Shown: piece after piece, positions 1 through 64,000 of the stretch
Layout: each line of letters begins with the position of its first letter
How positions within the stretch are numbered: position 1 is the first letter of the stretch
Source of the DNA: Bacteroidales bacterium
GTDB taxonomy: Bacteria > Bacteroidota > Bacteroidia > Bacteroidales > BM520
Length of the DNA: 64,000 nt
Direction: 5' to 3'
Assembly: GCA_016285515.1 (NCBI GenBank)
Contig: JAEEQW010000014.1
Location: 1-64,000 of the forward strand
Notes under the pieces: model-generated
The model's database searches: none
Told to the model about the DNA's origin: nothing
Seen by the model: the letters and a program-made list of their open reading frames with translations, nothing else
Translations under genes and position numbers: made by a program

Positions 1-810
1 CTGACGAGTGGTGTGCTGGCTTACAATCCTGTTAGCGGAAACCTATACGGTTGCAATAGATATTCAAATAATGCGACATTATACAGCATAAACCTTTCGA
101 CAGGGACTGAAACGGCAGTTGCAAACATAAACAGCAATTACCAAACATTATGCATTGCATTTGACCGGAATGGGAGTTGTTACATTTTGGATGTTGCGGG
201 AAACATCAAGCCATTTAATATCGAAACCGGCAGTATCGGAAACCCCATCTATACAATTCCTGGATTTATGGTCAACTATGGCGATTCAAATGCCATGACA
301 TGCGATTTCGAGACCAACACCCTCTATTGCACTTCAGTCGATATGGAAGATAACAAAACCCAGTTGTATTCATTTAATCTTGACAGCGGCACATTCAGTT
401 ATTTAGGCAAATTCCCTATTTTTTGCAACGCACTTGCAATCACATCCTCTATCGGCTGGATGAACGTGGAACCTGTATTCGGCGTGGTTGAGGTTGGTGA
501 AAGCACAACAGTGGCAATGCGGCTCAATGGTGGATGGGCGCAATCAGGCACATTCAATGCCACCTGTTCAATCGTCAACAACGCTACAGATGCAGTCGAA
601 ATCCCAGTCACGATGACCATTGCACAGGAAAAAATCCCTGGGGACGTCAACCTTGACGGCATAGTGAACGTTATCGACATACAGACAGCAGTGGCCTATA
701 TCTGCGGAGGCAATCCTTCAACCTTCGATTTCGACAATGCCGACATCAACGGTGACGGCACTGTCAACATCCTTGACGTGATGCAAATTGTAAACATTAT
801 TTTTTTATAA
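1..810 (+). CDS. Secreted protein with C-terminal dockerin-like pair (5' partial)
   Basis: The reading frame is open to the left edge, so only the C-terminal ~270 residues are visible and the GTG at 13 is not a trusted start. The first ~150 residues have the repetitive 'LYxxNxxTG' look of a beta-propeller or YncE-like repeat region. Next comes a beta-sandwich segment (about 155-210, 'WMNVEPVFGVVEVGES') of the kind found in Bacteroidota secreted proteins. The last ~55 residues form a dockerin-like pair of calcium-loop repeats (GDVNLDGIVNVIDI and ADINGDGTVNILDV), and the protein stops right after VNIIFL. There is no T9SS tail. Function unknown; probably exported or surface associated. Confidence 0.8.
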   Translation: MTSGVLAYNPVSGNLYGCNRYSNNATLYSINLSTGTETAVANINSNYQTLCIAFDRNGSCYILDVAGNIKPFNIETGSIGNPIYTIPGFMVNYGDSNAMTCDFETNTLYCTSVDMEDNKTQLYSFNLDSGTFSYLGKFPIFCNALAITSSIGWMNVEPVFGVVEVGESTTVAMRLNGGWAQSGTFNATCSIVNNATDAVEIPVTMTIAQEKIPGDVNLDGIVNVIDIQTAVAYICGGNPSTFDFDNADINGDGTVNILDVMQIVNIIFL

Positions 811-890
811 TGTTGTCCGATAAATAATTGTTGGGGCGTCACATGACGGTTGGAAATCGCAAGACGTGGTGGAACCGTTACTAAGTATTA

Positions 891-1877
891 CTAATGTTTC
901 CCGCCGAAGTATTTCATGAACTGAGTACGTTCAAACATATTGGTTTCATCATTGACGCTTCCGGCATTAAGCTTGCCAATGAATTGTGAAATTGATGAAA
1001 AACCTTTCTTGTTCATCCAATCTATAACGTTATCGTTCATAACTTTGATGAACTCAGGACCTTTTTCGAAAATGATACTGCACACCTCGACTGCATTAGC
1101 ACCGGCGAGAATTGATTTGACAATGCCGTCACCGTCATGAACTCCACCAGATATTGCAATATCAATATTTTTCACGACATTGGAAGCAATTCCAGTCCAT
1201 CGTAATGAATTTGAAAGCTCACTACCGTTACTCAAAACTTGACCTACAGTGTGCGTCATTGTATCTGTATCAATATCAACCGGGTAGAAACGATTAAACA
1301 ACACCACAGCATCAGCACCGTTCTCCTTGAGCTGGTCGATAAGATTAATCGGATTTGAAAAATTGTTGCCCAATTTCATGATGATAGGAATATTAACATC
1401 CTTTTTGAGACGTTGCAAAATGGAGACATGTTCCTTCTCAAAAGAACCGTATTCATATTTCTTTGAGGTCTGCAATGCAAGGATATTGATTTCGAGTGCA
1501 TCAGCTCCGGCGTTTTCAATTTCCTTGGCAAAAGATGTCCATTCAGCATTGTCATGACAGCTGATGCTTGCAATGACAGGAATGTCACACGATTTTTTGC
1601 TGTTTCTGATAACATCCAGATATTCGCTCACCTTATGTTGGCGAATATAAGTGGAAAAATAGTCATAACCTTCCGAATGTTCGTATGCGTTATATGCAAT
1701 AGCCTGATTGGTTTCCATCATAATCTGTTCCTCGAACAATGATTTCATGACTACTGCGCCGGCACCGGCTTCAGCGAGGCGAGCGATTTTTTCAGCACTG
1801 TCGGTAAGTCCCGAACTGCTGACTATTATAGGATTTGAAAGTTTAAGCCCTGCAAAGGATGTTGTTAAAAGTGACAT
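891..1877 (-). CDS. Dihydroorotate dehydrogenase-like FMN protein
   Basis: A 328-residue TIM-barrel flavoprotein of the dihydroorotate dehydrogenase superfamily. The N-terminus (LSNPIIVSSSGLTDS) and the C-terminal phosphate-binding region (AISGGVHDGDGIVKSILAGA) fit FMN binding. It matches the recalled 'DHODH-like' family common in Bacteroidota rather than a clear biosynthetic PyrD, so the substrate is uncertain. A -7 element lies 33 bases upstream of the ATG, suggesting transcription separate from the upstream flavodoxin-type gene 66 bases away. A role in pyrimidine synthesis is possible but not shown. Confidence 0.8.
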   Translation of the reverse strand: MSLLTTSFAGLKLSNPIIVSSSGLTDSAEKIARLAEAGAGAVVMKSLFEEQIMMETNQAIAYNAYEHSEGYDYFSTYIRQHKVSEYLDVIRNSKKSCDIPVIASISCHDNAEWTSFAKEIENAGADALEINILALQTSKKYEYGSFEKEHVSILQRLKKDVNIPIIMKLGNNFSNPINLIDQLKENGADAVVLFNRFYPVDIDTDTMTHTVGQVLSNGSELSNSLRWTGIASNVVKNIDIAISGGVHDGDGIVKSILAGANAVEVCSIIFEKGPEFIKVMNDNVIDWMNKKGFSSISQFIGKLNAGSVNDETNMFERTQFMKYFGGKH

Positions 1878-1909
1878 GATCTTTGATTTTTATAAAATTA
1901 AATATTGTG

Positions 1910-1917
1910 CAAAGATA
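1910..1917 (-). promoter_or_regulatory. Bacteroidota-type -7 element
   Basis: TATCTTTG on the minus strand matches TAnnTTTG and sits 33 bases upstream of the ATG of the DHODH-like gene. No convincing -33 box was assigned. Confidence 0.55.
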
Positions 1918-1943
1918 GTTTTTTTTATTTTTAAATGAAATTT

Positions 1944-2519
1944 TTATTTTGCCATTGCGACATCGATTTCGTGCATAGTCTTTGCAAGTATTGCTTCCAC
2001 ATCGGCACCGACTATGTCAAGCGATTCTGCCTGGAAAATGTGAGTCTTTTCAATACCCCAATAGATGTTTGCCAAACCTTTGATATATTCATAGCCTTCA
2101 TTGTGCGGCACAACCGGTCCTCCAGCAGTGGAAACATAAAAAAGTTCCTTTGCTTTGCACAGGCCAAGTGGCTGACCGTCTTCAGTATATCCGAATGTAA
2201 TACCTTGAACCATAATGTTCTCAATATAAATCTTAAGACTTGCAGGGAATGACATATCCCAGTATGGAGCGGCAATGACTATAGTATCCGCATTGGCGAA
2301 CTCTTTGGCTGTATTGAAATATTCCGAAGAAAAATCACAGACAGAAATAAGACTGTCACGTTCCGGCAATGAAATGCAAGTATGCGGAGAAAGGCGTTTC
2401 TCATCAAGATTGATGGTTGTTATCCTGCCTTCCAACTTGCCGAGCAGGTGGCGAGCAAGTCTCCTTGTGCGTGAATTTTGTCTCACACACGAGTCTATAT
2501 ACAGAATATTATTAATCAT
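1944..2519 (-). CDS. Flavodoxin-fold NAD(P)H-dependent oxidoreductase
   Basis: About 191 residues with the flavodoxin-like fold of the NADPH-dependent FMN reductase / azoreductase group: LYIDSCVRQNSRTRRLARHL at the N-terminus binds the flavin phosphate, followed by 'DTIVIAAPYWDMSFPASLKI' and 'GQPLGLCKAKELFYVSTAGG'. I chose the ATG at 2519 (MINNILYID) because the longer frame adds 20 residues that only read typA antiparallel frames. The start overlaps the typA stop by 8 bases, implying translational coupling. Likely a cytosolic quinone, azo or nitro compound reductase; the substrate is not predictable. Confidence 0.8.
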   Translation of the reverse strand: MINNILYIDSCVRQNSRTRRLARHLLGKLEGRITTINLDEKRLSPHTCISLPERDSLISVCDFSSEYFNTAKEFANADTIVIAAPYWDMSFPASLKIYIENIMVQGITFGYTEDGQPLGLCKAKELFYVSTAGGPVVPHNEGYEYIKGLANIYWGIEKTHIFQAESLDIVGADVEAILAKTMHEIDVAMAK

Positions 2520-4344
2520 CAGGACTTCCTTTCCATGTGCCTCTTCTGATGGCATCTCTTTTACGTTCCATGGCATCAAGAATAATCTTTCTAATTCTCA
2601 ACGACTTAGGTGTAACTTCAAGATATTCGTCTTCTCTTATATACTCCATACATTCTTCCAACGACATTTTTACAGCTGGTGCGATGTTCATTTTGTCCTC
2701 CGAGCCTGATGCACGCATGTTCGAAAGTTTTTTCGTGATGCAGACATTGCAGACGATATCGTTGGCATGGATATGTTCTCCAATGACTTCACCTTCATAG
2801 ACTTCCTCGTTTGGTTCGACGAAGAACTTGCCTCTTTCCTGCAAGTTATTGAGCGAGTATGGTATGGCAGTGCCGGTTTCCTTGGCTATAATGGCACCGA
2901 GACGGTTATTGCTTATATCACCCTTCCATGGCTGGTAGCTGTCGAAATTATGGGACATGATAGCTTCTCCCTCTGAAAGCGTAAGAATAAGGTTTCTCAG
3001 TCCCATCAAACCTCGTGAAGGAATATTGAAAACCATGTAAAGACGGTCGTTTTTGGTTTCGATGGATTTGATTTCGCCTCTGCGTTCGGTGATTTTCGCG
3101 ATGATTTTGCTGCTGAAATCTTCAGGAGTTATGATGGTCAGCTCTTCTATAGGCTCACAATCGACGCCATCAATATTCTTTATGACGACTTTCGGTTGTC
3201 CGACCTGCAGTTCAAAGTTTTCACGCCTCATGGTTTCGATGAGGATGGAAAGGTGGAGTACACCACGACCATAAACCAGATAGGAGTCAGGTGAATCGGT
3301 GTCTTCGACTCTAAGGGCAAGATTCTTTTCAGTTTCCTTGTAAAGTCGTTCTCTGATATTTCTGGAAGTGACGTATTTGCCTTCTCTTCCGAAGAACGGC
3401 GAAGTGTTGATAGTGAAGAGCATACTCATTGTCGGCTCATCAACCTTGATTGGTTTCAAAGGCTCCGGATTAAGTTCATCGCAGATGGTGTCACCGATTT
3501 CGAAGCCGTCAACACCAAGTATCGCACAGATTTCTCCGGCATCAACAGGTGTCTTGATTTTTTCTTTGCCAAGTCCTTCAAATATATAAAGTTCCTTTAT
3601 CTGTGACTTACTCTGTGTGCCGTCGCGTCTGACAAGAGTGACGTTCTGACCGGCTTTTAGCGTACCACGGTGTAACTTGCCAACTGCAATTCTTCCAACA
3701 TAAGACGAATAATCCAATGAAGTAATCATCAGTTGTAAGTTGCCTTCCTCAACAGTTGGTGCAGGGACATCATCAATGATCTTATCCATCAGATAAGAGA
3801 TGTCATTGGTGGGGTTTTTCCAGTCAGGTCCCATCCAACCTTGTTTTGCAGAGCCATATACAGTCGTGAAATCAAGCTGGAAGTCATTGGCGCCAAGATT
3901 ATACATGAGGTCAAACACATCTTCCTGCACTCTTTCCGGATTGCAGTTCGGTTTGTCAACTTTGTTGATGACAACGATAGGTTTCAGGCTAAGTTCGAGA
4001 GCTTTCTGAAGAACAAACCTTGTCTGTGGCATAGGTCCTTCGAAAGCATCAACAACCAACAGAACGCCATCAGCCATATTGAGAATTCTCTCCACCTCAC
4101 CACCGAAATCGCTATGGCCGGGTGTGTCTATAATGTTTATTTTATATCCTTTATAATGGACTGATACATTTTTTGATAAAATCGTGATACCCCTTTCCCT
4201 TTCGAGGTCGTTGCTGTCAAGAATCTGAGTACCCATGTTCTGGTTTTCGCGAAAGATGTTGGCCTGATACAACATACGGTCAACCAAAGTGGTCTTGCCG
4301 TGGTCAACATGGGCTATTATTGCAACATTTCTAATCTTCTGCAT
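2512..4344 (-). CDS. typA: Translational GTPase TypA/BipA
   Basis: A 610-residue full-length GTPase. The G1 loop is [16 protein letters not shown]2/G3 include RERGITI and [12 protein letters not shown], and G4 is NKVDKP. EF-Tu domain 2, EF-G-like domains III and V and the BipA C-terminal domain ([13 protein letters not shown], then TPKSLRIRK) follow in order. It binds the 70S ribosome and supports 50S assembly and stress adaptation in the cytosol. The gene lies 5 bases downstream of the M16 protease gene and overlaps the reductase gene by 8 bases, so the three probably form one transcript. Confidence 0.97.
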
Positions 4345-4349
4345 ATATG

Positions 4350-7037
4350 TTATTTTAAATTGTCGATTATCTTTTTATCGCCTACAACGATAAATTTCAT
4401 ATTCTCAATATTAATGTATTTGTCAATGGCATCGAGAACCTGCTGTAAAGTCAGGTTATCAAGTGTTTGGATTTCTTTCTCAATATAATTCAGCGGCAAA
4501 TTCATCACAGACAAATAGACAAGTACATTAAGAAGTGCGTTTAGTGTTTCATAACTACGTGATTCCTTGCGTTTTATAGCAATCTTCGTTTCGATGAGGT
4601 CCTGTTCGGTATATGTTTTACCATATTTGCTGATTATTTCTCGGAAAAGGTCGATGGATTCCTGCGTTACTGAGGACTGCACGTTTGCATATCCGCGTAA
4701 CAATCCGTAGTACTTGCAATTAATCAGAAAAGAATATGCACCGTAGGTATAGCCATGTTCAAGTCTCAACACCTTGAAGAGTTTTCCACCTGAGCCGTCA
4801 CCGAGTTTGTAGTTAGCGACGTATGCGGGGACATAATCCGCATGATTTCGCGGCATTGCCCGCTGTCCGACCATTATGAACGATTGTTTGGCATCAGGAT
4901 ATTGAACCGGAATGATAACCTTGTCAGTCTGTTTCAAATCAGGAATATGAGTTATGGCGACATCTTTCCTTTGCCACTTGAAGTCCTTGAAAGCATCTGC
5001 AACCTGCTGTTTGTCAACATCTCCGGCAATGATAAAATCGCAGTTGGAAGGAGAGACATATTTGTTATAGAAATCTTTTAAGTCATTGACTGTAAGCTTA
5101 CTGACAGTTTCCAATGAGCCATAAAAAGGCATTGAAACAACATTATCACCCAAGATGGCTTTATTGAATGCATTTTTCCCAAGTCTGACAGGGTCGGCAA
5201 GATCCTGCTGTATTACGGCAAGGGTTTCATTTTTGATACGTTGAAATTCATTTTCGTCCCATCGTGGCCGTGTCAGCACCTCATTGAGAATATTGACGAG
5301 CGCGGGCATATCCTCGCTCAGAGACACCACAGTGAAAGAAATGCTGTCGTTTGTCGAATTGACGATAAGCTCTGTGCCATAGTTTCTGAACGCATCTTCC
5401 AGTTCTTCAGGCGTTTTGTCAGCCGTGCCTTCATTCAGGAGTTTTGCCATAAGGTACGATGCCCCGGCTTTGTCAGGGTCACAGTCAATAGAACCTGCCT
5501 TTATTATAAATGAAAAAGCTGCAAGCGGCAATCTGCTTCTGGTTATGCCGTAAATGTTGATGCCATTTGAATGCTTATCAGTCCAAATTGTTGGAAAAAT
5601 TATTTTATGAAGGTCTCCCAGTTCCGGTTCAATGCTCCTGTCGAACGAAGACGGAGAGAAAGGATAATCATCATCCACTATTTCACCCGGAGCAGAATTA
5701 ACCACCTGAGATTCAATGGCTTCTTCTTTAACATCAGCAGGTATGGAATCATTAAGAGCCAAATCTGTTTGGCCGACAGGAACAAAACTTGTCGCGACAA
5801 AAGGCTTGTCCTTTATATATTTATTGTAAACATTAACTACATCTTCCTTGGTTAGACTTCTGATAATTTCCAATTCTTTATACACAATGTCCGGAGAGCC
5901 TGCAAAAACATTGGTTTGAGCCAATGTCATGGCAGTGTAAAGGTTAGAGTGGAAGTCCTGATAAAACTGGAGTTCGTAACTCTTCTTTATCCTTAACAGT
6001 TCATTGTCGTCAATAGGTGTGTTTTCAAAGGTTGCAAACGCACGTTTTATTGCATCATATACATTATTCAGGTTGACCCCCTGGTATGTGCGCACTCTTA
6101 TTGTTGTTTCACCGCATATTTCCCTTGAATATGACTGCATCACCATATCAGGAGCAAGTTGTTTTTCAATGATTTCCTTGTATAGCGGAGTCTTTTTCCC
6201 GACTGACAACAGACTGCACATAAAATCGAGAGCGTATGATTCTTTGCTGTATTGTTCCGGGGAAGGGAAAGTGATATTCAGTTCCGGAAGATTGGCATAT
6301 TTGTCTTCATAAACGAGTCTGATTTCCTTGTCAAGAACAGGAATCATGACATTATTCTTCTCATTTATAGAATGGGACTTGATTTCACCGAAATATTTTT
6401 CAACTAATTCTTTTGTCTTATCCACGTTGAAGTCACCGGAAATAGCTATAGTTGCATTATTCGGCTGATACCATTTGTTATAAAAGTCTTTAACGTCCTG
6501 AGTGGTGGCGGAGCGGATGTCATCCATTTCGCCTATTGTAGTCCAGTTATACGGATGATCGGCAGGGTAGAGTGCACGTCGCATCACCTCCTCGGTATGT
6601 CCATACGGCTGATTATCATACGATTGTCGTTTTTCGTTGATAACTATATCTTTTTCACGCTGAATACCGGCAGCAGTTACAGTATTGATAAAGAATCCCA
6701 TTCTGTCGGATTCCATCCATAAGATTTTTTCGAGAGCATCGTTGGGGACGGTTTCATAATAGATAGTGCCATCATCCCATGTGCCACCGTTGAAATTACC
6801 GCCAAGGTCACTAATCTTGCTAAAAAATTCATTGCGTTTCAGATGTTCGGAACGCTGGAACATCAAATGTTCAAATAAGTGAGCGAAGCCAGTTTTGCCT
6901 TTCCTTTCACGGTTTGAGCCGACATGATATTGGATTGCGACAGCCACAACGGGATTTGTATGGTCTTCATGTAAGATGACTTCAAGCCCGTTTGACAGTG
7001 CATATTTTTCATATTTGAGTTCAAATTTCTTACGCAT
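4350..7037 (-). CDS. M16 family zinc metallopeptidase, two-module
   Basis: An 895-residue insulinase/pitrilysin-type protein carrying both halves in one chain. The first module has the inverted zinc motif HLFEH (His53, Glu56, His57). The second half (from about residue 480) keeps the fold but shows no HxxEH, as expected for the inactive half. No classical signal peptide is seen: the chain begins MRKKFELKYEKYALSNGLEV, so it may be cytosolic or exported by a non-obvious route. First gene of a likely operon with typA and the flavodoxin-fold reductase. A -7 element is 57 bases upstream of the start. Confidence 0.92.
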   Translation of the reverse strand: MRKKFELKYEKYALSNGLEVILHEDHTNPVVAVAIQYHVGSNRERKGKTGFAHLFEHLMFQRSEHLKRNEFFSKISDLGGNFNGGTWDDGTIYYETVPNDALEKILWMESDRMGFFINTVTAAGIQREKDIVINEKRQSYDNQPYGHTEEVMRRALYPADHPYNWTTIGEMDDIRSATTQDVKDFYNKWYQPNNATIAISGDFNVDKTKELVEKYFGEIKSHSINEKNNVMIPVLDKEIRLVYEDKYANLPELNITFPSPEQYSKESYALDFMCSLLSVGKKTPLYKEIIEKQLAPDMVMQSYSREICGETTIRVRTYQGVNLNNVYDAIKRAFATFENTPIDDNELLRIKKSYELQFYQDFHSNLYTAMTLAQTNVFAGSPDIVYKELEIIRSLTKEDVVNVYNKYIKDKPFVATSFVPVGQTDLALNDSIPADVKEEAIESQVVNSAPGEIVDDDYPFSPSSFDRSIEPELGDLHKIIFPTIWTDKHSNGINIYGITRSRLPLAAFSFIIKAGSIDCDPDKAGASYLMAKLLNEGTADKTPEELEDAFRNYGTELIVNSTNDSISFTVVSLSEDMPALVNILNEVLTRPRWDENEFQRIKNETLAVIQQDLADPVRLGKNAFNKAILGDNVVSMPFYGSLETVSKLTVNDLKDFYNKYVSPSNCDFIIAGDVDKQQVADAFKDFKWQRKDVAITHIPDLKQTDKVIIPVQYPDAKQSFIMVGQRAMPRNHADYVPAYVANYKLGDGSGGKLFKVLRLEHGYTYGAYSFLINCKYYGLLRGYANVQSSVTQESIDLFREIISKYGKTYTEQDLIETKIAIKRKESRSYETLNALLNVLVYLSVMNLPLNYIEKEIQTLDNLTLQQVLDAIDKYINIENMKFIVVGDKKIIDNLK

Positions 7038-7093
7038 AGTGTGTCTTCTATCTTCTTCTTCAATTTAATATGAAAGGCATCTTTTTCCGAATG

Positions 7094-7101
7094 CAAAATT
7101 A
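7094..7101 (-). promoter_or_regulatory. Bacteroidota-type -7 element
   Basis: TAATTTTG on the minus strand, 57 bases upstream of the M16 peptidase ATG, a good TAnnTTTG match for the M16-typA-reductase operon. Confidence 0.55.
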
Positions 7102-7200
7102 CATAAAATCTATGATTTTGAGTACGTTTGAAATTTAAAATAAAACTAAAATCATCGAGCGGAATGCTACACATACATCGTCATGACTTGGGGCGAAAAG

Positions 7201-7482
7201 CTATTGCTTTAATTCATATTTGTTTCTTTTTATGTATTTGAAGTACAGAAACAAATCTATGCTGACCAATGTTGCATTGAAAACGTACAGCCACGTAACT
7301 ATGTCATAATGATGTGTCACTTTGTGAATTATGCCGAAAATATACCCTAAAATGATGAACATCATGAAAACAGGGCTTTTCCCAATGACGACCTTAGTCC
7401 TTAAAGATTTAACTATGGAGACAGGCCAGCTTATGGCAAAACATAAGAGAAAAAGGACTTCCCAGATACTGAAATCTACCAT
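7201..7482 (-). CDS. Small three-helix membrane protein
   Basis: A 93-residue protein with three likely membrane helices (about 7-24, 38-56, 63-83) and a basic tail (KYIKRNKYELKQ). The first helix region 'FAISWPVSIVKSLRT' followed by 'GKSPVFMMFIILGYIFGI' recalls small PQ-loop / SemiSWEET-like half transporters, but the PQ pair is not clear. I therefore leave the function open. It is monocistronic, and its promoter region faces that of the DUF2461 gene. Confidence 0.75.
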   Translation of the reverse strand: MVDFSIWEVLFLLCFAISWPVSIVKSLRTKVVIGKSPVFMMFIILGYIFGIIHKVTHHYDIVTWLYVFNATLVSIDLFLYFKYIKRNKYELKQ

Positions 7483-7510
7483 TTGTTATTGTATTCGTTG
7501 AAAAACGTTG

Positions 7511-7518
7511 CAAAAGTA
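7511..7518 (-). promoter_or_regulatory. -7 element of small membrane protein gene
   Basis: TACTTTTG on the minus strand, 28 bases upstream of the ATG at 7482. It forms a divergent pair with the plus-strand element at 7532-7539. Confidence 0.5.
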
Positions 7519-7531
7519 GTTATATTATTCA

Positions 7532-7539
7532 TATTTTTG
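7532..7539 (+). promoter_or_regulatory. -7 element of DUF2461 gene
   Basis: TATTTTTG, 33 bases upstream of the ATG at 7573. A TTG at 7508-7510, 21 bases before it, is a plausible -33 element. Confidence 0.55.
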
Positions 7540-7572
7540 CAAAATGAATCTGAAACGTAAAAAAGGATAATC

Positions 7573-8262
7573 ATGAAAGCAAAATATGATGCAACAATGG
7601 CAGACCTTCTTCAATTCTATGCCGATCTGGCAGTTAACAACAACAAACCATGGTTCGACAAACATAAAGACTTGTATCTGAGTGTGAAGGAATTCAAGGA
7701 TAATCTTGCAATGGAGATTTATCAGGGCTTGCAGCAGTTTGACAAAGACTTGACAGGTCTCAGCATCAAAGACATCACATATCGCATTTATCAGGATTTG
7801 CGTTTCCATGACAGACCTCCGTACAAATCGTGGGTTGGAATATATGTCGCAAAAAAAGGCAAAAACTCGCCATACGCCGGATATTATCTTCATATCGAGC
7901 CATGTGAAAATCGATATTTTTTATGCTCAGGACTATACAGGGACGACAAACTGCTGCTGAAAAGCGTGCGTGAAGACATTCTTGTAAACGGCAAGGAGTT
8001 TGACAGGACTATAAAGGTCGGAAAAGGCTGGGAAATAGACTGGGATGGTGCATTGAAACGTGTTCCAAACGAATATCCGTCAGATGACAAATATTCAGAT
8101 TATTTCAAGCTGAAACACTTTTTGGTCATAAAAGAAATAGACGAGGATTATTTGCTTGCGCCGAACCTTGCATCGCGTGTATGCAACGATTTCAAAGCAA
8201 CACACTCATTTGTGAAAATGCTTAACAATGCCGTGGACTTCGCATTGGAGGAATGGAATTAA
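7573..8262 (+). CDS. DUF2461 family protein
   Basis: A 229-residue protein matching the DUF2461 / TIGR02453 pattern: an N-terminal 'FYADLAVNNNKPWFDKHKD', a central 'DITYRIYQDLRFHDRPPYKS' containing the conserved R-F-x-x-D-x-x-P-Y-K motif, and 'YAGYYLHIEPCENRYFLCSG'. The family is widespread and cytosolic, and its biochemical role is not established. It is followed 51 bases later by bcp and the two may be cotranscribed. Confidence 0.9.
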   Translation: MKAKYDATMADLLQFYADLAVNNNKPWFDKHKDLYLSVKEFKDNLAMEIYQGLQQFDKDLTGLSIKDITYRIYQDLRFHDRPPYKSWVGIYVAKKGKNSPYAGYYLHIEPCENRYFLCSGLYRDDKLLLKSVREDILVNGKEFDRTIKVGKGWEIDWDGALKRVPNEYPSDDKYSDYFKLKHFLVIKEIDEDYLLAPNLASRVCNDFKATHSFVKMLNNAVDFALEEWN

Positions 8263-8313
8263 TATTACGGTTTTGCAATGAAACCTGAAGAATTGATAAT
8301 AAATTAATACATT

Positions 8314-8766
8314 ATGAATATTGGAGACAAAGCTCCCGAAATTCTCGGAAAAGATGAGAACGGGAAAGAAATCAGACTGTCTGACTACAAAGGGCAGAAA
8401 TTGGTGCTCTACTTTTATCCGAAAGACAACACATCCGGATGTACGGCAGAAGCATGCAGTTTACGTGACAACTATAGCGAACTGCGTAAAGCAGGATATG
8501 CAGTGGTAGGCGTAAGCGTAGATGATGAGAAATCTCATCAGAAATTCATTGCCAAAAACGAACTGCCATTTCCTCTGATAGCCGACACTGACAAAACACT
8601 TGTAGAACAGTTTGGTGTATGGGGCGAGAAAAGCATGTATGGCCGTAAGTATTTCGGCACAATTCGTACCACATTCATCATTGATGAAAACGGTATTATT
8701 GAAAAAATTATTGGTCCCAAACAGATAAAGACTAAAATTCATGCCAGCCAAATTCTTGAAAAATAA
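8314..8766 (+). CDS. bcp: Thioredoxin-dependent peroxiredoxin, Bcp type
   Basis: A 150-residue peroxiredoxin of the AhpC/TSA superfamily. The active site GCTAEAC provides the peroxidatic Cys43 and a second Cys48 five residues later, the arrangement of the E. coli Bcp subgroup in which both cysteines are on the same helix. 'YFYPKDNTSGCT', 'VVGVSVDD' and 'RTTFIIDENGIIEKI' are family hallmarks. It reduces hydrogen and organic peroxides with thioredoxin in the cytosol. Confidence 0.95.
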   Translation: MNIGDKAPEILGKDENGKEIRLSDYKGQKLVLYFYPKDNTSGCTAEACSLRDNYSELRKAGYAVVGVSVDDEKSHQKFIAKNELPFPLIADTDKTLVEQFGVWGEKSMYGRKYFGTIRTTFIIDENGIIEKIIGPKQIKTKIHASQILEK

Positions 8767-8791
8767 GAATTAGTTGCGCTCACTTAATAAA

Positions 8792-9955
8792 ATGAACATA
8801 AGATTAGAAGAACCAAAGGATTATCGTGAGGTTGAGACCCTTACGCGCGAAGCATTTTGGAACGTATATCGCCCAGGATGCACAGAGCATTTCGTGCTCA
8901 ATCAGTACAGGACAAATCCTGACTTCATCCCAGAACTCGACTTTGTGATGGAAGAAGACGGCATAATTATGGGGCACATTATGTTTTCTAAGGCGGAGTT
9001 ATCGCTTGACGATGGTAGTCGAAAACATAGTTGGACTTTCGGTCCCATCAGTATCCATCCCGACTACAAGCGCAAGGGATATGGATTGAAGTTACTCAAC
9101 TATGCCTTGGGACAAGCCCGTAAGATTGGCGTTGGTTTTCTTTGCATGGAAGGCAATATCGATTTCTACAAGCATGCCGGCTTCGATTTGGCATGCAAAT
9201 TCAAAATCCACTACCACGATGAGCCTCGCGATGCTGAGGTGCCTTATTTCCTTGCGCAGGAACTAATCCCCGGTTGGCTGTCTGCGAATGGAATCATGGA
9301 AGCGACTTATTGTCCGCCGAAGGGTTATTTTGTCGCAGATGAAAATCCTGAAACGTTTGAGGCTTACGATGCCACGTTCCCGAAAAAAGAAAAACTTCGC
9401 CTGCCAGGACAATTGGGATATGACGGGGTGATGATGGAAACTAATCGGCTTCTCCTTCGCCCTTGGCTTGAAAGTGACGCAGAGACCCTCTTCAAATACG
9501 CTTCGGACCCCGATGTTGGTCCCCGCGCAGGTTGGCCACTCCACAAGACTGTTAAGGAAAGCCAGGAAATTATCCGCACTGTGTTTCACAACGACACGAC
9601 TTGGGCCATCGAACTCAAAGGAACTGGCGAGCCCATTGGATGCATAGGCTATCTTCCCTCGGACGGCTGCAAAATCCCCGCCCGTAATGGCGAGCCTCTT
9701 GTTGGCTATTGGATCGCCAAGCCCTATTGGAACAAAGGAATCTGCACCGAGGCATTGAAAAAGATGGTATGGCATATCTATGAGAGCACCACAATACCTT
9801 CGCTCATAAGTGGTCATTTCATTTCTAATCCCGCATCAGGCCGGGTGATGGAAAAATGCGGTTTCGTGGCCACAGGTGAGACCTATTTTGACGAAACACA
9901 ATACCAGGGTGAAGGCAAGCCTATCAGAGTATTGAGGTTGGATTTTAAACGATAG
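8792..9955 (+). CDS. Double GNAT acetyltransferase fusion
   Basis: The longer TTG start at 8774 adds six residues only; the ATG at 8792 (MNIRLEEPKDY) is preferred. Two GNAT domains lie in one chain. Domain 1 (about 1-165) has the acetyl-CoA loop region 'PDYKRKGYGLKLLNYAL'. Domain 2 (about 210-387) is of the RimJ/RimL type, starting 'METNRLLLRPWLESDAE' and ending 'SGRVMEKCGFVATGE', with 'IAKPYWNKGICTEAL' as its CoA-binding segment. Substrates are unknown. The second domain begins exactly like a stand-alone protein, which suggests the fusion of two once separate genes. Confidence 0.88.
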   Translation: MNIRLEEPKDYREVETLTREAFWNVYRPGCTEHFVLNQYRTNPDFIPELDFVMEEDGIIMGHIMFSKAELSLDDGSRKHSWTFGPISIHPDYKRKGYGLKLLNYALGQARKIGVGFLCMEGNIDFYKHAGFDLACKFKIHYHDEPRDAEVPYFLAQELIPGWLSANGIMEATYCPPKGYFVADENPETFEAYDATFPKKEKLRLPGQLGYDGVMMETNRLLLRPWLESDAETLFKYASDPDVGPRAGWPLHKTVKESQEIIRTVFHNDTTWAIELKGTGEPIGCIGYLPSDGCKIPARNGEPLVGYWIAKPYWNKGICTEALKKMVWHIYESTTIPSLISGHFISNPASGRVMEKCGFVATGETYFDETQYQGEGKPIRVLRLDFKR

Positions 9956-10022
9956 GGATGACGCCTTCATCCAGAATTGCGCTACCACGAGCAAATCGTA
10001 ACGAATAATTTAACGCTAAGAC

Positions 10023-11492
10023 ATGACAACAAAGACTGCTATAGTAATCGGTGCAGGTATCTCTGGACTTACTACCGCCATCTATCTGCAACGCTCAGGC
10101 ATCCGGACGCTTGTCTTGGAAAAAAACGCTAATCCAGGTGGAGTTTCCACTAGTTGGAAGCGACAGGGATACACTTTCGAGGGTGGCGTCCACTGGCTCA
10201 TCGGAGCCAAGAAAGAGATTCCACTGCATCAGATCTGGTTGGACACAGGTGCCTTGCAGGATAATAACCCCGTCCACTTCAAAGACCCCATTTATACTCT
10301 GGTGGACAAACAAGGCAGCATGCCCCTGTTCCGCGACTTGCATGGACTGGAAATCACCGGACTTAGAGACCGACTGGCTTTGTGGAGCGTCCGCTTTCAC
10401 TTGGCTTGTTTCAAGAATTTCCACCAGCCCATCAAAGATCTTAGAGGCTTAAAAGTCCGAAATCCCAAGCCGTTCTCCATTTTGGAATATCTCAGAATGT
10501 TGCCTGCCGTCCTCATCACGCCTTTTTTGATGGCCCAGTCGGCGCGCGGCTATGCAAAAAGGTTCAAAAATATACGTATTAGACAACTTTTGGCTGCCGT
10601 AGTGGAGCCTGAGATAAATGCATTGTCGCTTATTTACACTTTGGGGACTTTCCAGGTGGGCGATAGCGGCTACCCCAAAGGCGGTTCATTGCGCATGGCA
10701 CAGAACATGGCCGACACTTTCATTCGCTGTGGCGGAGAAATCCGATACCGGACAACTGCGATTGAGTTTTCCCATGAAGGAAAACAATGGTCTGTTCGCA
10801 CAAAGGAGGGAGAATTGACCGCCGATGCCGTGGTCGTTTCTGTGGATGCCCGAAGTGCCATCGACACGCTTTTCAAGGAACCGTTGCAAGACAGTTGGGC
10901 CAAGAAGATGCGATTGGGACTGAAGACAACCCAATGCATGTTTCTCGGTGTCGGCGTCAAGGCCGATTTGTCCTCGTGGCCACGCTCCATGCAGATTGTG
11001 TTGCCACATCCGCTGCTGGCTGCCAGACACACCTATGAGACGCTTGTCGTGAACAATTATGCCAACGAGGAAGGCTATGCCCCTGAAGGCTGTAGCGTTA
11101 TCACATGTCTGCTGCACGGTCCCACCTACGGTTATTGGAAAACAGCCGAAGAAGACGGCAGCTATTCTTCCAAGAAAAAAGAGGTGATGGCCGACTTTAT
11201 TGAGGCCATCTGTGAGGTTATTCCCGAAATCAAGGATGCCGTTGCTGTGACCGACATGGCCACGCCTCTGACCTACGAGCGTTATTGCAGTACCTTCGAA
11301 GGCAGTTACATGACTGACTGGCCGCCCCTGCGACGCCTATACCACGCTCCTGTCCGCTATCGTGATGGTCTGTACTTCACAGGTCAGCGGACCGCCTATT
11401 CCGGCGGACTTCCCCCAGCAGCTCAAAGCGGCCACACCACTGCCCAAACCGTTTGCAAAGACCTTGGAGTAGAGTTTGTTGGGGTGGGGTAG
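10023..11492 (+). CDS. CrtI/phytoene-desaturase-like FAD oxidoreductase
   Basis: A 489-residue flavoprotein with an N-terminal dinucleotide fold (IVIGAGISGLTTAIYLQRSG, GxGxxG at about residues 8-13) and the conserved 'LEKNANPGGVSTSW' that follows in the phytoene desaturase / retinol saturase group. The C-terminus (YFTGQRTAYSGGLPPAAQSG) is the second FAD-contact motif. No carotenoid genes are nearby, so a carotenoid role is not supported; an alternative is desaturation or isomerisation of another lipid. Gaps of 67 bases upstream and 41 bases downstream. Confidence 0.85.
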   Translation: MTTKTAIVIGAGISGLTTAIYLQRSGIRTLVLEKNANPGGVSTSWKRQGYTFEGGVHWLIGAKKEIPLHQIWLDTGALQDNNPVHFKDPIYTLVDKQGSMPLFRDLHGLEITGLRDRLALWSVRFHLACFKNFHQPIKDLRGLKVRNPKPFSILEYLRMLPAVLITPFLMAQSARGYAKRFKNIRIRQLLAAVVEPEINALSLIYTLGTFQVGDSGYPKGGSLRMAQNMADTFIRCGGEIRYRTTAIEFSHEGKQWSVRTKEGELTADAVVVSVDARSAIDTLFKEPLQDSWAKKMRLGLKTTQCMFLGVGVKADLSSWPRSMQIVLPHPLLAARHTYETLVVNNYANEEGYAPEGCSVITCLLHGPTYGYWKTAEEDGSYSSKKKEVMADFIEAICEVIPEIKDAVAVTDMATPLTYERYCSTFEGSYMTDWPPLRRLYHAPVRYRDGLYFTGQRTAYSGGLPPAAQSGHTTAQTVCKDLGVEFVGVG

Positions 11493-11510
11493 TTTATATG
11501 GAAAAATATG

Positions 11511-11518
11511 TAATTTTG
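11511..11518 (+). promoter_or_regulatory. -7 element close to the C26 gene
   Basis: TAATTTTG ends 15 bases before the ATG at 11534, so a transcript from it would have a very short leader. Exact TAnnTTTG match. Confidence 0.45.
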
Positions 11519-11533
11519 CAAACGAATATAAAA

Positions 11534-12247
11534 ATGAAAAAATCTATTATCGGTGTTACGCCGCTTTGGGATACAGAACGCCAAAGTGTTTGGATGTTGC
11601 CAGATTATTTGGATGGCATCAAGGCTGCGGGAGGCCTTCCAGTCGTATTGCCCCTTGAAATGTCGGCAGCAGACGCAGATCAGATTGTGGACACCTGCGA
11701 CGGATTCCTGTTTACAGGCGGGCAGGATGTCATGCCGGCGCTATATGGGTCGGAAGACACCACGGGAACCGTCTTTCCCAGTCCTGAACGCGACAAGTTG
11801 GAAACGCTCTTGCTTTCTAAAGCCTTGCAAGCCGACAAAGCTGTTTTTGGCATCTGCCGAGGGCTTCAGTTCATCAATGTGTTTTTGGGTGGTACACTTT
11901 GGCAGGACCTTCCCTCGCAGCATCCTTCAGAGATTGCACACCGACAAGGCAAACCCTACGACCTCCCGACACATCAAGTCAATTTGAGCGGCGACCTTAA
12001 GGCACTATTGGGCAAAGAAATCCTCAATGTGAACACGCTGCACCATCAAGCCGTCAAAGACATCGGTAGCAGTTTAGTTCCCATGGCCATTGCTCCCGAC
12101 GGCATTATCGAAGCGGTTCGAATGGTAGGTAAGCGATTCGTGTGGGCTGTCCAATGGCATCCCGAATATATGTTCAGGACGGATTCGGATAGTCTGGCGA
12201 TACTTTCATGTTTTGTGGAGCATTGTATTTCGTTCAAAAAATCATAA
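11534..12247 (+). CDS. Gamma-glutamyl-gamma-aminobutyrate hydrolase family protein (C26)
   Basis: A 237-residue class I glutamine amidotransferase-like protein of peptidase family C26. The nucleophile elbow is GICRG with Cys108, and the catalytic His/Glu are in 'WAVQWHPEYM'. The 'TGGQDVMPALYG' motif is typical of PuuD-like hydrolases. The upstream extension of the open frame was rejected because MKKSIIGVTPLWD is the canonical N-terminus. It likely cleaves a gamma-glutamyl amide bond in the cytosol; the substrate (gamma-glutamyl-GABA, folate polyglutamate or other) cannot be told. Confidence 0.9.
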   Translation: MKKSIIGVTPLWDTERQSVWMLPDYLDGIKAAGGLPVVLPLEMSAADADQIVDTCDGFLFTGGQDVMPALYGSEDTTGTVFPSPERDKLETLLLSKALQADKAVFGICRGLQFINVFLGGTLWQDLPSQHPSEIAHRQGKPYDLPTHQVNLSGDLKALLGKEILNVNTLHHQAVKDIGSSLVPMAIAPDGIIEAVRMVGKRFVWAVQWHPEYMFRTDSDSLAILSCFVEHCISFKKS

Positions 12248-12286
12248 AGTTGTTATTTCATTCATAAAAGCTGAAATTGTAATCAA

Positions 12287-13267
12287 ATGTTCATAGGTGA
12301 GTTGATTTCGTTGTTTGTGGCCTTCTCATGGACCGCCACGGCGCTCTTCGCCGAGGTGGGGTCGAAGCGTATGGGCTCGTTGCCGTTCAACACGATACGG
12401 ATGACGATGTCGCTGCTGTTTCTCATCCTCACACTCTGGTTGATAATGGGCGTGCCGTACCCACGCTATGCCGATGGTGAAACGTGGTGCTGGCTACTGC
12501 TTTCAGGCTTGGTCGGTTACGTCATCGGTGACTACTGTCTGATGCAGGGCTACATCCACATTGGGTCGCGCTTTGGACAACTCTTTATGACCCTTTCAGC
12601 ACCCACGGCGGCAATCACTGGGAGGATTATCCTCGGTGAGCACATGCGCCCAGTGGCCATCCTCGGAATGGTCGTCACCTTAAGTGGCATCGCCCTGTCG
12701 ATTCTCTCGAAAAACGACACCACGGAGCATAACGGACTTCGTTTCAAGTTGCCTGCTAGGGGCATCTTCTATGCGGCGATGGCTGGAATCTGTCAAGGCT
12801 TTGGACTGGTACTCAGCAAGCAGGGACTCCAACACTACGATGCGGCGCTCACGGCACTTCACATTCCTCAGGACGCAGTCTTTGAAGAGGCGTTGCTGCC
12901 GTTGCCTATCAGCATCTGCGTGCCCTTCGCCGCCACAACCATCCGCGCATACATTGGGGTGACAGGCTTCTTCCTATCGTTGATGCTGTTCAGCAAGAAA
13001 GGTATGGCGAAGCTTCGCAGTGCAGCCCGCGACCGCAAAGCGATGTGGTGCGTGTTCGCCGCCACCATCTTCGGACCGTTCATCGGAGTCAGCGCATCGC
13101 TGCTTGCCACAATGTACACCTCCGCAGGAATTGCACAGACCATCTTCGCGCTCACGCCCATCCTCATCATCGCCCCGTCAGCCATCCTGTTCCATCAGAA
13201 AGTCACATTCCTCGAAGTCATCGGCGCCGTAATCAGCGTAGTGGGAATGTGTCTGTTTTTCATATAG
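12287..13267 (+). CDS. EamA-type drug/metabolite transporter
   Basis: A 326-residue inner-membrane protein with about ten hydrophobic helices arranged as two EamA repeats. The first ends near 'MRPVAILGMVVTLSGIALSI' and the second near 'VTFLEVIGAVISVVGMCLFF', the usual closing motif of each repeat. The middle (about 150-200) contains a soluble-looking stretch 'HYDAALTALHIPQDAVFEE', longer than usual between repeats. Substrate unknown. Codons are rich in GCC, CGC and CTC compared with typA or valS. Confidence 0.88.
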   Translation: MFIGELISLFVAFSWTATALFAEVGSKRMGSLPFNTIRMTMSLLFLILTLWLIMGVPYPRYADGETWCWLLLSGLVGYVIGDYCLMQGYIHIGSRFGQLFMTLSAPTAAITGRIILGEHMRPVAILGMVVTLSGIALSILSKNDTTEHNGLRFKLPARGIFYAAMAGICQGFGLVLSKQGLQHYDAALTALHIPQDAVFEEALLPLPISICVPFAATTIRAYIGVTGFFLSLMLFSKKGMAKLRSAARDRKAMWCVFAATIFGPFIGVSASLLATMYTSAGIAQTIFALTPILIIAPSAILFHQKVTFLEVIGAVISVVGMCLFFI

Positions 13268-13465
13268 TGACCAACGACACTTCCATTTGGGGAATGCCGA
13301 CGGTGGAGTTGTTGGAAAAATGATGGTTCCCAACTCGTACTGACCATTGGCGAGGACATTGCACGCACAGGAGAAGCTTTCTGCGACGACCCAATTTCGC
13401 CCGATGTGCCGACCGAGACCCCATATAAAAATGCATTGGAATGGCTTAATATGGTGATTTTGTAA
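13268..13465 (+). pseudogene. Degraded C-terminal coding remnant
   Basis: No intact gene fits here. One frame reads NDTSIWGMPTVELLEK and stops at 13323; a shifted frame then reads GSQLVLTIGEDIARTGEAF and on through 'ISPDVPTETPYKNALEWLN' to the stop at 13463-13465. The two pieces together resemble the end of a single protein interrupted by a frameshift and lacking its start. The 'I-x-P-D-V' plus terminal 'A-L-x-W-L' pattern recalls the end of S41-type C-terminal processing peptidases, but that assignment is weak. Confidence 0.4.
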
Positions 13466-13523
13466 TACATTGTCCCATCTTTGTCAACACAAAGTTTTCA
13501 TATTATAGAAACGAAAATTACAC

Positions 13524-13531
13524 TAATTTTG
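13524..13531 (+). promoter_or_regulatory. -7 element of LiaF-like gene
   Basis: TAATTTTG, 19 bases upstream of the ATG at 13551, an exact TAnnTTTG match. Confidence 0.55.
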
Positions 13532-13550
13532 CAGCAAATTTAATATTAAC

Positions 13551-14240
13551 ATGAAACAGACTTTTAAAATTATCTTCGGCATTGCGCTGATTGCCGTTGG
13601 CTTGTTATGGATTCTGAGTGTATTCGGAATCTTTTCTTTCGATTTTTCAACCGAGGGATGGTGGACCATATTTATCATCGTTCCATGCCTGTTCGGGCTT
13701 TTTAACGACAAGGACAAGGTGGGACCGTGCATCGGTATCGGCATTGGCGTTCTGCTTTTTCTTGCAGCCAGAAATATTATCACTTGGCAGGAGATGGGGC
13801 AGTTAGCAATAGCCGTGGTGCTCATCGGAGTGGGCGTATGGCTCTTGTTCTTCAAAGACTGGCGCCATCATGGCGAATTTGCGCAGACAACCATTTCCCG
13901 TGACGGGAAGGAAATCATGAAGATTCAATCCTCCTTCGGCAAACAAAGCCTTTCATTTGCCGGTAAGAAGTTTGAGGGGGCCGATGTGGATTCATCCTTT
14001 GGGGCTCTCACGTTGGACTTTTACGGAGCCGATATAGCCGATGGTGCATTCCTCAACCTGAATGTCGGTTTCAGCGGTGTCACCATTATCGTTCCAGATG
14101 GGATGGCCGTACAGATTACAGTTACAAGCGGCTTCGGCGGTGTTTCGGATAATCGCCGTTCCAAAATGGACGCTGGCACTTCACCCCGTCTTGTCATCAC
14201 TGGAAAAGTAGGCTTTGGTGGAGTGGAAATCAAAAATTAA
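13551..14240 (+). CDS. LiaF-like membrane protein
   Basis: A 229-residue protein with about four N-terminal hydrophobic helices (within residues 1-105) followed by a soluble beta-rich domain (about 115-229). The repeating 'SSFG', 'GFSGVTIIVPDG' and 'GFGGV' elements are the hallmark of the LiaF C-terminal / DUF2154 fold. In Firmicutes LiaF inhibits the LiaRS envelope-stress system; in Bacteroidota homologues the role is not settled, and no LiaRS pair is nearby. First gene of a same-strand series with short gaps (14, 25 and 11 bases) running to the TonB-type receptor. Confidence 0.82.
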   Translation: MKQTFKIIFGIALIAVGLLWILSVFGIFSFDFSTEGWWTIFIIVPCLFGLFNDKDKVGPCIGIGIGVLLFLAARNIITWQEMGQLAIAVVLIGVGVWLLFFKDWRHHGEFAQTTISRDGKEIMKIQSSFGKQSLSFAGKKFEGADVDSSFGALTLDFYGADIADGAFLNLNVGFSGVTIIVPDGMAVQITVTSGFGGVSDNRRSKMDAGTSPRLVITGKVGFGGVEIKN

Positions 14241-14254
14241 AACATTTCTTCATC

Positions 14255-14983
14255 ATGAATAAGGATATCAAATTCTGCCAGAGTTGCGGCATGCCGCTCT
14301 CTGCCAATGTGCTTGGCACAGAAGCCGACGGAAGTAAGAATGAAGAGTATTGCATGTACTGCTACATGAACGGAAAGTTCTTGCAAGACTGCACGATGGA
14401 CGAGATGATTGAACATTGTGCGCAGTTTATTGGGACTGTCAACGAGGGGTTGCCCCAGCCGATAACCAAAGAAGAGTATATCGGACAGATGAAAATGTAC
14501 TTCCCGCATCTGAAGCGTTGGCGCAGGGAATTGACGATAGGGGAGAATGTACCCGAGAATCCGGCATTGAGAGGTGTGAAGGAACTCATCGCAAAGATGG
14601 CAGACACGCTGCCCATCGCCTTTATCTCGTCTGTTGATGATGAAGGCTTCCCCTGTACCAAAGCCATGCTTGCACCACGAAAGCGAGAAGGCATCAAAAC
14701 ATTCTATTTCACCACAAACACTTTTTCCCTCCGCGTGGCTCACTACAAGGCAAACTCCAAGGCATGCATATATTTCTGTGATGCCGAAGGTTTCAAGGGC
14801 ATTATGCTGCGTGGCACAATGAAAGTGCTCACCGATGCTAAGTCGAAAGAGATGATTTGGTGCGATGGTGACGAGCAGTATTATCCCGGCGGCGTGACCG
14901 ACCCCAACTACTGTGTACTGAAATTCACCGCCACCGATGGCCGTTTCTATAGCGATTACTATCCACGTAGTTTTGTGCTTTAA
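14255..14983 (+). CDS. Zinc-ribbon plus pyridoxamine-phosphate-oxidase-like fusion
   Basis: A 242-residue two-domain protein. Residues 1-90 carry a putative zinc ribbon with paired cysteines (CQSCG near 8-12 and CMYC near 34-37) and the 'MDEMIEHCAQF' helix of the zinc-ribbon-6 family. Residues about 105-242 are a split-barrel flavin-binding domain of the PPOX / general stress protein 26 type ('IAFISSVDDEGFPCTKAML', 'KACIYFCDAEGFKGI'). It may bind FMN or F420-like cofactors; substrate unknown. Confidence 0.85.
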   Translation: MNKDIKFCQSCGMPLSANVLGTEADGSKNEEYCMYCYMNGKFLQDCTMDEMIEHCAQFIGTVNEGLPQPITKEEYIGQMKMYFPHLKRWRRELTIGENVPENPALRGVKELIAKMADTLPIAFISSVDDEGFPCTKAMLAPRKREGIKTFYFTTNTFSLRVAHYKANSKACIYFCDAEGFKGIMLRGTMKVLTDAKSKEMIWCDGDEQYYPGGVTDPNYCVLKFTATDGRFYSDYYPRSFVL

Positions 14984-15008
14984 TGAGAGAATTTGTTAAT
15001 TCGAAATA

Positions 15009-15530
15009 ATGGCAATAACTGAAGACAGGCTTAGACAGACATTCAGTGAGGGTGGGGCACAGGAGATATATCAAGAGATTAAGGCTAATGGTGACTTCCT
15101 CGGCTTTGCCCGTCAATACGCATTTAGTCAAGATTACCGTGTGGCAAGGAGCGCTTTGTGGGGACTGACCAAAGCCACCGACGAAGAAGAGGCACAACTG
15201 CAGGTGATGCTCAACGAAATGATTGACCAAGCCTTACAAACGGATAATTCGTCTGTCAGGCGGTTGACCCTGAACATCATCGAGCGATTGAAGATGGACG
15301 AAGAAGACCTGCGAACGGACTTCCTTGATTTCTGCTTCGAACACATGGTCAGCATAGAGGAATTTCCCGGCATACAGACACTCTGTATGAAACTCGCCTA
15401 TCGTATGTGCAGTTTTTACCCCGAACTGATGGGCGAGATGAAACGCACCCTTGACGCGATGGAGATAGAATATTACAAACCAGCTGTGAAAAGCCTCAGA
15501 AACAGGATTCTCAAAAGATTAAGCATATAA
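15009..15530 (+). CDS. HEAT-like helical repeat protein
   Basis: A 173-residue all-helical protein without signal peptide. Helix pairs such as 'DYRVARSALWGLTKATDEEE' and 'NSSVRRLTLNIIERLKMDEE' look like HEAT/ARM-type repeats; similar short proteins are common hypotheticals in Bacteroidales. It could be a scaffolding partner, but no catalytic residues are evident. It is 11 bases upstream of the TonB-type receptor gene and 25 downstream of the PPOX gene, so it is very likely cotranscribed with them. Confidence 0.75.
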   Translation: MAITEDRLRQTFSEGGAQEIYQEIKANGDFLGFARQYAFSQDYRVARSALWGLTKATDEEEAQLQVMLNEMIDQALQTDNSSVRRLTLNIIERLKMDEEDLRTDFLDFCFEHMVSIEEFPGIQTLCMKLAYRMCSFYPELMGEMKRTLDAMEIEYYKPAVKSLRNRILKRLSI

Positions 15531-15541
15531 AAAACGATTAT

Positions 15542-17896
15542 ATGAAACGGCATGAGTTTAGAATGGTTGCACTGATGGCTGCAATGCTGATGACAGTTTC
15601 AGCATTTGCCCAGAACCAAAATATTACTGGCCATGTCACTGACGAAAACGGCGAAGTAATGCCCTTCGTGAATGTGATGCTGCTCTCACTCCCTGATTCG
15701 ACCTTTGTTCAAGGCACTGTAACCGACAAACAAGGCTCTTTCAGTCTGACAACCGAAGAAAAGGACGGCCTGCTGAAAGTGTCATGTGTGGGTTACCAAA
15801 CCCAATACACAAAGGCTGTCAACGGCCAGACCATACAAATGACAATGGACGCACAACTGCTCGGCGAAGTGGAAGTGAAAAGCCAGTTGCCACAAACGCG
15901 GCTGACAGGCAACTCGATGATTACAACAGTCCAAGGCTCGGTGCTCGAAGATTCCGGGACGGCACAAGAGATGCTGACCAAAGTACCTGGAATGACAGGC
16001 AGCGAGAATGGTTTGGAGGTCTTAGGAAAAGGCGCACCTATTATCTATATCGACGGGCGACTGATGCGCGACGAAAGCGAGCTGTATCGCATGCGAAGCG
16101 ACGAAATCCGCGATGTGGAAGTCATCAATAACCCTGGAGCGCAATACGATGCCACGGTGAAGGCAGTGGTACGCATCCGTACCAAAAAGCAGAAAGGCGA
16201 CGGTCTCAGCCTTGATTTGAACATTACCGACGACCAGGACCTGCAGTACGGTTTCAACACGCCACGAGGAAAACTTGGAATGAACTACCGCAAAAACGGT
16301 GTAGATGTGTTCGGCTCAGTTTACTATAGGCACATGGACTATCGCCAATACAGCGCTTTGGAGGAGATTGCCAACACCACAAAAGTGTTCCGTCAAGAGG
16401 GTCCATACACCATGACATGGAAGAATAACCAATTGGTATATACAGCTGGTGTCAACTGGCAAGTCTCCGACAATCATTCTATAGGTATCCGTGCCGACCT
16501 TACGCATTATCTCGGCGGCGAGAACAAGGTCATTTACGATGAGGATGTCTTCGAAAACGATGTCTTCCTTGACCATCTTTACAGCGAGCAGACCAGCATG
16601 GAAAGCAAACCGCTCGGCATCCTCACCAACGCGTACTACAGCGGCACTGTTGGCAAACTCGGCATCGACTTCAACTTCGACTTTATGAAAAACGCCATCT
16701 ACACTGACCGCGAAAACGTGGAAAAAAGCCTGATAGAAGATGACTTCGTAAAAAGCAAGTCTGGAGCGGAGAGCCGCCTCTATGCCTCCAAGTTGGTGCT
16801 TTCCTATCCCGTTTGGAAAGGAAGCATCGAGGCTGGTACAGAGATGACTTTCGCCAAGCGTCACAACACCTATTGGATTGACAAGCAAACAATTGCCAAC
16901 ACTGATGCCGACATCGTGGAAAACAATATTGCCACCTTCGCGCAATATGCCTGCGACTTTGGGAGATGGGGACAGGCCAGCGTGGGGATGCGATACGAAC
17001 ACACGCTCTTGGACTACAGGGACGTGATTAACAACGATTTCCTATATCGTCCACAAGACGAGTTCTTCCCAACGGCATCCTATTCCGTTACATTGGGTAA
17101 GGTGGAGATGGGCCTGTCGTATGGCATGAAGACAACCCGCCCAAGTTTCTTTGCAATGAATGACGCAGTCACCTACATCAGTCGTTACTCCATGCAAGCG
17201 GGCAACTCACAATTGCTCAATGAGCGTATTCAGGAACTCACGCTGAATGTATCCTATAAATGGCTCATGTTCTCGGCCTCTTACGGAAAGTGCAAACACG
17301 CCATCACACAGTGGGCATACCTCACCGATGACGATGCAGCACTCATCAAGCATATCAACCTCGACAAGCCTGTGAACACTATCGGTGCGTTCATTTCCGC
17401 CACACCGCGAGTGGGCATTTGGTCGCTCAACGCCACTGCAGGCATTGAAAAACAAGACCTTTGGCTCGATGTTGAAGACATCCACACGCCTGAAGGAACT
17501 CGCAGGGTCTATTTTGACAAGCCAGTCTTTACTTTCAATGCCTTCAACACTTTCAGTTTCAAATACAACTGGAGAATTGATGTCAACTTCATGTTCCGTT
17601 CACATGGAAATCAATTGAATTTCTACAACGATTACGACTATGCAAACCTTGGTTTTTACGTGCAGAAAAGTTTCCTGAAAGACAAGTCTCTCACTGTCCG
17701 CGCCGCTGTGCTCGACATCCTGCAACACTGTGGCATGAATGAATACAGCGACATGGGATATTACCAAATCCAACAAAACAACGTCTTCTCGACACAAAAA
17801 TTCCAAGTCTCAGTGTTCTATCGGCTGAACTCGGCACGCAGCAAATACAAGGGGACAGGTGCAGGCAAAGATACGCAGGAAAGAATGAAATCGTAA
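15542..17896 (+). CDS. TonB-dependent-receptor-like outer membrane beta-barrel protein
   Basis: A 784-residue outer membrane protein. A signal peptide ends near AFAQ (residue ~23). Residues about 24-110 form a carboxypeptidase-regulatory-like domain ('NITGHVTDENGEVMPFVNVM'). A plug-like region follows ('MLTKVPGMTGSENGLEVLG' to 'YDATVKAVVRIRTKK'), then an OMP_b-brl_3 type barrel to the end. No SusD partner is adjacent, so it is not a standard SusCD pair. It may import an unidentified ligand, or serve as a non-transporting barrel. C-terminus is basic and lacks a clear terminal Phe. Confidence 0.9.
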   Translation: MKRHEFRMVALMAAMLMTVSAFAQNQNITGHVTDENGEVMPFVNVMLLSLPDSTFVQGTVTDKQGSFSLTTEEKDGLLKVSCVGYQTQYTKAVNGQTIQMTMDAQLLGEVEVKSQLPQTRLTGNSMITTVQGSVLEDSGTAQEMLTKVPGMTGSENGLEVLGKGAPIIYIDGRLMRDESELYRMRSDEIRDVEVINNPGAQYDATVKAVVRIRTKKQKGDGLSLDLNITDDQDLQYGFNTPRGKLGMNYRKNGVDVFGSVYYRHMDYRQYSALEEIANTTKVFRQEGPYTMTWKNNQLVYTAGVNWQVSDNHSIGIRADLTHYLGGENKVIYDEDVFENDVFLDHLYSEQTSMESKPLGILTNAYYSGTVGKLGIDFNFDFMKNAIYTDRENVEKSLIEDDFVKSKSGAESRLYASKLVLSYPVWKGSIEAGTEMTFAKRHNTYWIDKQTIANTDADIVENNIATFAQYACDFGRWGQASVGMRYEHTLLDYRDVINNDFLYRPQDEFFPTASYSVTLGKVEMGLSYGMKTTRPSFFAMNDAVTYISRYSMQAGNSQLLNERIQELTLNVSYKWLMFSASYGKCKHAITQWAYLTDDDAALIKHINLDKPVNTIGAFISATPRVGIWSLNATAGIEKQDLWLDVEDIHTPEGTRRVYFDKPVFTFNAFNTFSFKYNWRIDVNFMFRSHGNQLNFYNDYDYANLGFYVQKSFLKDKSLTVRAAVLDILQHCGMNEYSDMGYYQIQQNNVFSTQKFQVSVFYRLNSARSKYKGTGAGKDTQERMKS

Positions 17897-17943
17897 TAAG
17901 AAAAATGTCCATATTATATTTTTTTCGAAACAGATAATAATAG

Positions 17944-17951
17944 TACTTTTG
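17944..17951 (+). promoter_or_regulatory. -7 element of GIN lipoprotein gene
   Basis: TACTTTTG, 75 bases upstream of the ATG at 18027. The T-rich run at 17919-17926 would sit in the -33 position. Confidence 0.5.
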
Positions 17952-18026
17952 CCGCCGTTAATTGTCAAGTTAAATTGTTAATTAAAAAACGATGCCCCGA
18001 TGTTATATAACAGTGGTAAAATCAAA

Positions 18027-18869
18027 ATGAAAAAGTATTTTGTAATTATTATTTCAACAGTAATTTTGTTTGCTTTCGGCGGATGCCAAAAATTTGCTGG
18101 CGAGCCAATCACAAAGGATTTCAGCATTTCAAATGATTACACTTCACTTGAAGTGGAGGATGCGTTTGATGTCATCGTCAGCGACTTGGCAACCCAAGTC
18201 ACAGTTACGGCTGGCGAATATGTCATGCCGAATGTGGTGGTGGAAATCGTCGATAATACCTTGAAAATCTATCTCAAAGGTTGGCATACCAGCTATGGAA
18301 CGGATATGAAAGTGATGTTGCCATATAACGCTAATTTGAGAAGTGTTGACCTGTCGGGGGCTTCGAGTTTTCAGTCGGGATATGGACTTAAGGGGTCAAA
18401 GATTGAAGTGGCTCTCTCGGGTTCTTCCGATTTTGATGGCAACATTGATGCCGATGAGGTTGACATCGACCTTTCGGGTGCCTCCAATTTTAATGGTAAT
18501 ATTTTAGCAGATAAAATCGACCTGGACCTCACGGGCAGTTCCGACATCAAGGGGCTTGTGGATGCCAACAAGCTTGACATTGACCTAAGCGGTGCCTCGG
18601 ATGCAACCCTTGAAGGACAAGTCGGCACGCTAAAGGTTGAATTGTCAGGGTCAAGCGACATTGAAAAGAAGGTGGTTGAAAAACGATATGCTCTCGTCTG
18701 CGAGTTATGCGAAGGAACGATTTCTGGTGCAAGCAATGCCTACATCCATTGTGACGGCGAAATCAAAGTCAGCCTCTCCGGTGCCAGCGACCTACATTTC
18801 ACGGGCAGCGCCTTCACTGGTGACAGCAGCACTTCTGGCAGTTCGCACATCTATCATGATGTCCTATAA
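18027..18869 (+). CDS. GIN-domain (DUF2807) lipoprotein
   Basis: A 280-residue lipoprotein; I use the ATG at 18027 because MKKYFVIIISTVILFAFGGC gives a clean lipoprotein signal with lipobox FGGC and lipidated Cys20. The rest is a right-handed parallel beta-helix of ~20-residue turns rich in 'DLSGASDF' and 'ELSGSSDI' repeats, the head-GIN/DUF2807 signature. Members are surface or periplasmic lipoproteins of unknown ligand. The gene converges on the acyltransferase gene with only six bases between stops and no obvious hairpin terminator. Confidence 0.92.
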   Translation: MKKYFVIIISTVILFAFGGCQKFAGEPITKDFSISNDYTSLEVEDAFDVIVSDLATQVTVTAGEYVMPNVVVEIVDNTLKIYLKGWHTSYGTDMKVMLPYNANLRSVDLSGASSFQSGYGLKGSKIEVALSGSSDFDGNIDADEVDIDLSGASNFNGNILADKIDLDLTGSSDIKGLVDANKLDIDLSGASDATLEGQVGTLKVELSGSSDIEKKVVEKRYALVCELCEGTISGASNAYIHCDGEIKVSLSGASDLHFTGSAFTGDSSTSGSSHIYHDVL

Positions 18870-18875
18870 AAACAT

Positions 18876-20021
18876 TTAACCAACCTTTTCGCCCAATACA
18901 CACCACCGCACAAACGGTATGCGTTTTATAACCTCGTTCAACAACGGTGAAAGCGTGAAAACCGCTACGGCCAAAATAAGATACATTGCCACTGGCGGTA
19001 GTGAGGTGTACATTTTCATCATGTAGCCCAACGAGGCAATCACCAAATAATGGACAATATAGATTCCATAGCTTGAGCGTGTCATATATCCTGCAAAGCG
19101 TCCCGTTCTATCGAACTTGGCTTTGAACCATCCCATCAAGGCGAGGCACATAAGCCAGCCGTAGAGGCAGTTGAGCCAGTTGCCAAGGTACTGCGGAGAA
19201 GTGTTGTCCTGCCCAAAGGTGGTGACGACCAGCGCCGTGCCGCTTGCCACAGCACAGACCATCAGTGGAATCCACCACTTGCCAAGGTTTTTTTGCACTT
19301 TGTCGTGGGTGAACACAAAATAGCCCATCAGGAAAAGGATAAGGTAGAATAGCGGCTTGTATAGGTTATAAAGCCCGTCAGCCGATTCTGGACGGGGATT
19401 CTTAATGAGCGTCTGCTCGCCAGCCCAAAACAGTACACCAAGCATAATAATGAGGACGAGATTTGCATTGCCGCACAAGCTCCAAATCTTGTTCTTTTTG
19501 TCAATCGCACGTACAAAAAGCAACACAAGGCAAAGCAGCCACAAAACTTGAATGAACCATAATGGGCCGATGCCCGACAACGAATAAGCAAAATACATGA
19601 TAATACGCTGTATGAAAACTGGTACGTTCTCCGGAATTCCAGCAAAAGGGTTGTTGCCTTGTACAACAGCAGCAACATGCGTATTGAAATAGCCCGTCAT
19701 CCATTGGAAGACGAACAAGCCTATCGTGGATGGAACCAGCAACTTACGTGTACGCGAACGGAACCATTGTCCAGCCGGTTGTTTGTCCAAAGCGTATTTT
19801 GCACTGATGCCCGCCAGCAGGAATAGTAGCGGCATAAACCACGGATAAAGAACATACATCAGCACATCCTGATACTGAGGCACCTCGGGGTAATGGCCAA
19901 AACCGCCAATGCCACCGAAAACCCCTTTGTTGTTGTAGAAATAAATTACGTGGTACAACAGCACCAAAAGCACAGTTGTCCAGCGAAGATTGTCAATCCA
20001 ATGTTTACGTTCCATAATCAT
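18876..20021 (-). CDS. Acyltransferase 3 family membrane protein
   Basis: A 381-residue inner-membrane protein with roughly ten hydrophobic helices. The N-terminus 'RKHWIDNLRWTTVLLVLLYH' contains the conserved D-x-L-R and the membrane-edge His of the acyltransferase 3 / OpgC family. Such proteins O-acylate cell-surface sugars or glycans; the acceptor is unknown. The ATG overlaps the stop of the upstream AbrB-like gene by four bases (ATGA type), showing a two-gene operon. Confidence 0.88.
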   Translation of the reverse strand: MIMERKHWIDNLRWTTVLLVLLYHVIYFYNNKGVFGGIGGFGHYPEVPQYQDVLMYVLYPWFMPLLFLLAGISAKYALDKQPAGQWFRSRTRKLLVPSTIGLFVFQWMTGYFNTHVAAVVQGNNPFAGIPENVPVFIQRIIMYFAYSLSGIGPLWFIQVLWLLCLVLLFVRAIDKKNKIWSLCGNANLVLIIMLGVLFWAGEQTLIKNPRPESADGLYNLYKPLFYLILFLMGYFVFTHDKVQKNLGKWWIPLMVCAVASGTALVVTTFGQDNTSPQYLGNWLNCLYGWLMCLALMGWFKAKFDRTGRFAGYMTRSSYGIYIVHYLVIASLGYMMKMYTSLPPVAMYLILAVAVFTLSPLLNEVIKRIPFVRWCVLGEKVG

Positions 20022-20221
20022 TCCCCCCCAAGCATTTCGCTTATCTTATCCTGAAAAATTTCTGTTTTCACCACGGCCATGCCTCTTTTATCACCAAGTA
20101 CCAGCAGGCTGTCGCCTGTCTTTATGCCGTAAATCTCACGTGCCTCTTTAGGGATGACTATCTGTCCCTTTTCACCCACTTTCACCACTCCGAAAATGTA
20201 TTTTTCTGTATCCGAAACCAT
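20018..20221 (-). CDS. AbrB/MazE-type DNA-binding protein
   Basis: A 67-residue swapped-hairpin transcription factor: 'KVGEKGQIVIPKEAREIYGI' followed by 'KTGDSLLVLGD' is the canonical SpoVT-AbrB fold. No toxin partner is present; instead the gene overlaps a membrane acyltransferase gene by 4 bases, so it most likely regulates that operon, perhaps including itself. The usual MazF partner is absent, so an antitoxin role is not supported. Confidence 0.9.
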   Translation of the reverse strand: MVSDTEKYIFGVVKVGEKGQIVIPKEAREIYGIKTGDSLLVLGDKRGMAVVKTEIFQDKISEMLGGE

Positions 20222-20259
20222 AATATTTGTATAATTTTTATAACTTTTCTTACAAACAG

Positions 20260-20267
20260 CAAAAATA
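20260..20267 (-). promoter_or_regulatory. -7 element of AbrB-acyltransferase operon
   Basis: TATTTTTG on the minus strand, 38 bases upstream of the AbrB-like ATG, inside a 146-base AT-rich divergent promoter region shared with the plus-strand gene at 20368. Confidence 0.5.
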
Positions 20268-20367
20268 TATTTTTTTCTTACAAATTACAAACGACGATCA
20301 AATATTTTTTTGCATGAATATTCCATATCGGATTTTTTTGTAACATTGCACCGCCAAAGAAAAATAT

Positions 20368-21594
20368 ATGAAACTGAACCTGATAATTTTTGTCTCACAA
20401 CTCTCAAAGCAAGAGACTGCATTAGAAGAACATAAGGATATTCTCGACAGACTGAATGCTGAATATGACATACATTATGTTAACCCGGAAGATTTGGAGA
20501 AACCTTTGGAAGAAGGAGCAACTATGGTCTTCATAGGAAGTGGCGGGGTGGAAGAGCTTGTCTCAGCTGTGATTGACAAACTGCCGAAATACGTGCTTTT
20601 AATAGCTGACGGACTGAAGAATTCCTTTGCGGCATCGTTGGAAATACTTTCATGGATGCGACTGAACAACCGTAACGGACGAGTCATTCATGGAGACTTG
20701 AACTATATGATGCGTACTATCTCAGATTATGTGTTGGCATACAATGCCTTGCAGAGGCTTCAAGGACAGAGGGTCGGTGTTATCGGCAAACCGTCAAGCT
20801 GGCTTATAGCAAGCAACATCGATTATAAGTTCATTGAAGACAAATGGAATGTAAAACTCGTTGATCTGCCATTGGATGATGTCATCAGCAGGTATGAGAA
20901 AATTGAGGATGTTGAAGTGGAAAAATTGGCTGATAAATTTATTAATAATTCCATCAAGATGATAGAGCCGAACAGAGATGATGTGCTCAAGGCAATGAGA
21001 CTATATAAAGCAATTAAACAAATAATTGAAGACAATAGGCTTAATGCTTTCACACTCAATTGCTTCGATTTAATACCAATAACTAAAACAACAGGCTGTT
21101 TAGCCTTAGCCATATTAAATGAAGAAGGCTTTCCTGCTGGTTGCGAAGGGGATATACAGACCATCCTGACCATGCTTGTTGTCAAGGCCGTGACAAACGA
21201 GCCAAGTTTCATGGCCAATCCGTCAAAAATTATCGACAACGACAATCATAAAATGATTTTTGCGCATTGCACCATTGCCCCATGCATTACAGAAAAATAT
21301 ATCATCCGTTCTCATTATGAATCACTTAGCGGAGTTGCCATAGAAGGAATTGTCAGTCCGCAGGATGTTACAATACTCAAATGCGGCGGCCGGAATATGG
21401 AACGTTATTTCATATCCGATGCAAAATTATTGGAATGCACTTCGAACCCAAATATGTGCAGAACACAGATGCTCCTTCGTCTTGCCGAACCTTTGAATTA
21501 TTTCCTTGAACAAAGTATCGGCAACCACCATGTCATTGTAAAAGGCAGCCACAAAAGTGAGATAGAAGCACTGCTTAAAATATTAAACAGATAA
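20368..21594 (+). CDS. L-fucose/L-arabinose isomerase-like protein
   Basis: A 408-residue protein with the fold pattern of the fucose isomerase-like family: an N-terminal Rossmann-type region ('TMVFIGSGGVEELVSAVIDK'), a middle 'RVGVIGKPSSWLIASNIDYK', and a C-terminal domain with 'NCFDLIPITKTTGCLALAIL' and 'GFPAGCEGDIQTILTML'. The acidic residues of 'GCEGD' are candidate metal ligands. It is shorter than classical FucI (~590 residues), so isomerisation of a specific sugar should not be assumed. No sugar catabolic genes are adjacent. Confidence 0.8.
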   Translation: MKLNLIIFVSQLSKQETALEEHKDILDRLNAEYDIHYVNPEDLEKPLEEGATMVFIGSGGVEELVSAVIDKLPKYVLLIADGLKNSFAASLEILSWMRLNNRNGRVIHGDLNYMMRTISDYVLAYNALQRLQGQRVGVIGKPSSWLIASNIDYKFIEDKWNVKLVDLPLDDVISRYEKIEDVEVEKLADKFINNSIKMIEPNRDDVLKAMRLYKAIKQIIEDNRLNAFTLNCFDLIPITKTTGCLALAILNEEGFPAGCEGDIQTILTMLVVKAVTNEPSFMANPSKIIDNDNHKMIFAHCTIAPCITEKYIIRSHYESLSGVAIEGIVSPQDVTILKCGGRNMERYFISDAKLLECTSNPNMCRTQMLLRLAEPLNYFLEQSIGNHHVIVKGSHKSEIEALLKILNR

Positions 21595-21604
21595 GCATTG
21601 CATG

Positions 21605-23629
21605 TCAAAAGAGTAATATCTCTGTATGAGGCGGTGTTGGTGATGCGGCAGCAGAATCCTCAAATCTCCGCATAAACTCATCTTCTGAAATCACTGGTAT
21701 TCCAAGTTGACGTGCCTTCTGATTTTTTCCAGAGGTACTCTGCAAATCGTTGTTGATGAGATAATTTGTGCTTTTTGAAACAGAACCTGTCACTTTTCCG
21801 CCCTGCGATTCAATGTATGCCTTAAGTTCATCGCGATTCTTGTAGTGATGAACATCTCCAGTTATGACGAACGTCAGTCCGTTACATTTGTTGCCTGAAG
21901 CAGTTTTCTGAGTTTCCTTAATCTGCACTTCCTCCATTATAAGTCCGAATATTCGCATATTCTCCGCATCATGACACCATTGCACGAATGCCTTACTCTT
22001 CTCCGGACCTATTCCATTTATTGACGAAAAGAATTCCTCATCAGATGTTTCCTGTGCTTTTTGGAACAGGTCTTTGAAAGTATATTCAGAGAGCAGACGT
22101 TTGGCAACATCGGGACCGACCATAGGAATGCTCAAGGCGTAAATCATTCCCGTATCTGTGACTGTCCTTGCACGTCTGATTGCCTCCGAAAGGTTCCGGA
22201 CACTTTTTTCGCCGAATCCGTCAAGTCTCATCATTACCTCCCTATGTTCCATCAATCTGTATATGTCAGCATAGTTTTTTATCCACCCCTCATTGATGAA
22301 ACGGTCAAGTGTGCTTTCCGAAATTCCATCAATATTGACGCCCTGTTTGGAAACGAACCTGGTAAATTTCCGCAGTTTTTTTGCGGCACAGTCGGGGTTG
22401 GTGCATCGCAGTGTTTTTGTGTCAGAATTGTCGGAAATGCGGACTGTTGCTGGTGAACCACATATAGGACACGTTTCAGGCACATGAAATTCACCGTTAG
22501 TCTTAACCACATTGATTACCTTTGGAATTATCTTGTTAGACTTGATAACTGATAACACTGTACCTCTGTCACCCATTCCAAGTCGCTCACATTCAGAAAT
22601 ATTGCAGAGACTTGCGCGTTTTACGATGGTGCCTTCCAATTCGACGGGGTCGAATACTGCGACAGGGGTTATTGTCGATGCGGCACAACTCCATTCAATA
22701 TGGTCAAGTGTGGTTTCTGCGGATTCATCTTCCCATTTGAAAGCATATCCGGCTCGTGTGGCATGATGTCCTGTGATACTGCCTGTATTTGCATAGTCCG
22801 TATCATCAAATGTGATTACGAGACCATCCACAGGATAGGGGTTCTCGTTGGATGTGACTTTATGCGTCCATCTTTCAATCAATGTCTCAATATTCTGAAA
22901 GTCAGGATTACCCACAAATTCTTTGTCAACAGTTGAGAACCCTTGCTCCGAAAGAAAATCGATTCTTTTGCCCCATGAAACAATCTCATTATCGGAATAA
23001 ACGAGTGTGAATGGAATCCAATGTATTCTGCGGCGTTTCACTTCCTCGATATCCTTCAGCGTCAATGAGCCGCTGGCAAGATTTCTCGGATTGGCATAAC
23101 TCTCACCCGATTCCAAGCGGAAACGTTCAAAATCCTCATAGCTAATCACTGCCTCGCCACGGATTACAACGTGTCCTTTTTCCTTTATTTCAGGAAGAAT
23201 ACCATTAACAGCAGATGCAAGATGAGTGATATTTGTGCCGATATGTCCGTCACCTCTTGTGACGACCTTTGTAAGTCTGCCGTTGTCGTATGTGACCACC
23301 AAGGTAAGTCCATCGAGTTTCCAGCTCATCCATATCGGACGTCCTTCTGCCCATTTCACAATATCTTCCGGCCTTTTGGTTTTCGCCAACGAGAGGGCGG
23401 GAAACTCATGAGCTTCTTTCTGACCGTTTTCCGGAGCCGAACTAACATTGTGGGTGGGACTGTCTTCAAGCACAATTCCTGTCTCTTCCTCAAGTTTCTT
23501 CAGTTGGTCGAACATGGCGTCCCATTCAAAGTCGGTCATCCTTTCCGGTTTTCCGCCATAATATGCCTCAGATGCCTTATTTAGACTTGCTATCAGTTCG
23601 CGCATCTGTTCAACTTTATTATCTGTCAT
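21605..23629 (-). CDS. ligA: NAD-dependent DNA ligase, variant LigA
   Basis: I use the ATG at 23629 (MTDNKVEQM), giving 674 residues, the usual LigA length; the upstream 35-residue extension is rejected. Adenylation motifs are intact: KLDG with the nucleophilic Lys, 'VTRGDGHIG', 'NPRNLASGSL' and 'GYAFKWE'. A four-Cys zinc finger (CPICG, later CTNPDC), helix-hairpin-helix repeats and a C-terminal BRCT domain ('GLTFVITGDVHHYKNRDELK') follow. The NAD-binding Ia region is divergent: 'MTDFEWDAM' has Trp where the usual SDxEYD has Tyr, and 'HEFPALSLAK' replaces HxxPMLSL. Confidence 0.93.
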   Translation of the reverse strand: MTDNKVEQMRELIASLNKASEAYYGGKPERMTDFEWDAMFDQLKKLEEETGIVLEDSPTHNVSSAPENGQKEAHEFPALSLAKTKRPEDIVKWAEGRPIWMSWKLDGLTLVVTYDNGRLTKVVTRGDGHIGTNITHLASAVNGILPEIKEKGHVVIRGEAVISYEDFERFRLESGESYANPRNLASGSLTLKDIEEVKRRRIHWIPFTLVYSDNEIVSWGKRIDFLSEQGFSTVDKEFVGNPDFQNIETLIERWTHKVTSNENPYPVDGLVITFDDTDYANTGSITGHHATRAGYAFKWEDESAETTLDHIEWSCAASTITPVAVFDPVELEGTIVKRASLCNISECERLGMGDRGTVLSVIKSNKIIPKVINVVKTNGEFHVPETCPICGSPATVRISDNSDTKTLRCTNPDCAAKKLRKFTRFVSKQGVNIDGISESTLDRFINEGWIKNYADIYRLMEHREVMMRLDGFGEKSVRNLSEAIRRARTVTDTGMIYALSIPMVGPDVAKRLLSEYTFKDLFQKAQETSDEEFFSSINGIGPEKSKAFVQWCHDAENMRIFGLIMEEVQIKETQKTASGNKCNGLTFVITGDVHHYKNRDELKAYIESQGGKVTGSVSKSTNYLINNDLQSTSGKNQKARQLGIPVISEDEFMRRFEDSAAASPTPPHTEILLF

Positions 23630-23750
23630 ATTTCTTTGATTATGCCTTTGCAAAGTCTGCAATGAATATTCATTCTGCAAACTTAAACATTTTTTCCCAT
23701 ATAACTTTGCAAAAAGTGAGACAAAGGATTTCATCTATCAAAAATAAAAT

Positions 23751-23758
23751 TAACTTTG
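23751..23758 (+). promoter_or_regulatory. -7 element of the S8 protease pair
   Basis: TAACTTTG, 46 bases upstream of the ATG at 23805; the best promoter candidate for the two-gene S8 protease unit and perhaps aroC. Confidence 0.55.
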
Positions 23759-23804
23759 CACCGAATAAATGAAATAGGATATTAATAACTATAATCAAAT
23801 AAAA

Positions 23805-26630
23805 ATGACCAAGAAAATTACATTACTCGCAGTGTTGCTCATGCTTTCACTGACATCATTTGACCTGATGGCGAACAAATACGCCGTCTATTTTACCGAC
23901 AAAAACAACTCTCCTTACAGCATTAACTATCCTGAGGAATTTCTCTCGCAACGTTCAATAGCTCGCAGAGCAAGATTTGGCATTGCAGTCAACACACAGG
24001 ATCTGCCTGTAAATCCATCATACGTACAGCAGGTCACATCACTTGGTGCGACACTGATTCACACCAGTCGCTGGCTCAACTGTGCCATTGTTTCCTGCAC
24101 TCAAAATGTAGCAAACCAAATTGCAGGACTTGACTTTGTTTCTGAAGTCGTTTATGTCGCACCGGCCAATTCCAAAGAGCCGTCAAAGTTTGCGAACAAA
24201 TTGGATTCTCAGATAAAGCCGTTGGAAAAAGGCGCAAAAACTGACTATAACTATGGCAATGCATACGGGCAGATATCCCAGATAAATGGTATTCCTGTTC
24301 ACCAGCAGGGATATACCGGTCAGGGTGTTCTGATAGCAATTCTCGATGGTGGCTTCAACAATGCCAACAATGTTTCTGCCATGAGCCATATCTATAATGA
24401 AGGAAGATTGCTTTACACACAGGATGTGGTAAATCCGGGTGGGAGTGTTTATGCTTCCAACACAAGCAATCACGGTACAAATGTATTTTCTTGTATCGGT
24501 GCAAAATTACCCGGACAGATGGTTGGAACTGCTCCTGACGCAGAGTTTGCTCTTATCAGAACTGAAGATGGGGATACAGAATACCTGATAGAATGTTACT
24601 ACTGGGTAGTAGGCGCGGAGGCAGCCGACAGCATAGGGGCAGATCTTATAACCTCTTCATTGGGATATCAGTCATTCGATGATTCATCAATGGATTTCAC
24701 TCACGAAGACCTTGACGGTGAAACAACCCCTTCAAGTATTGGTGCCATGGCAGCAGTCGCAAGAGGAATTTTCGTTTCCGTCAGTGCTGGTAATACAGGC
24801 GATCAATCATTCCCATGGGTTTCAACGCCTTCAGATCCAACATCAGTTCTCTGCGTAGGCGCCTGCACTTCCTCCGGAAGCATCGCATACTTCAGCTCAA
24901 TAGGCCCTAATGGCGCCGGTGACCCTAAACCGGACGTACTGGCACTCGGCTACAACAGCACAGTCATCACGCCTTCAGGCAATGTATCAACAGCCAGCGG
25001 TACTTCTTTTGCATGTCCTATCACTTCAGGCATGATAGCATGTCTGCTTCAGGCGAATCCTTCAGTGACTCCAGAAGAAGTCCTGAACATCGTTAATGCA
25101 ACCGGCAACAGATACCCAGTCCATGACAATGCTTACGGATGGGGCATTCCTGATTATGCAGAAGCTCTCCAAGGTGTTCTCGCTATCGGCGACCTCAAAT
25201 TCAAGGGAATGGTAATACATGATGAATCAGGCAACAACGACGGTTACCTTAACCCTGGTGAAACTGCAAGCGTTGACGTTATAATCCTCAACAAAACCGA
25301 CAATGTGGTTTCCGATATCGTACTTTCTTTCGCAACAACAGATCCTTTCATAACACTGGATTCCGAGCCAATCGAGCTTGCCGACTTCACTGCCAACGAA
25401 ACACGTACCATTCCGAACGCATTTACAGTAACTCTTTCCGAAGACGCTATGCCTAAGTACTCTGCAAAAGTGGTAGGCACAATAGAATGCAACACCGGAA
25501 ACATAGTTTCCAATCTCGAAATAATCGCATATAATCCGTATCTCGTTCTCTATGCTACCGCCATAATCAATGATGACAACGGCGACAATATTCTTGACCC
25601 GGGTGAAACAGCCGACATGTATGTATATGTCCTCAATGAAGGCAACAGACCAGCAGTTAGTATGTATGGTGCGCTCTCATCCACTTCCGATCTGATTACA
25701 ATCAACACACCGTCAAAACTTTATGGTACAATTGCAGGTGACAATTTCCGGTATTCTTCTTTCAATATAACCTTAAGTGAAGATGCCGACCCATCAACCC
25801 TCGACCTTCCTTTCAACTTGGCATTGAACGGTTCAAACTATTCACAAAACATTGAATTCTCATTCCAAAACACCTGCAACATCATATTCAATCTTCACGA
25901 TTCTTACGGGGACGGCTGGAACGGTGCTAATTTAATTGCAACTTTCAGCGATAGCAGTCCATCACAGACTATGACCATAGCTTCAGGAAGTTCAGCAACA
26001 TATACGGTGGGCGTATCAACAGGAACAACTGTGACACTTACCTGGCAGTCAGGCAGTTGGGATTCAGAATGTTCATTCGACGTGACATACGAAGACGGCA
26101 CACAAATATATTCCATAAGTCATCCGTCTTCAGGTGTGATTACATCATTTGTCGTTTCATGCAGCGGAGGAAATCTTCCTGTTTACTGTCTTGCACCTGT
26201 AAATATTGATTCTGAACTCGGTGGCGACTACATCACTCTCACATGGGAGGCTCCTGAAGATGCAACTCCAAGCTACTATCTGATATTTAGGGATGGCGTG
26301 AACATTGATTTGGTTTACGGAACGACATATACAGATGAAGGACTTGATCCTGGGATTTACTGTTATTCAATTGAAGCTGATTATTCCGATGGCTGCCGTT
26401 CAGAACTCACCGAAGAAGTCTGCGTTGACCTGTATATTACTGGTATCATGGGCGATGCTGACAACAACGGAATCGTAAACGTAAGCGATTTAATGAGTAT
26501 GGTTAGTTATATCCTTGAAAGTGACCCGCATCCGTTCATCTTCAGCAACGCTGATGTCAATATTGATGGTGTAATTAATGTGTTTGACATCATCAAAACT
26601 GTAAACATTATTTTCAATAACGGCAAGTAA
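23805..26630 (+). CDS. S8 subtilisin-like protease with C-terminal dockerin-like pair
   Basis: A 941-residue exported serine protease. Signal peptide is about residues 1-23. The catalytic triad is readable: Asp181 (ILDGG), His223 (NHGTN) and Ser401 (SGTSFA). After the protease domain (to ~460) come two CARDB-like beta domains (~465-690), a 'DSYGDGWNG' domain (~700-790), a fibronectin-III-like domain (~800-880), and a final dockerin-like pair (GDADNNGIVNVSD; ADVNIDGVINVFD) that ends three residues after VNIIFN. There is no T9SS tail, unlike its tandem paralogue two bases downstream. Confidence 0.93.
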   Translation: MTKKITLLAVLLMLSLTSFDLMANKYAVYFTDKNNSPYSINYPEEFLSQRSIARRARFGIAVNTQDLPVNPSYVQQVTSLGATLIHTSRWLNCAIVSCTQNVANQIAGLDFVSEVVYVAPANSKEPSKFANKLDSQIKPLEKGAKTDYNYGNAYGQISQINGIPVHQQGYTGQGVLIAILDGGFNNANNVSAMSHIYNEGRLLYTQDVVNPGGSVYASNTSNHGTNVFSCIGAKLPGQMVGTAPDAEFALIRTEDGDTEYLIECYYWVVGAEAADSIGADLITSSLGYQSFDDSSMDFTHEDLDGETTPSSIGAMAAVARGIFVSVSAGNTGDQSFPWVSTPSDPTSVLCVGACTSSGSIAYFSSIGPNGAGDPKPDVLALGYNSTVITPSGNVSTASGTSFACPITSGMIACLLQANPSVTPEEVLNIVNATGNRYPVHDNAYGWGIPDYAEALQGVLAIGDLKFKGMVIHDESGNNDGYLNPGETASVDVIILNKTDNVVSDIVLSFATTDPFITLDSEPIELADFTANETRTIPNAFTVTLSEDAMPKYSAKVVGTIECNTGNIVSNLEIIAYNPYLVLYATAIINDDNGDNILDPGETADMYVYVLNEGNRPAVSMYGALSSTSDLITINTPSKLYGTIAGDNFRYSSFNITLSEDADPSTLDLPFNLALNGSNYSQNIEFSFQNTCNIIFNLHDSYGDGWNGANLIATFSDSSPSQTMTIASGSSATYTVGVSTGTTVTLTWQSGSWDSECSFDVTYEDGTQIYSISHPSSGVITSFVVSCSGGNLPVYCLAPVNIDSELGGDYITLTWEAPEDATPSYYLIFRDGVNIDLVYGTTYTDEGLDPGIYCYSIEADYSDGCRSELTEEVCVDLYITGIMGDADNNGIVNVSDLMSMVSYILESDPHPFIFSNADVNIDGVINVFDIIKTVNIIFNNGK

Positions 26631-26632
26631 TC

Positions 26633-28312
26633 ATGAGAAGGGTTCTTTTTCCGTTATTGCTTTTGCTTTTTGCAGCAAATTTCATCTGCAATGCCCAGAC
26701 AAAAAAGGCCATCATGGAGGATTCCGTGCTGGATGCACCACAATATGCAGTGTATTTCACAGACAAGAACGGCACTCCTTACAGCGTTGACAATCCACTT
26801 GAGTTTCTTTCGCAAAGAGCTTTGGACAGACGTGCAATGCGAGGAATGGCTGTTAATGAAGACGACCTGCCAGTAAGTCCGACATACGTTGCCGGACTTA
26901 CCGCCACAGGCGCTTTCGTGAAATGGACAAGCCGATGGGGTAATCTTGCAATAGTATGTGCAACCGACAATGTCATCCAGCAGATCAGTGAATTGCCGTA
27001 CGTGGATTCGATAGTTTATATCAAACCTTCACTTGACAAGATTCAGACACAGAGTCATAACAACTCAAAATGGGACAATGAGTTTTATCAAGAATATTCT
27101 GGTGGAAACAACAAAGTTGATTACGGTGCTGCGTCAGCTCAGATAGAACAAATTAACGGTGTGCTCGTCCACGATGCCGGTTATCGGGGTGAGGGCATAC
27201 TTATAGCGGTCATTGACGCCGGATTCAGAAACCTAAATCAGATTCCTGAATTTCAGCCGCTTTTCGAGTCCGGCAGGGTAGTGTTTGAAAAGGACATCGT
27301 TGAAATAGGCGGCAATATCTACAGTGGCTCAAGCCATACTCACGGTACTGCAGTAACTTCAACCATGGCAGTCAACAGTCCGGGCTCCTTTGTCGGCACA
27401 GCTCCGGATGCCTCATACGCCTTTATCAGAACCGAAGACGGTGCGACTGAATATCTTGTCGAAGAATACAACTGGATAGTAGGTGCCGAAATGGCTGACA
27501 GCATCGGAGCTGACATCGTCAACTCATCACTCGGCTATTCCACTTTTGACGACCCTAACATGCAAATCCCTTATTCACAGATGGACGGCAATACTTGCAT
27601 TTCATCAATAGCTGTAAAACGGCTCACAGAACGCGGTGTTCATGTGGTGGTCAGTGCCGGGAACTCCAATGGTGACGAGGAATGGCCATGGATTGGAACT
27701 CCTGCCGATGCAGTCGAAGGCATGGCAATTGCTGCCGTTGACCCTCAAGGGAATATAGCAAGTTTCAGCTCCCTCGGTCCAAATGGCGCCGGGGATCCAA
27801 AGCCTAATGTGGCCGCATGTGGTCTGTACTGCACCGTTATCAATGCAAACGGCACAATCGAATATTCCGCCGGAACTTCCATATCAAGTCCTATCACCTG
27901 CGGCATGGTGGCATGTCTCATCCAGGCTTCTCCTATGACAACACCCGCAGAAATGATGGACATTGTCCAACAACACGCCGACAGATATCCCAATACAAGC
28001 ATCTATTATGGTTATGGAATCCCTGATTTCGGCGCATCTTTAAATGAACTTGATGGGATAAATGATAAAGAAAACCTGTCTTTCACTCGAATATATCCCA
28101 ACCCTTCGGATGATGAAATCAATGTTTCATGCAAGATGCAGCCTATCAGCACAATACGTGTCCTTGACATTGCCGGTCGCTGCATAAACGATATCTCAGT
28201 AAATGACTATTTCGCAAAAATGAGTGTGAAAAACATTCTATCAGGGATAGTTTTCATTGAAATCCGACTGGCTGACGGAAAAACTGAAACAAGAAAGATT
28301 ATTGTCAGATAA
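26633..28312 (+). CDS. S8 subtilisin-like protease with T9SS type A sorting tail
   Basis: A 559-residue paralogue of the preceding gene, starting 2 bases after its stop. Signal peptide about 1-21 (ending CNAQ). Triad: Asp195 (VIDAG), His237 (THGTA), Ser416 (GTSIS). The N-terminal propeptide region 'YAVYFTDKNGTPYSVDNP' is nearly the same as that of the neighbour (YAVYFTDKNNSPYSINYP). Instead of accessory domains and a dockerin it ends, from about residue 474, in a T9SS type A domain ('RIYPNPSDDEINV' to 'ETRKIIVR'). Probably exported by T9SS and surface anchored or released. Confidence 0.94.
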   Translation: MRRVLFPLLLLLFAANFICNAQTKKAIMEDSVLDAPQYAVYFTDKNGTPYSVDNPLEFLSQRALDRRAMRGMAVNEDDLPVSPTYVAGLTATGAFVKWTSRWGNLAIVCATDNVIQQISELPYVDSIVYIKPSLDKIQTQSHNNSKWDNEFYQEYSGGNNKVDYGAASAQIEQINGVLVHDAGYRGEGILIAVIDAGFRNLNQIPEFQPLFESGRVVFEKDIVEIGGNIYSGSSHTHGTAVTSTMAVNSPGSFVGTAPDASYAFIRTEDGATEYLVEEYNWIVGAEMADSIGADIVNSSLGYSTFDDPNMQIPYSQMDGNTCISSIAVKRLTERGVHVVVSAGNSNGDEEWPWIGTPADAVEGMAIAAVDPQGNIASFSSLGPNGAGDPKPNVAACGLYCTVINANGTIEYSAGTSISSPITCGMVACLIQASPMTTPAEMMDIVQQHADRYPNTSIYYGYGIPDFGASLNELDGINDKENLSFTRIYPNPSDDEINVSCKMQPISTIRVLDIAGRCINDISVNDYFAKMSVKNILSGIVFIEIRLADGKTETRKIIVR

Positions 28313-29362
28313 ATGAATTGTGAAACTTTTGGACGACATCTCGTCATAGAAACCTCAGGCGCTTCGCATGACCAATTCATGGAACTGGTCATAAAAAACT
28401 TTCCGAAAGGAATATATGTCGATTATAATCTGATTGACAGTGACTTGGCAAGACGTCGTCCACACAACGAATATGACACACAACGGAAAGAACGTGACAC
28501 ATATCACGTTCTTTTTGGTATTGACAAAGGTGTAACTGATGGGGAAAACATTGTCATACGCGTGAACAATGGCGAAATGGATGGTTCCAAATACGATTAT
28601 TTGAAAAACTTTTATCGCCCGTCCCATGCTGATTTCGTTTATGAAAAGAAATATGGAGAAACCATCCCTAACGGCGGTGGAAGATTTTCGGCACGTGAGA
28701 CAGTAACACGCGTAATTGCCGGTTCATTTGCAAAGATGCTGATAAACAGACTAATCCAAAAATCATCTAAAGATGAAGTTGAATTTCAGACATGGGCATA
28801 TTCTATTGGAGACATTGTTCAAACCACATTCAAACAGGATCTCAACAGTCAAATGAAAGCTCTGCTTATGGATATCAAAGCGCAGCGGGATTCCATAGGT
28901 GGGAGTGTAAGGTGCATAATAAAGAATTTCCCGGCTGGGGTAGGAGAGCCTGTGTTCAACAAACTGCATGCTGCTCTCGCGTATGGAATAATGAGCATTC
29001 CGGCGGCAAGAGCCTTTGAAATCGGAAGAGGGGTCGAAGCCGGCAAAATGAGAGGAAGCCAACACAATGACCCATATATTTCCGATGAAAGAACAAAGAC
29101 TGTAAGACCTGCAAAAAACGATGCCGGCGGCATCATCGGTGGCATTTCCACCGGTGAGGATATCATCCTGACGGTACATTTCAAACCAATTGCCTCAATA
29201 ATGCAACCACAGCATACTGTCAACAAGAAAGGGGAGAATGACATATTGCAAATCACTGGATATCACGATGTGTGCTGTGTCCCGCGTGCAGTGCCAGTTG
29301 TGGAGGCAATGGCTGCAATAGTGCTCGCTGACGAACTTTTAGGCAGTTGCCAAGATAAATGA
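28313..29362 (+). CDS. aroC: Chorismate synthase
   Basis: A 349-residue enzyme converting 5-enolpyruvylshikimate 3-phosphate to chorismate with reduced FMN. Family motifs include 'GRHLVIETSGASHD', 'RRPHNEYDTQRKERD', 'GGRFSARETVTRV' and 'GGIIGGISTGEDI'. The ATG begins on the base directly after the stop codon of the S8 protease gene, so translation may be coupled. In aroC 'GxSHG' the Gly is replaced here by Asp (GASHD), which I note as a variation. No other shikimate gene is in the window. Confidence 0.95.
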   Translation: MNCETFGRHLVIETSGASHDQFMELVIKNFPKGIYVDYNLIDSDLARRRPHNEYDTQRKERDTYHVLFGIDKGVTDGENIVIRVNNGEMDGSKYDYLKNFYRPSHADFVYEKKYGETIPNGGGRFSARETVTRVIAGSFAKMLINRLIQKSSKDEVEFQTWAYSIGDIVQTTFKQDLNSQMKALLMDIKAQRDSIGGSVRCIIKNFPAGVGEPVFNKLHAALAYGIMSIPAARAFEIGRGVEAGKMRGSQHNDPYISDERTKTVRPAKNDAGGIIGGISTGEDIILTVHFKPIASIMQPQHTVNKKGENDILQITGYHDVCCVPRAVPVVEAMAAIVLADELLGSCQDK

Positions 29363-29395
29363 TTTTTACCTGTTTCATTTTTGAAAAAAAATATC

Positions 29396-29403
29396 TACCT
29401 TTG
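29396..29403 (+). promoter_or_regulatory. -7 element of tRNA-Leu
   Basis: TACCTTTG ends 17 bases before the first base of tRNA-Leu, the right position for transcription to start just upstream of the tRNA; tig may be read from the same promoter. Confidence 0.6.
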
Positions 29404-29420
29404 CAACCGCTTTTTTAATT

Positions 29421-29502
29421 GCGGGTGTGGCGAAATTGGTAGACGCGCTAGACTTAGGATCTAGTTCCGAAAGGAGTATGGGTTCGAGTCCCCTCATCCG
29501 CA
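29421..29502 (+). tRNA. tRNA-Leu (UAG)
   Basis: The 82-base gene folds as a class II tRNA with long variable arm. The acceptor stem pairs GCGGGTG with CATCCGC (one G-U), discriminator A at 29502. The anticodon stem CTAGA/TCTAG encloses loop CTTAGGA with anticodon TAG at 29455-29457. The T arm contains GGTTCGAGTCC. CCA is not encoded. Confidence 0.97.
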
Positions 29503-29535
29503 CTTTTTTCAAATAATAACTCGAATAAGGAATAT

Positions 29536-30978
29536 ATGAATATTACAAGAGAAACTGCTGAAGACAAACTTACAGCAACAATTAAAATTGAAATGCAAAA
29601 AGCTGACTATTCAGCTAATGTTGACAAAATATTGAAAGATTATCAGAAACGTGCCAATATGCCGGGTTTCAGACCAGGTAAAGTGCCTTTCAGTCTTATA
29701 AGCAAAATGTACCGCAGCGCAGTAACCGCTGATGAAGTGAATAAACTTGTCTCGGAACAACTGTCCAAATATATCGCCGACAATGACCTGCACATACTCG
29801 GCAGTCCGATGAACAGCAGCGACAAACAGGAGCAGATTGATTTCGATGTAATGGAAAATTTTGACTTTTACTTCGATGTAGCCCTTGAACCTCAGTTTGA
29901 CGTCACTTTTGACGGATTGAAACCTGTTACCCGATATGAAATCCTAATCGGTGAGGACATGGTAAAAAAATATGTTGACGACACCCGCATGAGAATGGGT
30001 AAAGACATTGAACCTGAAACAGTTGAAGCAGGAGACAACCTTTTTGGACAATTCATTCAACTTGATGGGGACAAAAATGTTCTCGAAAACGGCATAACCC
30101 ATTCAGCGTCAATCTCCGTCAATAAAATAGAAGATGAGGAAAACCGCAAAAAATTCATCGGAATGAAACAAGGTGACACAATCATATTCAACCCGATGGA
30201 ATATTTCAACGATGAAAACGCAGTGGCTAGAATGCTTGATATCAACGTCAACATTGCCAAAAACATGAAATCGGATTTTTCATATACTATTGACAGAATC
30301 ACAAGAAGAGTGCCTGCCGAAATATCCGAAGAATTCTTCGACAAAGTATTTCCTAACGGCAACATTCATTCTATGGCAGAATTCGAAGACAAGATAAGAA
30401 ACGATGCGAAAGTTTCTTTCTCCTCAGAAACCGACAAAAAGTTCATGAATGACTGCATTGACGCTTTAGTTGAAAAATACAATTTCCCGCTTCCTGAGGA
30501 ATTCATGAAACGCTGGATTCTATCAAGACAAAACGAAGACGATAAGAATTCCATCACCAAAGAGGAACTTGATGCCGATTTCGAAGAAAAATATGCAAAA
30601 AGCATAAGATGGCAGGTGATTGAAAATCTGATTGTAAAGCAGAACCAGTTAAATGTCACTAAAGATGATGTGAGAAAGCATCTGATTTCATTGTTCATTG
30701 GTCAGACTGGCATGGATGCCGAAGACAAGGAGTCCGAACAAAGAGCTGCAACTTTCGTTGATGATTTCATGAGCAAGGAAGAAAACCTCGAACAGATAAA
30801 CAGTGTCTATGACCATTTGATGGAAGCTAATATCATCAAACTTTTCGGTGATAAGATGCAAATTGAGACCAAGGAAACCAGTTATATGGATTTCATAAAG
30901 ATACTTTATCCTGTTCCTGAAACTCCAGCAGAAGATAAGCCAGCTGAGGAGAAACCTGCTGAAACAGAAAACAAATAA
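29536..30978 (+). CDS. tig: Trigger factor chaperone
   Basis: A 480-residue ribosome-associated chaperone. The N-terminal ribosome-binding domain contains 'MPGFRPGKVPFSLISKMY', matching the GFRxGxxP signature loop. A PPIase-like middle region and a long helical C-terminal domain follow. The acidic Pro/Glu-rich tail 'EDKPAEEKPAETENK' is typical of Bacteroidota versions. It precedes clpP by 23 bases and clpX, a conserved order linking folding of new chains with proteolysis. Confidence 0.95.
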   Translation: MNITRETAEDKLTATIKIEMQKADYSANVDKILKDYQKRANMPGFRPGKVPFSLISKMYRSAVTADEVNKLVSEQLSKYIADNDLHILGSPMNSSDKQEQIDFDVMENFDFYFDVALEPQFDVTFDGLKPVTRYEILIGEDMVKKYVDDTRMRMGKDIEPETVEAGDNLFGQFIQLDGDKNVLENGITHSASISVNKIEDEENRKKFIGMKQGDTIIFNPMEYFNDENAVARMLDINVNIAKNMKSDFSYTIDRITRRVPAEISEEFFDKVFPNGNIHSMAEFEDKIRNDAKVSFSSETDKKFMNDCIDALVEKYNFPLPEEFMKRWILSRQNEDDKNSITKEELDADFEEKYAKSIRWQVIENLIVKQNQLNVTKDDVRKHLISLFIGQTGMDAEDKESEQRAATFVDDFMSKEENLEQINSVYDHLMEANIIKLFGDKMQIETKETSYMDFIKILYPVPETPAEDKPAEEKPAETENK

Positions 30979-31001
30979 TTACACTATAATTTTTACAGAT
31001 T

Positions 31002-31711
31002 ATGAAAAACGACTTTCAGAAATATGCTTTCTACAACAGGGGTATAAGCAGTGTGACTTTAAGCAATTATACATCTGCAATAAACAGAAAATTGAGGTCG
31101 AACCTTGTCAATTCAGTCTCAAACAGTTATATATCGCCAATGATTGTTGAGGAACGCCAGCTCAACGTTGCAACGATGGATGTCTTCTCACGTCTTATGG
31201 TTGACAGAATCATATTTCTCGGTGTTCCTATAGATGATGAAGTTGCCAATATCATTGAGGCCCAGTTGCTTTTCCTCGAGTCAAGTGATCCGAGCCGCAA
31301 CATCAGCATCTACGTGAATTCACCTGGAGGTTCAGTATATTCAGGACTCGGAATCTATGATACAATGCAGTATATCAACTCACCTGTGTCAACCATCTGT
31401 ACAGGTATAGCTGCATCTATGGCTGCTGTACTGCTCTGTGCTGGCGAAAAAGGCAAGCGCAGCGCACTGCCTCACTCAAGAGTCATGATTCATCAGCCGA
31501 TGGGTGGTGCAGAAGGACAGGCATCAGACATAGAAATCGAAGCAAATGAAATAATCAAACTCAAAAAGGAACTATATCAGATAATCGCCAACCATTCAGG
31601 ACAGCCTTTTGAAAAAATCTGGGCTGATGCCGACCGCGACTGTTGGATGACAGCTCAGGAGGCTAAGGACTATGGAATGATTGACGATATTCTCGTCAAA
31701 CAAGCTCATTA

Positions 31712-31712
<1 letters not shown>
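31002..31712 (+). CDS. clpP: ATP-dependent Clp protease proteolytic subunit
   Basis: A 236-residue serine protease subunit. Catalytic Ser139 lies in IAASMAAVL and His164 in MIHQPMGG; the oxyanion region is '[12 protein letters not shown]'. The N-terminal ~40 residues exceed the processed E. coli protein and may be a propeptide. It forms a tetradecameric chamber that degrades proteins delivered by ClpX, whose start codon overlaps the clpP stop by one base (TAATG). Confidence 0.97.
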
Positions 31713-32968
<1,256 letters not shown>

Positions 32969-33013
32969 AGTCATGCAGAAGACAAATAATCATTTTGGCA
33001 TGATTTTGGATAT

Positions 33014-33032
33014 AACATTGTAAAACAATGTT
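33014..33032. promoter_or_regulatory. Perfect inverted repeat at the DUF4294 start
   Basis: AACATTGT, a 3-base AAA spacer and ACAATGTT form a perfect 8-bp inverted repeat ending three bases before the ATG at 33036. It could be an operator, or an RNA hairpin covering the ribosome site. There is no T-run after it, so it is not a standard terminator for clpX. Confidence 0.4.
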
Positions 33033-33035
33033 GCC

Positions 33036-33653
33036 ATGATGAAATATATTGCAAATTATATAGTTGTCATATCATTTGTTTTTTTTGCCGGACTACAATC
33101 ATCCTTCGCACAGGAAAACACGGATTCAGTTCGGTATAATCCTTTCATTATGACAATTCAGATAGAGGACGGTGACACAGTGCTTCACTGTGACCTCAAA
33201 CCTGTGACTGTACTACCCGAGAAACATTTCGCAAATAAGCGTGAAGAAATACGGTACAACAAACTCATGAAAAATGTGATAAAGGTGTATCCGCTTGCTA
33301 AAACTGCCGGCGAACTGCTCGAATCATACGCGCCAATCCTTGACACACTGCCGACAAAAAAAGCCAGGGACACATATTTCGACATTATCGAAAATGAACT
33401 ATGGACAAAATACGGCAACCAGGTCAAAAACCTCACATCAAGTCAGGGTATTGTTCTGATTAAGCTAATTGACCGCGAGTGCAGCAAATCCTCATATCAA
33501 GTCATTAAAGATTTCCGGGGAGGTTTCTCTGCCTTTTTCTATCAGGCGATAGCAAGACTGTGGGGCTATAACTTGAAAAGCAAATACGATGCTGAAGGAG
33601 AAGACAAGGAAATCGAAGAAATCGTACTGATGATTGAAAATGGGATAATATGA
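33036..33653 (+). CDS. DUF4294 family exported protein
   Basis: A 205-residue protein with an N-terminal signal peptide ending near SSFAQ. The body ('NKREEIRYNKLMKNVIKVYPLAKTAGELL' region and 'LIKLIDRECSKSSYQVIKDF') matches DUF4294, found almost only in Bacteroidota. Probably periplasmic; function unknown. Two adjacent ATGs (33036, 33039) could start it. A hairpin-forming inverted repeat immediately precedes it. Confidence 0.85.
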   Translation: MMKYIANYIVVISFVFFAGLQSSFAQENTDSVRYNPFIMTIQIEDGDTVLHCDLKPVTVLPEKHFANKREEIRYNKLMKNVIKVYPLAKTAGELLESYAPILDTLPTKKARDTYFDIIENELWTKYGNQVKNLTSSQGIVLIKLIDRECSKSSYQVIKDFRGGFSAFFYQAIARLWGYNLKSKYDAEGEDKEIEEIVLMIENGII

Positions 33654-33807
33654 ATTCGTAAAATAAAAATTGGAATGCCTTGGGGAAGATTGCGGTGGCG
33701 AACATAGCACGATAGAGTTCAGCAGCCTTCAAGTCATTATCCTCGTTCTGCATAAGAACAAGTTGGCCTATACTTTCAACTAAAGCGTCAAGGTTATCCG
33801 TTTCCAT
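33654..33807 (-). pseudogene. Short leftover ORF, probable truncated gene start
   Basis: Downstream of the DUF4143 ATPase gene an ATG at 33807 opens a frame reading METDNLDALVESIGQLVLMQ and then NEDNDLKAAELYRAMFATAI. This part looks like genuine helical protein, but the frame then runs antisense into the DUF4294 gene and loses protein-like character. I interpret it as the N-terminal stub of a gene truncated at this boundary. I could not assign a family. Confidence 0.3.
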
Positions 33808-33826
33808 ATCTTCTAATTTTTATTTT

Positions 33827-35167
33827 CTACATGTTTTGTCTTACAATCCGTTCCATATCACCAACAAGGTAAAACGGAAGATTGATGAGACGGAACTTCT
33901 TTTTCTTTATGGTCGTCTGCATATCGTCTATCGACAGGGGGCCGGACCACACCCTCACGGCAACATCCGTGGACGAGAGGTCGATAAACGAATGTAAGGA
34001 CCGGAGATGCGAATTTCGCCCCGACTTAACCTCTATGGGTATTATCCGGGAATCAATAGTCCATATAAAGTCAACTTCAGCGGTTTCCCCACCTTTTCCC
34101 CTTAACCAGTATTGGCGGCGTTGGCTTATTTTATGGTTGAGTGTAAGCAGCTCCTGCGACACCACATGTTCGGCAATTTTACCTTTCCACACATCCATAA
34201 TGTCATCGGCTCCAATGATATCATTTCGGATGTTGGCTGCATAGTTGACTAATCCCGTGTCAAGCCATATCAGTTTTGGCTGCCGTTTGGTCTCTGGAAT
34301 GGCAGGCACCACTGTATTTGTGACGGGATAGACCAATTCGAGCAGCATCGCTTTCTCCATCAGGCGGAAAGCCTCGCCCACTTCCCGTGACTTATAGTCA
34401 GAATTGGCAAAGCCGCTTAAGGTGATTGTGCCTCCAGCCGCCCCCCATCCGTGTTCCAGAATAAAACGGATGACCTCCGACAGTTTGCCGGCTTGCGCAT
34501 ATTTTTCGGCATCATCGCGGTAAGCCTGTAGCAGTGTCTCATATACATCGTCAAATGCCAACAAGTCCCGTTTTTCCTTATATGCCTGAACTGCGGCGGG
34601 CATCCCGCCCACAAGCAAATATGTGTTGAAATATGACATCAACTCGTTATGTACCACATCCGCCATATCGGGTAACCTCGCCACCTCCAAAAGATGATCT
34701 TTACCCATAGCGCACACAAACTCACGGAAAGAGCAAGGTCTCATGGGTAAATAATCAACCCTTCCGACTGGAAATGAGAAATTCACATCGACTATGCTCT
34801 CCAGAAGCGACCCTGCTGCAATAACATGCAGGTCAGGCCTATCCTCGTAGAAATATCGAAGTTTGGAAATGACCTTCGGCGAATTTTGTATCTCGTCAAT
34901 GAAAATCAGTGTGCATCCCTCCAGATGCTGATGCCTGTGGAAAAGGAAAAACTGCTCAACCAACATGTCCAATGGCATATCTTTTTCAAGAAGCGCCCTG
35001 TGGTCAGCTCGTTCCAAGTTAAAATAAAGATAGTTGTTGTAGCTTTGCCCAAACGCATTCACCACGGTCGTTTTGCCGACCTGCCTCGCACCTCTGATGA
35101 GCAAAGGCTTCCTCCGTGGACTTTTCTTCCACATTTCCAATTCATTCTGTATATCCCTTTTAAACAT
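33827..35167 (-). CDS. AAA_14/DUF4143 ATPase
   Basis: I use the ATG at 35167 (MFKRDIQNELEMW), giving 446 residues. The P-loop is RGARQVGKTTVV, Walker B 'LIFIDEIQNSPKV', then 'AAGSLLE' with 'PVGRVDYLPMRPCSFREF'; the C-terminal half has the DUF4143 nuclease-like fold with 'WLRGKGGETAEVDFIW' and 'PIEVKSG', a D...ExK arrangement. Such ATPases are often found in accessory regions and near mobile elements; function is unknown. A tract of three exact 33-bp-spaced repeats lies just upstream of the start. Confidence 0.9.
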   Translation of the reverse strand: MFKRDIQNELEMWKKSPRRKPLLIRGARQVGKTTVVNAFGQSYNNYLYFNLERADHRALLEKDMPLDMLVEQFFLFHRHQHLEGCTLIFIDEIQNSPKVISKLRYFYEDRPDLHVIAAGSLLESIVDVNFSFPVGRVDYLPMRPCSFREFVCAMGKDHLLEVARLPDMADVVHNELMSYFNTYLLVGGMPAAVQAYKEKRDLLAFDDVYETLLQAYRDDAEKYAQAGKLSEVIRFILEHGWGAAGGTITLSGFANSDYKSREVGEAFRLMEKAMLLELVYPVTNTVVPAIPETKRQPKLIWLDTGLVNYAANIRNDIIGADDIMDVWKGKIAEHVVSQELLTLNHKISQRRQYWLRGKGGETAEVDFIWTIDSRIIPIEVKSGRNSHLRSLHSFIDLSSTDVAVRVWSGPLSIDDMQTTIKKKKFRLINLPFYLVGDMERIVRQNM

Positions 35168-35188
35168 CAGCTCTATGATTTGAAGATG

Positions 35189-35196
35189 CAAAAATA
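35189..35196 (-). promoter_or_regulatory. -7 element of DUF4143 ATPase gene
   Basis: TATTTTTG on the minus strand, 21 bases upstream of the ATG. The first of the 33-bp-period repeats begins only 13 bases further upstream, so these repeats could occupy the -33 region. Confidence 0.5.
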
Positions 35197-35209
35197 TAAA
35201 AATGTTTCA

Positions 35210-35288
35210 AAAAGTAGGATACATTGCCGGTTTTTTGTTTTAAAAAGTAGGATACAATACGGTTATTTTGTTTTAGAAAGTAGGATAC
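35210..35288. repeat. Three direct repeats at 33-bp period
   Basis: The core RAAAGTAGGATAC occurs at 35210-35222, 35243-35255 and 35276-35288, that is, at exactly 33-bp steps. Between the first two copies most of the remaining unit is also conserved (GG, TTTTGTTTTA). Located directly upstream of the DUF4143 ATPase promoter. Confidence 0.85.
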
Positions 35289-35323
35289 CAACCTTTTACT
35301 TCCCCAATATTGTACTGCTTGCA

Positions 35324-35460
35324 AAAAGTAGACACAAAAATTTTTTTTTAGTTTTTAGTTTTTTCAAAAGTTGACATTGGCTGTCTTTTTTTAGTGTTTT
35401 GATTTACAAAAGTAGACATTTTTCGTCTTTTTCAATTTTTTTCTTTTCCGAAAGTTGACA
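35324..35460. repeat. Four direct repeats at 42-bp period
   Basis: RAAAGTWGACA occurs at 35324-35334, 35366-35376, 35408-35418 and 35450-35460, exactly 42 bp apart (four turns of B-DNA). The spacers differ. Multiple short terminal repeats are known at the ends of IS21-family elements as transposase sites, and the truncated IstA gene follows, so this is probably the left end of that element. Confidence 0.8.
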
Positions 35461-35483
35461 CGTTGTAATCGGTAATTTTGCGT

Positions 35484-35531
35484 CGTCAGTTTTTGGTAAA
35501 TAAAAACCGTCAATTTTTGGCAAATAAGAAT
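35484..35531. repeat. Two tandem 24-bp repeats
   Basis: Two adjacent 24-bp units, 35484-35507 and 35508-35531, share CGTCA, TTTTTGG and AAATAA blocks with four to five differences. They lie between the 42-bp-period array and the transposase start. Confidence 0.65.
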
Positions 35532-35593
35532 CGACAAAGGTGTATCATTGCATTGAATTAAGGACACAGAAGTCGAACATAAAAGAGCCAAAG

Positions 35594-36094
35594 ATGCGGA
35601 AAAGAGAGATTATCAAAAACAAGACTGTTATGTGGAGCAAAATCAAGACATTAAGTGAAGACGAGGGCTACAACAAGAGCAAGATAGCCCGTATTTTAGG
35701 GATACATCGGGAGACAGTGCGGAAGTACCTGTCGATGAGCGAGAGCGAGTACTTCAAGTGGCTGGATGGCACGGGGAACCGCACCCGCAAGCTGGATGTG
35801 TATATGCCCTTTGTCAAGAGCCAGTTGGAGCGCGACGCGACGCTGTCGGCGGCTGCAATTCATGACCGGCTCAAAGAGAACTTTCCGACCCTGCCCGAGG
35901 TGAGTGAGAAGACAGTGTACAACATGGTGGAGCGCTGCCGCAAGACCTACGGGCTGTCCAAGCACGAGACACCCGAGCCGCGCCAATACGAGCGCCGTGA
36001 TGAGAGCGGGTACGGAGAGTATGTTTCATTTGCTTCTAACTCCTTCAAATGCGCAAAGATTTTATCACTTGGTTACAATGGCACATACTTGTAA
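35594..36094 (+). pseudogene. Truncated IS21-type transposase IstA
   Basis: The frame from ATG 35594 encodes an IstA-like N-terminus: a helix-turn-helix 'NKSKIARILGIHRETVRKYL', then 'HDRLKENFPTLPEVSEKTVYNMV' and 'ERRDESGYGEY'. In full-length IstA the text continues into the DDE catalytic core; here it switches to unrelated sequence (VSFASNSFKCAKILSL) at about 36022 and stops at 36094, leaving ~143 transposase residues. Without the catalytic core it cannot transpose. Confidence 0.85.
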
Positions 36095-36200
36095 AACTCT
36101 CGCGTGAACGGAATTTCATAAGCAGACGTTGAGAGAAAGTAATAGCAATTTTTCTAAACGCAAAAAAAACCTGCCGAATGTCCCTGTAATTTTTTGAGAT

Positions 36201-36241
36201 AAAAAAAATCTCACAAGTCTGTAATGACTTATGAGATTTTC
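36201..36241 (-). terminator. Intrinsic terminator of tRNA-Ser
   Basis: On the minus strand AAATCTCATAAGTC pairs with GACTTGTGAGATTT (14 bp, one wobble) around a six-base loop, followed by a T-run, directly after the tRNA 3' end. Confidence 0.85.
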
Positions 36242-36333
<92 letters not shown>

Positions 36334-36391
36334 TACTTAAAAATTAAAAACACTAATTTATGAAAACAATTCACCTTTCAGAATTGCGCTG

Positions 36392-36399
36392 CAAAGGTA
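36392..36399 (-). promoter_or_regulatory. -7 element of tRNA-Ser
   Basis: TACCTTTG on the minus strand, 58 bases before the first tRNA base. Confidence 0.5.
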
Positions 36400-36453
36400 A
36401 TATTTTTTTCGTTTCTATACCTATTCCAACAAGAATTTTTTTTGAATTAAGAA

Positions 36454-39090
36454 TTAACCTTTCAAATTTCTTATCTGTTCTTCTATAACAGCTATCTTGT
36501 TGGTGGCATCTTCTTTTTTCTTGCGCTCCATAGCCACAACCTTCTCAGGAGCACTCGATACAAATCGCTCATTGTTGAGTTTCTTTTCGACAGCCTTCAA
36601 AAATCCTTGAGCGTATTCCAATTCCTTCTGTAACTTATCCAATTCCGCCGCAACATCTATCGAAGATGGGATTGGGATGTAAAACTCTGTGGATCTTACA
36701 ATAAACGATAAAGCACCGTCAACCTTTTCGCTCACGTATTCAATTTTTTCAATGTTGGTCAGTTTGCTCACAACACTGTCAAATGTCTCATCCTTGGCCT
36801 CATTGTTGTTTTTCTTGATATAAAGTGTGATAGGCTGTTTTGGCTTGATATTCTTTTCAACACGCTGTGTCCGGATTGCAGCGATAACCTCAGCCGCAAA
36901 CTCGAACTGCGAAAGAATTGACGCATTGTATGAAGTTGCTTCAGGCATTCTGGTAACCATAATGCTTTCATTTTCATCACGTGGTTTGATGTTGTGCCAT
37001 ACTTCCTCAGTGACAAAAGGCATGAAAGGATGGAGAATTTGCATCAATTCTTCAAGGAAATCGACAGCATTCTGATAAGTGGTCTTATCCATCAACTCAC
37101 CATAAGGCGGTTTGATTATCTCAAGATACCATGAGCAGAAATCATCCCAAATGAGTTTGTATGTCGCCATAAGTGCCTCGGAAATACGATATTCGTTAAA
37201 CAGTTCGTCAATGTGAATCAGCGACATGTCGATTTTTGAACGGAGCCATTCGCAAGCAACTTTTGAATAGTCAGGCTGCGGCTTGTTTTCGTCAACCTTC
37301 CATCCGCTAACCAATCGGGTGGCATTCCATATCTTATTTGAAAAATTTCTACCTTGTTCACAGAGGCTTTCGTCAAACGGAAGGTCATTGCCTGCAGGTG
37401 ATGTGAACAACACACCTGACCGAATACCATCTGCGCCATACTGTTCGATGAGTTTAATCGGATCAGGAGAATTGCCGAGAGATTTGGACATCTTGCGGCC
37501 AAATTTGTCTCTCACAATACCAGTGATATAGACATTTTTGAACGGAACTTCCTTACGATATTCCCATCCGGCCATAATCATTCTTGCAATCCAGAAGAAA
37601 ATGATATCCGGAGCAGAAATAAGATCGCTGGTAGGGTAGTAATATTTAATTTCATCATTGTCAGGATATCTTATTCCATCAAACACTGAAATTGGCCAGA
37701 GCCATGACGAGAACCATGTGTCAAGTACATCCTTATCCTGTTCAATATCGTCAATTGTGAATTTACCGTTGCCGAATTTTTCCTCAACTTGCTTGAATGC
37801 TTCTTCCTTGGAATGAGCCACAAACATGTCACCGTTAGGCAGATAATAAACTGGTATTCTCTGTCCCCACCACAACTGACGGCTTATGCACCAGTCTTTG
37901 ATGTTGGAAAGCCAGTAGCGATATGTGTTTTTGAATTTTTCAGGATGGAACTTTATAGTGCCATTCTCAACAAGTTCAAGGGCAGGTTTTGCCAACTTAT
38001 CCATCTTCAGGAACCACTGCAGCGACAGTTTAGGTTCTATAACGGCATGTGAACGTTCCGAAAGTCCGATCTTGTTGACATAGTTTTCTATCTTAACAAC
38101 ATAACCTGCTGCATTCAAGTCTTTTATTATTTCATCGCGGACAACGAATCTGTCCTTGCCGACATAAAGCTGTGCGTTCTCGTTGAGCGTACCGTTGTCA
38201 TTGAGAATGTCGATGCTTGGCAAATGATGCTTAATACCGATATTATAGTCGTTGATGTCGTGTGCCGGGGTAATCTTCAGACACCCAGTACCGAACTGCA
38301 TATCCACGTATTCGTCTTCAATGATAGGAATTTCCCTGTTCACCAAAGGAACTATCACTTTCTTGCCGTGCAAGTGATGGAAACGCTCGTCAAGCGGATT
38401 GACACAGACAGCAGTATCGCCGAGTATAGTTTCAGGACGTGTGGTGGCTATTGTAACCCACTGATTTTCTTCACCGACGATAGGGTAGCGAAGGTAATAC
38501 AGTTTCGACTGCTGTTCCTCATAAATGACTTCCTCATCGGAGACTGCAGTCAAAGCAACAGGGTCCCAGTTGACCATTCTAACACCTCTGTAAATAAGAC
38601 CTTTGTTGTAGAGATCGACGAAAACATCGATAACAGACTCATACAAAGCAGGATCCATAGTAAAACGTGTGCGTGACCAATCGCATGAAGCACCGAGTTT
38701 GCGAAGCTGTTTCAGAATGATTCCGCCGTGTTCCTCTTTCCATTCCCAAGCATATTCCAGAAACTGTTCCCTGGTGAGGTCGGATTTCTTTATTTTGCGC
38801 TCTTTGAGCATGCCAACCACCTTTGCTTCAGTGGCAATGGAAGCATGGTCTGTGCCCGGCACCCACAAGGCGTTGTAACCTTGCATCCTCTTACGACGGA
38901 TGAGAACATCCTGAATCGTATTGTTGAGCATGTGTCCCATGTGAAGCACACCCGTAACATTTGGTGGCGGAATAACTATAGTATAAGGTTTTCTATCATC
39001 AGGTTTAGAAGAGAAAAAGCCGTTCTCATTCCAAAATTTGTACCATTTGTCCTCTATTTGCAAAGGGTCATATTTAGCAGCTGTTTCCAT
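36454..39090 (-). CDS. valS: Valyl-tRNA synthetase
   Basis: An 878-residue class I aminoacyl-tRNA synthetase. The HIGH motif appears as HMGH in '[16 protein letters not shown]' and the KMSKS motif in '[15 protein letters not shown]'. A CP1 editing domain with '[17 protein letters not shown]' lies between them, and the C-terminal coiled-coil tail (from ~810, '[18 protein letters not shown]') binds tRNA. Charges tRNA-Val in the cytosol. A good -7 element is 36 bases upstream of the ATG. Confidence 0.97.
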
Positions 39091-39126
39091 TATAATTACA
39101 AATTAGATTATCAAAATATTAAATTG

Positions 39127-39134
39127 CAAAATTA
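39127..39134 (-). promoter_or_regulatory. -7 element of valS
   Basis: TAATTTTG on the minus strand, 36 bases upstream of the valS ATG. Confidence 0.55.
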
Positions 39135-39266
39135 TACTTTTTTCCGATTAACCCGTTAGCAATTTTCATAAAAAAATTAACAATGCAGATGACAGGAAAT
39201 ACACGTTGACAATTACTGTTCACGTGACAGATATTCATCATAAAATAAGACTGTGTCAAGGGGAAG

Positions 39267-39339
39267 TTGTCCGACCAGGTTTCGAACCTGGAGTCTTCAG
39301 AACCAAAATCTGACGTGTTGCCAATTACACCATCGGACA
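39267..39339 (-). tRNA. tRNA-Gln (UUG)
   Basis: A 73-base tRNA on the minus strand. Acceptor TGTCCGA pairs with TCGGACA, discriminator A. The anticodon stem TCAGA/TCTGA encloses TTTTGGT, anticodon TTG at 39304-39306. T arm CCAGGTTCGAAACCTGG is perfect. CCA is not encoded. Confidence 0.97.
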
Positions 39340-39363
39340 AAGTTGCTTTCTTTATTGCGGCTG

Positions 39364-39371
39364 CAAAAATA
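39364..39371 (-). promoter_or_regulatory. -7 element of tRNA-Gln
   Basis: TATTTTTG on the minus strand, 24 bases before the tRNA 5' end. Confidence 0.55.
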
Positions 39372-39523
39372 ACATTTTTTTCAAATATGAATACATTTAA
39401 CGAAAAAAATATCTTTTAAAAAAATCGTGTGTCGAATATGCCAAAATTAATTACTGTCATTGACACTGACACAACGATTCTTGATATAGAATTATCGTTT
39501 GAAGCAGCTATCGCAATTAAAAA

Positions 39524-39557
39524 CAAAAAAACCGGCAATTCAATGAACTGTCGGTTT
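39524..39557 (-). terminator. Intrinsic terminator of tRNA-Pro
   Basis: On the minus strand AAACCG/CGGTTT plus CAGTTC/GAATTG (with one mismatch between) form a hairpin followed by a run of T, starting a few bases after the tRNA-Pro 3' end. Confidence 0.75.
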
Positions 39558-39562
39558 CGATG

Positions 39563-39638
39563 TCGGGGTAGTAGGATTTGAACCTACGACCTCCTGCTCC
39601 CAAAGCAGGCGCGATAAGCCGGGCTACGCTATACCCCG
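39563..39638 (-). tRNA. tRNA-Pro (UGG)
   Basis: A 76-base tRNA on the minus strand. Acceptor CGGGGTA pairs with TACCCCG, discriminator A. Anticodon stem CCTGC/GCAGG with loop TTTGGGA gives TGG at 39600-39602. T arm GTAGGTTCAAATCCTAC is complete. It has its own -7 element and terminator. Confidence 0.97.
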
Positions 39639-39663
39639 TTGTCCTTTCCTTTAAAAGACGCTG

Positions 39664-39671
39664 CAAAAATA
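39664..39671 (-). promoter_or_regulatory. -7 element of tRNA-Pro
   Basis: TATTTTTG on the minus strand, 25 bases before the tRNA 5' end, nearly the same layout as for tRNA-Gln. Confidence 0.55.
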
Positions 39672-39775
39672 ATACTTTTTTTCGTATTGATTCATTTTTG
39701 ACAAAAAAAATTTTTCCCACTCATATTGCATTAAGAATCAATTACAAATAGAAGTTGCAACAAATAAGCAGAAGC

Positions 39776-40567
39776 CTAATATATGAAAGGAATGCACTTT
39801 TTACGGTGCAACTTTGTGAAATCATTTCCGAATTCCTCGACATATTTGTCATAAAGAGCAGATGAACGCGGAACGAGATTGGCAAATGTGAACAGGAAAA
39901 ACACAAGTCCCGACGGACTCCACGTTAGAACAGCAAAGCCAAACCATTCAACCAGTTCCCCGAAATAGTTGGCGGAACTCACATATTTGAACATACCTCC
40001 CATAGGTATGTAATGCTGTGAGTCGCCAGGCTTGCGAAGATGTCGGACAATATAATCGGATTTCAGATTGTTATAAAACCCAAACAAGAAAATAAGCGTT
40101 CCAATTATGAAACGCGGGTCCCAAAGCCAGCTTGTCTGATATGGCTGTGGTTTTATGATAGTTGGGAATAACAACCATCCGCCTTGCATATATACATTCA
40201 CAAGATTATGTATAATGCTCATAATCACAATGGTGACAGGTATCGTGCTATTGCCTCGGATGAGTAGCGGAAAGATAAACGAACGTTGAAAATAATGAAC
40301 AAGAAATAACATCGTCATGACAGTGACGGCCACATTGGTGTAACTCTTTGTATATATAAACAACCAAAGCATACATATAAAGACAGGTGCCTCCATTATC
40401 ATCCAACCGACCTTGTTGTTGATTTCCAACCCCCATTTTGAGTTGCGAAGATAGCCATAGCCAGCCTTGAAATGTTGCAAAGCAATGAAAACAAACACCG
40501 CCAACACCAACATCACTATCAACACAAGTCTGTATATAGGTAAAGTAAAAATTGAATAAATACTCAT
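39776..40567 (-). CDS. Steroid 5-alpha-reductase-like membrane protein
   Basis: A 263-residue protein with about six hydrophobic helices. The C-terminal third ('GMFKYVSSANYFGELVEWFG', 'SSALYDKYVEEFGNDFTKLH') carries the conserved N-Y-x-x-E and basic C-terminal pattern of the 3-oxo-5-alpha-steroid 4-dehydrogenase family. Bacterial gut homologues may reduce dietary or host steroids or other lipid enones, but the substrate here is inference. It is transcribed from a promoter region shared divergently with the DUF3078-like gene. Confidence 0.85.
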   Translation of the reverse strand: MSIYSIFTLPIYRLVLIVMLVLAVFVFIALQHFKAGYGYLRNSKWGLEINNKVGWMIMEAPVFICMLWLFIYTKSYTNVAVTVMTMLFLVHYFQRSFIFPLLIRGNSTIPVTIVIMSIIHNLVNVYMQGGWLLFPTIIKPQPYQTSWLWDPRFIIGTLIFLFGFYNNLKSDYIVRHLRKPGDSQHYIPMGGMFKYVSSANYFGELVEWFGFAVLTWSPSGLVFFLFTFANLVPRSSALYDKYVEEFGNDFTKLHRKKCIPFIY

Positions 40568-40622
40568 AACTATCTGATTATATTTGTTTTACATTTAATA
40601 GCTCAAACCATTTGTTAAAATG

Positions 40623-40630
40623 CAAAAATA
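40623..40630 (-). promoter_or_regulatory. -7 element of steroid-reductase-like gene
   Basis: TATTTTTG on the minus strand, 55 bases upstream of the ATG at 40567, back to back with the plus-strand element at 40646. Confidence 0.5.
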
Positions 40631-40645
40631 CAATAAAATTTAATA

Positions 40646-40653
40646 TATATTTG
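40646..40653 (+). promoter_or_regulatory. -7 element of DUF3078-like gene
   Basis: TATATTTG, 50 bases upstream of the ATG at 40704. Confidence 0.5.
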
Positions 40654-40703
40654 CATAGTTAAGTATAAACAATATTAATTCAACAATAATAATTTTAATT
40701 GAT

Positions 40704-41696
40704 ATGAAATTTACATACGTGAGATTACTATTTGTAATGACTGTCATGCTGATGACTACTCAGCTGTATTCGCAGGAAAACAATGCATTGAATACTGATT
40801 TAAGCGATGAATTTAAGGAAGAGCCGAAGAAATGGTGGCACGAAGGTACTACAAACATTGCGCTGGCCCATGATTTTGATTACAACATTGACAAAATCAT
40901 TCACGAATTTACAGGCTCCTTATATCTTGAATACAACTTGCACTACAAAGGGGAAAAATGGGTTTACGATCTTCATTCAAATGCATTATTAAAATATGTA
41001 TATGATGATTATTTTGATGCTGTTGGCAAACTCAGAAAGAAATCCGACAATCTGAATATCAGGAATGAAGCTGCCTACGTTTTGGCAGGTAATATGTACC
41101 TCAACTTTTATGCTGGATTCTATTCTGACATAATGCCGATAATGCATTATACAACTGTAAACAACGAAACCGTGGGCACAAAAATGGGTGGTTTTCTGTC
41201 ACCCGGTTATATAGATGTGGCGCCAGGCATTCAGTGGCGTTTCCGTGAAAGTGAAGATTCATTCTTCACACTTGGCATCAGTCCAACATCGTTTAGATTT
41301 GTAACTTGCACTTTCGACAATGACGACAGCCGCAGAGCAATTCTCGGTGATTATTACTGGAGCAAAGGTGTGGACATTGCATCGGAATTCGGTGCATCCG
41401 GAATTGTCCAGTTTTCATGGAAAAAAGATAAGTTTTCCGGCAACACACGATTCACTTTATATGCACCATACAGAAAATATGGGGAGAAATACGACATAGA
41501 TGCCAACTTGGGACTTAGGCTGACATATAAAATCTTCAAAGTGCTGAATCTGAACTTTCTTCTCAGCACCAAATACTACAACTCACTGTACCACACTTAC
41601 GCCATGTCGGAAGACCGCTTGACAAAAAACGCAACATTCAGGGAACTTGTAAATATTGATTATAATTTTACGCTTGGGTTAGGATTCAATTTCTGA
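40704..41696 (+). CDS. DUF3078-like outer membrane protein
   Basis: A 330-residue exported protein with a signal peptide ending near LYSQ (residue ~24). The mature part alternates aromatic and polar residues as in outer-membrane beta-strands ('LEYNLHYKGEKWVYDLHSNA', 'FRELVNIDYNFTLGLGFNF') and ends in a terminal Phe, the usual barrel signal. The pattern fits the Bacteroidota DUF3078 family. Eight bases separate it from msrA, so the two are likely cotranscribed. Function unknown. Confidence 0.78.
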   Translation: MKFTYVRLLFVMTVMLMTTQLYSQENNALNTDLSDEFKEEPKKWWHEGTTNIALAHDFDYNIDKIIHEFTGSLYLEYNLHYKGEKWVYDLHSNALLKYVYDDYFDAVGKLRKKSDNLNIRNEAAYVLAGNMYLNFYAGFYSDIMPIMHYTTVNNETVGTKMGGFLSPGYIDVAPGIQWRFRESEDSFFTLGISPTSFRFVTCTFDNDDSRRAILGDYYWSKGVDIASEFGASGIVQFSWKKDKFSGNTRFTLYAPYRKYGEKYDIDANLGLRLTYKIFKVLNLNFLLSTKYYNSLYHTYAMSEDRLTKNATFRELVNIDYNFTLGLGFNF

Positions 41697-41704
41697 TATT
41701 ATTT

Positions 41705-42268
41705 ATGAAAACAATATATCTGGCAGGAGGATGTTTCTGGGGAACAGAACACTTCTTCAAAAAAATTCCAGGTGTTATTTCAACCGAAGTAGGCTTCAGC
41801 AACGGACAAAGTTCAATTGTCAACCCGTCATACAAAATGGTGAAACAGGGTGATACCGGATTTGCAGAAACAGTGAAACTCGACTATGATGAAGCAATAC
41901 TTGAACTGAAAACTATTATCAAGTTGTATTTCAAAACTATAGACCCAACATCACTGAATCATCAAGGAGGCGATTTCGGCACACAATACCGCACTGGAAT
42001 ATATTACACATGCAATGACGATTATATTATCGCCAGAGACATGCTTGCCGAAGAACAGAAAAAATATTCCCAGCCTTTGGCGGTCGAACTGCTTCCGCTT
42101 AAATCGTTTTACACAGCCGAGGAATATCACCAGGATTACCTCGACAAAAATCCTGATGGCTACTGTCATATTCCATTATCACTTATGAATTATGCCGACG
42201 AACTGCGCAAGGAATTTTTTTCCAAAAAAAAAGAAACACAAAAAGATTTCAAAATCAATGAGTTTTAA
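41705..42268 (+). CDS. msrA: Peptide methionine-S-sulfoxide reductase
   Basis: A 187-residue enzyme that reduces Met-S-sulfoxide in proteins. The active site GCFWG has catalytic Cys10; 'EVGFSNG', 'NHQGGDFGTQYRTGIYY' and 'AEEYHQDYLDKNPDGYCHI' are family motifs. The Cys in GYCHI may resolve the sulfenic acid. No signal peptide, thus cytosolic. No MsrB domain is fused. Confidence 0.96.
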   Translation: MKTIYLAGGCFWGTEHFFKKIPGVISTEVGFSNGQSSIVNPSYKMVKQGDTGFAETVKLDYDEAILELKTIIKLYFKTIDPTSLNHQGGDFGTQYRTGIYYTCNDDYIIARDMLAEEQKKYSQPLAVELLPLKSFYTAEEYHQDYLDKNPDGYCHIPLSLMNYADELRKEFFSKKKETQKDFKINEF

Positions 42269-42269
42269 A

Positions 42270-42277
42270 TAAATTTG
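42270..42277 (+). promoter_or_regulatory. -7 element of PepC-like gene
   Basis: TAAATTTG begins two bases after the msrA stop and lies 32 bases upstream of the ATG at 42310. Confidence 0.5.
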
Positions 42278-42309
42278 CAGAACGGAATATCAATAAAAAT
42301 CAATACAGT

Positions 42310-43500
42310 ATGAAAAAATCTCTATTAATTATTTTGGCATTGATGATGCTTGGCACATTCAATGCAAACGCTCAGAAACTGACCAGTTCCAAAGACAAGG
42401 AAGAAGGTTTCCAATTCACAACAATCAAGGAACTTCCGATAACCGGAATCCGCAACCAATATCGTTCCTCAACATGCTGGGCACATTCAGGATTAGCCCT
42501 CATGGAAGCCGAAGCATTAAGAATAAAAGGCATTAATACCGACCTCTCGGAAATGTATGTTGTTAGTCATTCCATGATGGACAGAGCAGAAAAATACGTC
42601 CGTTTGCATGGGAACGCCACGTTTTCTCCTGGCGGCAAATGTGGCGATGTTCTTTATTGTCTCGAACATTACGGATTTGTGACTCAGGATGCAATGCCGG
42701 GCATCCGTTACGGAGACACGCTGCCAAATCACAGTGAACTTGATGCCGTGGCAAAAGCATACGTCGATGCAATCGCAAAAGGTAAATTCAGCCATCTGTC
42801 ACCGGTCTGGAAAGAAGGTCTGCAAGGCATTTACGATTCATACCTCGGCAAATGTCCGGAAACTGTCAACGGCATGACACCTATTGATTATGCAAAGTCA
42901 CTTGGACTTGATGCCGACAATTACATTACTTTGACATCTTTCACTCATCATCCTTTCTATACTGCATTCGGTCTTGAGATTGAAGACAACTGGAGAGACT
43001 TGCCTTATCACAATCTTCCGATTGACGAGCTTATTGAAGTCATGAACTATGCAATTGACAAAGGATATACTTTTCAGTGGAGCGCCGATGTCAGCGAAAC
43101 AGGGTTTTCACGCAACGGTGTTGCTGTAGTTCCTGATGTTAAAAAGGCAGAGAGCCTTATGGGTTCAGACATGGCACACTGGCTAGGAATGTCGGCAAGT
43201 GAAAAACGCATTGAAATGACATCCAAGCCATTACCAGAGATGGAAATAACACAGGAAATGCGTCAGGAAGGTTTCGACAACTGGGAGACCACCGATGACC
43301 ACGGACTGTTAATATTCGGCAAGGCAAAAGACCAGAACGGCAAAGAATATTTCATGGGCAAAAACTCATGGGGTGATGCCGGTGCATATCATGGAATATG
43401 GTACGTATCCGAGGCTTTCGCACGTTACAAAACCATGAATATAGTGCTTCACAAGGACGCTTTGCCAAAGTCAATTGCGAAAAAATTAGGTGTGAAATAG
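42310..43500 (+). CDS. Exported C1 aminopeptidase (PepC/bleomycin hydrolase type)
   Basis: A 396-residue papain-clan peptidase. Signal peptide to about residue 21 (NANAQ) makes it extracytoplasmic, unlike cytosolic PepC. The catalytic Cys lies in 'QYRSSTCWAHSG', His in 'TTDDHGLLIFG' and Asn in 'FMGKNSWGD'. The shape matches the C1B group that trims peptides from the N-terminus. It may work with the POT peptide transporter encoded convergently just downstream. A strong hairpin terminator follows. Confidence 0.92.
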   Translation: MKKSLLIILALMMLGTFNANAQKLTSSKDKEEGFQFTTIKELPITGIRNQYRSSTCWAHSGLALMEAEALRIKGINTDLSEMYVVSHSMMDRAEKYVRLHGNATFSPGGKCGDVLYCLEHYGFVTQDAMPGIRYGDTLPNHSELDAVAKAYVDAIAKGKFSHLSPVWKEGLQGIYDSYLGKCPETVNGMTPIDYAKSLGLDADNYITLTSFTHHPFYTAFGLEIEDNWRDLPYHNLPIDELIEVMNYAIDKGYTFQWSADVSETGFSRNGVAVVPDVKKAESLMGSDMAHWLGMSASEKRIEMTSKPLPEMEITQEMRQEGFDNWETTDDHGLLIFGKAKDQNGKEYFMGKNSWGDAGAYHGIWYVSEAFARYKTMNIVLHKDALPKSIAKKLGVK

Positions 43501-43539
43501 GAACTTGATTTTGTTCCTGCATATCTTCATGCATAACAG

Positions 43540-43577
43540 CACCTCTGCGGACCTGATGTTTGCAGAGGTGTTTTTTT
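43540..43577 (+). terminator. Intrinsic terminator of PepC-like gene
   Basis: CACCTCTGC pairs with GCAGAGGTG (9 bp) around a 13-base loop, followed by seven T. The stem lies just beyond the stop codon of the convergent POT gene. Confidence 0.85.
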
Positions 43578-45111
43578 ATTTGCCATCCACGCTTTCCAGC
43601 TTCTTCATTATAGAAAAGATGAATATTGCTGCAATAGTGCAGAGAACTATAAGTACACTCCAGACCTGCCACAAAGGCAACTTGTCCCACAAACCGGTTA
43701 TAACTCTTGTAAGATAGTTGCCGATTGCCGAAACGCCATACCAGCAACCCATCATGATACCTTTATACTTCGGAGGCGCGACTTTGGTTACAAATGATAT
43801 TCCGATAGGGCTAAGCAACAACTCAGCTATAGTAAGCAGGAAATATGTGCTGATAAGCCAGTTCGGAGAAACACGCTGGGACAGGTCCACCGAGCCGATA
43901 GCCATGACAAGGTATGCCACGGCAGCCATAATCATTCCATATCCGATCTTTCTCGGAGCAGAAATGCCTTTGCCCTTTTTGGTGGACTCGGTGGTCATCA
44001 GCATGACAAAAGGCGTGAAAACCACGATAAAAAACGGATTGAACTGCTGGAACTGCTCAGGGCGTACTGACATGATATCAGGAAATCCGAAGTACCTTAC
44101 GATAACTATACCGAATGTCAATATCCAGACAATCAGCGAAATGATTTTTGCTGTTTTCTTTTCAGACTGGAAAGTACTGAAAGCCGCATAAACACCTATT
44201 GCGAGCAGCACCAATGAAAGGACGTCAAATCCAATTCTGGCAAGACCGCTGGCGGCATCAAGAGTGTAATCCTTGGCGAACAAAGTCAGTCCGAGACCAC
44301 TCTGCTGGAATGACATCCAGAAGACTATAACCACTGCAAAAACGAGGAACAGCGCAGTCATTCGTGAACGCGTCTGTTTCGGTGTAAGTTCCTCCACATT
44401 TACGTTTGTAACTTTCTTTTCCCTTGCCTGTTTGAGGTTTACATCGGCATGAACAAACCATTTCTGGCAGGCAAGGTATATTATCATCGAAAAGACCAAT
44501 GAAAAACATGCCACTCCGAAACCGAGATTATATGAATTCGACAATGCATTCATGTAAGCGGTGTCGGTTGCTGAGGCATTGACATCATAGATGTACCCTG
44601 CACGTTTCAGGAAGAAATTGGAAACACCAATTGCAGCAGCCGGAGCAAGCATGGAACCTATATTGATCGCCATGTAAAAAAGGCTGAAACCGTTGTCACG
44701 GTATTGCTGATATTTCGGGTCATCATACAGATTTCCGATTATAACCTGTAAATTACCTTTGAAGAATCCAGTGCCAATGGCAATCAAACCCAAAGCAGTG
44801 AACATGCTTGCTTTGGCGACATCAATGCCCATCGGTACCGACAGCAAAAGATACCCAAGAAACATGACACAGATACCAAGTTTCACCATTTTCCCATATC
44901 CAACCCTGTCGGCAATGAAACCGCCCACAAGCGGCATCACGTATGTTATTGCAATAAAAGCACTGTAGATGCTTCCAGTTTGATTGATGTTATAACCGAA
45001 TTTGGCCTGCAAGTAGAGAACGAAGATTGCAAGCATCGTATAATATCCGAAGCGTTCGCCGGTATTTGCCAGCGCCAACGCATATAACCCTTTTGGATGA
45101 CCTTTGAACAT
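43576..45111 (-). CDS. POT-family proton:oligopeptide symporter
   Basis: I use the ATG at 45111 (MFKGHPKGLYALALANTGER), 511 residues. The first helix holds the ExxER-type motif as 'NTGERFGYYTM', and the family 'FYMAINIGSMLAPAAA' motif follows. About 12-14 membrane helices are visible. It imports di- and tripeptides with protons across the inner membrane. A 'KKTAKI' insertion loop near the middle is typical of Bacteroidota versions. The neighbouring exported peptidase could supply its substrates (inference). Confidence 0.93.
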   Translation of the reverse strand: MFKGHPKGLYALALANTGERFGYYTMLAIFVLYLQAKFGYNINQTGSIYSAFIAITYVMPLVGGFIADRVGYGKMVKLGICVMFLGYLLLSVPMGIDVAKASMFTALGLIAIGTGFFKGNLQVIIGNLYDDPKYQQYRDNGFSLFYMAINIGSMLAPAAAIGVSNFFLKRAGYIYDVNASATDTAYMNALSNSYNLGFGVACFSLVFSMIIYLACQKWFVHADVNLKQAREKKVTNVNVEELTPKQTRSRMTALFLVFAVVIVFWMSFQQSGLGLTLFAKDYTLDAASGLARIGFDVLSLVLLAIGVYAAFSTFQSEKKTAKIISLIVWILTFGIVIVRYFGFPDIMSVRPEQFQQFNPFFIVVFTPFVMLMTTESTKKGKGISAPRKIGYGMIMAAVAYLVMAIGSVDLSQRVSPNWLISTYFLLTIAELLLSPIGISFVTKVAPPKYKGIMMGCWYGVSAIGNYLTRVITGLWDKLPLWQVWSVLIVLCTIAAIFIFSIMKKLESVDGK

Positions 45112-45164
45112 AATATTATTATAAAATTGTACTGACGGGCATATCCCTCGTTTTACTAAAAATA

Positions 45165-45172
45165 CAAAGATA
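45165..45172 (-). promoter_or_regulatory. -7 element of POT gene
   Basis: TATCTTTG on the minus strand, 53 bases upstream of the ATG at 45111. Confidence 0.5.
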
Positions 45173-45220
45173 TACAAAAAATGGAATAATCCTGTAAATT
45201 AATATGACACAAAAAAAGTG

Positions 45221-45228
45221 TATTTTTG
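45221..45228 (+). promoter_or_regulatory. -7 element of plsC-like gene
   Basis: TATTTTTG, 17 bases upstream of the ATG at 45246. Its closeness argues against the alternative start at 45204, which would lie upstream of it. Confidence 0.55.
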
Positions 45229-45245
45229 CAGAAAAATATTTTGTA

Positions 45246-45893
45246 ATGAAGAAAGTCTGCAAAAAAATCCTACAATTTTTAATCTATATATTATCATGGT
45301 TCGTTTTTCGTCCTAAAATCTACTATTACGACGGAACGACCAAAAAAAGGGAACTGCCAAGGAAATGTATTCTGATATGCAATCACAATGCACATATTGA
45401 CGGTTCAATGATAGGTGCAATCTTCTACAAATATCATGTTCATTGTTTGGCGGCAAAAGACCGTTTTGAACAGAGTAAATTTCTTGGATGGTTTCTTTAT
45501 CAGTGCGACTGTATTCCAATAGACCGTAAAAATCTTGATACGACATGGATTCATGACAGTTTGGCTGTTTTAGCAAAAAACGAACCGGTATGTATATTCC
45601 CAGAGGGACTGCGGAGCAAAGACCGCACAATTCTGCCATTTCATTCAGGTGTGACCACACTTGCATATTTGGCTAAAGTACCTGTCGTCCCAATCTATAT
45701 AGACGGTCCATACACTCCTTTCCTCAAACGTTTCAAGATAATGGTGGGAGAGCCATACAATATTGAAAAAGAATCAACTGACCAGCAGTCCAACCACAAG
45801 AAAGGGTTTGTGGAATATATTGAGTCTTACACTAACGAAATGCGAGACAAAATTTTGGAATTACAGAAAAAATTGATTGATATAATTGAATAG
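45246..45893 (+). CDS. 1-acyl-sn-glycerol-3-phosphate acyltransferase family protein
   Basis: A 215-residue PlsC-type enzyme (start chosen at MKKVCKKILQFL). One N-terminal hydrophobic segment is followed by the catalytic NHxxxxD motif as 'CNHNAHIDGS', the 'DRKNLDTTW' region and the 'FPEGLRSKD' substrate motif, then 'PVVPIYIDG'. It transfers an acyl chain to lysophosphatidate or a similar acceptor in phospholipid synthesis at the inner membrane. Convergent with the decayed ABC permease gene, 27 bases apart. Confidence 0.9.
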   Translation: MKKVCKKILQFLIYILSWFVFRPKIYYYDGTTKKRELPRKCILICNHNAHIDGSMIGAIFYKYHVHCLAAKDRFEQSKFLGWFLYQCDCIPIDRKNLDTTWIHDSLAVLAKNEPVCIFPEGLRSKDRTILPFHSGVTTLAYLAKVPVVPIYIDGPYTPFLKRFKIMVGEPYNIEKESTDQQSNHKKGFVEYIESYTNEMRDKILELQKKLIDIIE

Positions 45894-45920
45894 GGGAGAG
45901 GGGGCCCTCGTCTTTACAGT

Positions 45921-47140
45921 TTATTCGTATCTGATGGCTTCGATTGGGTCAAGGCGGGAAGCCTTTTTGGCAGGATACCACCCAAAGAAGACACCGGTAA
46001 GCGTACACACACCGAAGCTCAAAATGACGCTCCATGGCTGTATATAAGTCGGCCAGCCGGCAAACATCTTATGGTGACTGAAGCTAAAACTCCAAGCAAG
46101 ACACCTATCAGTCCACCGGCAATACTTATAAGAACTGCTTCTATCAGAAACTGCGTCAATATATCTCGTCCACGGGCTCCAACACTCATTCTTAATCCTA
46201 TTTCCTTAGTTCTCTCAGTGACACTGACATACATTATGTTCATAATGCCTATACCACCGACAATCAATGATATAGCTGCAACACAGGAAAGAAGGATAGT
46301 CATTGTATCAGTAGTACTTGACATCATATAACTGAGTTCCTGTTGTGACCTGATTGTGAAATCGTCCTCATCATTGGCGAGAAGCTTATGATTTTCCCTC
46401 AAGATTTCAGTCAGTTCGTCAATGGCTTTTTCCGTCATATCCTCCGAAACGGCAGAGCAGTATATACTCTCAAGGTAAGTCACAGCCAGAATACGTTTCA
46501 TGACAGTGGTATATGGGGTGAGCACCACTGCATCCTGGTCCATACCCATACTGTTGTAACCTTTTGATTTCAAAACGCCTATGATTTTAAACGGAATCTT
46601 ATTGAATCTTATGACTTCGCCAATTGGGTTTTCGCCATTAGTGAATAGGTTGTCAGCAATAGTTTTGCCTATCACACACACCTTGGCGTTTGTCTGTACG
46701 TCAAGGTCGGTGAACAAGTCTCCGTCTTCAACGGACAGCTGGCGAATTTCGAGATAATCAGCGTCAACACCATAAATGCTGGATGGATAGTTGTTTGAAC
46801 CATAGATAAACTGTCCGTTACTTTGGACTACAGGACTGACGTATGAAACATATTGGGCATCACTAACAATGCTTTTGTAGTCAGTAAGTTTAAGCGTTTG
46901 CATGGAACTTGCATCCATTCTCACGCCGCCTCTTCTCTGTGCTCCCGGATGAATCATTATCATATTGCTTCCCATCTCGGAAATCTGCGACTGAATGCTT
47001 TTCTTTGAGCCTTGTCCTATGGCAAGCATAGTGATTACGGAGCCTACACCAATGATAATACCAAGCATTGTCAGAAATGTACGCAACTTGTTGTTGGCCA
47101 AAGCCTTAAACGATATCTTAAAAAAATTGCCTATATTCAT
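45921..47140 (-). pseudogene. MacB-type ABC permease with C-terminal frameshift
   Basis: The intact frame (46019-47140) encodes 373 residues: an N-terminal membrane helix ('ALANNKLRTFLTMLGIIIGV'), a large periplasmic domain, and the 'RTKEIGLRMSVGARGRDIL' and 'IEAVLISIAGGLIGVLLG' regions. It then runs into 'TIRCLPAGRLIYSH' and stops. In another frame from about 46067 the expected end continues: MFAGWPTYIQPWSVIL, then 'GVFFGWYPAKKASRLDP' and 'IEAIRYE', stopping at 45921. A one-base indel near 46067-46090 thus removes the last helix, as mutation or assembly error. Confidence 0.85.
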
Positions 47141-47141
47141 T

Positions 47142-47561
47142 TTAATTATCTTCTATTGGTAGTGTCTCAAGTGTCTCCGCGGCATTCATAATATGCTGAT
47201 TATAAGTGTCCTCCTTGATTTTTCCATCAGACAGGATGATATTTCTGCTGCAGTAGTTAGCGATGTTGGGATTGTGTGTGACAAAGATTATGGTTCGTCC
47301 TTCCTCCTGGTGGAGTTTTTGGAACAGTGTCAGAATTTCAAACGAAGTGCGCGTATCAAGGTAATATTCGCCGCTTGTAGGAGTATCAAGGCATCCGATG
47401 ATATTCAGCAGCGTTGATTTGCCGGAGCCGGAGGCACCCATGATAGTTACAAATTCTCCTTGTTTTATGGTGAATGAAACACCACGCAGCGCATGAACTG
47501 TTTCAGCACCCACGACAAAATCCCTACGGATATCGACCACATCAATTACTTTTTCATTCAT
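47142..47561 (-). pseudogene. MacB-type ABC ATPase with in-frame internal deletion
   Basis: The 139-residue product starts like a normal LolD/MacB ATPase ('[15 protein letters not shown]', Walker [10 protein letters not shown], '[18 protein letters not shown]') and ends like one ('[20 protein letters not shown]', '[12 protein letters not shown]'). The ~90 residues between, including the Q-loop, the LSGGQ signature and Walker B, are missing at YYLD|TRTSF. Normal members have ~230 residues. It cannot hydrolyse ATP as such. One base separates its stop from the permease start. Confidence 0.9.
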
Positions 47562-47588
47562 AATGAAATAATATTGGCATTCAGGATA

Positions 47589-48013
47589 CTATCTTTTCCC
47601 TGGAAGAGGACCAGGCATAAATGGTGAAGATGAACCGTTACGCTGTTGCATCTCAAACGGCGGAGCTGAAATAGCATCAGAATTGAATGAAGCTTCTTCA
47701 ATAACGACAGTACCTTCTGCTATACCAGACACTTCGGTTATTGTCCCATTGGTGCTGCCAACAGTAACAGCCTTTGCTGTAAATGTATTCTCCTCACGAA
47801 CCCAAAGCTTATCCTTGGCATCACAGTCATTTATGACATCTTCAGGGGAGACGAAAGGTGGTCTCGGTGAGAATTTAAGAGCCTTGTTGGAAACGCACAG
47901 CACATTCTGTTTGTCAACGATGAAAATAGTGACATTTGCAGTCATTCCCGGTTTCAGTTTCAAATCAGGGTTAGGTGCATTAATCACGACTTCATAAGTG
48001 ACAACGTTGCTCG
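47589..48013 (-). pseudogene. C-terminal fragment of a MacA-type membrane-fusion protein
   Basis: Only the last ~140 residues of an RND/ABC periplasmic adaptor remain: 'VQYTTSNVVTYEVVINAPNP' then 'DLKLKPGMTANVTIFI' (the conserved beta-barrel motif) and a glycine/proline-rich end 'SSPFMPGPLPGKR'. The signal/anchor, hairpin and lipoyl parts are gone. Its 5' end is fused at about 48010-48016 to the truncated tolC-like gene, so no start codon of its own exists. Confidence 0.85.
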
Positions 48014-48835
48014 TAGTGTATTGTACATTGCTCTATATTTAGCCACAATAAGATCCTGTTGTGCCGAGATGAGTTTGTTTTTTTCGCTGAGAAGGTCGGT
48101 GGTGTTTTTCATGCCGAGATTAAACTGTTCACTTACAAGCTCGAAGCTGGTTTGTACTGCATTAAGTTGTTCAGAGGCAGCGAAATACTGTTCCTGTGAA
48201 TTTTTAGCATTGAGCCAAAGTGTTTCGATTGTCATGTACAGAGTTTGAACTTTGTCAAAGAGGTCCAACTTCTGCGATTCAACGTTGATTTTGGCATTTT
48301 CGACATTAGTCTTGTTCTGTTTGTTGTCCAAGATAGGAATTGAAAGGTTGACGCCTATGGAATTGCTCCATCTTCTGTAAACCTGTTCCCCGAAATTCAT
48401 TTCATTGGGGAGATTATGGCTGATTCCGGTACCTGCACTAAGAGAAATATTAGGGAGATAGCCGGCTTTGGCGATTTCGACTGATTGATTGGCTCTATCG
48501 ATATACATTTTGCCCATTTTGATTTCCGGGCGGTTTTCAAGAGCCTTTTCGATAGCTATATTCTTATCAGGGAATGCAGCGAACACATCGCTTTCCGAAT
48601 ATTCAGGTGAAACAACGCCAATATTTATTTCGCCTAATATTTCAAGCAATTGCTTGAGTTGCAGCAAAGCCTGTTGCATGGAGTTTTTGGCTGCAATATA
48701 TGAATACTTGTCATTGGTATATTGTGAGACGAGAGAAGCATAGTCACTTTTTGCAATTGAGCCCACATCGAGCATCACTTTGGCACGCTCCATCTGCAAT
48801 TTTGACACGTTAACATTATCGGCGAATGTGGTCAT
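48010..48835 (-). pseudogene. TolC-like outer membrane efflux gene, truncated at both ends
   Basis: The remaining ~275 residues are TolC-type: 'ISKLQ'-like helix 'VNVSKLQMERAKVMLDVGSI', 'SVEIAKAGYLPNISLSAG', 'SIGVNLSIPILDN', 'ISAQQDLIVAKYRAMYN'. A full protein has ~450 residues and a signal peptide; here the first ~170 residues are missing and sequence upstream of 48835 is non-coding. After RAMYN the frame reads into macA sequence (TLRATLSLMKS) and stops at 47984. Not functional as an outer membrane channel. Confidence 0.85.
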
Positions 48836-48888
48836 TGATTCCTTTGCTTTTTTTTCAAAAATGATGCCCTCTGTTTGAATACAAACAC

Positions 48889-48925
48889 AAAAAAAAGAGC
48901 AACTCGCTTTGAGTTGCTCTTTTTT
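48889..48925 (-). terminator. Bidirectional intrinsic terminator
   Basis: AAAAAAGAGCAACTC pairs perfectly with GAGTTGCTCTTTTTT around a 5-base loop. It ends the minus-strand T9SS protein gene (stop at 48953). Confidence 0.9.
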
Positions 48926-48952
48926 CGCTAGACATTAATTTAATGACTAAAA

Positions 48953-51805
48953 TTAACGAGCAATAACAACCTTAGTTCTTACAACTTCATTGTCAGCAGT
49001 ATTCACATCAATGAAATACATGCCTGCAGGATAGCTGCTTGTTTCGATGTTAATTGTATTGCCGTTAACAGGTATTGTAGCAACTGCCTGTCCGAGGCTG
49101 TTGTAAATGACTATGCTTGTCATTTCCATACCATTGACAGTCAGTACATTGTTAGCAGGATTAGGATAAACCTTAATATCTGAGTTGAGATCATCACCAA
49201 TACCATCCGGTTCAATCGTTACTTCAACAGAGATAGGATCAGATTCACATTCATTTACGTAAACTGCAGTTACTTCATACAAATATGTACCAGCTGGACG
49301 ATTTGTATCAGTAAATGATTTGGACTTTGTATTCTTTATCATTTCACCGTCACGATAAACGAGATAGTGGTCGAAAGCAGGCATCTTAACGCCGCTTTCC
49401 TGCATTGGAGCAGCTGAGAAAGTGACATTTACTGGAGAAGTATTCATATTGTCAGCTATAGGATTCATAAAGAAGACATCACCCTTAGCATCTGCAAGAC
49501 CGCCCTGGATTGACCAGTTATAGTCAAGGTTAGCTTGTGAACCGCCGCCGGCTTCCCACATTGTTATCCATTCACCGCCAAAATACATCATATTGCCCTT
49601 ATAGTCAACTCTTGGACCTTCATCGCAGCCACCCGGATGACCTGTTGTTGTATTACATCTGTAACCAATCCACAATTCTTCTCTTGCATCAATTGTGACA
49701 GGAGTGTCAAGATATACAAGGTTCCATGCTTTAGTAACTATCTTACTGCCATCAACAGCCTGCTCATATACCAATTCAGATGGACCGGTCTCGTTACCGC
49801 CAACCCATACTCTGATATAGTAATCGCATTGGTCACCTGCAACACCAGGAACGAAGTTGACTGCGACAATATTCATACCGTTATATTCAGCGATATCCCC
49901 AGGTTCGAAACGATGGGCACAGCAGAAATCAGCTGCACTGCCTGTACCGATGGAATTGCTTCCAGCCTGGTCGGATGACCATGAAATCCATGTTGTAGGA
50001 GCAAAAGGATCGATAGGTTCTGACCATGTCAGCTTAACATTCTTCTTTGCAAGGATAGTGTATTCAAGGTTGTTTGCAGGCCAGCATGATGTAACTATTT
50101 CAGTTTCTGCACATGTTGGGAGTGATTCACAGCCATTGTCATAAAGTGCGGTTACACAAACATTGTATTCACCATCTTCGAAACCGTCAACGGAAAATTC
50201 ATATGTATTGCCATTAACACTGCCCATCAAATCACCGTTAACATAGATGTTATATGATTCAATGGCATCTCTGTAAGCTTTAACAGGAGCTGCTCTGAAG
50301 ATACGAGTATGTTCTGCTCTGAGGTCTTTAATGTTACCCTTTGTTTCATCATTTGCAGTAACAGGGCTATTCAAATAAAGCCCCTTGCCATCATTTTGAA
50401 CAAAACCCTGAATTGCCCAGTTATAGTCAAGTCCCAAGTCATATAAAGTCGTCCAACTTCCACCAAAATGCATAAGGTCGCCCTTGCCGGTGACAGCTGG
50501 TCCGTTGTCAACACCTGCAGGATATCCTGTAGTTGTATTGGCAAAATAACCGAACCACAATTCTTCAGCACCTGTGATTGATACAGGAGCATCAAGAGTT
50601 ATTTCATTCCATGCATTCAGTGTTATTTCTTCTGCAGGAACTTCCTGGTTAACAACCATAGTTCCAGGATTTGTGCCACTGGTACCGCCAACCCATACTC
50701 TAACTGTATATGTGCAAGCAGATTCATTAGGAACGAATCTAACCTTAGTGAGTTCATAGCCGCCATAAGGAGCTATTTCAGCAACCTGGAAACGGTGTGC
50801 CACTGAGAATGTTGTAGCAGAACCGGTACCAATACCATTGGTAAAGTCAGGGTCTCCAGCCCATGTAAGCCACTCTTCAGAACTTGGAATATAAGGAGCA
50901 GTCCATGAAATGTTCATTGCATCCAGAGTTGTTGAAACAGTAACTGTTTCAGGAGGTGTACATGTCATGCCCTGAGTTGTGAAATCGCCACAAATCTGAG
51001 GGGAGACACAACCGTCTGTCCATAAAGCTTCAACACAATAGTTGTATGTGGTTTCCATTTCAAGACCAGTATCTGTATATGTTTCAGCTACTGTGTTGCC
51101 TATCAGGGCACCATTACGATAAACATTGTATGATGCTACAGCACCACCTTTATCAATTGCCAATACTTTTTCTTCACCTTTGGCATTTACAACTGTAGTC
51201 TGAATGATGAAGTTATAGTTAAGGTCATTGGCGGTAAGAGTTGTCCAGCTACCTCCAAAACCTACAACATCACCTTTGCCGCTAACAGCAGGACCCGCAT
51301 CAGTACCTGCAGGATATTCTGCTGAACTTGGAGCGGCTACACCGTAACCGAACCAATAAGTCTGATTTGCCTCAATGGTAAATGGGCTTGTCAAAGTAAT
51401 GACATTCATTGATTGTAATGAAGGATTTGGAGCGCTCTGTGTCAACATTGGATTACCACTTGGATTTGCGCCTGTTCCTTTCCATACTTTCACAGTAAAT
51501 GTTCCACTCTGATAAGGAGTGAAAGCAACCTTTGTAACTTGCCAACCCACATAATCGCTGAGTTCACTTGCAAGAAACTTGTGCAGACAATTAAATTCTG
51601 TAGTACTGCCAAGACCGATACCTGAACTTAATTCAGTACCACTCCATGAAAGAATTTCCTCATCACCCTGCTGAGCAGGAGCAGTCCATGAAAGGACAAC
51701 TTTGTTCTTTGATGTAGTCCCCTGCAAGTCTCTTGGAGGATTACACTGGCTCATGCCTACAAAATAACATGCAACCAGAAATAAACTTAATAAAATTTTC
51801 TTCAT
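48953..51805 (-). CDS. Large T9SS surface protein with three tandem repeat domains
   Basis: A 950-residue exported protein with signal peptide ~1-18. Three copies of a ~200-residue domain (about 45-255, 300-500 and 620-800) each contain 'SGIGLGSTTEFNCLHKF'-like, 'YTVRVWVGG'-like and 'WFGYxxNTTTGYPAGxD' stretches ending in 'GGSWTTL...LDYNWxIQ'. They are separated by fibronectin-III-like modules ('NVxWxAP', 'GTYLYEVTAVYVNECES'). The end (from ~868, 'DIKVYPNPANNVLTVNG' to 'TKVVIAR') is a T9SS type A domain. Probably a cell-surface adhesin or ligand-binding protein. Confidence 0.9.
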   Translation of the reverse strand: MKKILLSLFLVACYFVGMSQCNPPRDLQGTTSKNKVVLSWTAPAQQGDEEILSWSGTELSSGIGLGSTTEFNCLHKFLASELSDYVGWQVTKVAFTPYQSGTFTVKVWKGTGANPSGNPMLTQSAPNPSLQSMNVITLTSPFTIEANQTYWFGYGVAAPSSAEYPAGTDAGPAVSGKGDVVGFGGSWTTLTANDLNYNFIIQTTVVNAKGEEKVLAIDKGGAVASYNVYRNGALIGNTVAETYTDTGLEMETTYNYCVEALWTDGCVSPQICGDFTTQGMTCTPPETVTVSTTLDAMNISWTAPYIPSSEEWLTWAGDPDFTNGIGTGSATTFSVAHRFQVAEIAPYGGYELTKVRFVPNESACTYTVRVWVGGTSGTNPGTMVVNQEVPAEEITLNAWNEITLDAPVSITGAEELWFGYFANTTTGYPAGVDNGPAVTGKGDLMHFGGSWTTLYDLGLDYNWAIQGFVQNDGKGLYLNSPVTANDETKGNIKDLRAEHTRIFRAAPVKAYRDAIESYNIYVNGDLMGSVNGNTYEFSVDGFEDGEYNVCVTALYDNGCESLPTCAETEIVTSCWPANNLEYTILAKKNVKLTWSEPIDPFAPTTWISWSSDQAGSNSIGTGSAADFCCAHRFEPGDIAEYNGMNIVAVNFVPGVAGDQCDYYIRVWVGGNETGPSELVYEQAVDGSKIVTKAWNLVYLDTPVTIDAREELWIGYRCNTTTGHPGGCDEGPRVDYKGNMMYFGGEWITMWEAGGGSQANLDYNWSIQGGLADAKGDVFFMNPIADNMNTSPVNVTFSAAPMQESGVKMPAFDHYLVYRDGEMIKNTKSKSFTDTNRPAGTYLYEVTAVYVNECESDPISVEVTIEPDGIGDDLNSDIKVYPNPANNVLTVNGMEMTSIVIYNSLGQAVATIPVNGNTINIETSSYPAGMYFIDVNTADNEVVRTKVVIAR

Positions 51806-51844
51806 TTTTTTTTAATTTTAATTAGTTAAAAGTTAATTATTATA

Positions 51845-54800
51845 CTATTGATTTATAATAAAATTAGCAATTGACATAACATCCATGACATCAATATTTC
51901 CATCAGAATTGAAATCTGCATTGTTATAATTAAACGGATTTGGCTCATTGCTCATAATATAAGCAACTACACTCGCAACATCAAGCACATTAACCACTCC
52001 GTCAGAATTGGCATCACCTTTCGTTCCGGATACAATAGCAGTAACGTTGACATCGTCTAGAACAACTCCGTAACCGTCATTGCATTCAGCCTCGAAAGCG
52101 ATATAATAGTTAGCAGTAACGTTTGGCAGTTCAATTATTCTGTTTTTCCAGGAAGCCACACTGTATTGGTAAGCGGCAAGCAGCTGCCATTCACCGTCTG
52201 TAGCATTTTTGTAATAAACTCTTAATCTGTCCTGATGACCATCGTGAACAGACTGGGCATGCCAGAAAGACAGAACAGGATCAACAGCACCATCAAGATT
52301 CATAACAGGAGAAACGAGTCTGACAACAGTCTCAGAACCGCTTATGAAAGCATTATAGCTGCCTGAATGAGCTTGCATAGGATGACTCTGCAAGCCACCG
52401 TGATTGGTAGTCCAAACGCCCTCACCGGAAACAATTTCCTGAGTCCAGCAATTAGGCAGATCCTCATCTTCAAAACCTTCATCATACGGATACGAACTGA
52501 CTGCAACATTACAGATATCAATAAACGGCTCAAATGCAGCAACGTATGAAAATTCGTAATTACCGGACAATGTTATGGTTGAATAGATTATTTCGCCAAA
52601 TGGCGCATTATCGCTCACATGAATTGTGAAAGCAGCAGTAGCGACTGCACCGTCATTATTGATGTCACCATATTCAACAGGATCAACTGTAATTACAGTT
52701 ACGTATGGATTTGATGTTGTATAAGTTCCATAGACGTTAAGAGCAGGATAGGAACCAATATTACGGAATGAGGCAGTGATGTTCAATGTCTTTCCAGGAA
52801 GCAGTTCACCTTCATAACCATAACTGACAAATTCAATCAAAGGTGCAGCCAAAGTAAGATCCATTTCATAACTCCATACCTCTCCGCCGCATGACATTGT
52901 CAATGTGCAAACTGCCACATGACCATCCGGAGCATCTCCTTCCACATGAACAGAAAGAATGTTTTCCAATACAACAGTATTATCTGATGCGATGTTTGCA
53001 ATCGTAGCCATTGGGATATCAAAAGTGACATACGGGTCGTCGGAAGATATTGAAACAGTAATATTTTCAGCATCTTCAACACCGACATTTCTGATAGTCA
53101 GGTCAAGTCCGTGAGATTCACCATAACTTAACACTTCTGAATTATAGCCCTGAAGAAGGAGGTATGGTCCTGATGGAGCTATACAGTTGATATTCTCGTA
53201 GATTGTTGTAGTGTTGAAACCAGTTACAGTAAGCAGAACTTCACCCGGAAGGAAGTCATTTTCGATTGAAACATAACCTGCTTCATCGGTTAATGCGGAA
53301 TAATATGCTCCGTCCTTGGAAATACATACGATAGCATTTTCAACCGGACCATCCTCGGTGGAGACCACTGTTTCGAAAGGAACACCAATAAGCATCAAAT
53401 CATTGGAAACAGAAATTTCAGCAGGAGTTGCTGTACGCAGTTGTACTGAAGCATCACCGAAAGTACACCATGTATGAGCTGTCTCAACATCGCTTGATGA
53501 TTGTGATTCAGTCAGCATCAGATTTAATGCATTAACAGCGACAGAGCCCCATGTAGTGCGCTGTTCCGTTGTATTGATACCGCTCTGGTCGGGATATTGG
53601 TTATAATCGAAGCCGCCTATAAGCACATCATAGAAATAGTCCTGACCACGCATTGGCGGCAGCCATGGCTGGCTGATGGAGGACATCCATACGACTATCG
53701 CTCCACCGTTTTCTTTTCTCAACCACGCTTCCGCAAAACAATCACCTGATCCGAACATTCCGTTGTCGCATGCAACTGAAGTGATAAAAGGCAATTTGGT
53801 TCCGTTAGAAAGGGAATTGACATTGGAATTGCTGAATCCTGTCGTTCCCCAACTGGTCTGTGAACCATGACCTGTGTATGCAATGGTGGATACACCGGCA
53901 TTGACTGCTGCTGTTACTCCGGATGCGCTTGCACTCGGGTCATATTCGGTATAAAATCCATCATAATTCAAAACAGGATTAAGTCTCTCATTATAAATCC
54001 TATTAACATGTGTATAGTCTATTTCACCGTCATCGCCAGGTCCCTGATTGGATGCAATGCCAAGCGCACTGCTGCGCCATGAATCTGTCATGTCAGGATT
54101 CTTTTCATAATTTATAGTCTTATTGACCTGAACTGTCAACTGAGAAACATTGTTGCATGAAAAACGTCCGACAATGATTTCAGGGAAATTATCGGTACCT
54201 ACCACACATCCGGCCTTTGGGTCAGCAGGCTCACCACTGACTGTGTTTGTCTTAACATCAGCCCAGTCACCTACGAGTTGGACATAGAGTATGTTCGGAT
54301 TTGCGTTATATTTCTGCTGAATTAAACTGGCAACGTTTGTACCGGTGGCAACCAATTCTTCCTCCACATTGTAACCCATTTCCTTTTTCCATGTGATATA
54401 TGGCTGAATTGCTTCCTGGTCACGGGATGTGTAGATGACAAGAATGTCACCGAACTGTGCAACCGGAAGATCCATACGACTCTTACTGTAATTGATGAAA
54501 AGACTTTGATACATGTCTTCCATCTCTCTTAAAGGAGTCAAATCAGTGTTATAAAGAGGATTAGTAGGAGTGTTGTTGTTTTCCAATAATTGAACAGTTA
54601 CATTGGAATATACACGTAATGTGTTAGTTGCAGCATTGTATCTGAAAGGATAAACACGTACTGCAGTACCTCTTACATCTCTGATAATATAAGGAGAATC
54701 AGCAGTTGCAAGATCTGAGGGATAGAATTCATCCACCAAAGATTCCGAAGCAATCTGGTAAGGAATGGTTTCAGGATTCTGGTTTCTGTAAATGACACCG

Positions 54801-55129
54801 CGGGATGGCACTAAAGGATAAGATAACTGATAATCCTTATATGTCGCATCAATTACATTGATGTCATAGTCCTTATCAGCTGCAATCTGAACGGATGCAC
54901 TGATGAAAGGAAGTTCTGCCCAGCCTTTCTTTTCAGTTACTGTTGTAACGTCAAAGACAATCTGGTTGAAAGTCACGCCATCAAAAGAAACTTCTTGTAT
55001 GTCCCATTTTCCAAGTTCAAATGAAACATTGTGCGAAGTTCCTGAAGATGTGTAATTAGTCTGGTATCCTTTTGCAAAGGAAATCAAACTTAAAACAATT
55101 AGCAGATTTGTAATAAGAAGTTTTTTCAT
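51845..55129 (-). CDS. Gingipain-like C25 cysteine protease with dockerin-like end (copy 1)
   Basis: A 1094-residue exported protease. Signal peptide ~1-20; a C25-type propeptide (~20-215, 'TVTEKKGWAELPFISASVQI'); catalytic domain with His421 in 'YTGHGSQTSWGTT' and Cys454 in 'SVACDNGMF'. Ig-like and CARDB-like modules follow, then a MAM/jelly-roll-like module ('CWTQEIVSGEGVWTTNHGG'), and a terminal dockerin-like pair (GDANSDGVVNVLDV; ADFNSDGNIDVMDV) ending at ANFIINQ. No T9SS tail. The DNA of the catalytic part is nearly the same as in copy 3 at 58586-62302. Confidence 0.94.
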   Translation of the reverse strand: MKKLLITNLLIVLSLISFAKGYQTNYTSSGTSHNVSFELGKWDIQEVSFDGVTFNQIVFDVTTVTEKKGWAELPFISASVQIAADKDYDINVIDATYKDYQLSYPLVPSRGVIYRNQNPETIPYQIASESLVDEFYPSDLATADSPYIIRDVRGTAVRVYPFRYNAATNTLRVYSNVTVQLLENNNTPTNPLYNTDLTPLREMEDMYQSLFINYSKSRMDLPVAQFGDILVIYTSRDQEAIQPYITWKKEMGYNVEEELVATGTNVASLIQQKYNANPNILYVQLVGDWADVKTNTVSGEPADPKAGCVVGTDNFPEIIVGRFSCNNVSQLTVQVNKTINYEKNPDMTDSWRSSALGIASNQGPGDDGEIDYTHVNRIYNERLNPVLNYDGFYTEYDPSASASGVTAAVNAGVSTIAYTGHGSQTSWGTTGFSNSNVNSLSNGTKLPFITSVACDNGMFGSGDCFAEAWLRKENGGAIVVWMSSISQPWLPPMRGQDYFYDVLIGGFDYNQYPDQSGINTTEQRTTWGSVAVNALNLMLTESQSSSDVETAHTWCTFGDASVQLRTATPAEISVSNDLMLIGVPFETVVSTEDGPVENAIVCISKDGAYYSALTDEAGYVSIENDFLPGEVLLTVTGFNTTTIYENINCIAPSGPYLLLQGYNSEVLSYGESHGLDLTIRNVGVEDAENITVSISSDDPYVTFDIPMATIANIASDNTVVLENILSVHVEGDAPDGHVAVCTLTMSCGGEVWSYEMDLTLAAPLIEFVSYGYEGELLPGKTLNITASFRNIGSYPALNVYGTYTTSNPYVTVITVDPVEYGDINNDGAVATAAFTIHVSDNAPFGEIIYSTITLSGNYEFSYVAAFEPFIDICNVAVSSYPYDEGFEDEDLPNCWTQEIVSGEGVWTTNHGGLQSHPMQAHSGSYNAFISGSETVVRLVSPVMNLDGAVDPVLSFWHAQSVHDGHQDRLRVYYKNATDGEWQLLAAYQYSVASWKNRIIELPNVTANYYIAFEAECNDGYGVVLDDVNVTAIVSGTKGDANSDGVVNVLDVASVVAYIMSNEPNPFNYNNADFNSDGNIDVMDVMSIANFIINQ
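53430..54470. repeat. Long near-identical DNA block, copy A
   Basis: This catalytic-domain region of C25 copy 1 matches 60600-61640 in C25 copy 3 at a constant offset of 7170 bases, with long runs of perfect identity and scattered substitutions and no indel noticed. Confidence 0.9.
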
Positions 55130-55158
55130 TGTTTATAATTATTTGATTATCAACAAAT

Positions 55159-58100
55159 TTATTTATTCATAATTATGTTCACAATACCCATGACATCCAT
55201 AACATTAATCTCGCCATCACCATTCACATCGGCATTTGCGAAAATGAATATCTCATTAGAGCCATTAATGATATAGTTTACAACTGTCATAATATCGATT
55301 ACGTTTACAACGCCATTACCGTCAGCATCTCCTAACAAAGTGCCTAATTCACCAGTAATTTCAATATCGTCAAGGACAACGCCGTAACCACCATTGAGTT
55401 CAGCTTCGAAAGCTATATAATAATTTGATGAAGGGTTAGGAAGTTCTATTTCTCTCTGTTTCCAGTTTGCAATACTGAACTGATAAGTTGCCAAAAGCTG
55501 CCATTCACCATCAGTTGAGTTCTTATAATAAACACGGAGTTTGTCCTGATGTCCACCAAAAACTGACTGTGAATGCCAGAATGAGAGAACAGGATTTGTG
55601 ATATTAGAAAGGTCAAACATAGGTGTTACAAGTTTGACAGTAGTTGTGTCACCATAAACGAGAGCATTGTAACTTCCGCTGTGAGGATTATAAGGATGGT
55701 GCTGATAACCGCCACTCTGAACACTCCATTCAGCGTAACCGGAAACCACTTCCTGGTTCCAGCATCCTGCAAAATCTCCCTCTTCAAATCCTTCATTGTA
55801 AGGATATGCGCTTATTGCAACATTGCATATATCAATGAATGGGAAGAATTCACCATCGTATGAATAATTGTTGTCAGCAGTAATGGTAACCACCGAATTA
55901 ATGACTGTTCCGTAAGGAGCATTAGGGCTGACTGTAATTGAGAAAGCGCCAGTAGATGTTGCACCGGCAACAATTTCGCCGAATGACACAGGAGTAGTGG
56001 TGTTTACTGTAACGTATTCGCAGTCGGTGGTATATACACCGTAAGCATTATGTACGTCAGCATTACCATTATTTATGAAAGTAACAGTAAGGTTGAGAGT
56101 CTGACCTGGAAGGAGCTGACCTTCAATGCCATTGCTATAGACAGAAAGTGAAGGAGCAACTGTAAGGAAATAAAGACTGTATGTCCATGAGTCTTGACCG
56201 TCAGACATTGTTACAGTACAATTAACTTTGTGATTATCAGGAACAACAGGAGAAACGCTTACTGTAAATGCATCGGAAATGTTAACCACTGCACCAGGAG
56301 CGACATTACCATAGTTAGCGGTATTGTTTGTAAATGTGACATATTCATCTTCCGATGAAATGGTTGCCATAAGATTTACAGCTGTTTCAGAGCCCACGTT
56401 CTTAACTGCAAGACCGATAGTTCCGACTTCAGCATAATCAAACATACCGTCACCATTTGCATCGTTAATTGTGAACGAATTGCCAATCAAATAAGGGCCG
56501 TCAAGGGCTGCACACTCAACATCTTCGATGATAGGAGCGGTGTTAGGACGAGTGATGACAATTCTTGCCTGACCACCGGAAGTGATGACAGGGTTAAGAT
56601 TGACTGTAGCCAAACCGTCATTATCTGCAACAGCAGTTCCATAAAGCACACCGTCTTTGGAGATTGCCACAACAGAACCTGGAAGAGTTGTCACTTCATA
56701 GAAATCAACGCCTATAGGAACTATATCCATGTGTTCAGAGGTGTTGGTGGCTGGAACGCCGAAGTTATATGGCATGATGGAGCCGTCACCGAGGCAATGG
56801 TAAGACTGCCAGTAATAAAGAGGTGATGAGTGTGTACCGTAGTTGCCATCGTGAGCATAGCAGACTGCAAGGTTTCCAAGAAACACTATGGAATTGGTCG
56901 TATTGTATGTCTCTGTCATATCAATACCATCATAAACACCGGTAGAAGAGTTCTGTGGGGTAGGGGTCTGACTCATAACGTTGGTTGCGCCTACGCCCCA
57001 ATAGTAATCTTCATACCAATAAGTACTTGGACATGAACCTATATATGTATAAGCACCCTTATTCTGACCTCTAATCATGGCTTCTGCCAAACAAACACCG
57101 CTATAGCCGAAATCGGCAGCAAGGCAACAGTTACCTATTGCAAGAAAATATTTGTTGGCATTAGTAAGATTGTTGGCATCACTTACGCTGAAACTTGGTG
57201 AAGACCATCCGGTTTCACCACCATGAGCTGTATAATTGGCAACGGAAATACCAGTATTCATCCAGCTGTAGCAATTAGAATAAGATGTCAGATATTTGTG
57301 GACTCCTGTATAGCCATTATCAGCTGTGAAGTGATAAGCTTCCGCATAGTTGATGGCAGGTTGTCCAACCACTGGATTCCAATAACTGTCGGCACCAGCA
57401 ATAAGAAGTGCATCAGACAAATATGAAGGATCACATTCAAGTTTCTCGTAATTGAGAATCTTATTGATAAGGTTGGTCAGTTCAGCGCTTGTTGAAACAC
57501 ACATACGGCTACAGAACATTTCAGGGAAATAGTCGCCGTCAACGGAACTGTAATACAAATCTGTCACTTTTTGGGAAGAGCTTCCCGTTGTATTAGGAAT
57601 CTGTGGCGTATCTCCGACTAATACGAGGAAAGTAGGAGCCTGGTCGTTTTGAACACCAGTATTGTACTTGTCATAAACAAAATTTTTGATGTTGTTATAT
57701 GAAACACCTGTTTCAGATGTATAATGCACATCCATGTAGAAACCTTTCTCCAGTTTCCATTCGATCCATGGCGCAAGTTCCGATGCCCATGCATCAGGAG
57801 CTATGACAAGCATGTAAGTAGGAGTCTGATAAAGGTCAGGATGGTCATCATATACATCACGGTTGAACAGTTGTTTATATACAGGCTGGAAATAAATGCT
57901 GAAAGTTGACTCATAGAGCGACGTTGTAGCTTCTACATCAGCATTATCAAAAACAATCTCAAGTTCAATATTGTTTCTGACAATTATTCTATTTTCAGAA
58001 ACATCATAAACTACAGGGTTGACAGTAAGAGCACCGATGGTTACTCCACGCATGGTTCCCAACACCTGAACTGTAGCAATTTCTCTTTCATCAAAACCCT

Positions 58101-58545
58101 TCTGAGCGTATGCTGAAGCATTGTAAACGAATTTGATATCTTCCGGCTTTGCGTCCTTTTTTACTGAAGGCTGATGCGGATAAAGTGTCTCAATGCCATA
58201 ATCAGAAAGATTATACTGAGTTTCCGTATAATTTCTGACAACGACACGAGGGGTGGCACCCTGAGGGACAGCAATAAGCTGACGAGCTGCAGGAAGTTCT
58301 GGAGTACCATCCGCACCCGTAGGGTAGGTGTTAGGAATGGTGATTTGTGAAAAGTTCCCCTTTTCAGTGGAAATCAATGTGCTTTGGATAGCATCGAAAG
58401 AGAATGTCGCATCAAAGCTTTGCATTGTGGAGTTAGTGCATTCTTGTTTTGCACCAGTAGTGCTTAGCACAATAGTGCCCTTCTGTGCGTATGACATCAT
58501 GAAACAGAAAGCTGCCATTGATACTAATAATACTTTTTTCATCAT
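55159..58545 (-). CDS. Gingipain-like C25 cysteine protease with dockerin-like end (copy 2)
   Basis: A 1128-residue exported protein. Signal ~1-20; propeptide to ~240; catalytic domain with His441 in 'YTAHGGETGWSS' and a double cysteine Cys473-Cys474 in 'AIGNCCLAADFG', where alignment with copy 1 points to Cys474 as nucleophile. Its catalytic part is clearly diverged from copies 1 and 3, while the C-terminal MAM-like module ('CWNQEVVSGYAEWSVQSGG') and dockerin-like pair (GDADGNGVVNVIDI; ADVNGDGEINVMDV, ending VNIIMNK) resemble copy 1. Confidence 0.93.
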   Translation of the reverse strand: MMKKVLLVSMAAFCFMMSYAQKGTIVLSTTGAKQECTNSTMQSFDATFSFDAIQSTLISTEKGNFSQITIPNTYPTGADGTPELPAARQLIAVPQGATPRVVVRNYTETQYNLSDYGIETLYPHQPSVKKDAKPEDIKFVYNASAYAQKGFDEREIATVQVLGTMRGVTIGALTVNPVVYDVSENRIIVRNNIELEIVFDNADVEATTSLYESTFSIYFQPVYKQLFNRDVYDDHPDLYQTPTYMLVIAPDAWASELAPWIEWKLEKGFYMDVHYTSETGVSYNNIKNFVYDKYNTGVQNDQAPTFLVLVGDTPQIPNTTGSSSQKVTDLYYSSVDGDYFPEMFCSRMCVSTSAELTNLINKILNYEKLECDPSYLSDALLIAGADSYWNPVVGQPAINYAEAYHFTADNGYTGVHKYLTSYSNCYSWMNTGISVANYTAHGGETGWSSPSFSVSDANNLTNANKYFLAIGNCCLAADFGYSGVCLAEAMIRGQNKGAYTYIGSCPSTYWYEDYYWGVGATNVMSQTPTPQNSSTGVYDGIDMTETYNTTNSIVFLGNLAVCYAHDGNYGTHSSPLYYWQSYHCLGDGSIMPYNFGVPATNTSEHMDIVPIGVDFYEVTTLPGSVVAISKDGVLYGTAVADNDGLATVNLNPVITSGGQARIVITRPNTAPIIEDVECAALDGPYLIGNSFTINDANGDGMFDYAEVGTIGLAVKNVGSETAVNLMATISSEDEYVTFTNNTANYGNVAPGAVVNISDAFTVSVSPVVPDNHKVNCTVTMSDGQDSWTYSLYFLTVAPSLSVYSNGIEGQLLPGQTLNLTVTFINNGNADVHNAYGVYTTDCEYVTVNTTTPVSFGEIVAGATSTGAFSITVSPNAPYGTVINSVVTITADNNYSYDGEFFPFIDICNVAISAYPYNEGFEEGDFAGCWNQEVVSGYAEWSVQSGGYQHHPYNPHSGSYNALVYGDTTTVKLVTPMFDLSNITNPVLSFWHSQSVFGGHQDKLRVYYKNSTDGEWQLLATYQFSIANWKQREIELPNPSSNYYIAFEAELNGGYGVVLDDIEITGELGTLLGDADGNGVVNVIDIMTVVNYIINGSNEIFIFANADVNGDGEINVMDVMGIVNIIMNK

Positions 58546-58585
58546 CTAACGAATTAATTAATTGATTAATAATATTTTATATAAT

Positions 58586-61500
58586 TTATTGTCCAACAAT
58601 AATATTTACAATACCAATTATATCAAGTATGGAAATAACCCCATCGGAGTTGACATCGGCATTTTCGAAAATGAATGTGTCCGGATTGCCTTCCATCATA
58701 TAGTTGATAACTGTCATTATATCAGTGATGTTTACCAACATGTCACCATTAGCATCTCCCGTAATATCGGAAATCACACCGCCTTCGCATGCAAGTGTAA
58801 ATGCGAAACCTGGTTTGTTGACTGAACCGTCGGACGTGAATTTGACAGTCAGATCACCCAATGTTGAGACAACATCAATGGAACCAGTACCTGTATAAGT
58901 GCCTATAGCGTTTCCGGATGCGGATTCACCATCATATATATATATGTAATCCCAATTGTTTTCTACGTCATACGTGCCAGTTATATGAGCCATTGCTCCA
59001 TTGAGTCCCGGATGTATAACAGCAATAGCATTGCAGTTATTCGAATAGTTGGCATCAGGACCGCCGTTATCATAGAGCATACCTGCACATGTTGTTATTT
59101 CTATAGTTCCGCTTGTCGGCATATTGAACATATCGGCACATATACCTTCGACACATGCAATCTGACCAACACAACCGTCAGTGAATGTTACAACCACGCA
59201 GTACATGTATGTGCCATCCTGAAGACCTTCATCGGTATAGCTTGTAGCTGTTGTTGTGGCAATCAGCACATCATCCCTGTAAATGTCATAATGGTCAACG
59301 TCGCCCATTGGAGCAGTCCATGAAATGATCATGGTTCCGCCACCACCTGCTGTTGCAGAAAGATCCTTAACTCCGGCGCACTGAACAGAACAATCCATTA
59401 CAAATTCATACAAGAAACCTGCAGCAGGATGTGATTTACTATAAATTTCAACACCATTGTCGGCGTAAGAAACAACGAATGAGCATTCTGAGTCATAACT
59501 GCCTGACTGCCATGCAAGTGTCACAGTAGTACCAGAATTGACTTCGAGAGTAAACGATGCTTCATGACCAGAAGAAAACGTCAATGACTGTGACGGTGAA
59601 CCGTCACTGAAGGAAACGAGCAATGCCGCATTGTTCCATCCGTCACCGTATGTATCGGAAAGGTCGAACTGCAAGTTACAGCTATTGGAAATCGTAAAAG
59701 TACCTTCACCAGTAATATCGCCGTCATCTCCTGACAATGCCAAGGAGAAACCAATAACCTCAGTAAGAGGGCAATCATCGGATATAGTAACACTATATGT
59801 TGCTGTAGCAGCTCCATTTACAGCAATATCACCGAATGACTGAGTGGCCCCATTTATTGTTACATATTCACTTGAAGAGGTAAGTGTACCTTCAACATTC
59901 TCAACAAAATAGCTACCGATATTGAAGATTGAGACAACCAATTCGAGGGTTTCGCCTGCTTCGTATGAACCATTCCATGAAACCGAACTAAAAACAATAA
60001 CAGGTTTATGAGCTGTAATCGTGAATGAAGCAGTCCATGTCGTATCGGCATCCGTAGCGGAAACATTGAATGTGAACACGTGACCGTCCTCGATTTCAGG
60101 ACTGACTGTAATATTGAAGCCATCACCTGTTCCATAGTCATTGGCTGCAATTGCATCGAAAGTAACTGTTGCATTGTTTATTGCAAGTAATTCATCTTCA
60201 GATGAAATGGTTACTTCCACAGCTCCATTTGTAGGATAATTGCCTACGTTTTCAAGAGTAATTGACAAATTGGTTGTTTCTCCGTAACTGAGTATGCCGT
60301 CACCATCAAGCTGATAGGCTTCAAAGGTTAGGTATGCACCGTCAGGAGAGATACAATTGATAGTCTCATAAACAGTCTGCAAGTTGAAACCGGTCACGAC
60401 CAACAGGACTTCACCAGGTAAAATGGAATGCTCGATTTCGACAATACCGTTTTCATCGGTTGTACCTGAGAAATACTGTCCATTCTGAGAAATGCAGACA
60501 AGTGCATTGGCAACAGGGCCATCGGATGTTGTGATGGTGGTTGTATAAGGGACACCTATTAACATTACTGTATTTGACACTGTCACTTCAGCAGGAGTTG
60601 CTGTACGAAGTTGTACTGAAGCATCTCCGAAAGTACACCATGTATGAGCTGTTTCAACATCGCTTGATGTTTGTGATTCAGTCAGCATCAGGTTTGATGC
60701 ATTGACAACGATAGAGCCCCATGTGGTGCGCTGTTCCGTTGTATTGATACCGCTTTGGTCGGAATATTGGCTATAATCGAAGCCGCCTATAAGCACATCA
60801 TAGAAATAGTCCTGACCACGCATTGGCGGCTGCCATGGCTGGCTGATGGAAGACATCCATGCGACTATCGCTCCACCGTTTTCTTTTCTCAACCACGCTT
60901 CAGCAAAACAATCACCTGACTCGAATGTTCCGTTGTTGCACGCAACTGAAGTGATAAAAGGTAACTTGGCACCGTTGGAAAGGGAATTGACATTGGAATT
61001 GCTGAACCCTGTCGTTCCCCAACTGGTCTGTGAACCATGACCTGTGTATGCAATGGTGGATACTCCGGCATTGACTGCTGTTGTTACGCCGGATGCACTT
61101 GCACTCGGGTCATATTCGGTATAAAATCCATCATAATTCAAAACAGGATTAAGTCTCTCATTATAAATCCTGTTAACATGGGTATAGTCTATTTCACCAT
61201 CATCGCCAGGTCCCTGACTGGATGCAATACCAAGCGCTTTGCTTTGCCACGAACTTGTCATGTCAGGATTCTTTTCATAATTTATAGTCTTATTGACCTG
61301 AACTGTCAGCTGAGAAACATTGTTGCATGAAAAACGTCCGACTGCGATTTCAGGGAAATTATCTGTACCTACCACACATCCAGCCTTTGGGTCAGCAGGC
61401 TCACCACTGACTGTGTTTGTCTTAACATCAGCCCAGTCACCTACGAGTTGGACATAGAGTAAGTTCGGATTTGCGTTATATTTCTGCTGAATTAAACTGG

Positions 61501-62302
61501 CAACGTTTGTACCGGTGGCAACCAATTCTTCCTGCACGTTGTAACCCATTTCCTTTTTCCATGTGATATATGGCTGAATTGCGTCCTGGTCGCGGGATGT
61601 GTAGATGACGAGAATGTCACCATGCTGTGCCATCGGGAGATCATAACGACTCTTGTCGAAATTAAGGAAAAGACTTTCATAAACGCCAATCATTTCTCTG
61701 ACAGGAGTTGTGTTTTCCCTGAGAAGAGGGTTGGTTGCAGGTTCGTTGTTTTCAACAAGCTGCACGGTGATTTCGGAATATACACGCAAAATGTTGGTGG
61801 CAGCATTGTATTGGAAAGGATAAACGTGAACTGAAGTGCCTCTGACATCTCTGATAATGTATGGTGCATCAGCGACTGCGATGTCAGAAGGGTAGAAGCT
61901 GTCAACGATTGAAGCAGGGTCAATCATGTAAGGTATATCGTCAGGATTCTGATTCCTGTATATAATTCCACGTGAAGGTAATAAAGGATATGACAACTGA
62001 TAATCCTTATAACTTGAAGATGATATCTTCAAATCAACATTCTTTTGAGCAGGAAGTTGAATGGCAGCACTGACGAAAGGAAGTTCTGCCCAGCCTTTCT
62101 TCTCAGTTACCAGGGAACCAGAGAATTCAATGGAATTGTAAGTGACTCCATCGAAAGTGGATTCGTCAAGGCTCCATTTGTCTAAAGTAAATGTAATTTG
62201 ATGTGTGTCTGTAGCAGGTTGGTTGTATGAAACACTTACTCCTTGTGCGAAAAGGGTAGTACAACTCACTATCACTGCAATTGTTGTAAATATTTTTCTC
62301 AT
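58586..62302 (-). CDS. Gingipain-like C25 cysteine protease with CUB and dockerin-like end (copy 3)
   Basis: A 1238-residue exported protease. Signal ~1-19; propeptide; catalytic His422 (YTGHGSQTSWGTT) and Cys455 (SVACNNGTF). After CARDB-like domains come a 'DTYGDGWNN' domain (~875-965), a fibronectin-III-like module (~970-1055), a CUB-like domain (~1060-1175, with 'YDVENNWDYIYIYDG'), and a terminal dockerin-like pair (GDANGDMLVNITDI; ADVNSDGVISILDI) ending VNIIVGQ. Its C-terminal half is nearly the same as the partial gene at the right edge, and its catalytic half the same as copy 1. Confidence 0.94.
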   Translation of the reverse strand: MRKIFTTIAVIVSCTTLFAQGVSVSYNQPATDTHQITFTLDKWSLDESTFDGVTYNSIEFSGSLVTEKKGWAELPFVSAAIQLPAQKNVDLKISSSSYKDYQLSYPLLPSRGIIYRNQNPDDIPYMIDPASIVDSFYPSDIAVADAPYIIRDVRGTSVHVYPFQYNAATNILRVYSEITVQLVENNEPATNPLLRENTTPVREMIGVYESLFLNFDKSRYDLPMAQHGDILVIYTSRDQDAIQPYITWKKEMGYNVQEELVATGTNVASLIQQKYNANPNLLYVQLVGDWADVKTNTVSGEPADPKAGCVVGTDNFPEIAVGRFSCNNVSQLTVQVNKTINYEKNPDMTSSWQSKALGIASSQGPGDDGEIDYTHVNRIYNERLNPVLNYDGFYTEYDPSASASGVTTAVNAGVSTIAYTGHGSQTSWGTTGFSNSNVNSLSNGAKLPFITSVACNNGTFESGDCFAEAWLRKENGGAIVAWMSSISQPWQPPMRGQDYFYDVLIGGFDYSQYSDQSGINTTEQRTTWGSIVVNASNLMLTESQTSSDVETAHTWCTFGDASVQLRTATPAEVTVSNTVMLIGVPYTTTITTSDGPVANALVCISQNGQYFSGTTDENGIVEIEHSILPGEVLLVVTGFNLQTVYETINCISPDGAYLTFEAYQLDGDGILSYGETTNLSITLENVGNYPTNGAVEVTISSEDELLAINNATVTFDAIAANDYGTGDGFNITVSPEIEDGHVFTFNVSATDADTTWTASFTITAHKPVIVFSSVSWNGSYEAGETLELVVSIFNIGSYFVENVEGTLTSSSEYVTINGATQSFGDIAVNGAATATYSVTISDDCPLTEVIGFSLALSGDDGDITGEGTFTISNSCNLQFDLSDTYGDGWNNAALLVSFSDGSPSQSLTFSSGHEASFTLEVNSGTTVTLAWQSGSYDSECSFVVSYADNGVEIYSKSHPAAGFLYEFVMDCSVQCAGVKDLSATAGGGGTMIISWTAPMGDVDHYDIYRDDVLIATTTATSYTDEGLQDGTYMYCVVVTFTDGCVGQIACVEGICADMFNMPTSGTIEITTCAGMLYDNGGPDANYSNNCNAIAVIHPGLNGAMAHITGTYDVENNWDYIYIYDGESASGNAIGTYTGTGSIDVVSTLGDLTVKFTSDGSVNKPGFAFTLACEGGVISDITGDANGDMLVNITDIMTVINYMMEGNPDTFIFENADVNSDGVISILDIIGIVNIIVGQ
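58740..59625. repeat. Duplicated C-terminal domain DNA, copy A
   Basis: The region coding for the 'GDGWN', fibronectin-III and CUB-like modules of C25 copy 3 matches 63117-64000 at an offset of about 4377 bases with high identity. Confidence 0.85.
60600..61640. repeat. Long near-identical DNA block, copy B
   Basis: Partner of 53430-54470 (offset 7170). Similarity weakens outside the block, for example in the propeptide and accessory domains, more than expected for a simple whole-gene duplication. Confidence 0.9.
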
Positions 62303-62333
62303 TCTTATTCTTAAATCTTTAATTATAAAGAAT

Positions 62334-62364
62334 AAAAGGAGGCTGACAGTTTCAGCCTCCTTTT
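62334..62364 (-). terminator. Intrinsic terminator
   Basis: AAAAGGAGGCTGA and TCAGCCTCCTTTT form a long hairpin with a short loop just after the stop of the right-edge gene (minus strand), separating it from the C25 copy 3 gene. Confidence 0.85.
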
Positions 62365-62374
62365 ATAAAAATTA

Positions 62375-64000
62375 TTATTTCTGATAAATCAATTTTATCG
62401 ATTTGGAAGTGATTCCGTTACCCTTTACGGTTACGAAATAAATGCCGTTGTTGATTGAACCCGGTTTCCAGACATAGCTGCTTGAGTTGGAAACATCAAC
62501 TGAATTGATGGTCTGTCCATATACATTGGTGATTACAAGCTGAGCATTGGAAGTTGGTTCAAAGTTAATTGTTACGCTTTCATTGAACGGGTTAGGATAA
62601 ACATTGAAATTACTGTCAACATCGTTGATTCCGAGGTAATTCTTTATCAGGACTTCGCAGCCGGAAACTTCAGCAAGCTGAGTGTTAGCATCATTCAAAG
62701 TAGCATCACCAACATAGAATAATGGAGTGCGTCCTTCAGGAATCGATGCACCTTCAAGGCTGTATCCTATAATGGTATATTTTCCATCTTCAATCTTTGT
62801 TGCAGTTTGGAAATCATACAGAGCTTCAAGTGAAGTTACTGTTGATTCATCGTTAATGTCAAAGTTGAACATGAAAGCTGTAATTTCAACTGGAGTACTG
62901 ATATAGAAAACACCGTCTTCGATAATGTAATATGCTGTTTCAGATTCACCGCAATCATCGTATTTGTTATTGAAGATAATGTTGACAATCAACTGAACAT
63001 CAAGGATATTGATTATACCATCAGCATTAACATCAGCATTGTCGAATATAAAATCGGCAGGATTCTCACCCAACATATACATTATAGCTACAGTAATATC
63101 GAGAACATTGACTGTAAAGTCGCCATTAGCATCTCCTGGAATATCGGAAACCATACCGCCTTCGCAGGCAAGTACAAATTCGAAACCTGATTTGGTGACT
63201 GAACCGTCGGACGTGAATTTGACAGTCAGAGCTCCCAATGTTGAAACAACATCAAGGGTACCTGTGCCTGTATAAGTTCCAATAGCAGTTCCGGATGCGG
63301 ATTCACCATCATAGATATAAATGTAATCCCAATTGTTTTCAACTTCATACGTACCAGTTATATGAACCATCGCTCCATTGAGTCCCGGATGTATAACAGC
63401 GATGCCATTGCAGTTATTCGAATAGTTGGCATTAGGACCACCGTCATCATAAAGCAAACCTGCACATGTTGTTATTTCTAAAGTTCCGCTTGTCGGCATA
63501 TTGAACATATCGGCACATACACCTTCGACACATGCTGTCTGACCAACGCAACCGTCAGTGAATGTTACAACCACACAGTAAACATAAATGCCATCCTCAA
63601 GACCTTCATCGGTATAGCTTGTAGCTGTTGTTGTGGCAATCAGCACATCATCCCTGTAAAGGTCATAATGGTCAACGTCGCCCATTGGGGCACTCCATGA
63701 AATTTCCATAGTTCCGCCACCGCCTGCTGTTGCAGCAAGATTCTTAACTCCGGCGCACTGAACTGTGCAATCCATTATGAATTCAAACAGGAAACCTGAA
63801 GAAGGATGTGAGATACTATATATTTCAATTCCGCTGTCAGCGTATGAAACAACGAATGAGCATTCTGAGTCATAACTACCTGACTGCCATGTAAGTGTCA
63901 CATTAGTACCTGAGTTAACTTCGATAGTAAATGATGCTTCATGACCGGAAGAGAACGTTAATGACTGTGAAGGTGAACCGTCACTGAAGGAAACGAGCAA
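62375..64000 (-). CDS. Surface protein with CUB, dockerin-like, cohesin-like segment and T9SS tail (5' partial)
   Basis: The frame is open through the right edge, so the N-terminus (possibly a protease domain as in copy 3) is not seen. Visible order: 'GDGWN'-type domain end (~1-75), fibronectin-III-like (~80-165), CUB-like (~170-285), dockerin-like pair (~288-346; GDANGDFTVNVLDI, ADVNADGIINILDV), a ~105-residue beta-rich segment ('YISTPVEITAFMFNFDI', 'IIGYSLEGASIPEGR') that resembles a cohesin-type sandwich, and a T9SS type A tail (~455-541, 'FNVYPNPFNESVTINF'). The only protein here with both dockerin and T9SS tail. Confidence 0.88.
   Translation of the reverse strand: MLVSFSDGSPSQSLTFSSGHEASFTIEVNSGTNVTLTWQSGSYDSECSFVVSYADSGIEIYSISHPSSGFLFEFIMDCTVQCAGVKNLAATAGGGGTMEISWSAPMGDVDHYDLYRDDVLIATTTATSYTDEGLEDGIYVYCVVVTFTDGCVGQTACVEGVCADMFNMPTSGTLEITTCAGLLYDDGGPNANYSNNCNGIAVIHPGLNGAMVHITGTYEVENNWDYIYIYDGESASGTAIGTYTGTGTLDVVSTLGALTVKFTSDGSVTKSGFEFVLACEGGMVSDIPGDANGDFTVNVLDITVAIMYMLGENPADFIFDNADVNADGIINILDVQLIVNIIFNNKYDDCGESETAYYIIEDGVFYISTPVEITAFMFNFDINDESTVTSLEALYDFQTATKIEDGKYTIIGYSLEGASIPEGRTPLFYVGDATLNDANTQLAEVSGCEVLIKNYLGINDVDSNFNVYPNPFNESVTINFEPTSNAQLVITNVYGQTINSVDVSNSSSYVWKPGSINNGIYFVTVKGNGITSKSIKLIYQK
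62640..62960 (-). other. Cohesin-like beta-sandwich segment (within the right-edge gene)
   Basis: About 105 residues between the dockerin-like pair and the T9SS tail. 'TPVEITAFMFNFDI' followed by 'IIGYSLEGASIPEGRTPLFY' follows the recalled 'TPIAGFQF...GFSxxGxxIPxG' pattern of cohesin-superfamily domains in Bacteroidota secreted proteins. The fold call is by pattern only. Confidence 0.4.
63117..64000. repeat. Duplicated C-terminal domain DNA, copy B
   Basis: Partner of 58740-59625; continues past the right edge of the window, so its full extent is unknown. Confidence 0.85.

What the first reader, a model, noticed from the sequence alone, without database searches (positions are those of the whole stretch)
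23805..28312. Tandem S8 proteases with swapped C-terminal tags
Two S8 proteases, related from propeptide to active site and 2 bases apart, end differently: the first in CARDB, GDGWN, FN3 and dockerin modules, the second directly in a T9SS tail. This natural pair suggests that dockerin and T9SS tail are alternative solutions for placing the same enzyme type.
Basis: seen in the sequence. Interest (0 to 1): 0.65.

Follow-up and report, generated by a model that had tools for sequence, protein, structure and literature searches.

The report
Dockerin tags replacing T9SS secretion tails
In one small group of uncultured gut Bacteroidales, secreted proteases that in close relatives carry a type IX secretion tail instead end in a dockerin plug, and the same genomes encode matching cohesin scaffolds that carry the secretion tail themselves, so one tagging system appears to have been swapped for another.

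Summary
In detail: window 23805-26630 encodes an S8 protease ending in a type I dockerin; 2 bases on, 26633-28312 encodes a related S8 protease ending in a T9SS tail. The idea of alternative placement tags is supported, in a richer form. In five relatives the two proteases are one polypeptide, with a T9SS tail wherever the C-terminus is present (3 of 5). Only the window's genome and its sister species have them split, with the dockerin at the break. Only those two of five genus members searched have cohesins and dockerins (24/38 and 8/18 matches; 0/0 in the other three). Most cohesins sit in T9SS-tailed scaffoldin-like proteins. The swap recurs: C25 gingipain-type proteases (at least three changes) and the peptidylarginine deiminase end in dockerin here but in a T9SS tail in relatives. 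I read this as a protease-loaded, cellulosome-like complex in which dockerin took over from the T9SS tail. How tail-less enzymes cross the outer membrane is unknown; export bound to a T9SS-tailed scaffoldin is my leading, unproven guess. Closest precedent: Candidatus Stygibacter (Cloacimonadota).

The parts
23805..26630 (+). S8 subtilase ending in a type I dockerin (protein P0001, 941 aa)
   Evidence: orthologue in G002
24318..25145 (+). Peptidase_S8 domain of protein 1 (residues 172-447)
   Evidence: E 4.7e-33
25173..26141 (+). linker with CARDB-like segments and a GDGWN segment (about residues 457-779), shared with the fused homologues
   Evidence: CARDB not confirmed by Pfam
26142..26450 (+). 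FN3-like segment next to the dockerin, absent from the fused homologues, shared with other dockerin proteins of this genome
26451..26591 (+). Dockerin_1 domain of protein 1
   Evidence: 31.5 bits on DNA search
26631..26632 (+). two-base gap between the genes; the break point relative to the fused homologues
26633..28312 (+). S8 subtilase ending in a type A T9SS tail (protein P0002, 559 aa)
27188..28018 (+). Peptidase_S8 domain of protein 2 (residues 186-462)
   Evidence: E 5e-33
28091..28309 (+). T9SS type A sorting domain of protein 2
28313..29362 (+). aroC-like gene (named from memory of the family); a similar gene lies directly downstream of the fused protease in G001
268..810 (+). dockerin-terminal protein fragment, same genome-wide set
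51845..55129 (-). gingipain-type C25 protease ending in a dockerin
55159..58545 (-). gingipain-type C25 protease ending in a dockerin
58586..62302 (-). gingipain-type C25 protease ending in a dockerin
62375..64000 (-). C-terminal part of a C25 protease with dockerin, short cohesin-like module and T9SS tail (continues beyond the window)
48953..51805 (-). T9SS-tailed protein next to the dockerin gingipains

Best explanation
This lineage has a cohesin-dockerin surface complex loaded mainly with proteases. Scaffoldin-like proteins carrying up to eight cohesins plus a T9SS tail are sent to the cell surface by the T9SS. Enzymes such as the first S8 protease end in a dockerin and are held by those cohesins, while the second S8 protease keeps its own T9SS tail. 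The T9SS tail is the older state; dockerin replaced it repeatedly in S8, C25 and deiminase genes of the window's genome and its sister species. The S8 pair most likely arose when a two-protease polypeptide with one T9SS tail was cut in two, the first half gaining an FN3-like plus dockerin cassette and the second half gaining its own signal peptide. Shown by sequence: the domains, the cohesins and scaffoldin tails, the presence/absence pattern and the tail exchange between relatives. Inferred: that these dockerins bind these cohesins, that the complex is on the surface, and that fission rather than fusion took place. Proposed only: tail-less enzymes cross the outer membrane already bound to a T9SS-tailed scaffoldin.
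For: Own genome: 39 Dockerin_1 matches, 37 kept as distinct proteins, of which 28 end at the dockerin, 8 have dockerin, about 110 aa, then a T9SS tail, and 1 has it N-terminally. 24 cohesins: three large proteins with 8, 5 and 7 cohesins each end in a T9SS tail; a fourth has cohesin, dockerin and T9SS tail; a lipoprotein-like single cohesin directly follows an S8-dockerin gene about 4 kb from porV. PorV and two PorU copies are present. Genus: G000 and G002 have both modules; G001, G003 and G004 have neither (PF00963 agrees). S8 pair: fused in G001, G004, L143, L144 and L145, split with dockerin in G000 and G002. Both domains of the split pair fall with the matching domains of the fused proteins, support 100/99 and 99/95. 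The APQYAV junction motif is shared by the second split protein and three of five fused linkers. C25: of 51 frames, dockerin occurs only in G000/G002, and supported branches force at least 3 changes of the dockerin-end label. Deiminase: dockerin in G000 and G002, T9SS tail in G001, G119, G120 and G121.
Against: No binding or localisation data exist. The S8 tree puts the split pair as sister to the fused group, so topology alone does not say whether fission or fusion happened. Dockerin-free status is not absolute among fused relatives: G120 has 2 and G121 has 1 dockerin match, G119 none, and none of the three has a cohesin by profile A1. Family-mates G005-G007 have 1-2 weak PF00963 matches without dockerins. 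Not every paralogue swapped: one C25 (L207) and several C10 proteases in G000 keep T9SS tails. The lipoprotein-like cohesin could be periplasmic, which would allow part of the complex to stay inside. All genomes are draft assemblies with contig breaks.
Confidence: 0.72

Rival explanations
1. Dockerin-ended enzymes leave the cell by some other route (vesicles, lysis, or an unrecognised T9SS signal upstream of the dockerin) and are captured from outside by T9SS-anchored scaffoldins. The dockerin is then only a retention tag, and export is independent of the scaffoldin. (This shares the placement claim with the best explanation and differs in the export step.)
For: Same inventory of T9SS-tailed scaffoldins and dockerin-terminal enzymes. 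In Gram-positive cellulosomes enzymes are secreted separately and then captured (general knowledge).
Against: No alternative export signal was seen. Eight proteins keep both dockerin and T9SS tail, which suggests that the tail can supply export and that the 28 others lost it.
Confidence: 0.35
2. Dockerin-ended enzymes stay in the periplasm, held at the outer membrane by the single-cohesin lipoprotein, so dockerin and T9SS tail put the two S8 proteases in different compartments instead of the same one.
For: A 178-aa cohesin with a lipobox-like N-terminus (by eye) lies directly downstream of an S8-dockerin gene and about 4 kb from porV.
Against: The dockerin set is rich in families whose relatives carry T9SS tails (C25, peptidylarginine deiminase, C10), and 20 of the 24 cohesins are on three T9SS-tailed proteins.
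Confidence: 0.12
3. The dockerin itself is recognised by the T9SS as an unconventional sorting signal.
For: It occupies the position of the T9SS tail in relatives.
Against: The dockerin is a small helical calcium module unlike the beta-sandwich T9SS tail (general knowledge); dockerin content follows cohesin content across 119 genomes (29 both, 16 dockerin only, 10 cohesin only, 64 neither; Fisher p 1.5e-8, not corrected for relatedness); 8 proteins carry both dockerin and T9SS tail.
Confidence: 0.05
4. Ordinary domain shuffling after gene duplication: the dockerin is a stable calcium module without a partner, and the contrast between the two S8 genes means nothing for placement.
For: 16 of 45 dockerin-positive genomes have no PF00963 match.
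Against: Cohesins and dockerins appear together in the same two of five genus members; the exchange recurs in unrelated enzyme families; 11 of 11 genomes with 4 or more dockerins have a cohesin match.
Confidence: 0.08

Closest known systems
Candidatus Stygibacter (Cloacimonadota) cellulosome-like complex, PMC8542988 (abstract, passages and section 7 read)
   Same: Dockerin-ended S8 and C25 gingipain-like peptidases plus a 3,755-aa tandem-cohesin scaffoldin with a conserved C-terminal domain proposed to attach it to its own cell surface; protein degradation proposed.
   Different: Different phylum; scaffoldin with CBM2/CBM3; it also has GH18 and GH57 enzymes. No comparison with tail-bearing orthologues was seen in the parts read. 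Here there are several scaffoldins, no CBM or GH found by Pfam in the proteins scanned, and a direct series of relatives with T9SS tail versus dockerin.
Cellulosome of Gram-positive anaerobes (Clostridium, Ruminococcus)
   Same: Multi-cohesin scaffoldins, dockerin-tagged enzymes, an adaptor-like protein with both modules.
   Different: Proteases instead of glycoside hydrolases; T9SS tails instead of SLH or sortase anchors; InlB-type repeats instead of CBMs.
Planctosome of Nemodlikiaceae (Planctomycetes), PMC6461901 (passages read)
   Same: Proposed cohesin-dockerin complex for polypeptide degradation.
   Different: Other enzymes (M12B, M14) and another anchor (lamin tail domain); no T9SS mentioned in the passages.
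T9SS-exported gingipains and peptidylarginine deiminase of Porphyromonas gingivalis (recalled; T9SS review PMC10202324 read in passages)
   Same: Same enzyme families (C25, PAD_porph).
   Different: There each enzyme has its own C-terminal T9SS domain (recalled); here most of these family members end in a dockerin.
Cohesins and dockerins counted in rumen Bacteroidetes bins, PMC6071333 (passages read)
   Same: Bins 129 and 136 show that cohesins and/or dockerins exist in rumen Bacteroidetes.
   Different: Read there as cellulosome potential; no T9SS link (T9SS and type IX occur 0 times) and no tail exchange in the passages read.

Membership tests
Peptidase S8 (both proteins) | Subtilase domain over the curated cut-off | tested here: met
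   115 bits each against 21.8
Peptidase S8 (both proteins) | Proteolytic activity | not testable with these tools
   triad-like motifs seen by eye only
Type I dockerin (protein 1) | Dockerin_1 over cut-off | tested here: met
   27.2 bits against 22.9
Type I dockerin (protein 1) | Candidate partner cohesin in the same genome | tested here: met
   24 cohesin matches in G000; PF00963 over cut-off; profile also hits PDB scaffoldin cohesin 5n5p, E 9.8e-8
Type I dockerin (protein 1) | Binds a cohesin | not testable with these tools
   needs a binding assay
T9SS type A cargo (protein 2) | TIGR04183/PF18962 domain at the C-terminus | tested here: met
   29.8 bits against 23, residues 487-559 of 559
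T9SS type A cargo (protein 2) | T9SS machinery in the genome | tested here: met
   PorV and two PorU over equivalog cut-offs; SprA and the motor were not searched
T9SS type A cargo (protein 1) | T9SS tail at the C-terminus | tested here: not met
   none at E<=0.1; none in the G002 orthologue by inspection
Cellulosome | Scaffoldin with several cohesins | tested here: met
   8, 5 and 7 cohesins
Cellulosome | Dockerin-tagged plant-polysaccharide hydrolases | tested here: not met
   no glycoside hydrolase listed among 30 of 37 dockerin proteins scanned; peptidases dominate
Cellulosome | Carbohydrate-binding module on the scaffoldin | tested here: not met
   none listed by Pfam in the three large scaffoldins
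Cellulosome | Cell-surface anchoring of the scaffoldin | tested here: inconclusive
   T9SS tails instead of SLH/sortase signals; location not measured
Stygibacter-type complex | Dockerin C25/S8 peptidases plus scaffoldin with a T9SS-type C-terminal domain | tested here: met
   criteria taken from PMC8542988 section 7

The most novel reading that the evidence does not exclude
The T9SS exports preassembled scaffoldin-enzyme complexes: dockerin-ended proteases with no T9SS signal of their own cross the outer membrane bound to cohesins of a T9SS-tailed scaffoldin, so dockerin works as a borrowed secretion signal, which made loss of individual T9SS tails possible across much of a secretome.
Probability: 0.33. 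Interest if true: 0.87.

Novelty: new variant of a known kind. Interest (0 to 1): 0.7.

Why it matters
It gives a natural experiment inside one genus on how an enzyme is placed on a cell: the same gene families with a T9SS tail in relatives lacking cohesins, and with a dockerin where cohesins exist. It makes a concrete question testable: can the T9SS export a protein that has no signal of its own but is bound to one that has? It extends cellulosome-like assembly with T9SS-tailed scaffoldins to Bacteroidales, with proteases as the main recognisable cargo.

Tried and rejected
Truncation of a T9SS tail after the dockerin in protein 1: rejected; the G002 orthologue ends the same way and the gene is under purifying selection. 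Frameshift or assembly artefact splitting one gene: rejected; two genomes share the split, with a new signal-peptide-like start on the second half. Cellulose-degrading cellulosome: not supported by the enzyme content. Plain recent tandem duplication: rejected; the duplication predates the split/fused divergence. Direction of the S8 change from the tree alone: left open. C10 proteases as a one-to-one tail-swap case: not shown; dockerin-ended C10s lie among T9SS-tailed ones, but no direct orthologue with a T9SS tail in a dockerin-free relative was found. Structure prediction was not used: most relatives' sequences came from sources not listed as allowed for it. A first T9SS profile wrongly contained 8 reverse-strand rows and was rebuilt; the scaffoldin tails reported rest on TIGR04183/Pfam hits.

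Rows dropped before counts: from 39 dockerin matches, one overlapping second match in the same protein (C2:62819) and one 30-aa fragment (C25:154198). C25: 51 frames in the tree out of 64 matches; some regions in G002, G119, G120 and G121 were not fetched, and domains shorter than 250 aa were left out. Pfam was run on 30 of the 37 dockerin proteins (one of them only in its C-terminal part).
Full report
WHAT IS THERE. Two S8 proteases lie 2 bases apart at 23805-26630 and 26633-28312. The first ends in a type I dockerin, the second in a type A T9SS tail. They are 48% identical over their shared part.

THE GENOME AROUND IT. The window lies in a 2.58-Mb draft genome, 98% complete. Dockerin_1 gave 39 matches; I kept 37. 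Of these, 28 sit at the very C-terminus (1-14 residues follow the match), 8 are followed by about 110 residues and a T9SS tail, and 1 is N-terminal. TIGR04183 gave 77 matches at E<=0.1. Cohesins are present; a profile built from them, A1, finds 24: 8 and 5 in two adjacent large proteins, 7 in a protein of 3601 aa, 2 in a C10 protease cut by a contig end, 1 in a protein that also has InlB-type repeats, a dockerin and a T9SS tail, and 1 in a lipoprotein-like 178-aa protein. The three large proteins end in T9SS tails. The lipoprotein-like cohesin directly follows an S8-dockerin protease gene and is about 4 kb from porV; two PorU copies precede porV. A1 also hits the solved scaffoldin cohesin 5n5p, E 9.8e-8. 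The stretch between dockerin and T9SS tail in the 8 hybrid proteins, aligned with six counterparts from other genomes, resembles a shortened cohesin (profile comparison, probability 93.7%, E 2e-7, 87 columns).

WHAT THE DOCKERINS CARRY. In 30 of 37 dockerin proteins scanned with Pfam the recognisable enzymes are mostly peptidases: C25, C10, S8 and M14, plus a Porphyromonas-type peptidylarginine deiminase and one alpha/beta hydrolase. No glycoside hydrolase was listed. Three dockerin-ended C25 proteases and a C25-dockerin-T9SS hybrid form a cluster in this very window (51845 to past 64000, minus strand).

THE PAIR IN RELATIVES. S8 homologues are common in the order: 51 of 60 genomes had a match at E<=1e-20. 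Of the 26 single-domain homologues read from order members, 24 have 90-108 residues after the S8 domain, a length that fits a T9SS tail but was not scanned as such; the other two have 189 (G041) and 30 (G025). The double arrangement is narrower. In G001 one gene encodes S8-linker-S8-T9SS tail (1335 aa; Pfam). L143 and L145 have the same layout to a T9SS-like end by inspection; L144 and G004/L142 show it as far as their contigs reach, which is inside the second S8. G001 has a similar aroC-like gene directly downstream as the window does. In G002 the genes are split as in the window, with FN3-like and dockerin segments on the first. Two contigs of the same lengths in a named collection suggest that G002 is a Bacteroidales MAG from water buffalo abomasum and G004 one from a site called Sandtown. 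L148 differs: a double S8 without the long linker, and a separate S8. In a tree of 46 S8 domains, first domains of split and fused proteins group together (100/99), and so do second domains (99/95); within each, the split pair is sister to the fused set. The duplication therefore predates the difference, but direction is not settled by topology. The fused junction reads APQYAV in 3 of 5 proteins (G001, G004, L143) and so does the second split protein, shortly after its new N-terminus; with the C25 polarity below this makes fission the more likely direction.

PRESENCE AND ABSENCE. Among 119 Bacteroidales-order genomes, A1 found cohesins in 9 and PF00404 dockerins in 45. In the window's genus, G000 has 24 cohesin and 38 dockerin matches, G002 8 and 18, and G001, G003 and G004 none of either; G003 is only 74% complete. 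PF00963, more general, found 39 of 119: 29 genomes have both, 16 dockerin only, 10 cohesin only, 64 neither (Fisher p 1.5e-8, not corrected for relatedness). All 11 genomes with 4 or more dockerins have a cohesin match by A1 or PF00963. The fused relatives G119, G120 and G121 have no A1 cohesin and 0, 2 and 1 dockerin matches. In another cohesin-rich genome, G054, 10 of 15 sampled dockerins are C-terminal (57-60 residues from dockerin start to stop), and in G081 0 of 5 are, so terminal dockerins are not unique to this genus, nor universal.

THE SAME SWAP IN OTHER ENZYMES. I collected C25 proteins from eight genomes (64 matches; 51 frames analysed). Dockerins occur only in G000 and G002: 6 dockerin-ended and 3 dockerin-plus-T9SS frames. 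29 frames carry a detected T9SS tail without dockerin, 27 of them in the other six genomes. The dockerin-ended proteins lie in three different groups whose other members, from G001, G003, G004, G119 and G120, are T9SS-tailed where complete; the tree needs 4 changes for the dockerin-ended label and well-supported branches force at least 3 (quick tree, SH-aLRT only). Because the surrounding branches are T9SS-tailed, the T9SS tail is most simply ancestral. One C25 of the own genome (L207) keeps its T9SS tail like its relatives. The peptidylarginine deiminase ends in dockerin in G000 and G002 and in a T9SS tail in G001, G119, G120 and G121; G003 is broken and G004 has no match. For C10 proteases the picture is mixed: two tandem genes in G000 (C41) and G002 (C52) carry one T9SS tail and one dockerin, echoing the S8 pair, but no clean orthologue swap was found.

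HOW IT PROBABLY WORKS. T9SS-tailed scaffoldins reach the surface through the T9SS; dockerin-ended enzymes are held by their cohesins; the second S8 protease goes by its own tail. The review PMC9251779 (passages read) states that the SprA translocon transports folded proteins and describes piggyback import of complexes into peroxisomes, so co-export of a bound enzyme is conceivable, but nothing here shows it. Capture from outside after export by another route is about as likely.

LITERATURE. PMC8542988 (abstract, passages and section 7 read) describes a similar complex in Candidatus Stygibacter, including dockerin S8 and C25 peptidases and a scaffoldin with a C-terminal domain for surface attachment. 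PMC6461901 (passages) proposes the planctosome. [quoted passage not shown] PMC6071333 (passages) counts cohesins and dockerins in rumen Bacteroidetes bins; PMC10266427 (passages) reports dockerins in some Bacteroidota single-cell genomes. PMC6851124, PMC7480376 and PMC10202324 were also read in passages. Searches listed no paper whose title or abstract start describes replacement of T9SS tails by dockerins; most listed papers were seen only as listings, and most subscription journals are absent from the library.

VERDICT. Observation confirmed; interpretation supported in a modified form; new variant of a known kind; interest 0.7.

Noticed in passing
L206:898-4308 and 4312-8046 (G000 C19): Two adjacent proteins both score over the PorU (T9SS sortase) equivalog cut-off, next to porV. 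C25 frames that group with them in the tree suggest that G001 and G004 also have two; why two sortases is unclear.
   Followed up: partly
L069:4365-7493 (G000) and L217 / G002:C12: Apparent orthologous C10 proteases: the G000 copy ends in a dockerin, while the G002 copy runs into a cohesin at its contig end, a possible dockerin-to-cohesin exchange.
   Followed up: partly
L091:2373-5105 (G000 C45): A C10 protease that itself carries at least two cohesins, so an enzyme may double as a small scaffoldin; its nearest tree relatives end in dockerins.
   Followed up: partly
window 268-810; L074; L078: Very similar dockerin-ended proteins or fragments sit at the ends of three contigs, pointing to a repeated gene family that broke the assembly.
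   Followed up: no
L156 (G117), L159 (G083): In two other families the module right after the dockerin is itself detected as a cohesin (42 and 18 bits), which suggests dockerin-cohesin chains.
   Followed up: partly
NCBIfam NF045500 (Omp28_seleno); protein 1 residues 877-938: The C-terminal end of this model matches the dockerin region of protein 1 and of the C19 S8 protease, so some Omp28-type proteins elsewhere may end in dockerins.
   Followed up: no
G100 C2 and C23 (L160): Open frames of 8081 and 6522 residues with several cohesin matches in a genome with 49 dockerin matches.
   Followed up: no

Follow-up and report, generated by a model that had tools for sequence, protein, structure and literature searches.

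Dockerin-tailed gingipain-like proteases in a Bacteroidales bacterium and a putative cellulosome-like surface complex

The window, meaning the whole stretch of 64,000 nucleotides that was analysed, is part of contig C2 of a Bacteroidales genome of 2.58 Mb (98% complete, 54 contigs). At 48953-64000 it contains five consecutive minus-strand ORFs separated by intergenic gaps of 29-72 bases, a five-gene cluster as the earlier note had proposed. The features of this cluster and of other dockerin- and subtilase-encoding genes in the window are as follows.

1..810, plus strand: 3' part of a gene truncated by the contig start, whose protein terminates in a dockerin (637-798)
23805..26630, plus strand: S8 subtilase with a terminal dockerin (26451-26591) and without a T9SS tail
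26633..28312, plus strand: T9SS-tailed S8 subtilase (tail 28091-28306), which in congeners forms one ORF with the preceding S8 protein
48953..51805, minus strand: surface protein with fn3-like domains and a type A CTD (T9SS tail) at 48962-49171, no dockerin (ORF and domain matches)
51845..55129, minus strand: C25 (gingipain-like) protease with signal peptide, propeptide, C25, Ig-like domains, MAM and C-terminal dockerin, no T9SS tail (Pfam, own tail profile)
51857..52021, minus strand: dockerin of protease 51845-55129, both calcium loops intact
55159..58545, minus strand: C25 protease with signal peptide, propeptide, C25, C25_C, MAM and C-terminal dockerin, no T9SS tail (Pfam, own tail profile)
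55177..55335, minus strand: dockerin of protease 55159-58545
58586..62302, minus strand: C25 protease with signal peptide, propeptide, C25, fn3, CUB and C-terminal dockerin, no T9SS tail (Pfam, own tail profile)
58619..58759, minus strand: dockerin of protease 58586-62302
62375..64000, minus strand: 3' portion of the gene for a fourth C25 protease, encoding CUB, dockerin, cohesin-like domain and T9SS tail
62402..62602, minus strand: T9SS CTD of the fourth protease (domain match; fold match to mirolase CTD 8qb1)
62627..62938, minus strand: domain X, of cohesin fold, flanked by the dockerin and the T9SS tail (profile match, AF2 model)
62978..63139, minus strand: dockerin of the fourth protease

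The three complete proteases of the cluster are unambiguous in their domain content. Each matches C25 (E 1e-48 to 1e-54) together with the C25 propeptide, and each carries a C-terminal Dockerin_1 match (E 1e-8 to 1e-9), all above the curated Pfam cut-offs; the His-Cys pair shows in the translations as HG and NCC / ACDN motifs, and the proteins belong on these grounds to peptidase family C25. The dockerins are type-I-like, the stop codon follows 3-10 residues past the dockerin end, and neither Pfam (Por_Secre_tail) nor our own tail profile detects a T9SS tail in any of the three. The earlier claim that these proteases end in pairs of dockerin calcium loops is therefore borne out, both loops being intact. 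The same note had placed two T9SS-tailed proteins beside them; the tails are present in 48953-51805 and 62375-64000, but the second of these proteins is itself a fourth C25 protease with a dockerin. As a separate observation, the NCBIfam model NF045500 ('Omp28-related selenoprotein') matches two unrelated proteins, 55159-58545 and L053:6007-7605, over the dockerin only; the model therefore contains a dockerin tail and may put a wrong name on proteins that have a dockerin.

The full gene of the fourth protease extends past the window end (contig C2:62375-66757, 1460 aa), and its architecture, from Pfam and the translation, is C25, CUB, dockerin, a cohesin-like domain (X) and a T9SS tail. A sequence search of the PDB with the X domain gave nothing useful, unlike the fold search: the AF2 model, of moderate confidence (pLDDT 74, pTM 0.59), has cohesins as its best VIA matches, with Z up to 10.1. 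Against the genome's own cohesins the X domain aligns with a probability of 88 and E 3e-6 (hhalign). The domain that follows matches the T9SS CTDs of mirolase, PorU and PorZ (8qb1, 6za2, 5m11) in a fold search of its AF2 model. Given such X domains, some dockerins could pair within one chain.

Elsewhere in the window, only 2 bases separate the S8-dockerin gene from the S8-tail gene. Next to the protease cluster, at 46019-48835, lies an efflux-type operon encoding a MacB-like permease, an ATPase, a membrane-fusion protein and a TolC-like protein. The last three are all seemingly shortened (an ATPase of 139 aa without its middle part, a fusion protein of 132 aa and a TolC-like ORF of 283 aa), which looks like decay or assembly gaps.

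Across the genome 37 dockerins were found, every one with two intact calcium loops; chance matches are excluded by this number and this uniformity. The possibility that the matches are ordinary EF-hands was also ruled out, the duplicated dockerin pattern being present in 37 of 37. The dockerin is the last domain in 28 of these proteins, precedes X and a T9SS tail in eight, and is N-terminal in one; where the 5' end of a dockerin ORF is complete, the encoded N-terminus nearly always resembles a signal peptide. Proteases make up 12 of the 37 (seven C25, two C10, two S8 and one M14). Seven of the ten C25 proteins of the genome bear a dockerin, the other three being two PorU-type sortases and one T9SS-tailed protein. 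The non-protease cargo includes a Porphyromonas-type peptidyl-arginine deiminase, two Omp28 proteins, two BspA-type LRR proteins, proteins with InlB repeats, BNR or beta-helix domains, and others of unknown type. At E <= 1e-3 Pfam detects neither glycoside hydrolases nor carbohydrate-binding modules in the dockerin proteins or in the scaffoldins described below. By this test the system does not qualify as a cellulosome in the strict sense, with plant-polysaccharide cargo and a cellulose-binding module; the looser description of a cellulosome-like set, namely several enzymes with duplicated-loop dockerins, is satisfied by the 37 dockerins, 12 of them on peptidases. Besides the deiminase, a single hydrolase of a different type was seen in the dockerin set, a dockerin-tailed alpha/beta-hydrolase (esterase or S9-like; contig C52, L061:1650-2765). 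The deiminase gene lies close to a C25 protease gene both here (L053:6007-11556, contig C39) and in the congener G001 (C1:245-251 kb), with a dockerin in this genome and a T9SS tail in G001.

The absence of a cohesin-type partner from the genome would have refuted the earlier note; instead, 24 cohesins were found, 20 of which lie in three T9SS-tailed scaffoldins. The Pfam Cohesin model flags contig C25:211-222 kb, where two adjacent scaffoldins (S1 and S2, of 2466 and 1239 aa) each begin with a signal peptide, carry cohesins and InlB-type repeats, and end in a T9SS tail. Because this model alone detects few of the repeats and would undercount them, a cohesin profile was built from the cohesins of this scaffoldin pair; it gives zero matches in six cohesin-free relatives. 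The third scaffoldin, S3, is encoded at contig C18:49618-60933 (3771 aa). Domain maps place eight, five and seven cohesins in S1, S2 and S3, respectively, with a T9SS tail at the end of each, so that all three qualify as multi-cohesin scaffoldins and, like the fourth window protease, as T9SS-tailed proteins. All 12 matches of the cohesin profile in the PDB are cohesin or scaffoldin chains (best E 4e-8), and the fold is backed by an AF2 model (pLDDT 97) for which each of the 50 top Foldseek matches listed is a cohesin. The genome further encodes a putative lipoprotein with a single cohesin; the gene for the single-cohesin protein adjoins an S8-dockerin gene here and a dockerin gene in the congener G002. 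The S1-S2 pair lies directly upstream of purE, a site at which no scaffoldin is present in the congeners G001 and G003. A profile scan of genome contigs with a close cohesin subset returned few loci, the nearest being RGIG7150 (water buffalo abomasum).

Two further cohesin proteins have unusual architectures. At contig C45:83872-86604 (L076) a C10 (streptopain-type) peptidase is fused to at least two cohesins before the contig end cuts the gene, so that the protein would seem to be scaffoldin and protease in one. At contig C47:32636-37663 (L054) a protein of 1675 aa has an N-terminal cohesin, 17 InlB-type repeats and a C-terminal dockerin, X domain and T9SS tail, and is a possible adaptor scaffoldin.

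Among the genomes searched, the genus contains one other carrier, G002, a fragmented metagenome-assembled genome; G001, G003 and G004 have no dockerins or cohesins of this type. Dockerins are thus confined, within the genus, to the two members that also have multi-cohesin proteins. The non-carrier congeners have a T9SS tail at the end of their C25 orthologues, and dockerin-bearing proteins fall into four orthogroups of the C25 tree, each nested among T9SS-tailed orthologues. The tandem pair at 58586 and 55159 in the window is matched in G001 by a tandem pair with tails, at 49-52% identity. Both carriers have a dockerin on the deiminase, whereas a T9SS tail is present on that of G001 and on three sister-genus proteins; because the sister-genus deiminases carry T9SS tails, the dockerin is here the derived state. 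The subtilase pair is a single S8-S8-tail chain in G001, and is likewise fused in G004 up to the contig end. In the window the first S8 domain is followed by a linker domain, a dockerin and a stop, and then by a new start, a signal peptide, the second S8 domain and the tail. The direction of change is settled for the deiminase family but not for the subtilase pair. An assembly artefact of one genome was ruled out, since the G002 orthologues have the same tails at ~95% identity. This exchange of tails, of which the subtilase pair is the clearest case, is the strongest evidence for a complex, albeit evidence drawn from gene sequences alone.

The association of the two modules extends beyond the genus. 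In a sample of 119 relatives from 113 genera, cohesins occur in 22 of 24 dockerin-bearing genomes as against 17 of 95 without dockerins (Fisher p 2e-11, uncorrected for phylogeny). One genome of another family in the same order, G054, has the same layout, with S8 peptidases among its cargo, and represents a second dockerin-rich Bacteroidales family. Its loci (L196-L207, L215) encode at least 45 dockerins, cohesin proteins, dockerin-X-CTD proteins and FG-GAP and S8 cargo. G100, also dockerin-rich and of the same order, was rejected as a further example, its matches being internal and weak.

Taken together, these findings suggest, with a probability of roughly 0.8, that the products of the cluster are the enzyme subunits of a cellulosome-like surface complex for protein degradation, both binding and surface location being inferred from sequence. 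It appears that most of the gingipain-like and other secreted proteases of this gut-type Bacteroidales bacterium are hung on large surface scaffold proteins by dockerin-cohesin contacts, although no binding has been shown. In this scheme the dockerins would bind the scaffoldin cohesins with calcium after Sec export, and the scaffoldins would pass the SprA pore, after which their own T9SS tails would anchor them to the surface. This would put the proteases on display as an array of exchangeable enzymes for protein digestion, with the deiminase and putative binding proteins of InlB or LRR type among its subunits. The earlier note had proposed that the dockerins attach the proteases to a surface partner in a protease counterpart of a cellulosome; that proposal gains support from the scaffoldins and from the tailed orthologues in cohesin-free congeners, in the absence of data on binding or location. 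Not every dockerin need bind these cohesins, as cohesin/dockerin specificity is undetermined.

The export route is supported to differing degrees. The genome contains a T9SS, including SprA and a PorU far over its cut-off, and this system is known to move folded proteins (PMC9251779). Since the scaffoldins are tailed, they most likely reach the surface by the T9SS, holding their enzymes by the dockerin. The outer-membrane crossing of the tail-less enzymes is the least certain step, for which co-export bound to a T9SS-tailed cohesin protein is favoured at somewhat less than even odds. The enzymes have no recognisable export signal of their own, and co-export on a scaffoldin is therefore the simplest route, an inference without direct test. 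In its full form, which remains tentative, the idea is that the dockerin serves as an exchangeable substitute for the T9SS tail, such that folded tail-less enzymes bind tailed cohesin proteins in the periplasm and are co-translocated through SprA. If true, a single tailed scaffoldin would export and display up to eight enzymes lacking an export signal, a hitch-hiker mode of T9SS export. A search by terms in a review of T9SS effectors yielded nothing on the export of tail-less partners.

Other explanations of the dockerins must be weighed. Sec signal peptides without any recognised outer-membrane export signal would also be expected of proteases that stay in the periplasm and dock there on cohesins, for example on a lipoprotein at the inner face of the outer membrane. 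Such retention is distinctly improbable in view of the T9SS tails that the scaffoldins bear, and the C25, S8 and deiminase orthologues of congeners are T9SS-tailed as well, so that the enzyme family evidently acts outside. The dockerin could alternatively be an export tail in its own right, recognised directly by the T9SS or another system, with the proteases released or anchored without scaffoldins. It does occupy the CTD position of the orthologues, but it is helical, unlike the CTD beta-sandwich, its restriction within the genus to the two members with multi-cohesin proteins would be unaccounted for, and it would be redundant in the eight proteins that have both dockerin and CTD; little credence is given to this reading.

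Equally hard to credit is a purely intrachain role, in which the dockerin forms a structural or regulatory pair with the adjacent X domain or acts as a calcium-stabilised tail. The dockerin-X-CTD arrangement of eight proteins, with an X of cohesin fold, is what this role would predict, and adjacent dockerins and cohesins also occur in other families of the order. However, 28 of the 37 dockerin proteins end at the dockerin without an X, three large scaffoldins with 20 cohesins would be left roleless, and the division of the congeners' S8-S8-tail chain into two proteins here is hard to explain without an intermolecular bond. Docking on the scaffoldins accordingly remains the preferred reading. 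It makes testable whether type IX secretion can export tail-less proteins carried on a tailed partner, for which a natural comparison exists in congeners that have the same enzymes with a T9SS tail and without cohesins.

The gingipains of Porphyromonas gingivalis are C25 proteases with a propeptide, made by a T9SS-bearing Bacteroidales host that has a peptidyl-arginine deiminase in the same secreted set. They carry their own T9SS tail, in whose place a dockerin is found here, and the present system would be an alternative to their one-enzyme-one-anchor layout: a natural surface-display system in a diderm with interchangeable plug-in enzymes.

The claim that this is a new way to display gingipain-like enzymes must be softened by a predicted precedent. 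For Ca. Stygibacter (Cloacimonadota), a published account predicts dockerin-tailed C25 and S8 peptidases and a multi-cohesin scaffoldin, 3,755 aa long, that bears a C-terminal sorting domain (PMC8542988). That organism belongs to another phylum, its cargo mixes GH18/GH57 enzymes with peptidases, and its one scaffoldin has CBMs; the section consulted neither compares these proteins with orthologues that bear tails nor discusses the way out of the cell for enzymes without one. The 'Planctosome' of the Nemodlikiaceae (Planctomycetes) is a hypothesised peptide-degrading cohesin-dockerin complex with peptidases including M14; it differs, in the description consulted, in a lamin-tail-domain protein anchor, single cohesins, no C25 and no T9SS described (PMC6461901). 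The Mucinolysome of Limousia (Firmicutes) is a non-cellulose cellulosome-like system with some dockerin peptidases, but its enzymes are mainly mucin glycosidases and its host is a monoderm (PMC12997984). The same 2026 paper states that no such system had been described outside Firmicutes and regards it as surprising, unexplained and in need of investigation that Bacteroidetes genomes contain cohesins together with dockerins (PMC12997984). A near-complete genome now supplies cohesins and dockerins together with protease-centred cargo and T9SS-tailed scaffoldins. The parts are known; no description of a T9SS-built, protease-centred Bacteroidales scaffoldin system with dockerins replacing tails was found in the open-access literature searched.

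The clostridial cellulosome (CipA/CipC, type I) likewise has multi-cohesin scaffoldins and enzymes with C-terminal type-I dockerins, its cohesin fold matches ours with a TM of about 0.8, and the single-cohesin putative lipoprotein here may act as a surface anchor like its anchoring scaffoldins. Unlike it, the present system has protease and deiminase cargo, no glycoside hydrolase or cellulose-binding module seen, and a diderm host, and its scaffoldins end in T9SS tails and use InlB-type repeats as spacers.

Follow-up and report, generated by a model that had tools for sequence, protein, structure and literature searches.

The protein at the edge of the window

The locus raises the question of what a cohesin-like segment does when it stands directly behind a dockerin in one and the same protease. 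The window, a stretch of 64,000 nucleotides, covers the first part of contig 2 (68,180 bp) in a Bacteroidales genome of 2.58 Mb, and the gene at its right edge encodes a protein of this kind. A reading made from the sequence alone had proposed that the segment anchors the dockerin-bearing proteases encoded nearby, and had offered as an alternative that it pairs with the dockerin of its own chain.

The reading frame within the window (62375..64000, - strand) covers the last 541 aa of a C25 gingipain-like protease, whose complete gene extends to contig position 66757 (G000:C2:62375-66757) and encodes 1460 aa. In order, the protein contains a signal peptide, a C25 propeptide, the C25 peptidase, an Ig-like domain, CUB, a dockerin, the segment in question (called X here), and a T9SS tail. 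The dockerin, which is type I (PF00404, Dockerin_1; 62978..63139, -; Pfam E 5.4e-10), has both calcium loops intact (DANGDFTVNVLD and DVNADGIINILD), and its part of an AlphaFold (AF2) model superimposes on 6kgc_B with a Z of 11.0 and 1.3 Å over 59 residues. X, a reduced cohesin-fold module defined by profile, hhalign, and AF2, lies at about 62633..62953 (-; profile match 62645-62953). It is followed by a T9SS type A C-terminal sorting domain (Por_Secre_tail; 62378..62611, -), which is matched by both PF18962 (E 6.7e-8) and TIGR04183 (E 5.6e-7). Thus, the Pfam matches for dockerin and tail and the profile match for X bear out the order and position of the three elements given by the sequence-only reading. 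Since the genome also encodes the T9SS translocon protein SprA (E 9e-164), sorting domain and translocon are both present, and the protease is a predicted T9SS type A cargo.

Several dockerin proteins without this arrangement are encoded in the window. Three C25 proteases, at 58586..62302, 55159..58545, and 51845..55129 (all -), and an S8 subtilisin-like protease at 23805..26630 (+) have a C-terminal dockerin and no T9SS tail; the first of these is a predicted client of scaffoldin cohesins. A further protein, cut by the contig end (1..810, +), also has a C-terminal dockerin. Among the dockerin-terminal proteins of the whole genome, the full-length ones inspected have plain signal peptides, and an obvious lipobox is absent. 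(It should be added that 58586-62302, 62375-64000, and L048 4878-6179 are three consecutive genes with near-identical FN3-CUB-dockerin ends, which suggests a recent duplication of the tail cassette.)

Segment X and the cohesin family

Direct searches with the Pfam cohesin model do not recognize X: PF00963 gives no match on the right-edge protein at E 1, and no match at X in a whole-genome search even at E 10. Copies of X have 22-40% identity to the window copy. A profile built from the 8 X paralogs of the genome scores 114-138 bits per copy and only 13.7 bits at the next-best site. By this measure X is a genuine sequence unit and not a product of chance.

Profile-profile comparison and structure prediction connect this unit to the cohesins. 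An X profile of 27 sequences (the genome copies plus relatives, some of the rows from other genomes having been positioned by eye behind the dockerin prior to inclusion) was aligned by hhalign with a profile of 66 cohesins from this and related genomes, giving a probability of 95.7, P 9e-9, and a score of 49.5 over 86 collinear columns. Decoys (an InlB repeat, the T9SS tail, and the dockerin) reach a probability of at most 2%, and the real score compares with a maximum of 18.4 for 60 column-shuffled X profiles and with 11.7 for the reversed profile. When X sequences from other genomes are used alone, the probability against the cohesin profile is still 94.6%. An AF2 model of the dockerin plus X chain has a mean pLDDT of 81.4 and a pTM of 0.75; with a two-sequence input the dockerin had been poor and the pTM 0.48, and the higher value was obtained when dockerin rows were added. 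In model 2, X (residues about 65-171) aligns with cohesin 4dh2_A with a Z of 10.3 (2.9 Å, 104 aligned residues) and with 4ums with a Z of 10.1. Among the matches listed, those with a Z of 8 or more are solved cohesins or dockerins only, except for a single BBSome chain (Z 8.0), which is the first non-cohesin in the ranking; this is the outcome of the AlphaFold check that the sequence-only reading had proposed. In a comparison of the X profile with PDB sequences a cohesin is not found, and the only match, to YcnI, is weak (E 0.4). Non-cohesin sandwiches (YcnI, CBM2) were considered for X and set aside, as they rank lower structurally, and both models and the profile comparison place cohesins first.

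Together, profiles and models indicate that X has a cohesin fold and a common ancestry with the cohesins. Independent support for this ancestry comes from five relatives (G142, G111, G048, G232, and G135) in which the slot behind the dockerin is occupied by a full cohesin. The by-eye call of a cohesin thus stands as to fold and ancestry, but what it describes is a reduced, Pfam-negative form. From the alignment, which also provides the strand assignment, X appears to have become shorter at the N-terminal strand and in the region that separates strands three and five. In addition, four positions are strongly conserved among the 66 true cohesins (Q32, 94%; D34, 88%; H58, 92%; and R71, 85%), and their conservation suggests that they contact the dockerin. 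X as a whole has lost D34, H58, and R71, and the right-edge copy has M in place of Q32. X is a reduced rather than an ordinary cohesin.

Dockerins and cohesins of the genome

The genome as a whole encodes 37 dockerin proteins and 24 true cohesins (full-length or near full-length). The dockerin proteins fall into 28 that are dockerin-terminal, with the dockerin no more than 12 residues from the C-terminus and with no T9SS tail, 8 that end in dockerin, X, and tail, and 1 with an N-terminal dockerin. The right-edge protein had been singled out as the only one to combine the three elements; this is correct for the window, but eight such proteins exist in the genome. X is found between dockerin and tail in all 8 dockerin proteins that have a T9SS tail and in none of the 29 others (probability by chance 2.6e-8).

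The true cohesins are found in several kinds of protein. Two T9SS-tailed scaffoldins, ScaA (C25:211473-218876; 8 cohesins) and ScaB (C25:219021-222740; 5 cohesins), are encoded side by side (L049 5477-16741, on contig G000:C25), directly downstream of a gene for a protein ending in dockerin, X, and tail. A third T9SS-tailed scaffoldin, of 3777 aa, is encoded on contig C18 and has 7 cohesins. At least 2 cohesins lie in a streptopain-like C10 protease that is cut by the end of contig C45 (L086 3873-6605), apparently an enzyme doubling as a scaffold. An adaptor on contig C47 has 1 cohesin at one end and the dockerin, X, and tail at the other. Finally, a lipoprotein-like protein of 178 aa (contig C19; L051 9771-10307), which adjoins a subtilisin-like protease ending in a dockerin, has 1 cohesin and looks like a minimal outer-membrane anchor. 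The cohesin profile of the genome matches the solved cellulosomal cohesin 5n5p with an E of 9e-8.

Among the dockerin-bearing proteins are peptidases of the C25, S8, C10, and M14 families, a peptidyl-arginine deiminase, and an esterase-like protein, and adhesin-like domains also occur. (The deiminase, with its C-terminal dockerin, is of the Porphyromonas type; L053 5986-7605, contig G000:C39.) With multi-cohesin scaffoldins and many dockerin enzymes, the predicted system is cellulosome-like; no match to glycoside hydrolase families was found among the domains of the dockerin cargo, that is, none of the plant-wall cargo that characterizes a cellulosome proper. A tree of the 24 cohesins gives no well-supported specificity classes. 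Four dockerins (C25:206001, C47:32636, C47:30232, and C52:85309), three of which belong to proteins with X, are unlike the rest in having the small residues VG, VA, or IG at the putative cohesin-recognition positions, and may form a second specificity class.

Related loci in other genomes

Within the same order, X is found in 9 of 295 genomes and cohesins of this kind in 23 of 295. At a threshold of E 0.001, two genomes from the same genus are devoid of both dockerins and cohesins, and G003, G220, and G122 are same-genus genomes without the system. Such a scattered occurrence suggests that the system was gained horizontally or lost repeatedly.

Where the system is present, its gene order recurs. 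Eight loci from the same order were picked by their cohesin matches alone, and in 8 of 8 the scaffoldin gene has directly upstream of it a gene whose product ends in a dockerin plus either a full cohesin or an X-like domain, usually with a T9SS tail. An exception in the same order is G146, in which the gene upstream of the scaffoldin stops at the dockerin. Loci from other classes were scored only after the X profile had been built; the same upstream-gene pattern is seen in G418, G625, G551, G466, G494, G500, and G577, is weak in G586, and is absent from G372, while G667 has dockerin, cohesin, and tail within one protein. A full cohesin in the slot behind the dockerin, where a genome has one, may well act in trans as a binder of dockerins. 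When the dockerin-X-tail region is aligned against the genome collection, the matches are mostly T9SS tails, together with one close relative, L161, from water-buffalo abomasum, which has a protein 93% identical over 1528 aa to the X-bearing protein at C25:243626.

One genome is of special use here. G023 encodes a subtilisin (S8) protein ending in dockerin, X, and tail, and yet a search of this genome for cohesins is negative up to E 10, and the dockerin of this protein is the only credible one. G023 could have lost its scaffoldin.

The role of X beside its dockerin

Which partner, if any, does X have? We consider it somewhat probable that the dockerin and X act as a pair in cis, with X as a cap or companion, and that scaffoldins are the receptors of the dockerin-only proteases. 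The strict adjacency of the two domains, the high pTM of the two-domain model (an indirect sign of packing), and the presence of such a protein in G023 all favor a role in cis, so that the alternative offered by the sequence-only reading is the one that fits best. In such a mechanism, X and the preceding dockerin would form a fixed dyad in type IX-exported proteins. The protease would be exported by means of its own T9SS tail and its dockerin would plug into true cohesins, while X would pack on that dockerin, stabilizing or capping it, and would space it from the tail. The dockerin-only proteases, for their part, would be received by ScaA, ScaB, the 3777-aa scaffoldin, the adaptor, the C10 protease, and the one-cohesin lipoprotein, and the whole system would be a surface-bound proteolytic counterpart of the cellulosome.

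Another possibility is that X descends from a cohesin but binds nothing, and that it is now a passive element between the dockerin and the T9SS tail, a spacer or an aid to folding. The weak conservation among the X copies and the fact that X always precedes a tail are both consistent with this. However, the fold has been kept in several classes of the phylum, strictly next to a dockerin, and the T9SS-tailed scaffoldins do without X, and we regard a mere spacer as rather unlikely.

The idea that gave rise to this work, that a T9SS-anchored protease displays X on the surface and X captures the dockerin-only proteases encoded alongside, has fared less well and is now distinctly unlikely. It draws on the fold and homology of X, on the surface-anchoring tail of the right-edge protein, and on the four dockerin-only protease genes of the window, three of which lie next to one another; it is also true that X keeps most of the cohesin strands and may in this way have acquired a new trans specificity. 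Against it, the 24 true cohesins encoded elsewhere in the genome offer ample sites for the dockerin-only proteases, so that X is not needed as their anchor. Furthermore, X has lost the region of the first strand together with the conserved Q, D, H, and R, goes undetected by the Pfam cohesin model, and in this genome always adjoins a dockerin. For 28 dockerin-terminal proteins, a single reduced domain on one protease would make a poor receptor.

Two further readings are improbable. Head-to-tail chaining, in which the dockerin of one such protein engages X or a cohesin in the following one and thereby extends or branches the surface complex, would suit the adaptor with its cohesin at one end and its dockerin and X at the other, and also the five relatives with a full cohesin in the slot, but X in this genome lacks the conserved cohesin residues and the proteins that carry it are mostly enzymes or adhesin-like rather than repeating linkers. 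It is similarly doubtful that X serves as a lock, occupying the dockerin in the periplasm until the T9SS-tailed proteins are exported, while dockerin-only enzymes, which have a signal peptide, are carried across the outer membrane by the T9SS-tailed scaffoldins on which they have been loaded.

Comparison with known systems

Several features of the system recall the clostridial and ruminococcal cellulosomes: multi-cohesin scaffoldins, type I dockerins at the C-termini of enzymes, an adaptor with cohesin and dockerin, and surface attachment. In contrast to those systems, peptidases make up most of the cargo here, a T9SS tail or a lipoprotein provides the anchor, and the dockerin of the tailed proteins is followed by an additional, reduced cohesin. 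Type II and III cellulosomes contain X-dockerin dyads, in which a beta-sandwich companion is fixed beside the dockerin. The comparison is one of how the pair may work, given that their X module precedes the dockerin whereas X here follows it; to our knowledge, moreover, their X module is not a relative of cohesins, whereas X here is one. The gingipains of Porphyromonas, which are T9SS type A cargo, share the C25 catalytic domain, the propeptide, and the CTD with the protease described here; we know of no gingipain that bears a dockerin.

The closest published precedent that we have found is the cellulosome-like complex of Ca. Stygibacter (Cloacimonadota), in which C25 and S8 peptidases carry dockerins at their C-termini and a CTD-tailed scaffoldin serves for surface attachment (PMC8542988). 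It differs in belonging to another phylum and in having one scaffoldin, and the text consulted makes no mention of a cassette of dockerin, reduced cohesin, and T9SS tail (PMC8542988). The planctosome, a cohesin/dockerin complex of freshwater Planctomycetes, likewise has a dockerin plus cohesin adaptor and a proposed role in polypeptide degradation (PMC6461901); however, its anchor is a lamin-tail-domain protein instead of T9SS, and its peptidase families are different (PMC6461901). Our search of the open-access literature found no description of the dockerin, reduced cohesin, and T9SS cassette or of such a system in Bacteroidales, a result that does not by itself prove novelty.

Significance

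Two published papers point in opposite directions: one study did not find cohesins or dockerins, in agreement with other Bacteroidetes genomes (PMC5831590), while the Ca. Stygibacter report describes a complex built from them (PMC8542988). The gut Bacteroidales genome described here has both in quantity, much of the cargo consisting of proteases, and the scaffoldin gene pair is seen repeatedly within the phylum Bacteroidota. The question is also sharpened as to how dockerin-ended enzymes that have no outer-membrane sorting tail get to the surface. If the lock reading were true, the pairing of dockerin and cohesin would decide both assembly and export. The cassette of dockerin, reduced cohesin, and T9SS tail provides a testable case of a receptor domain that may have become its own ligand's partner in cis.
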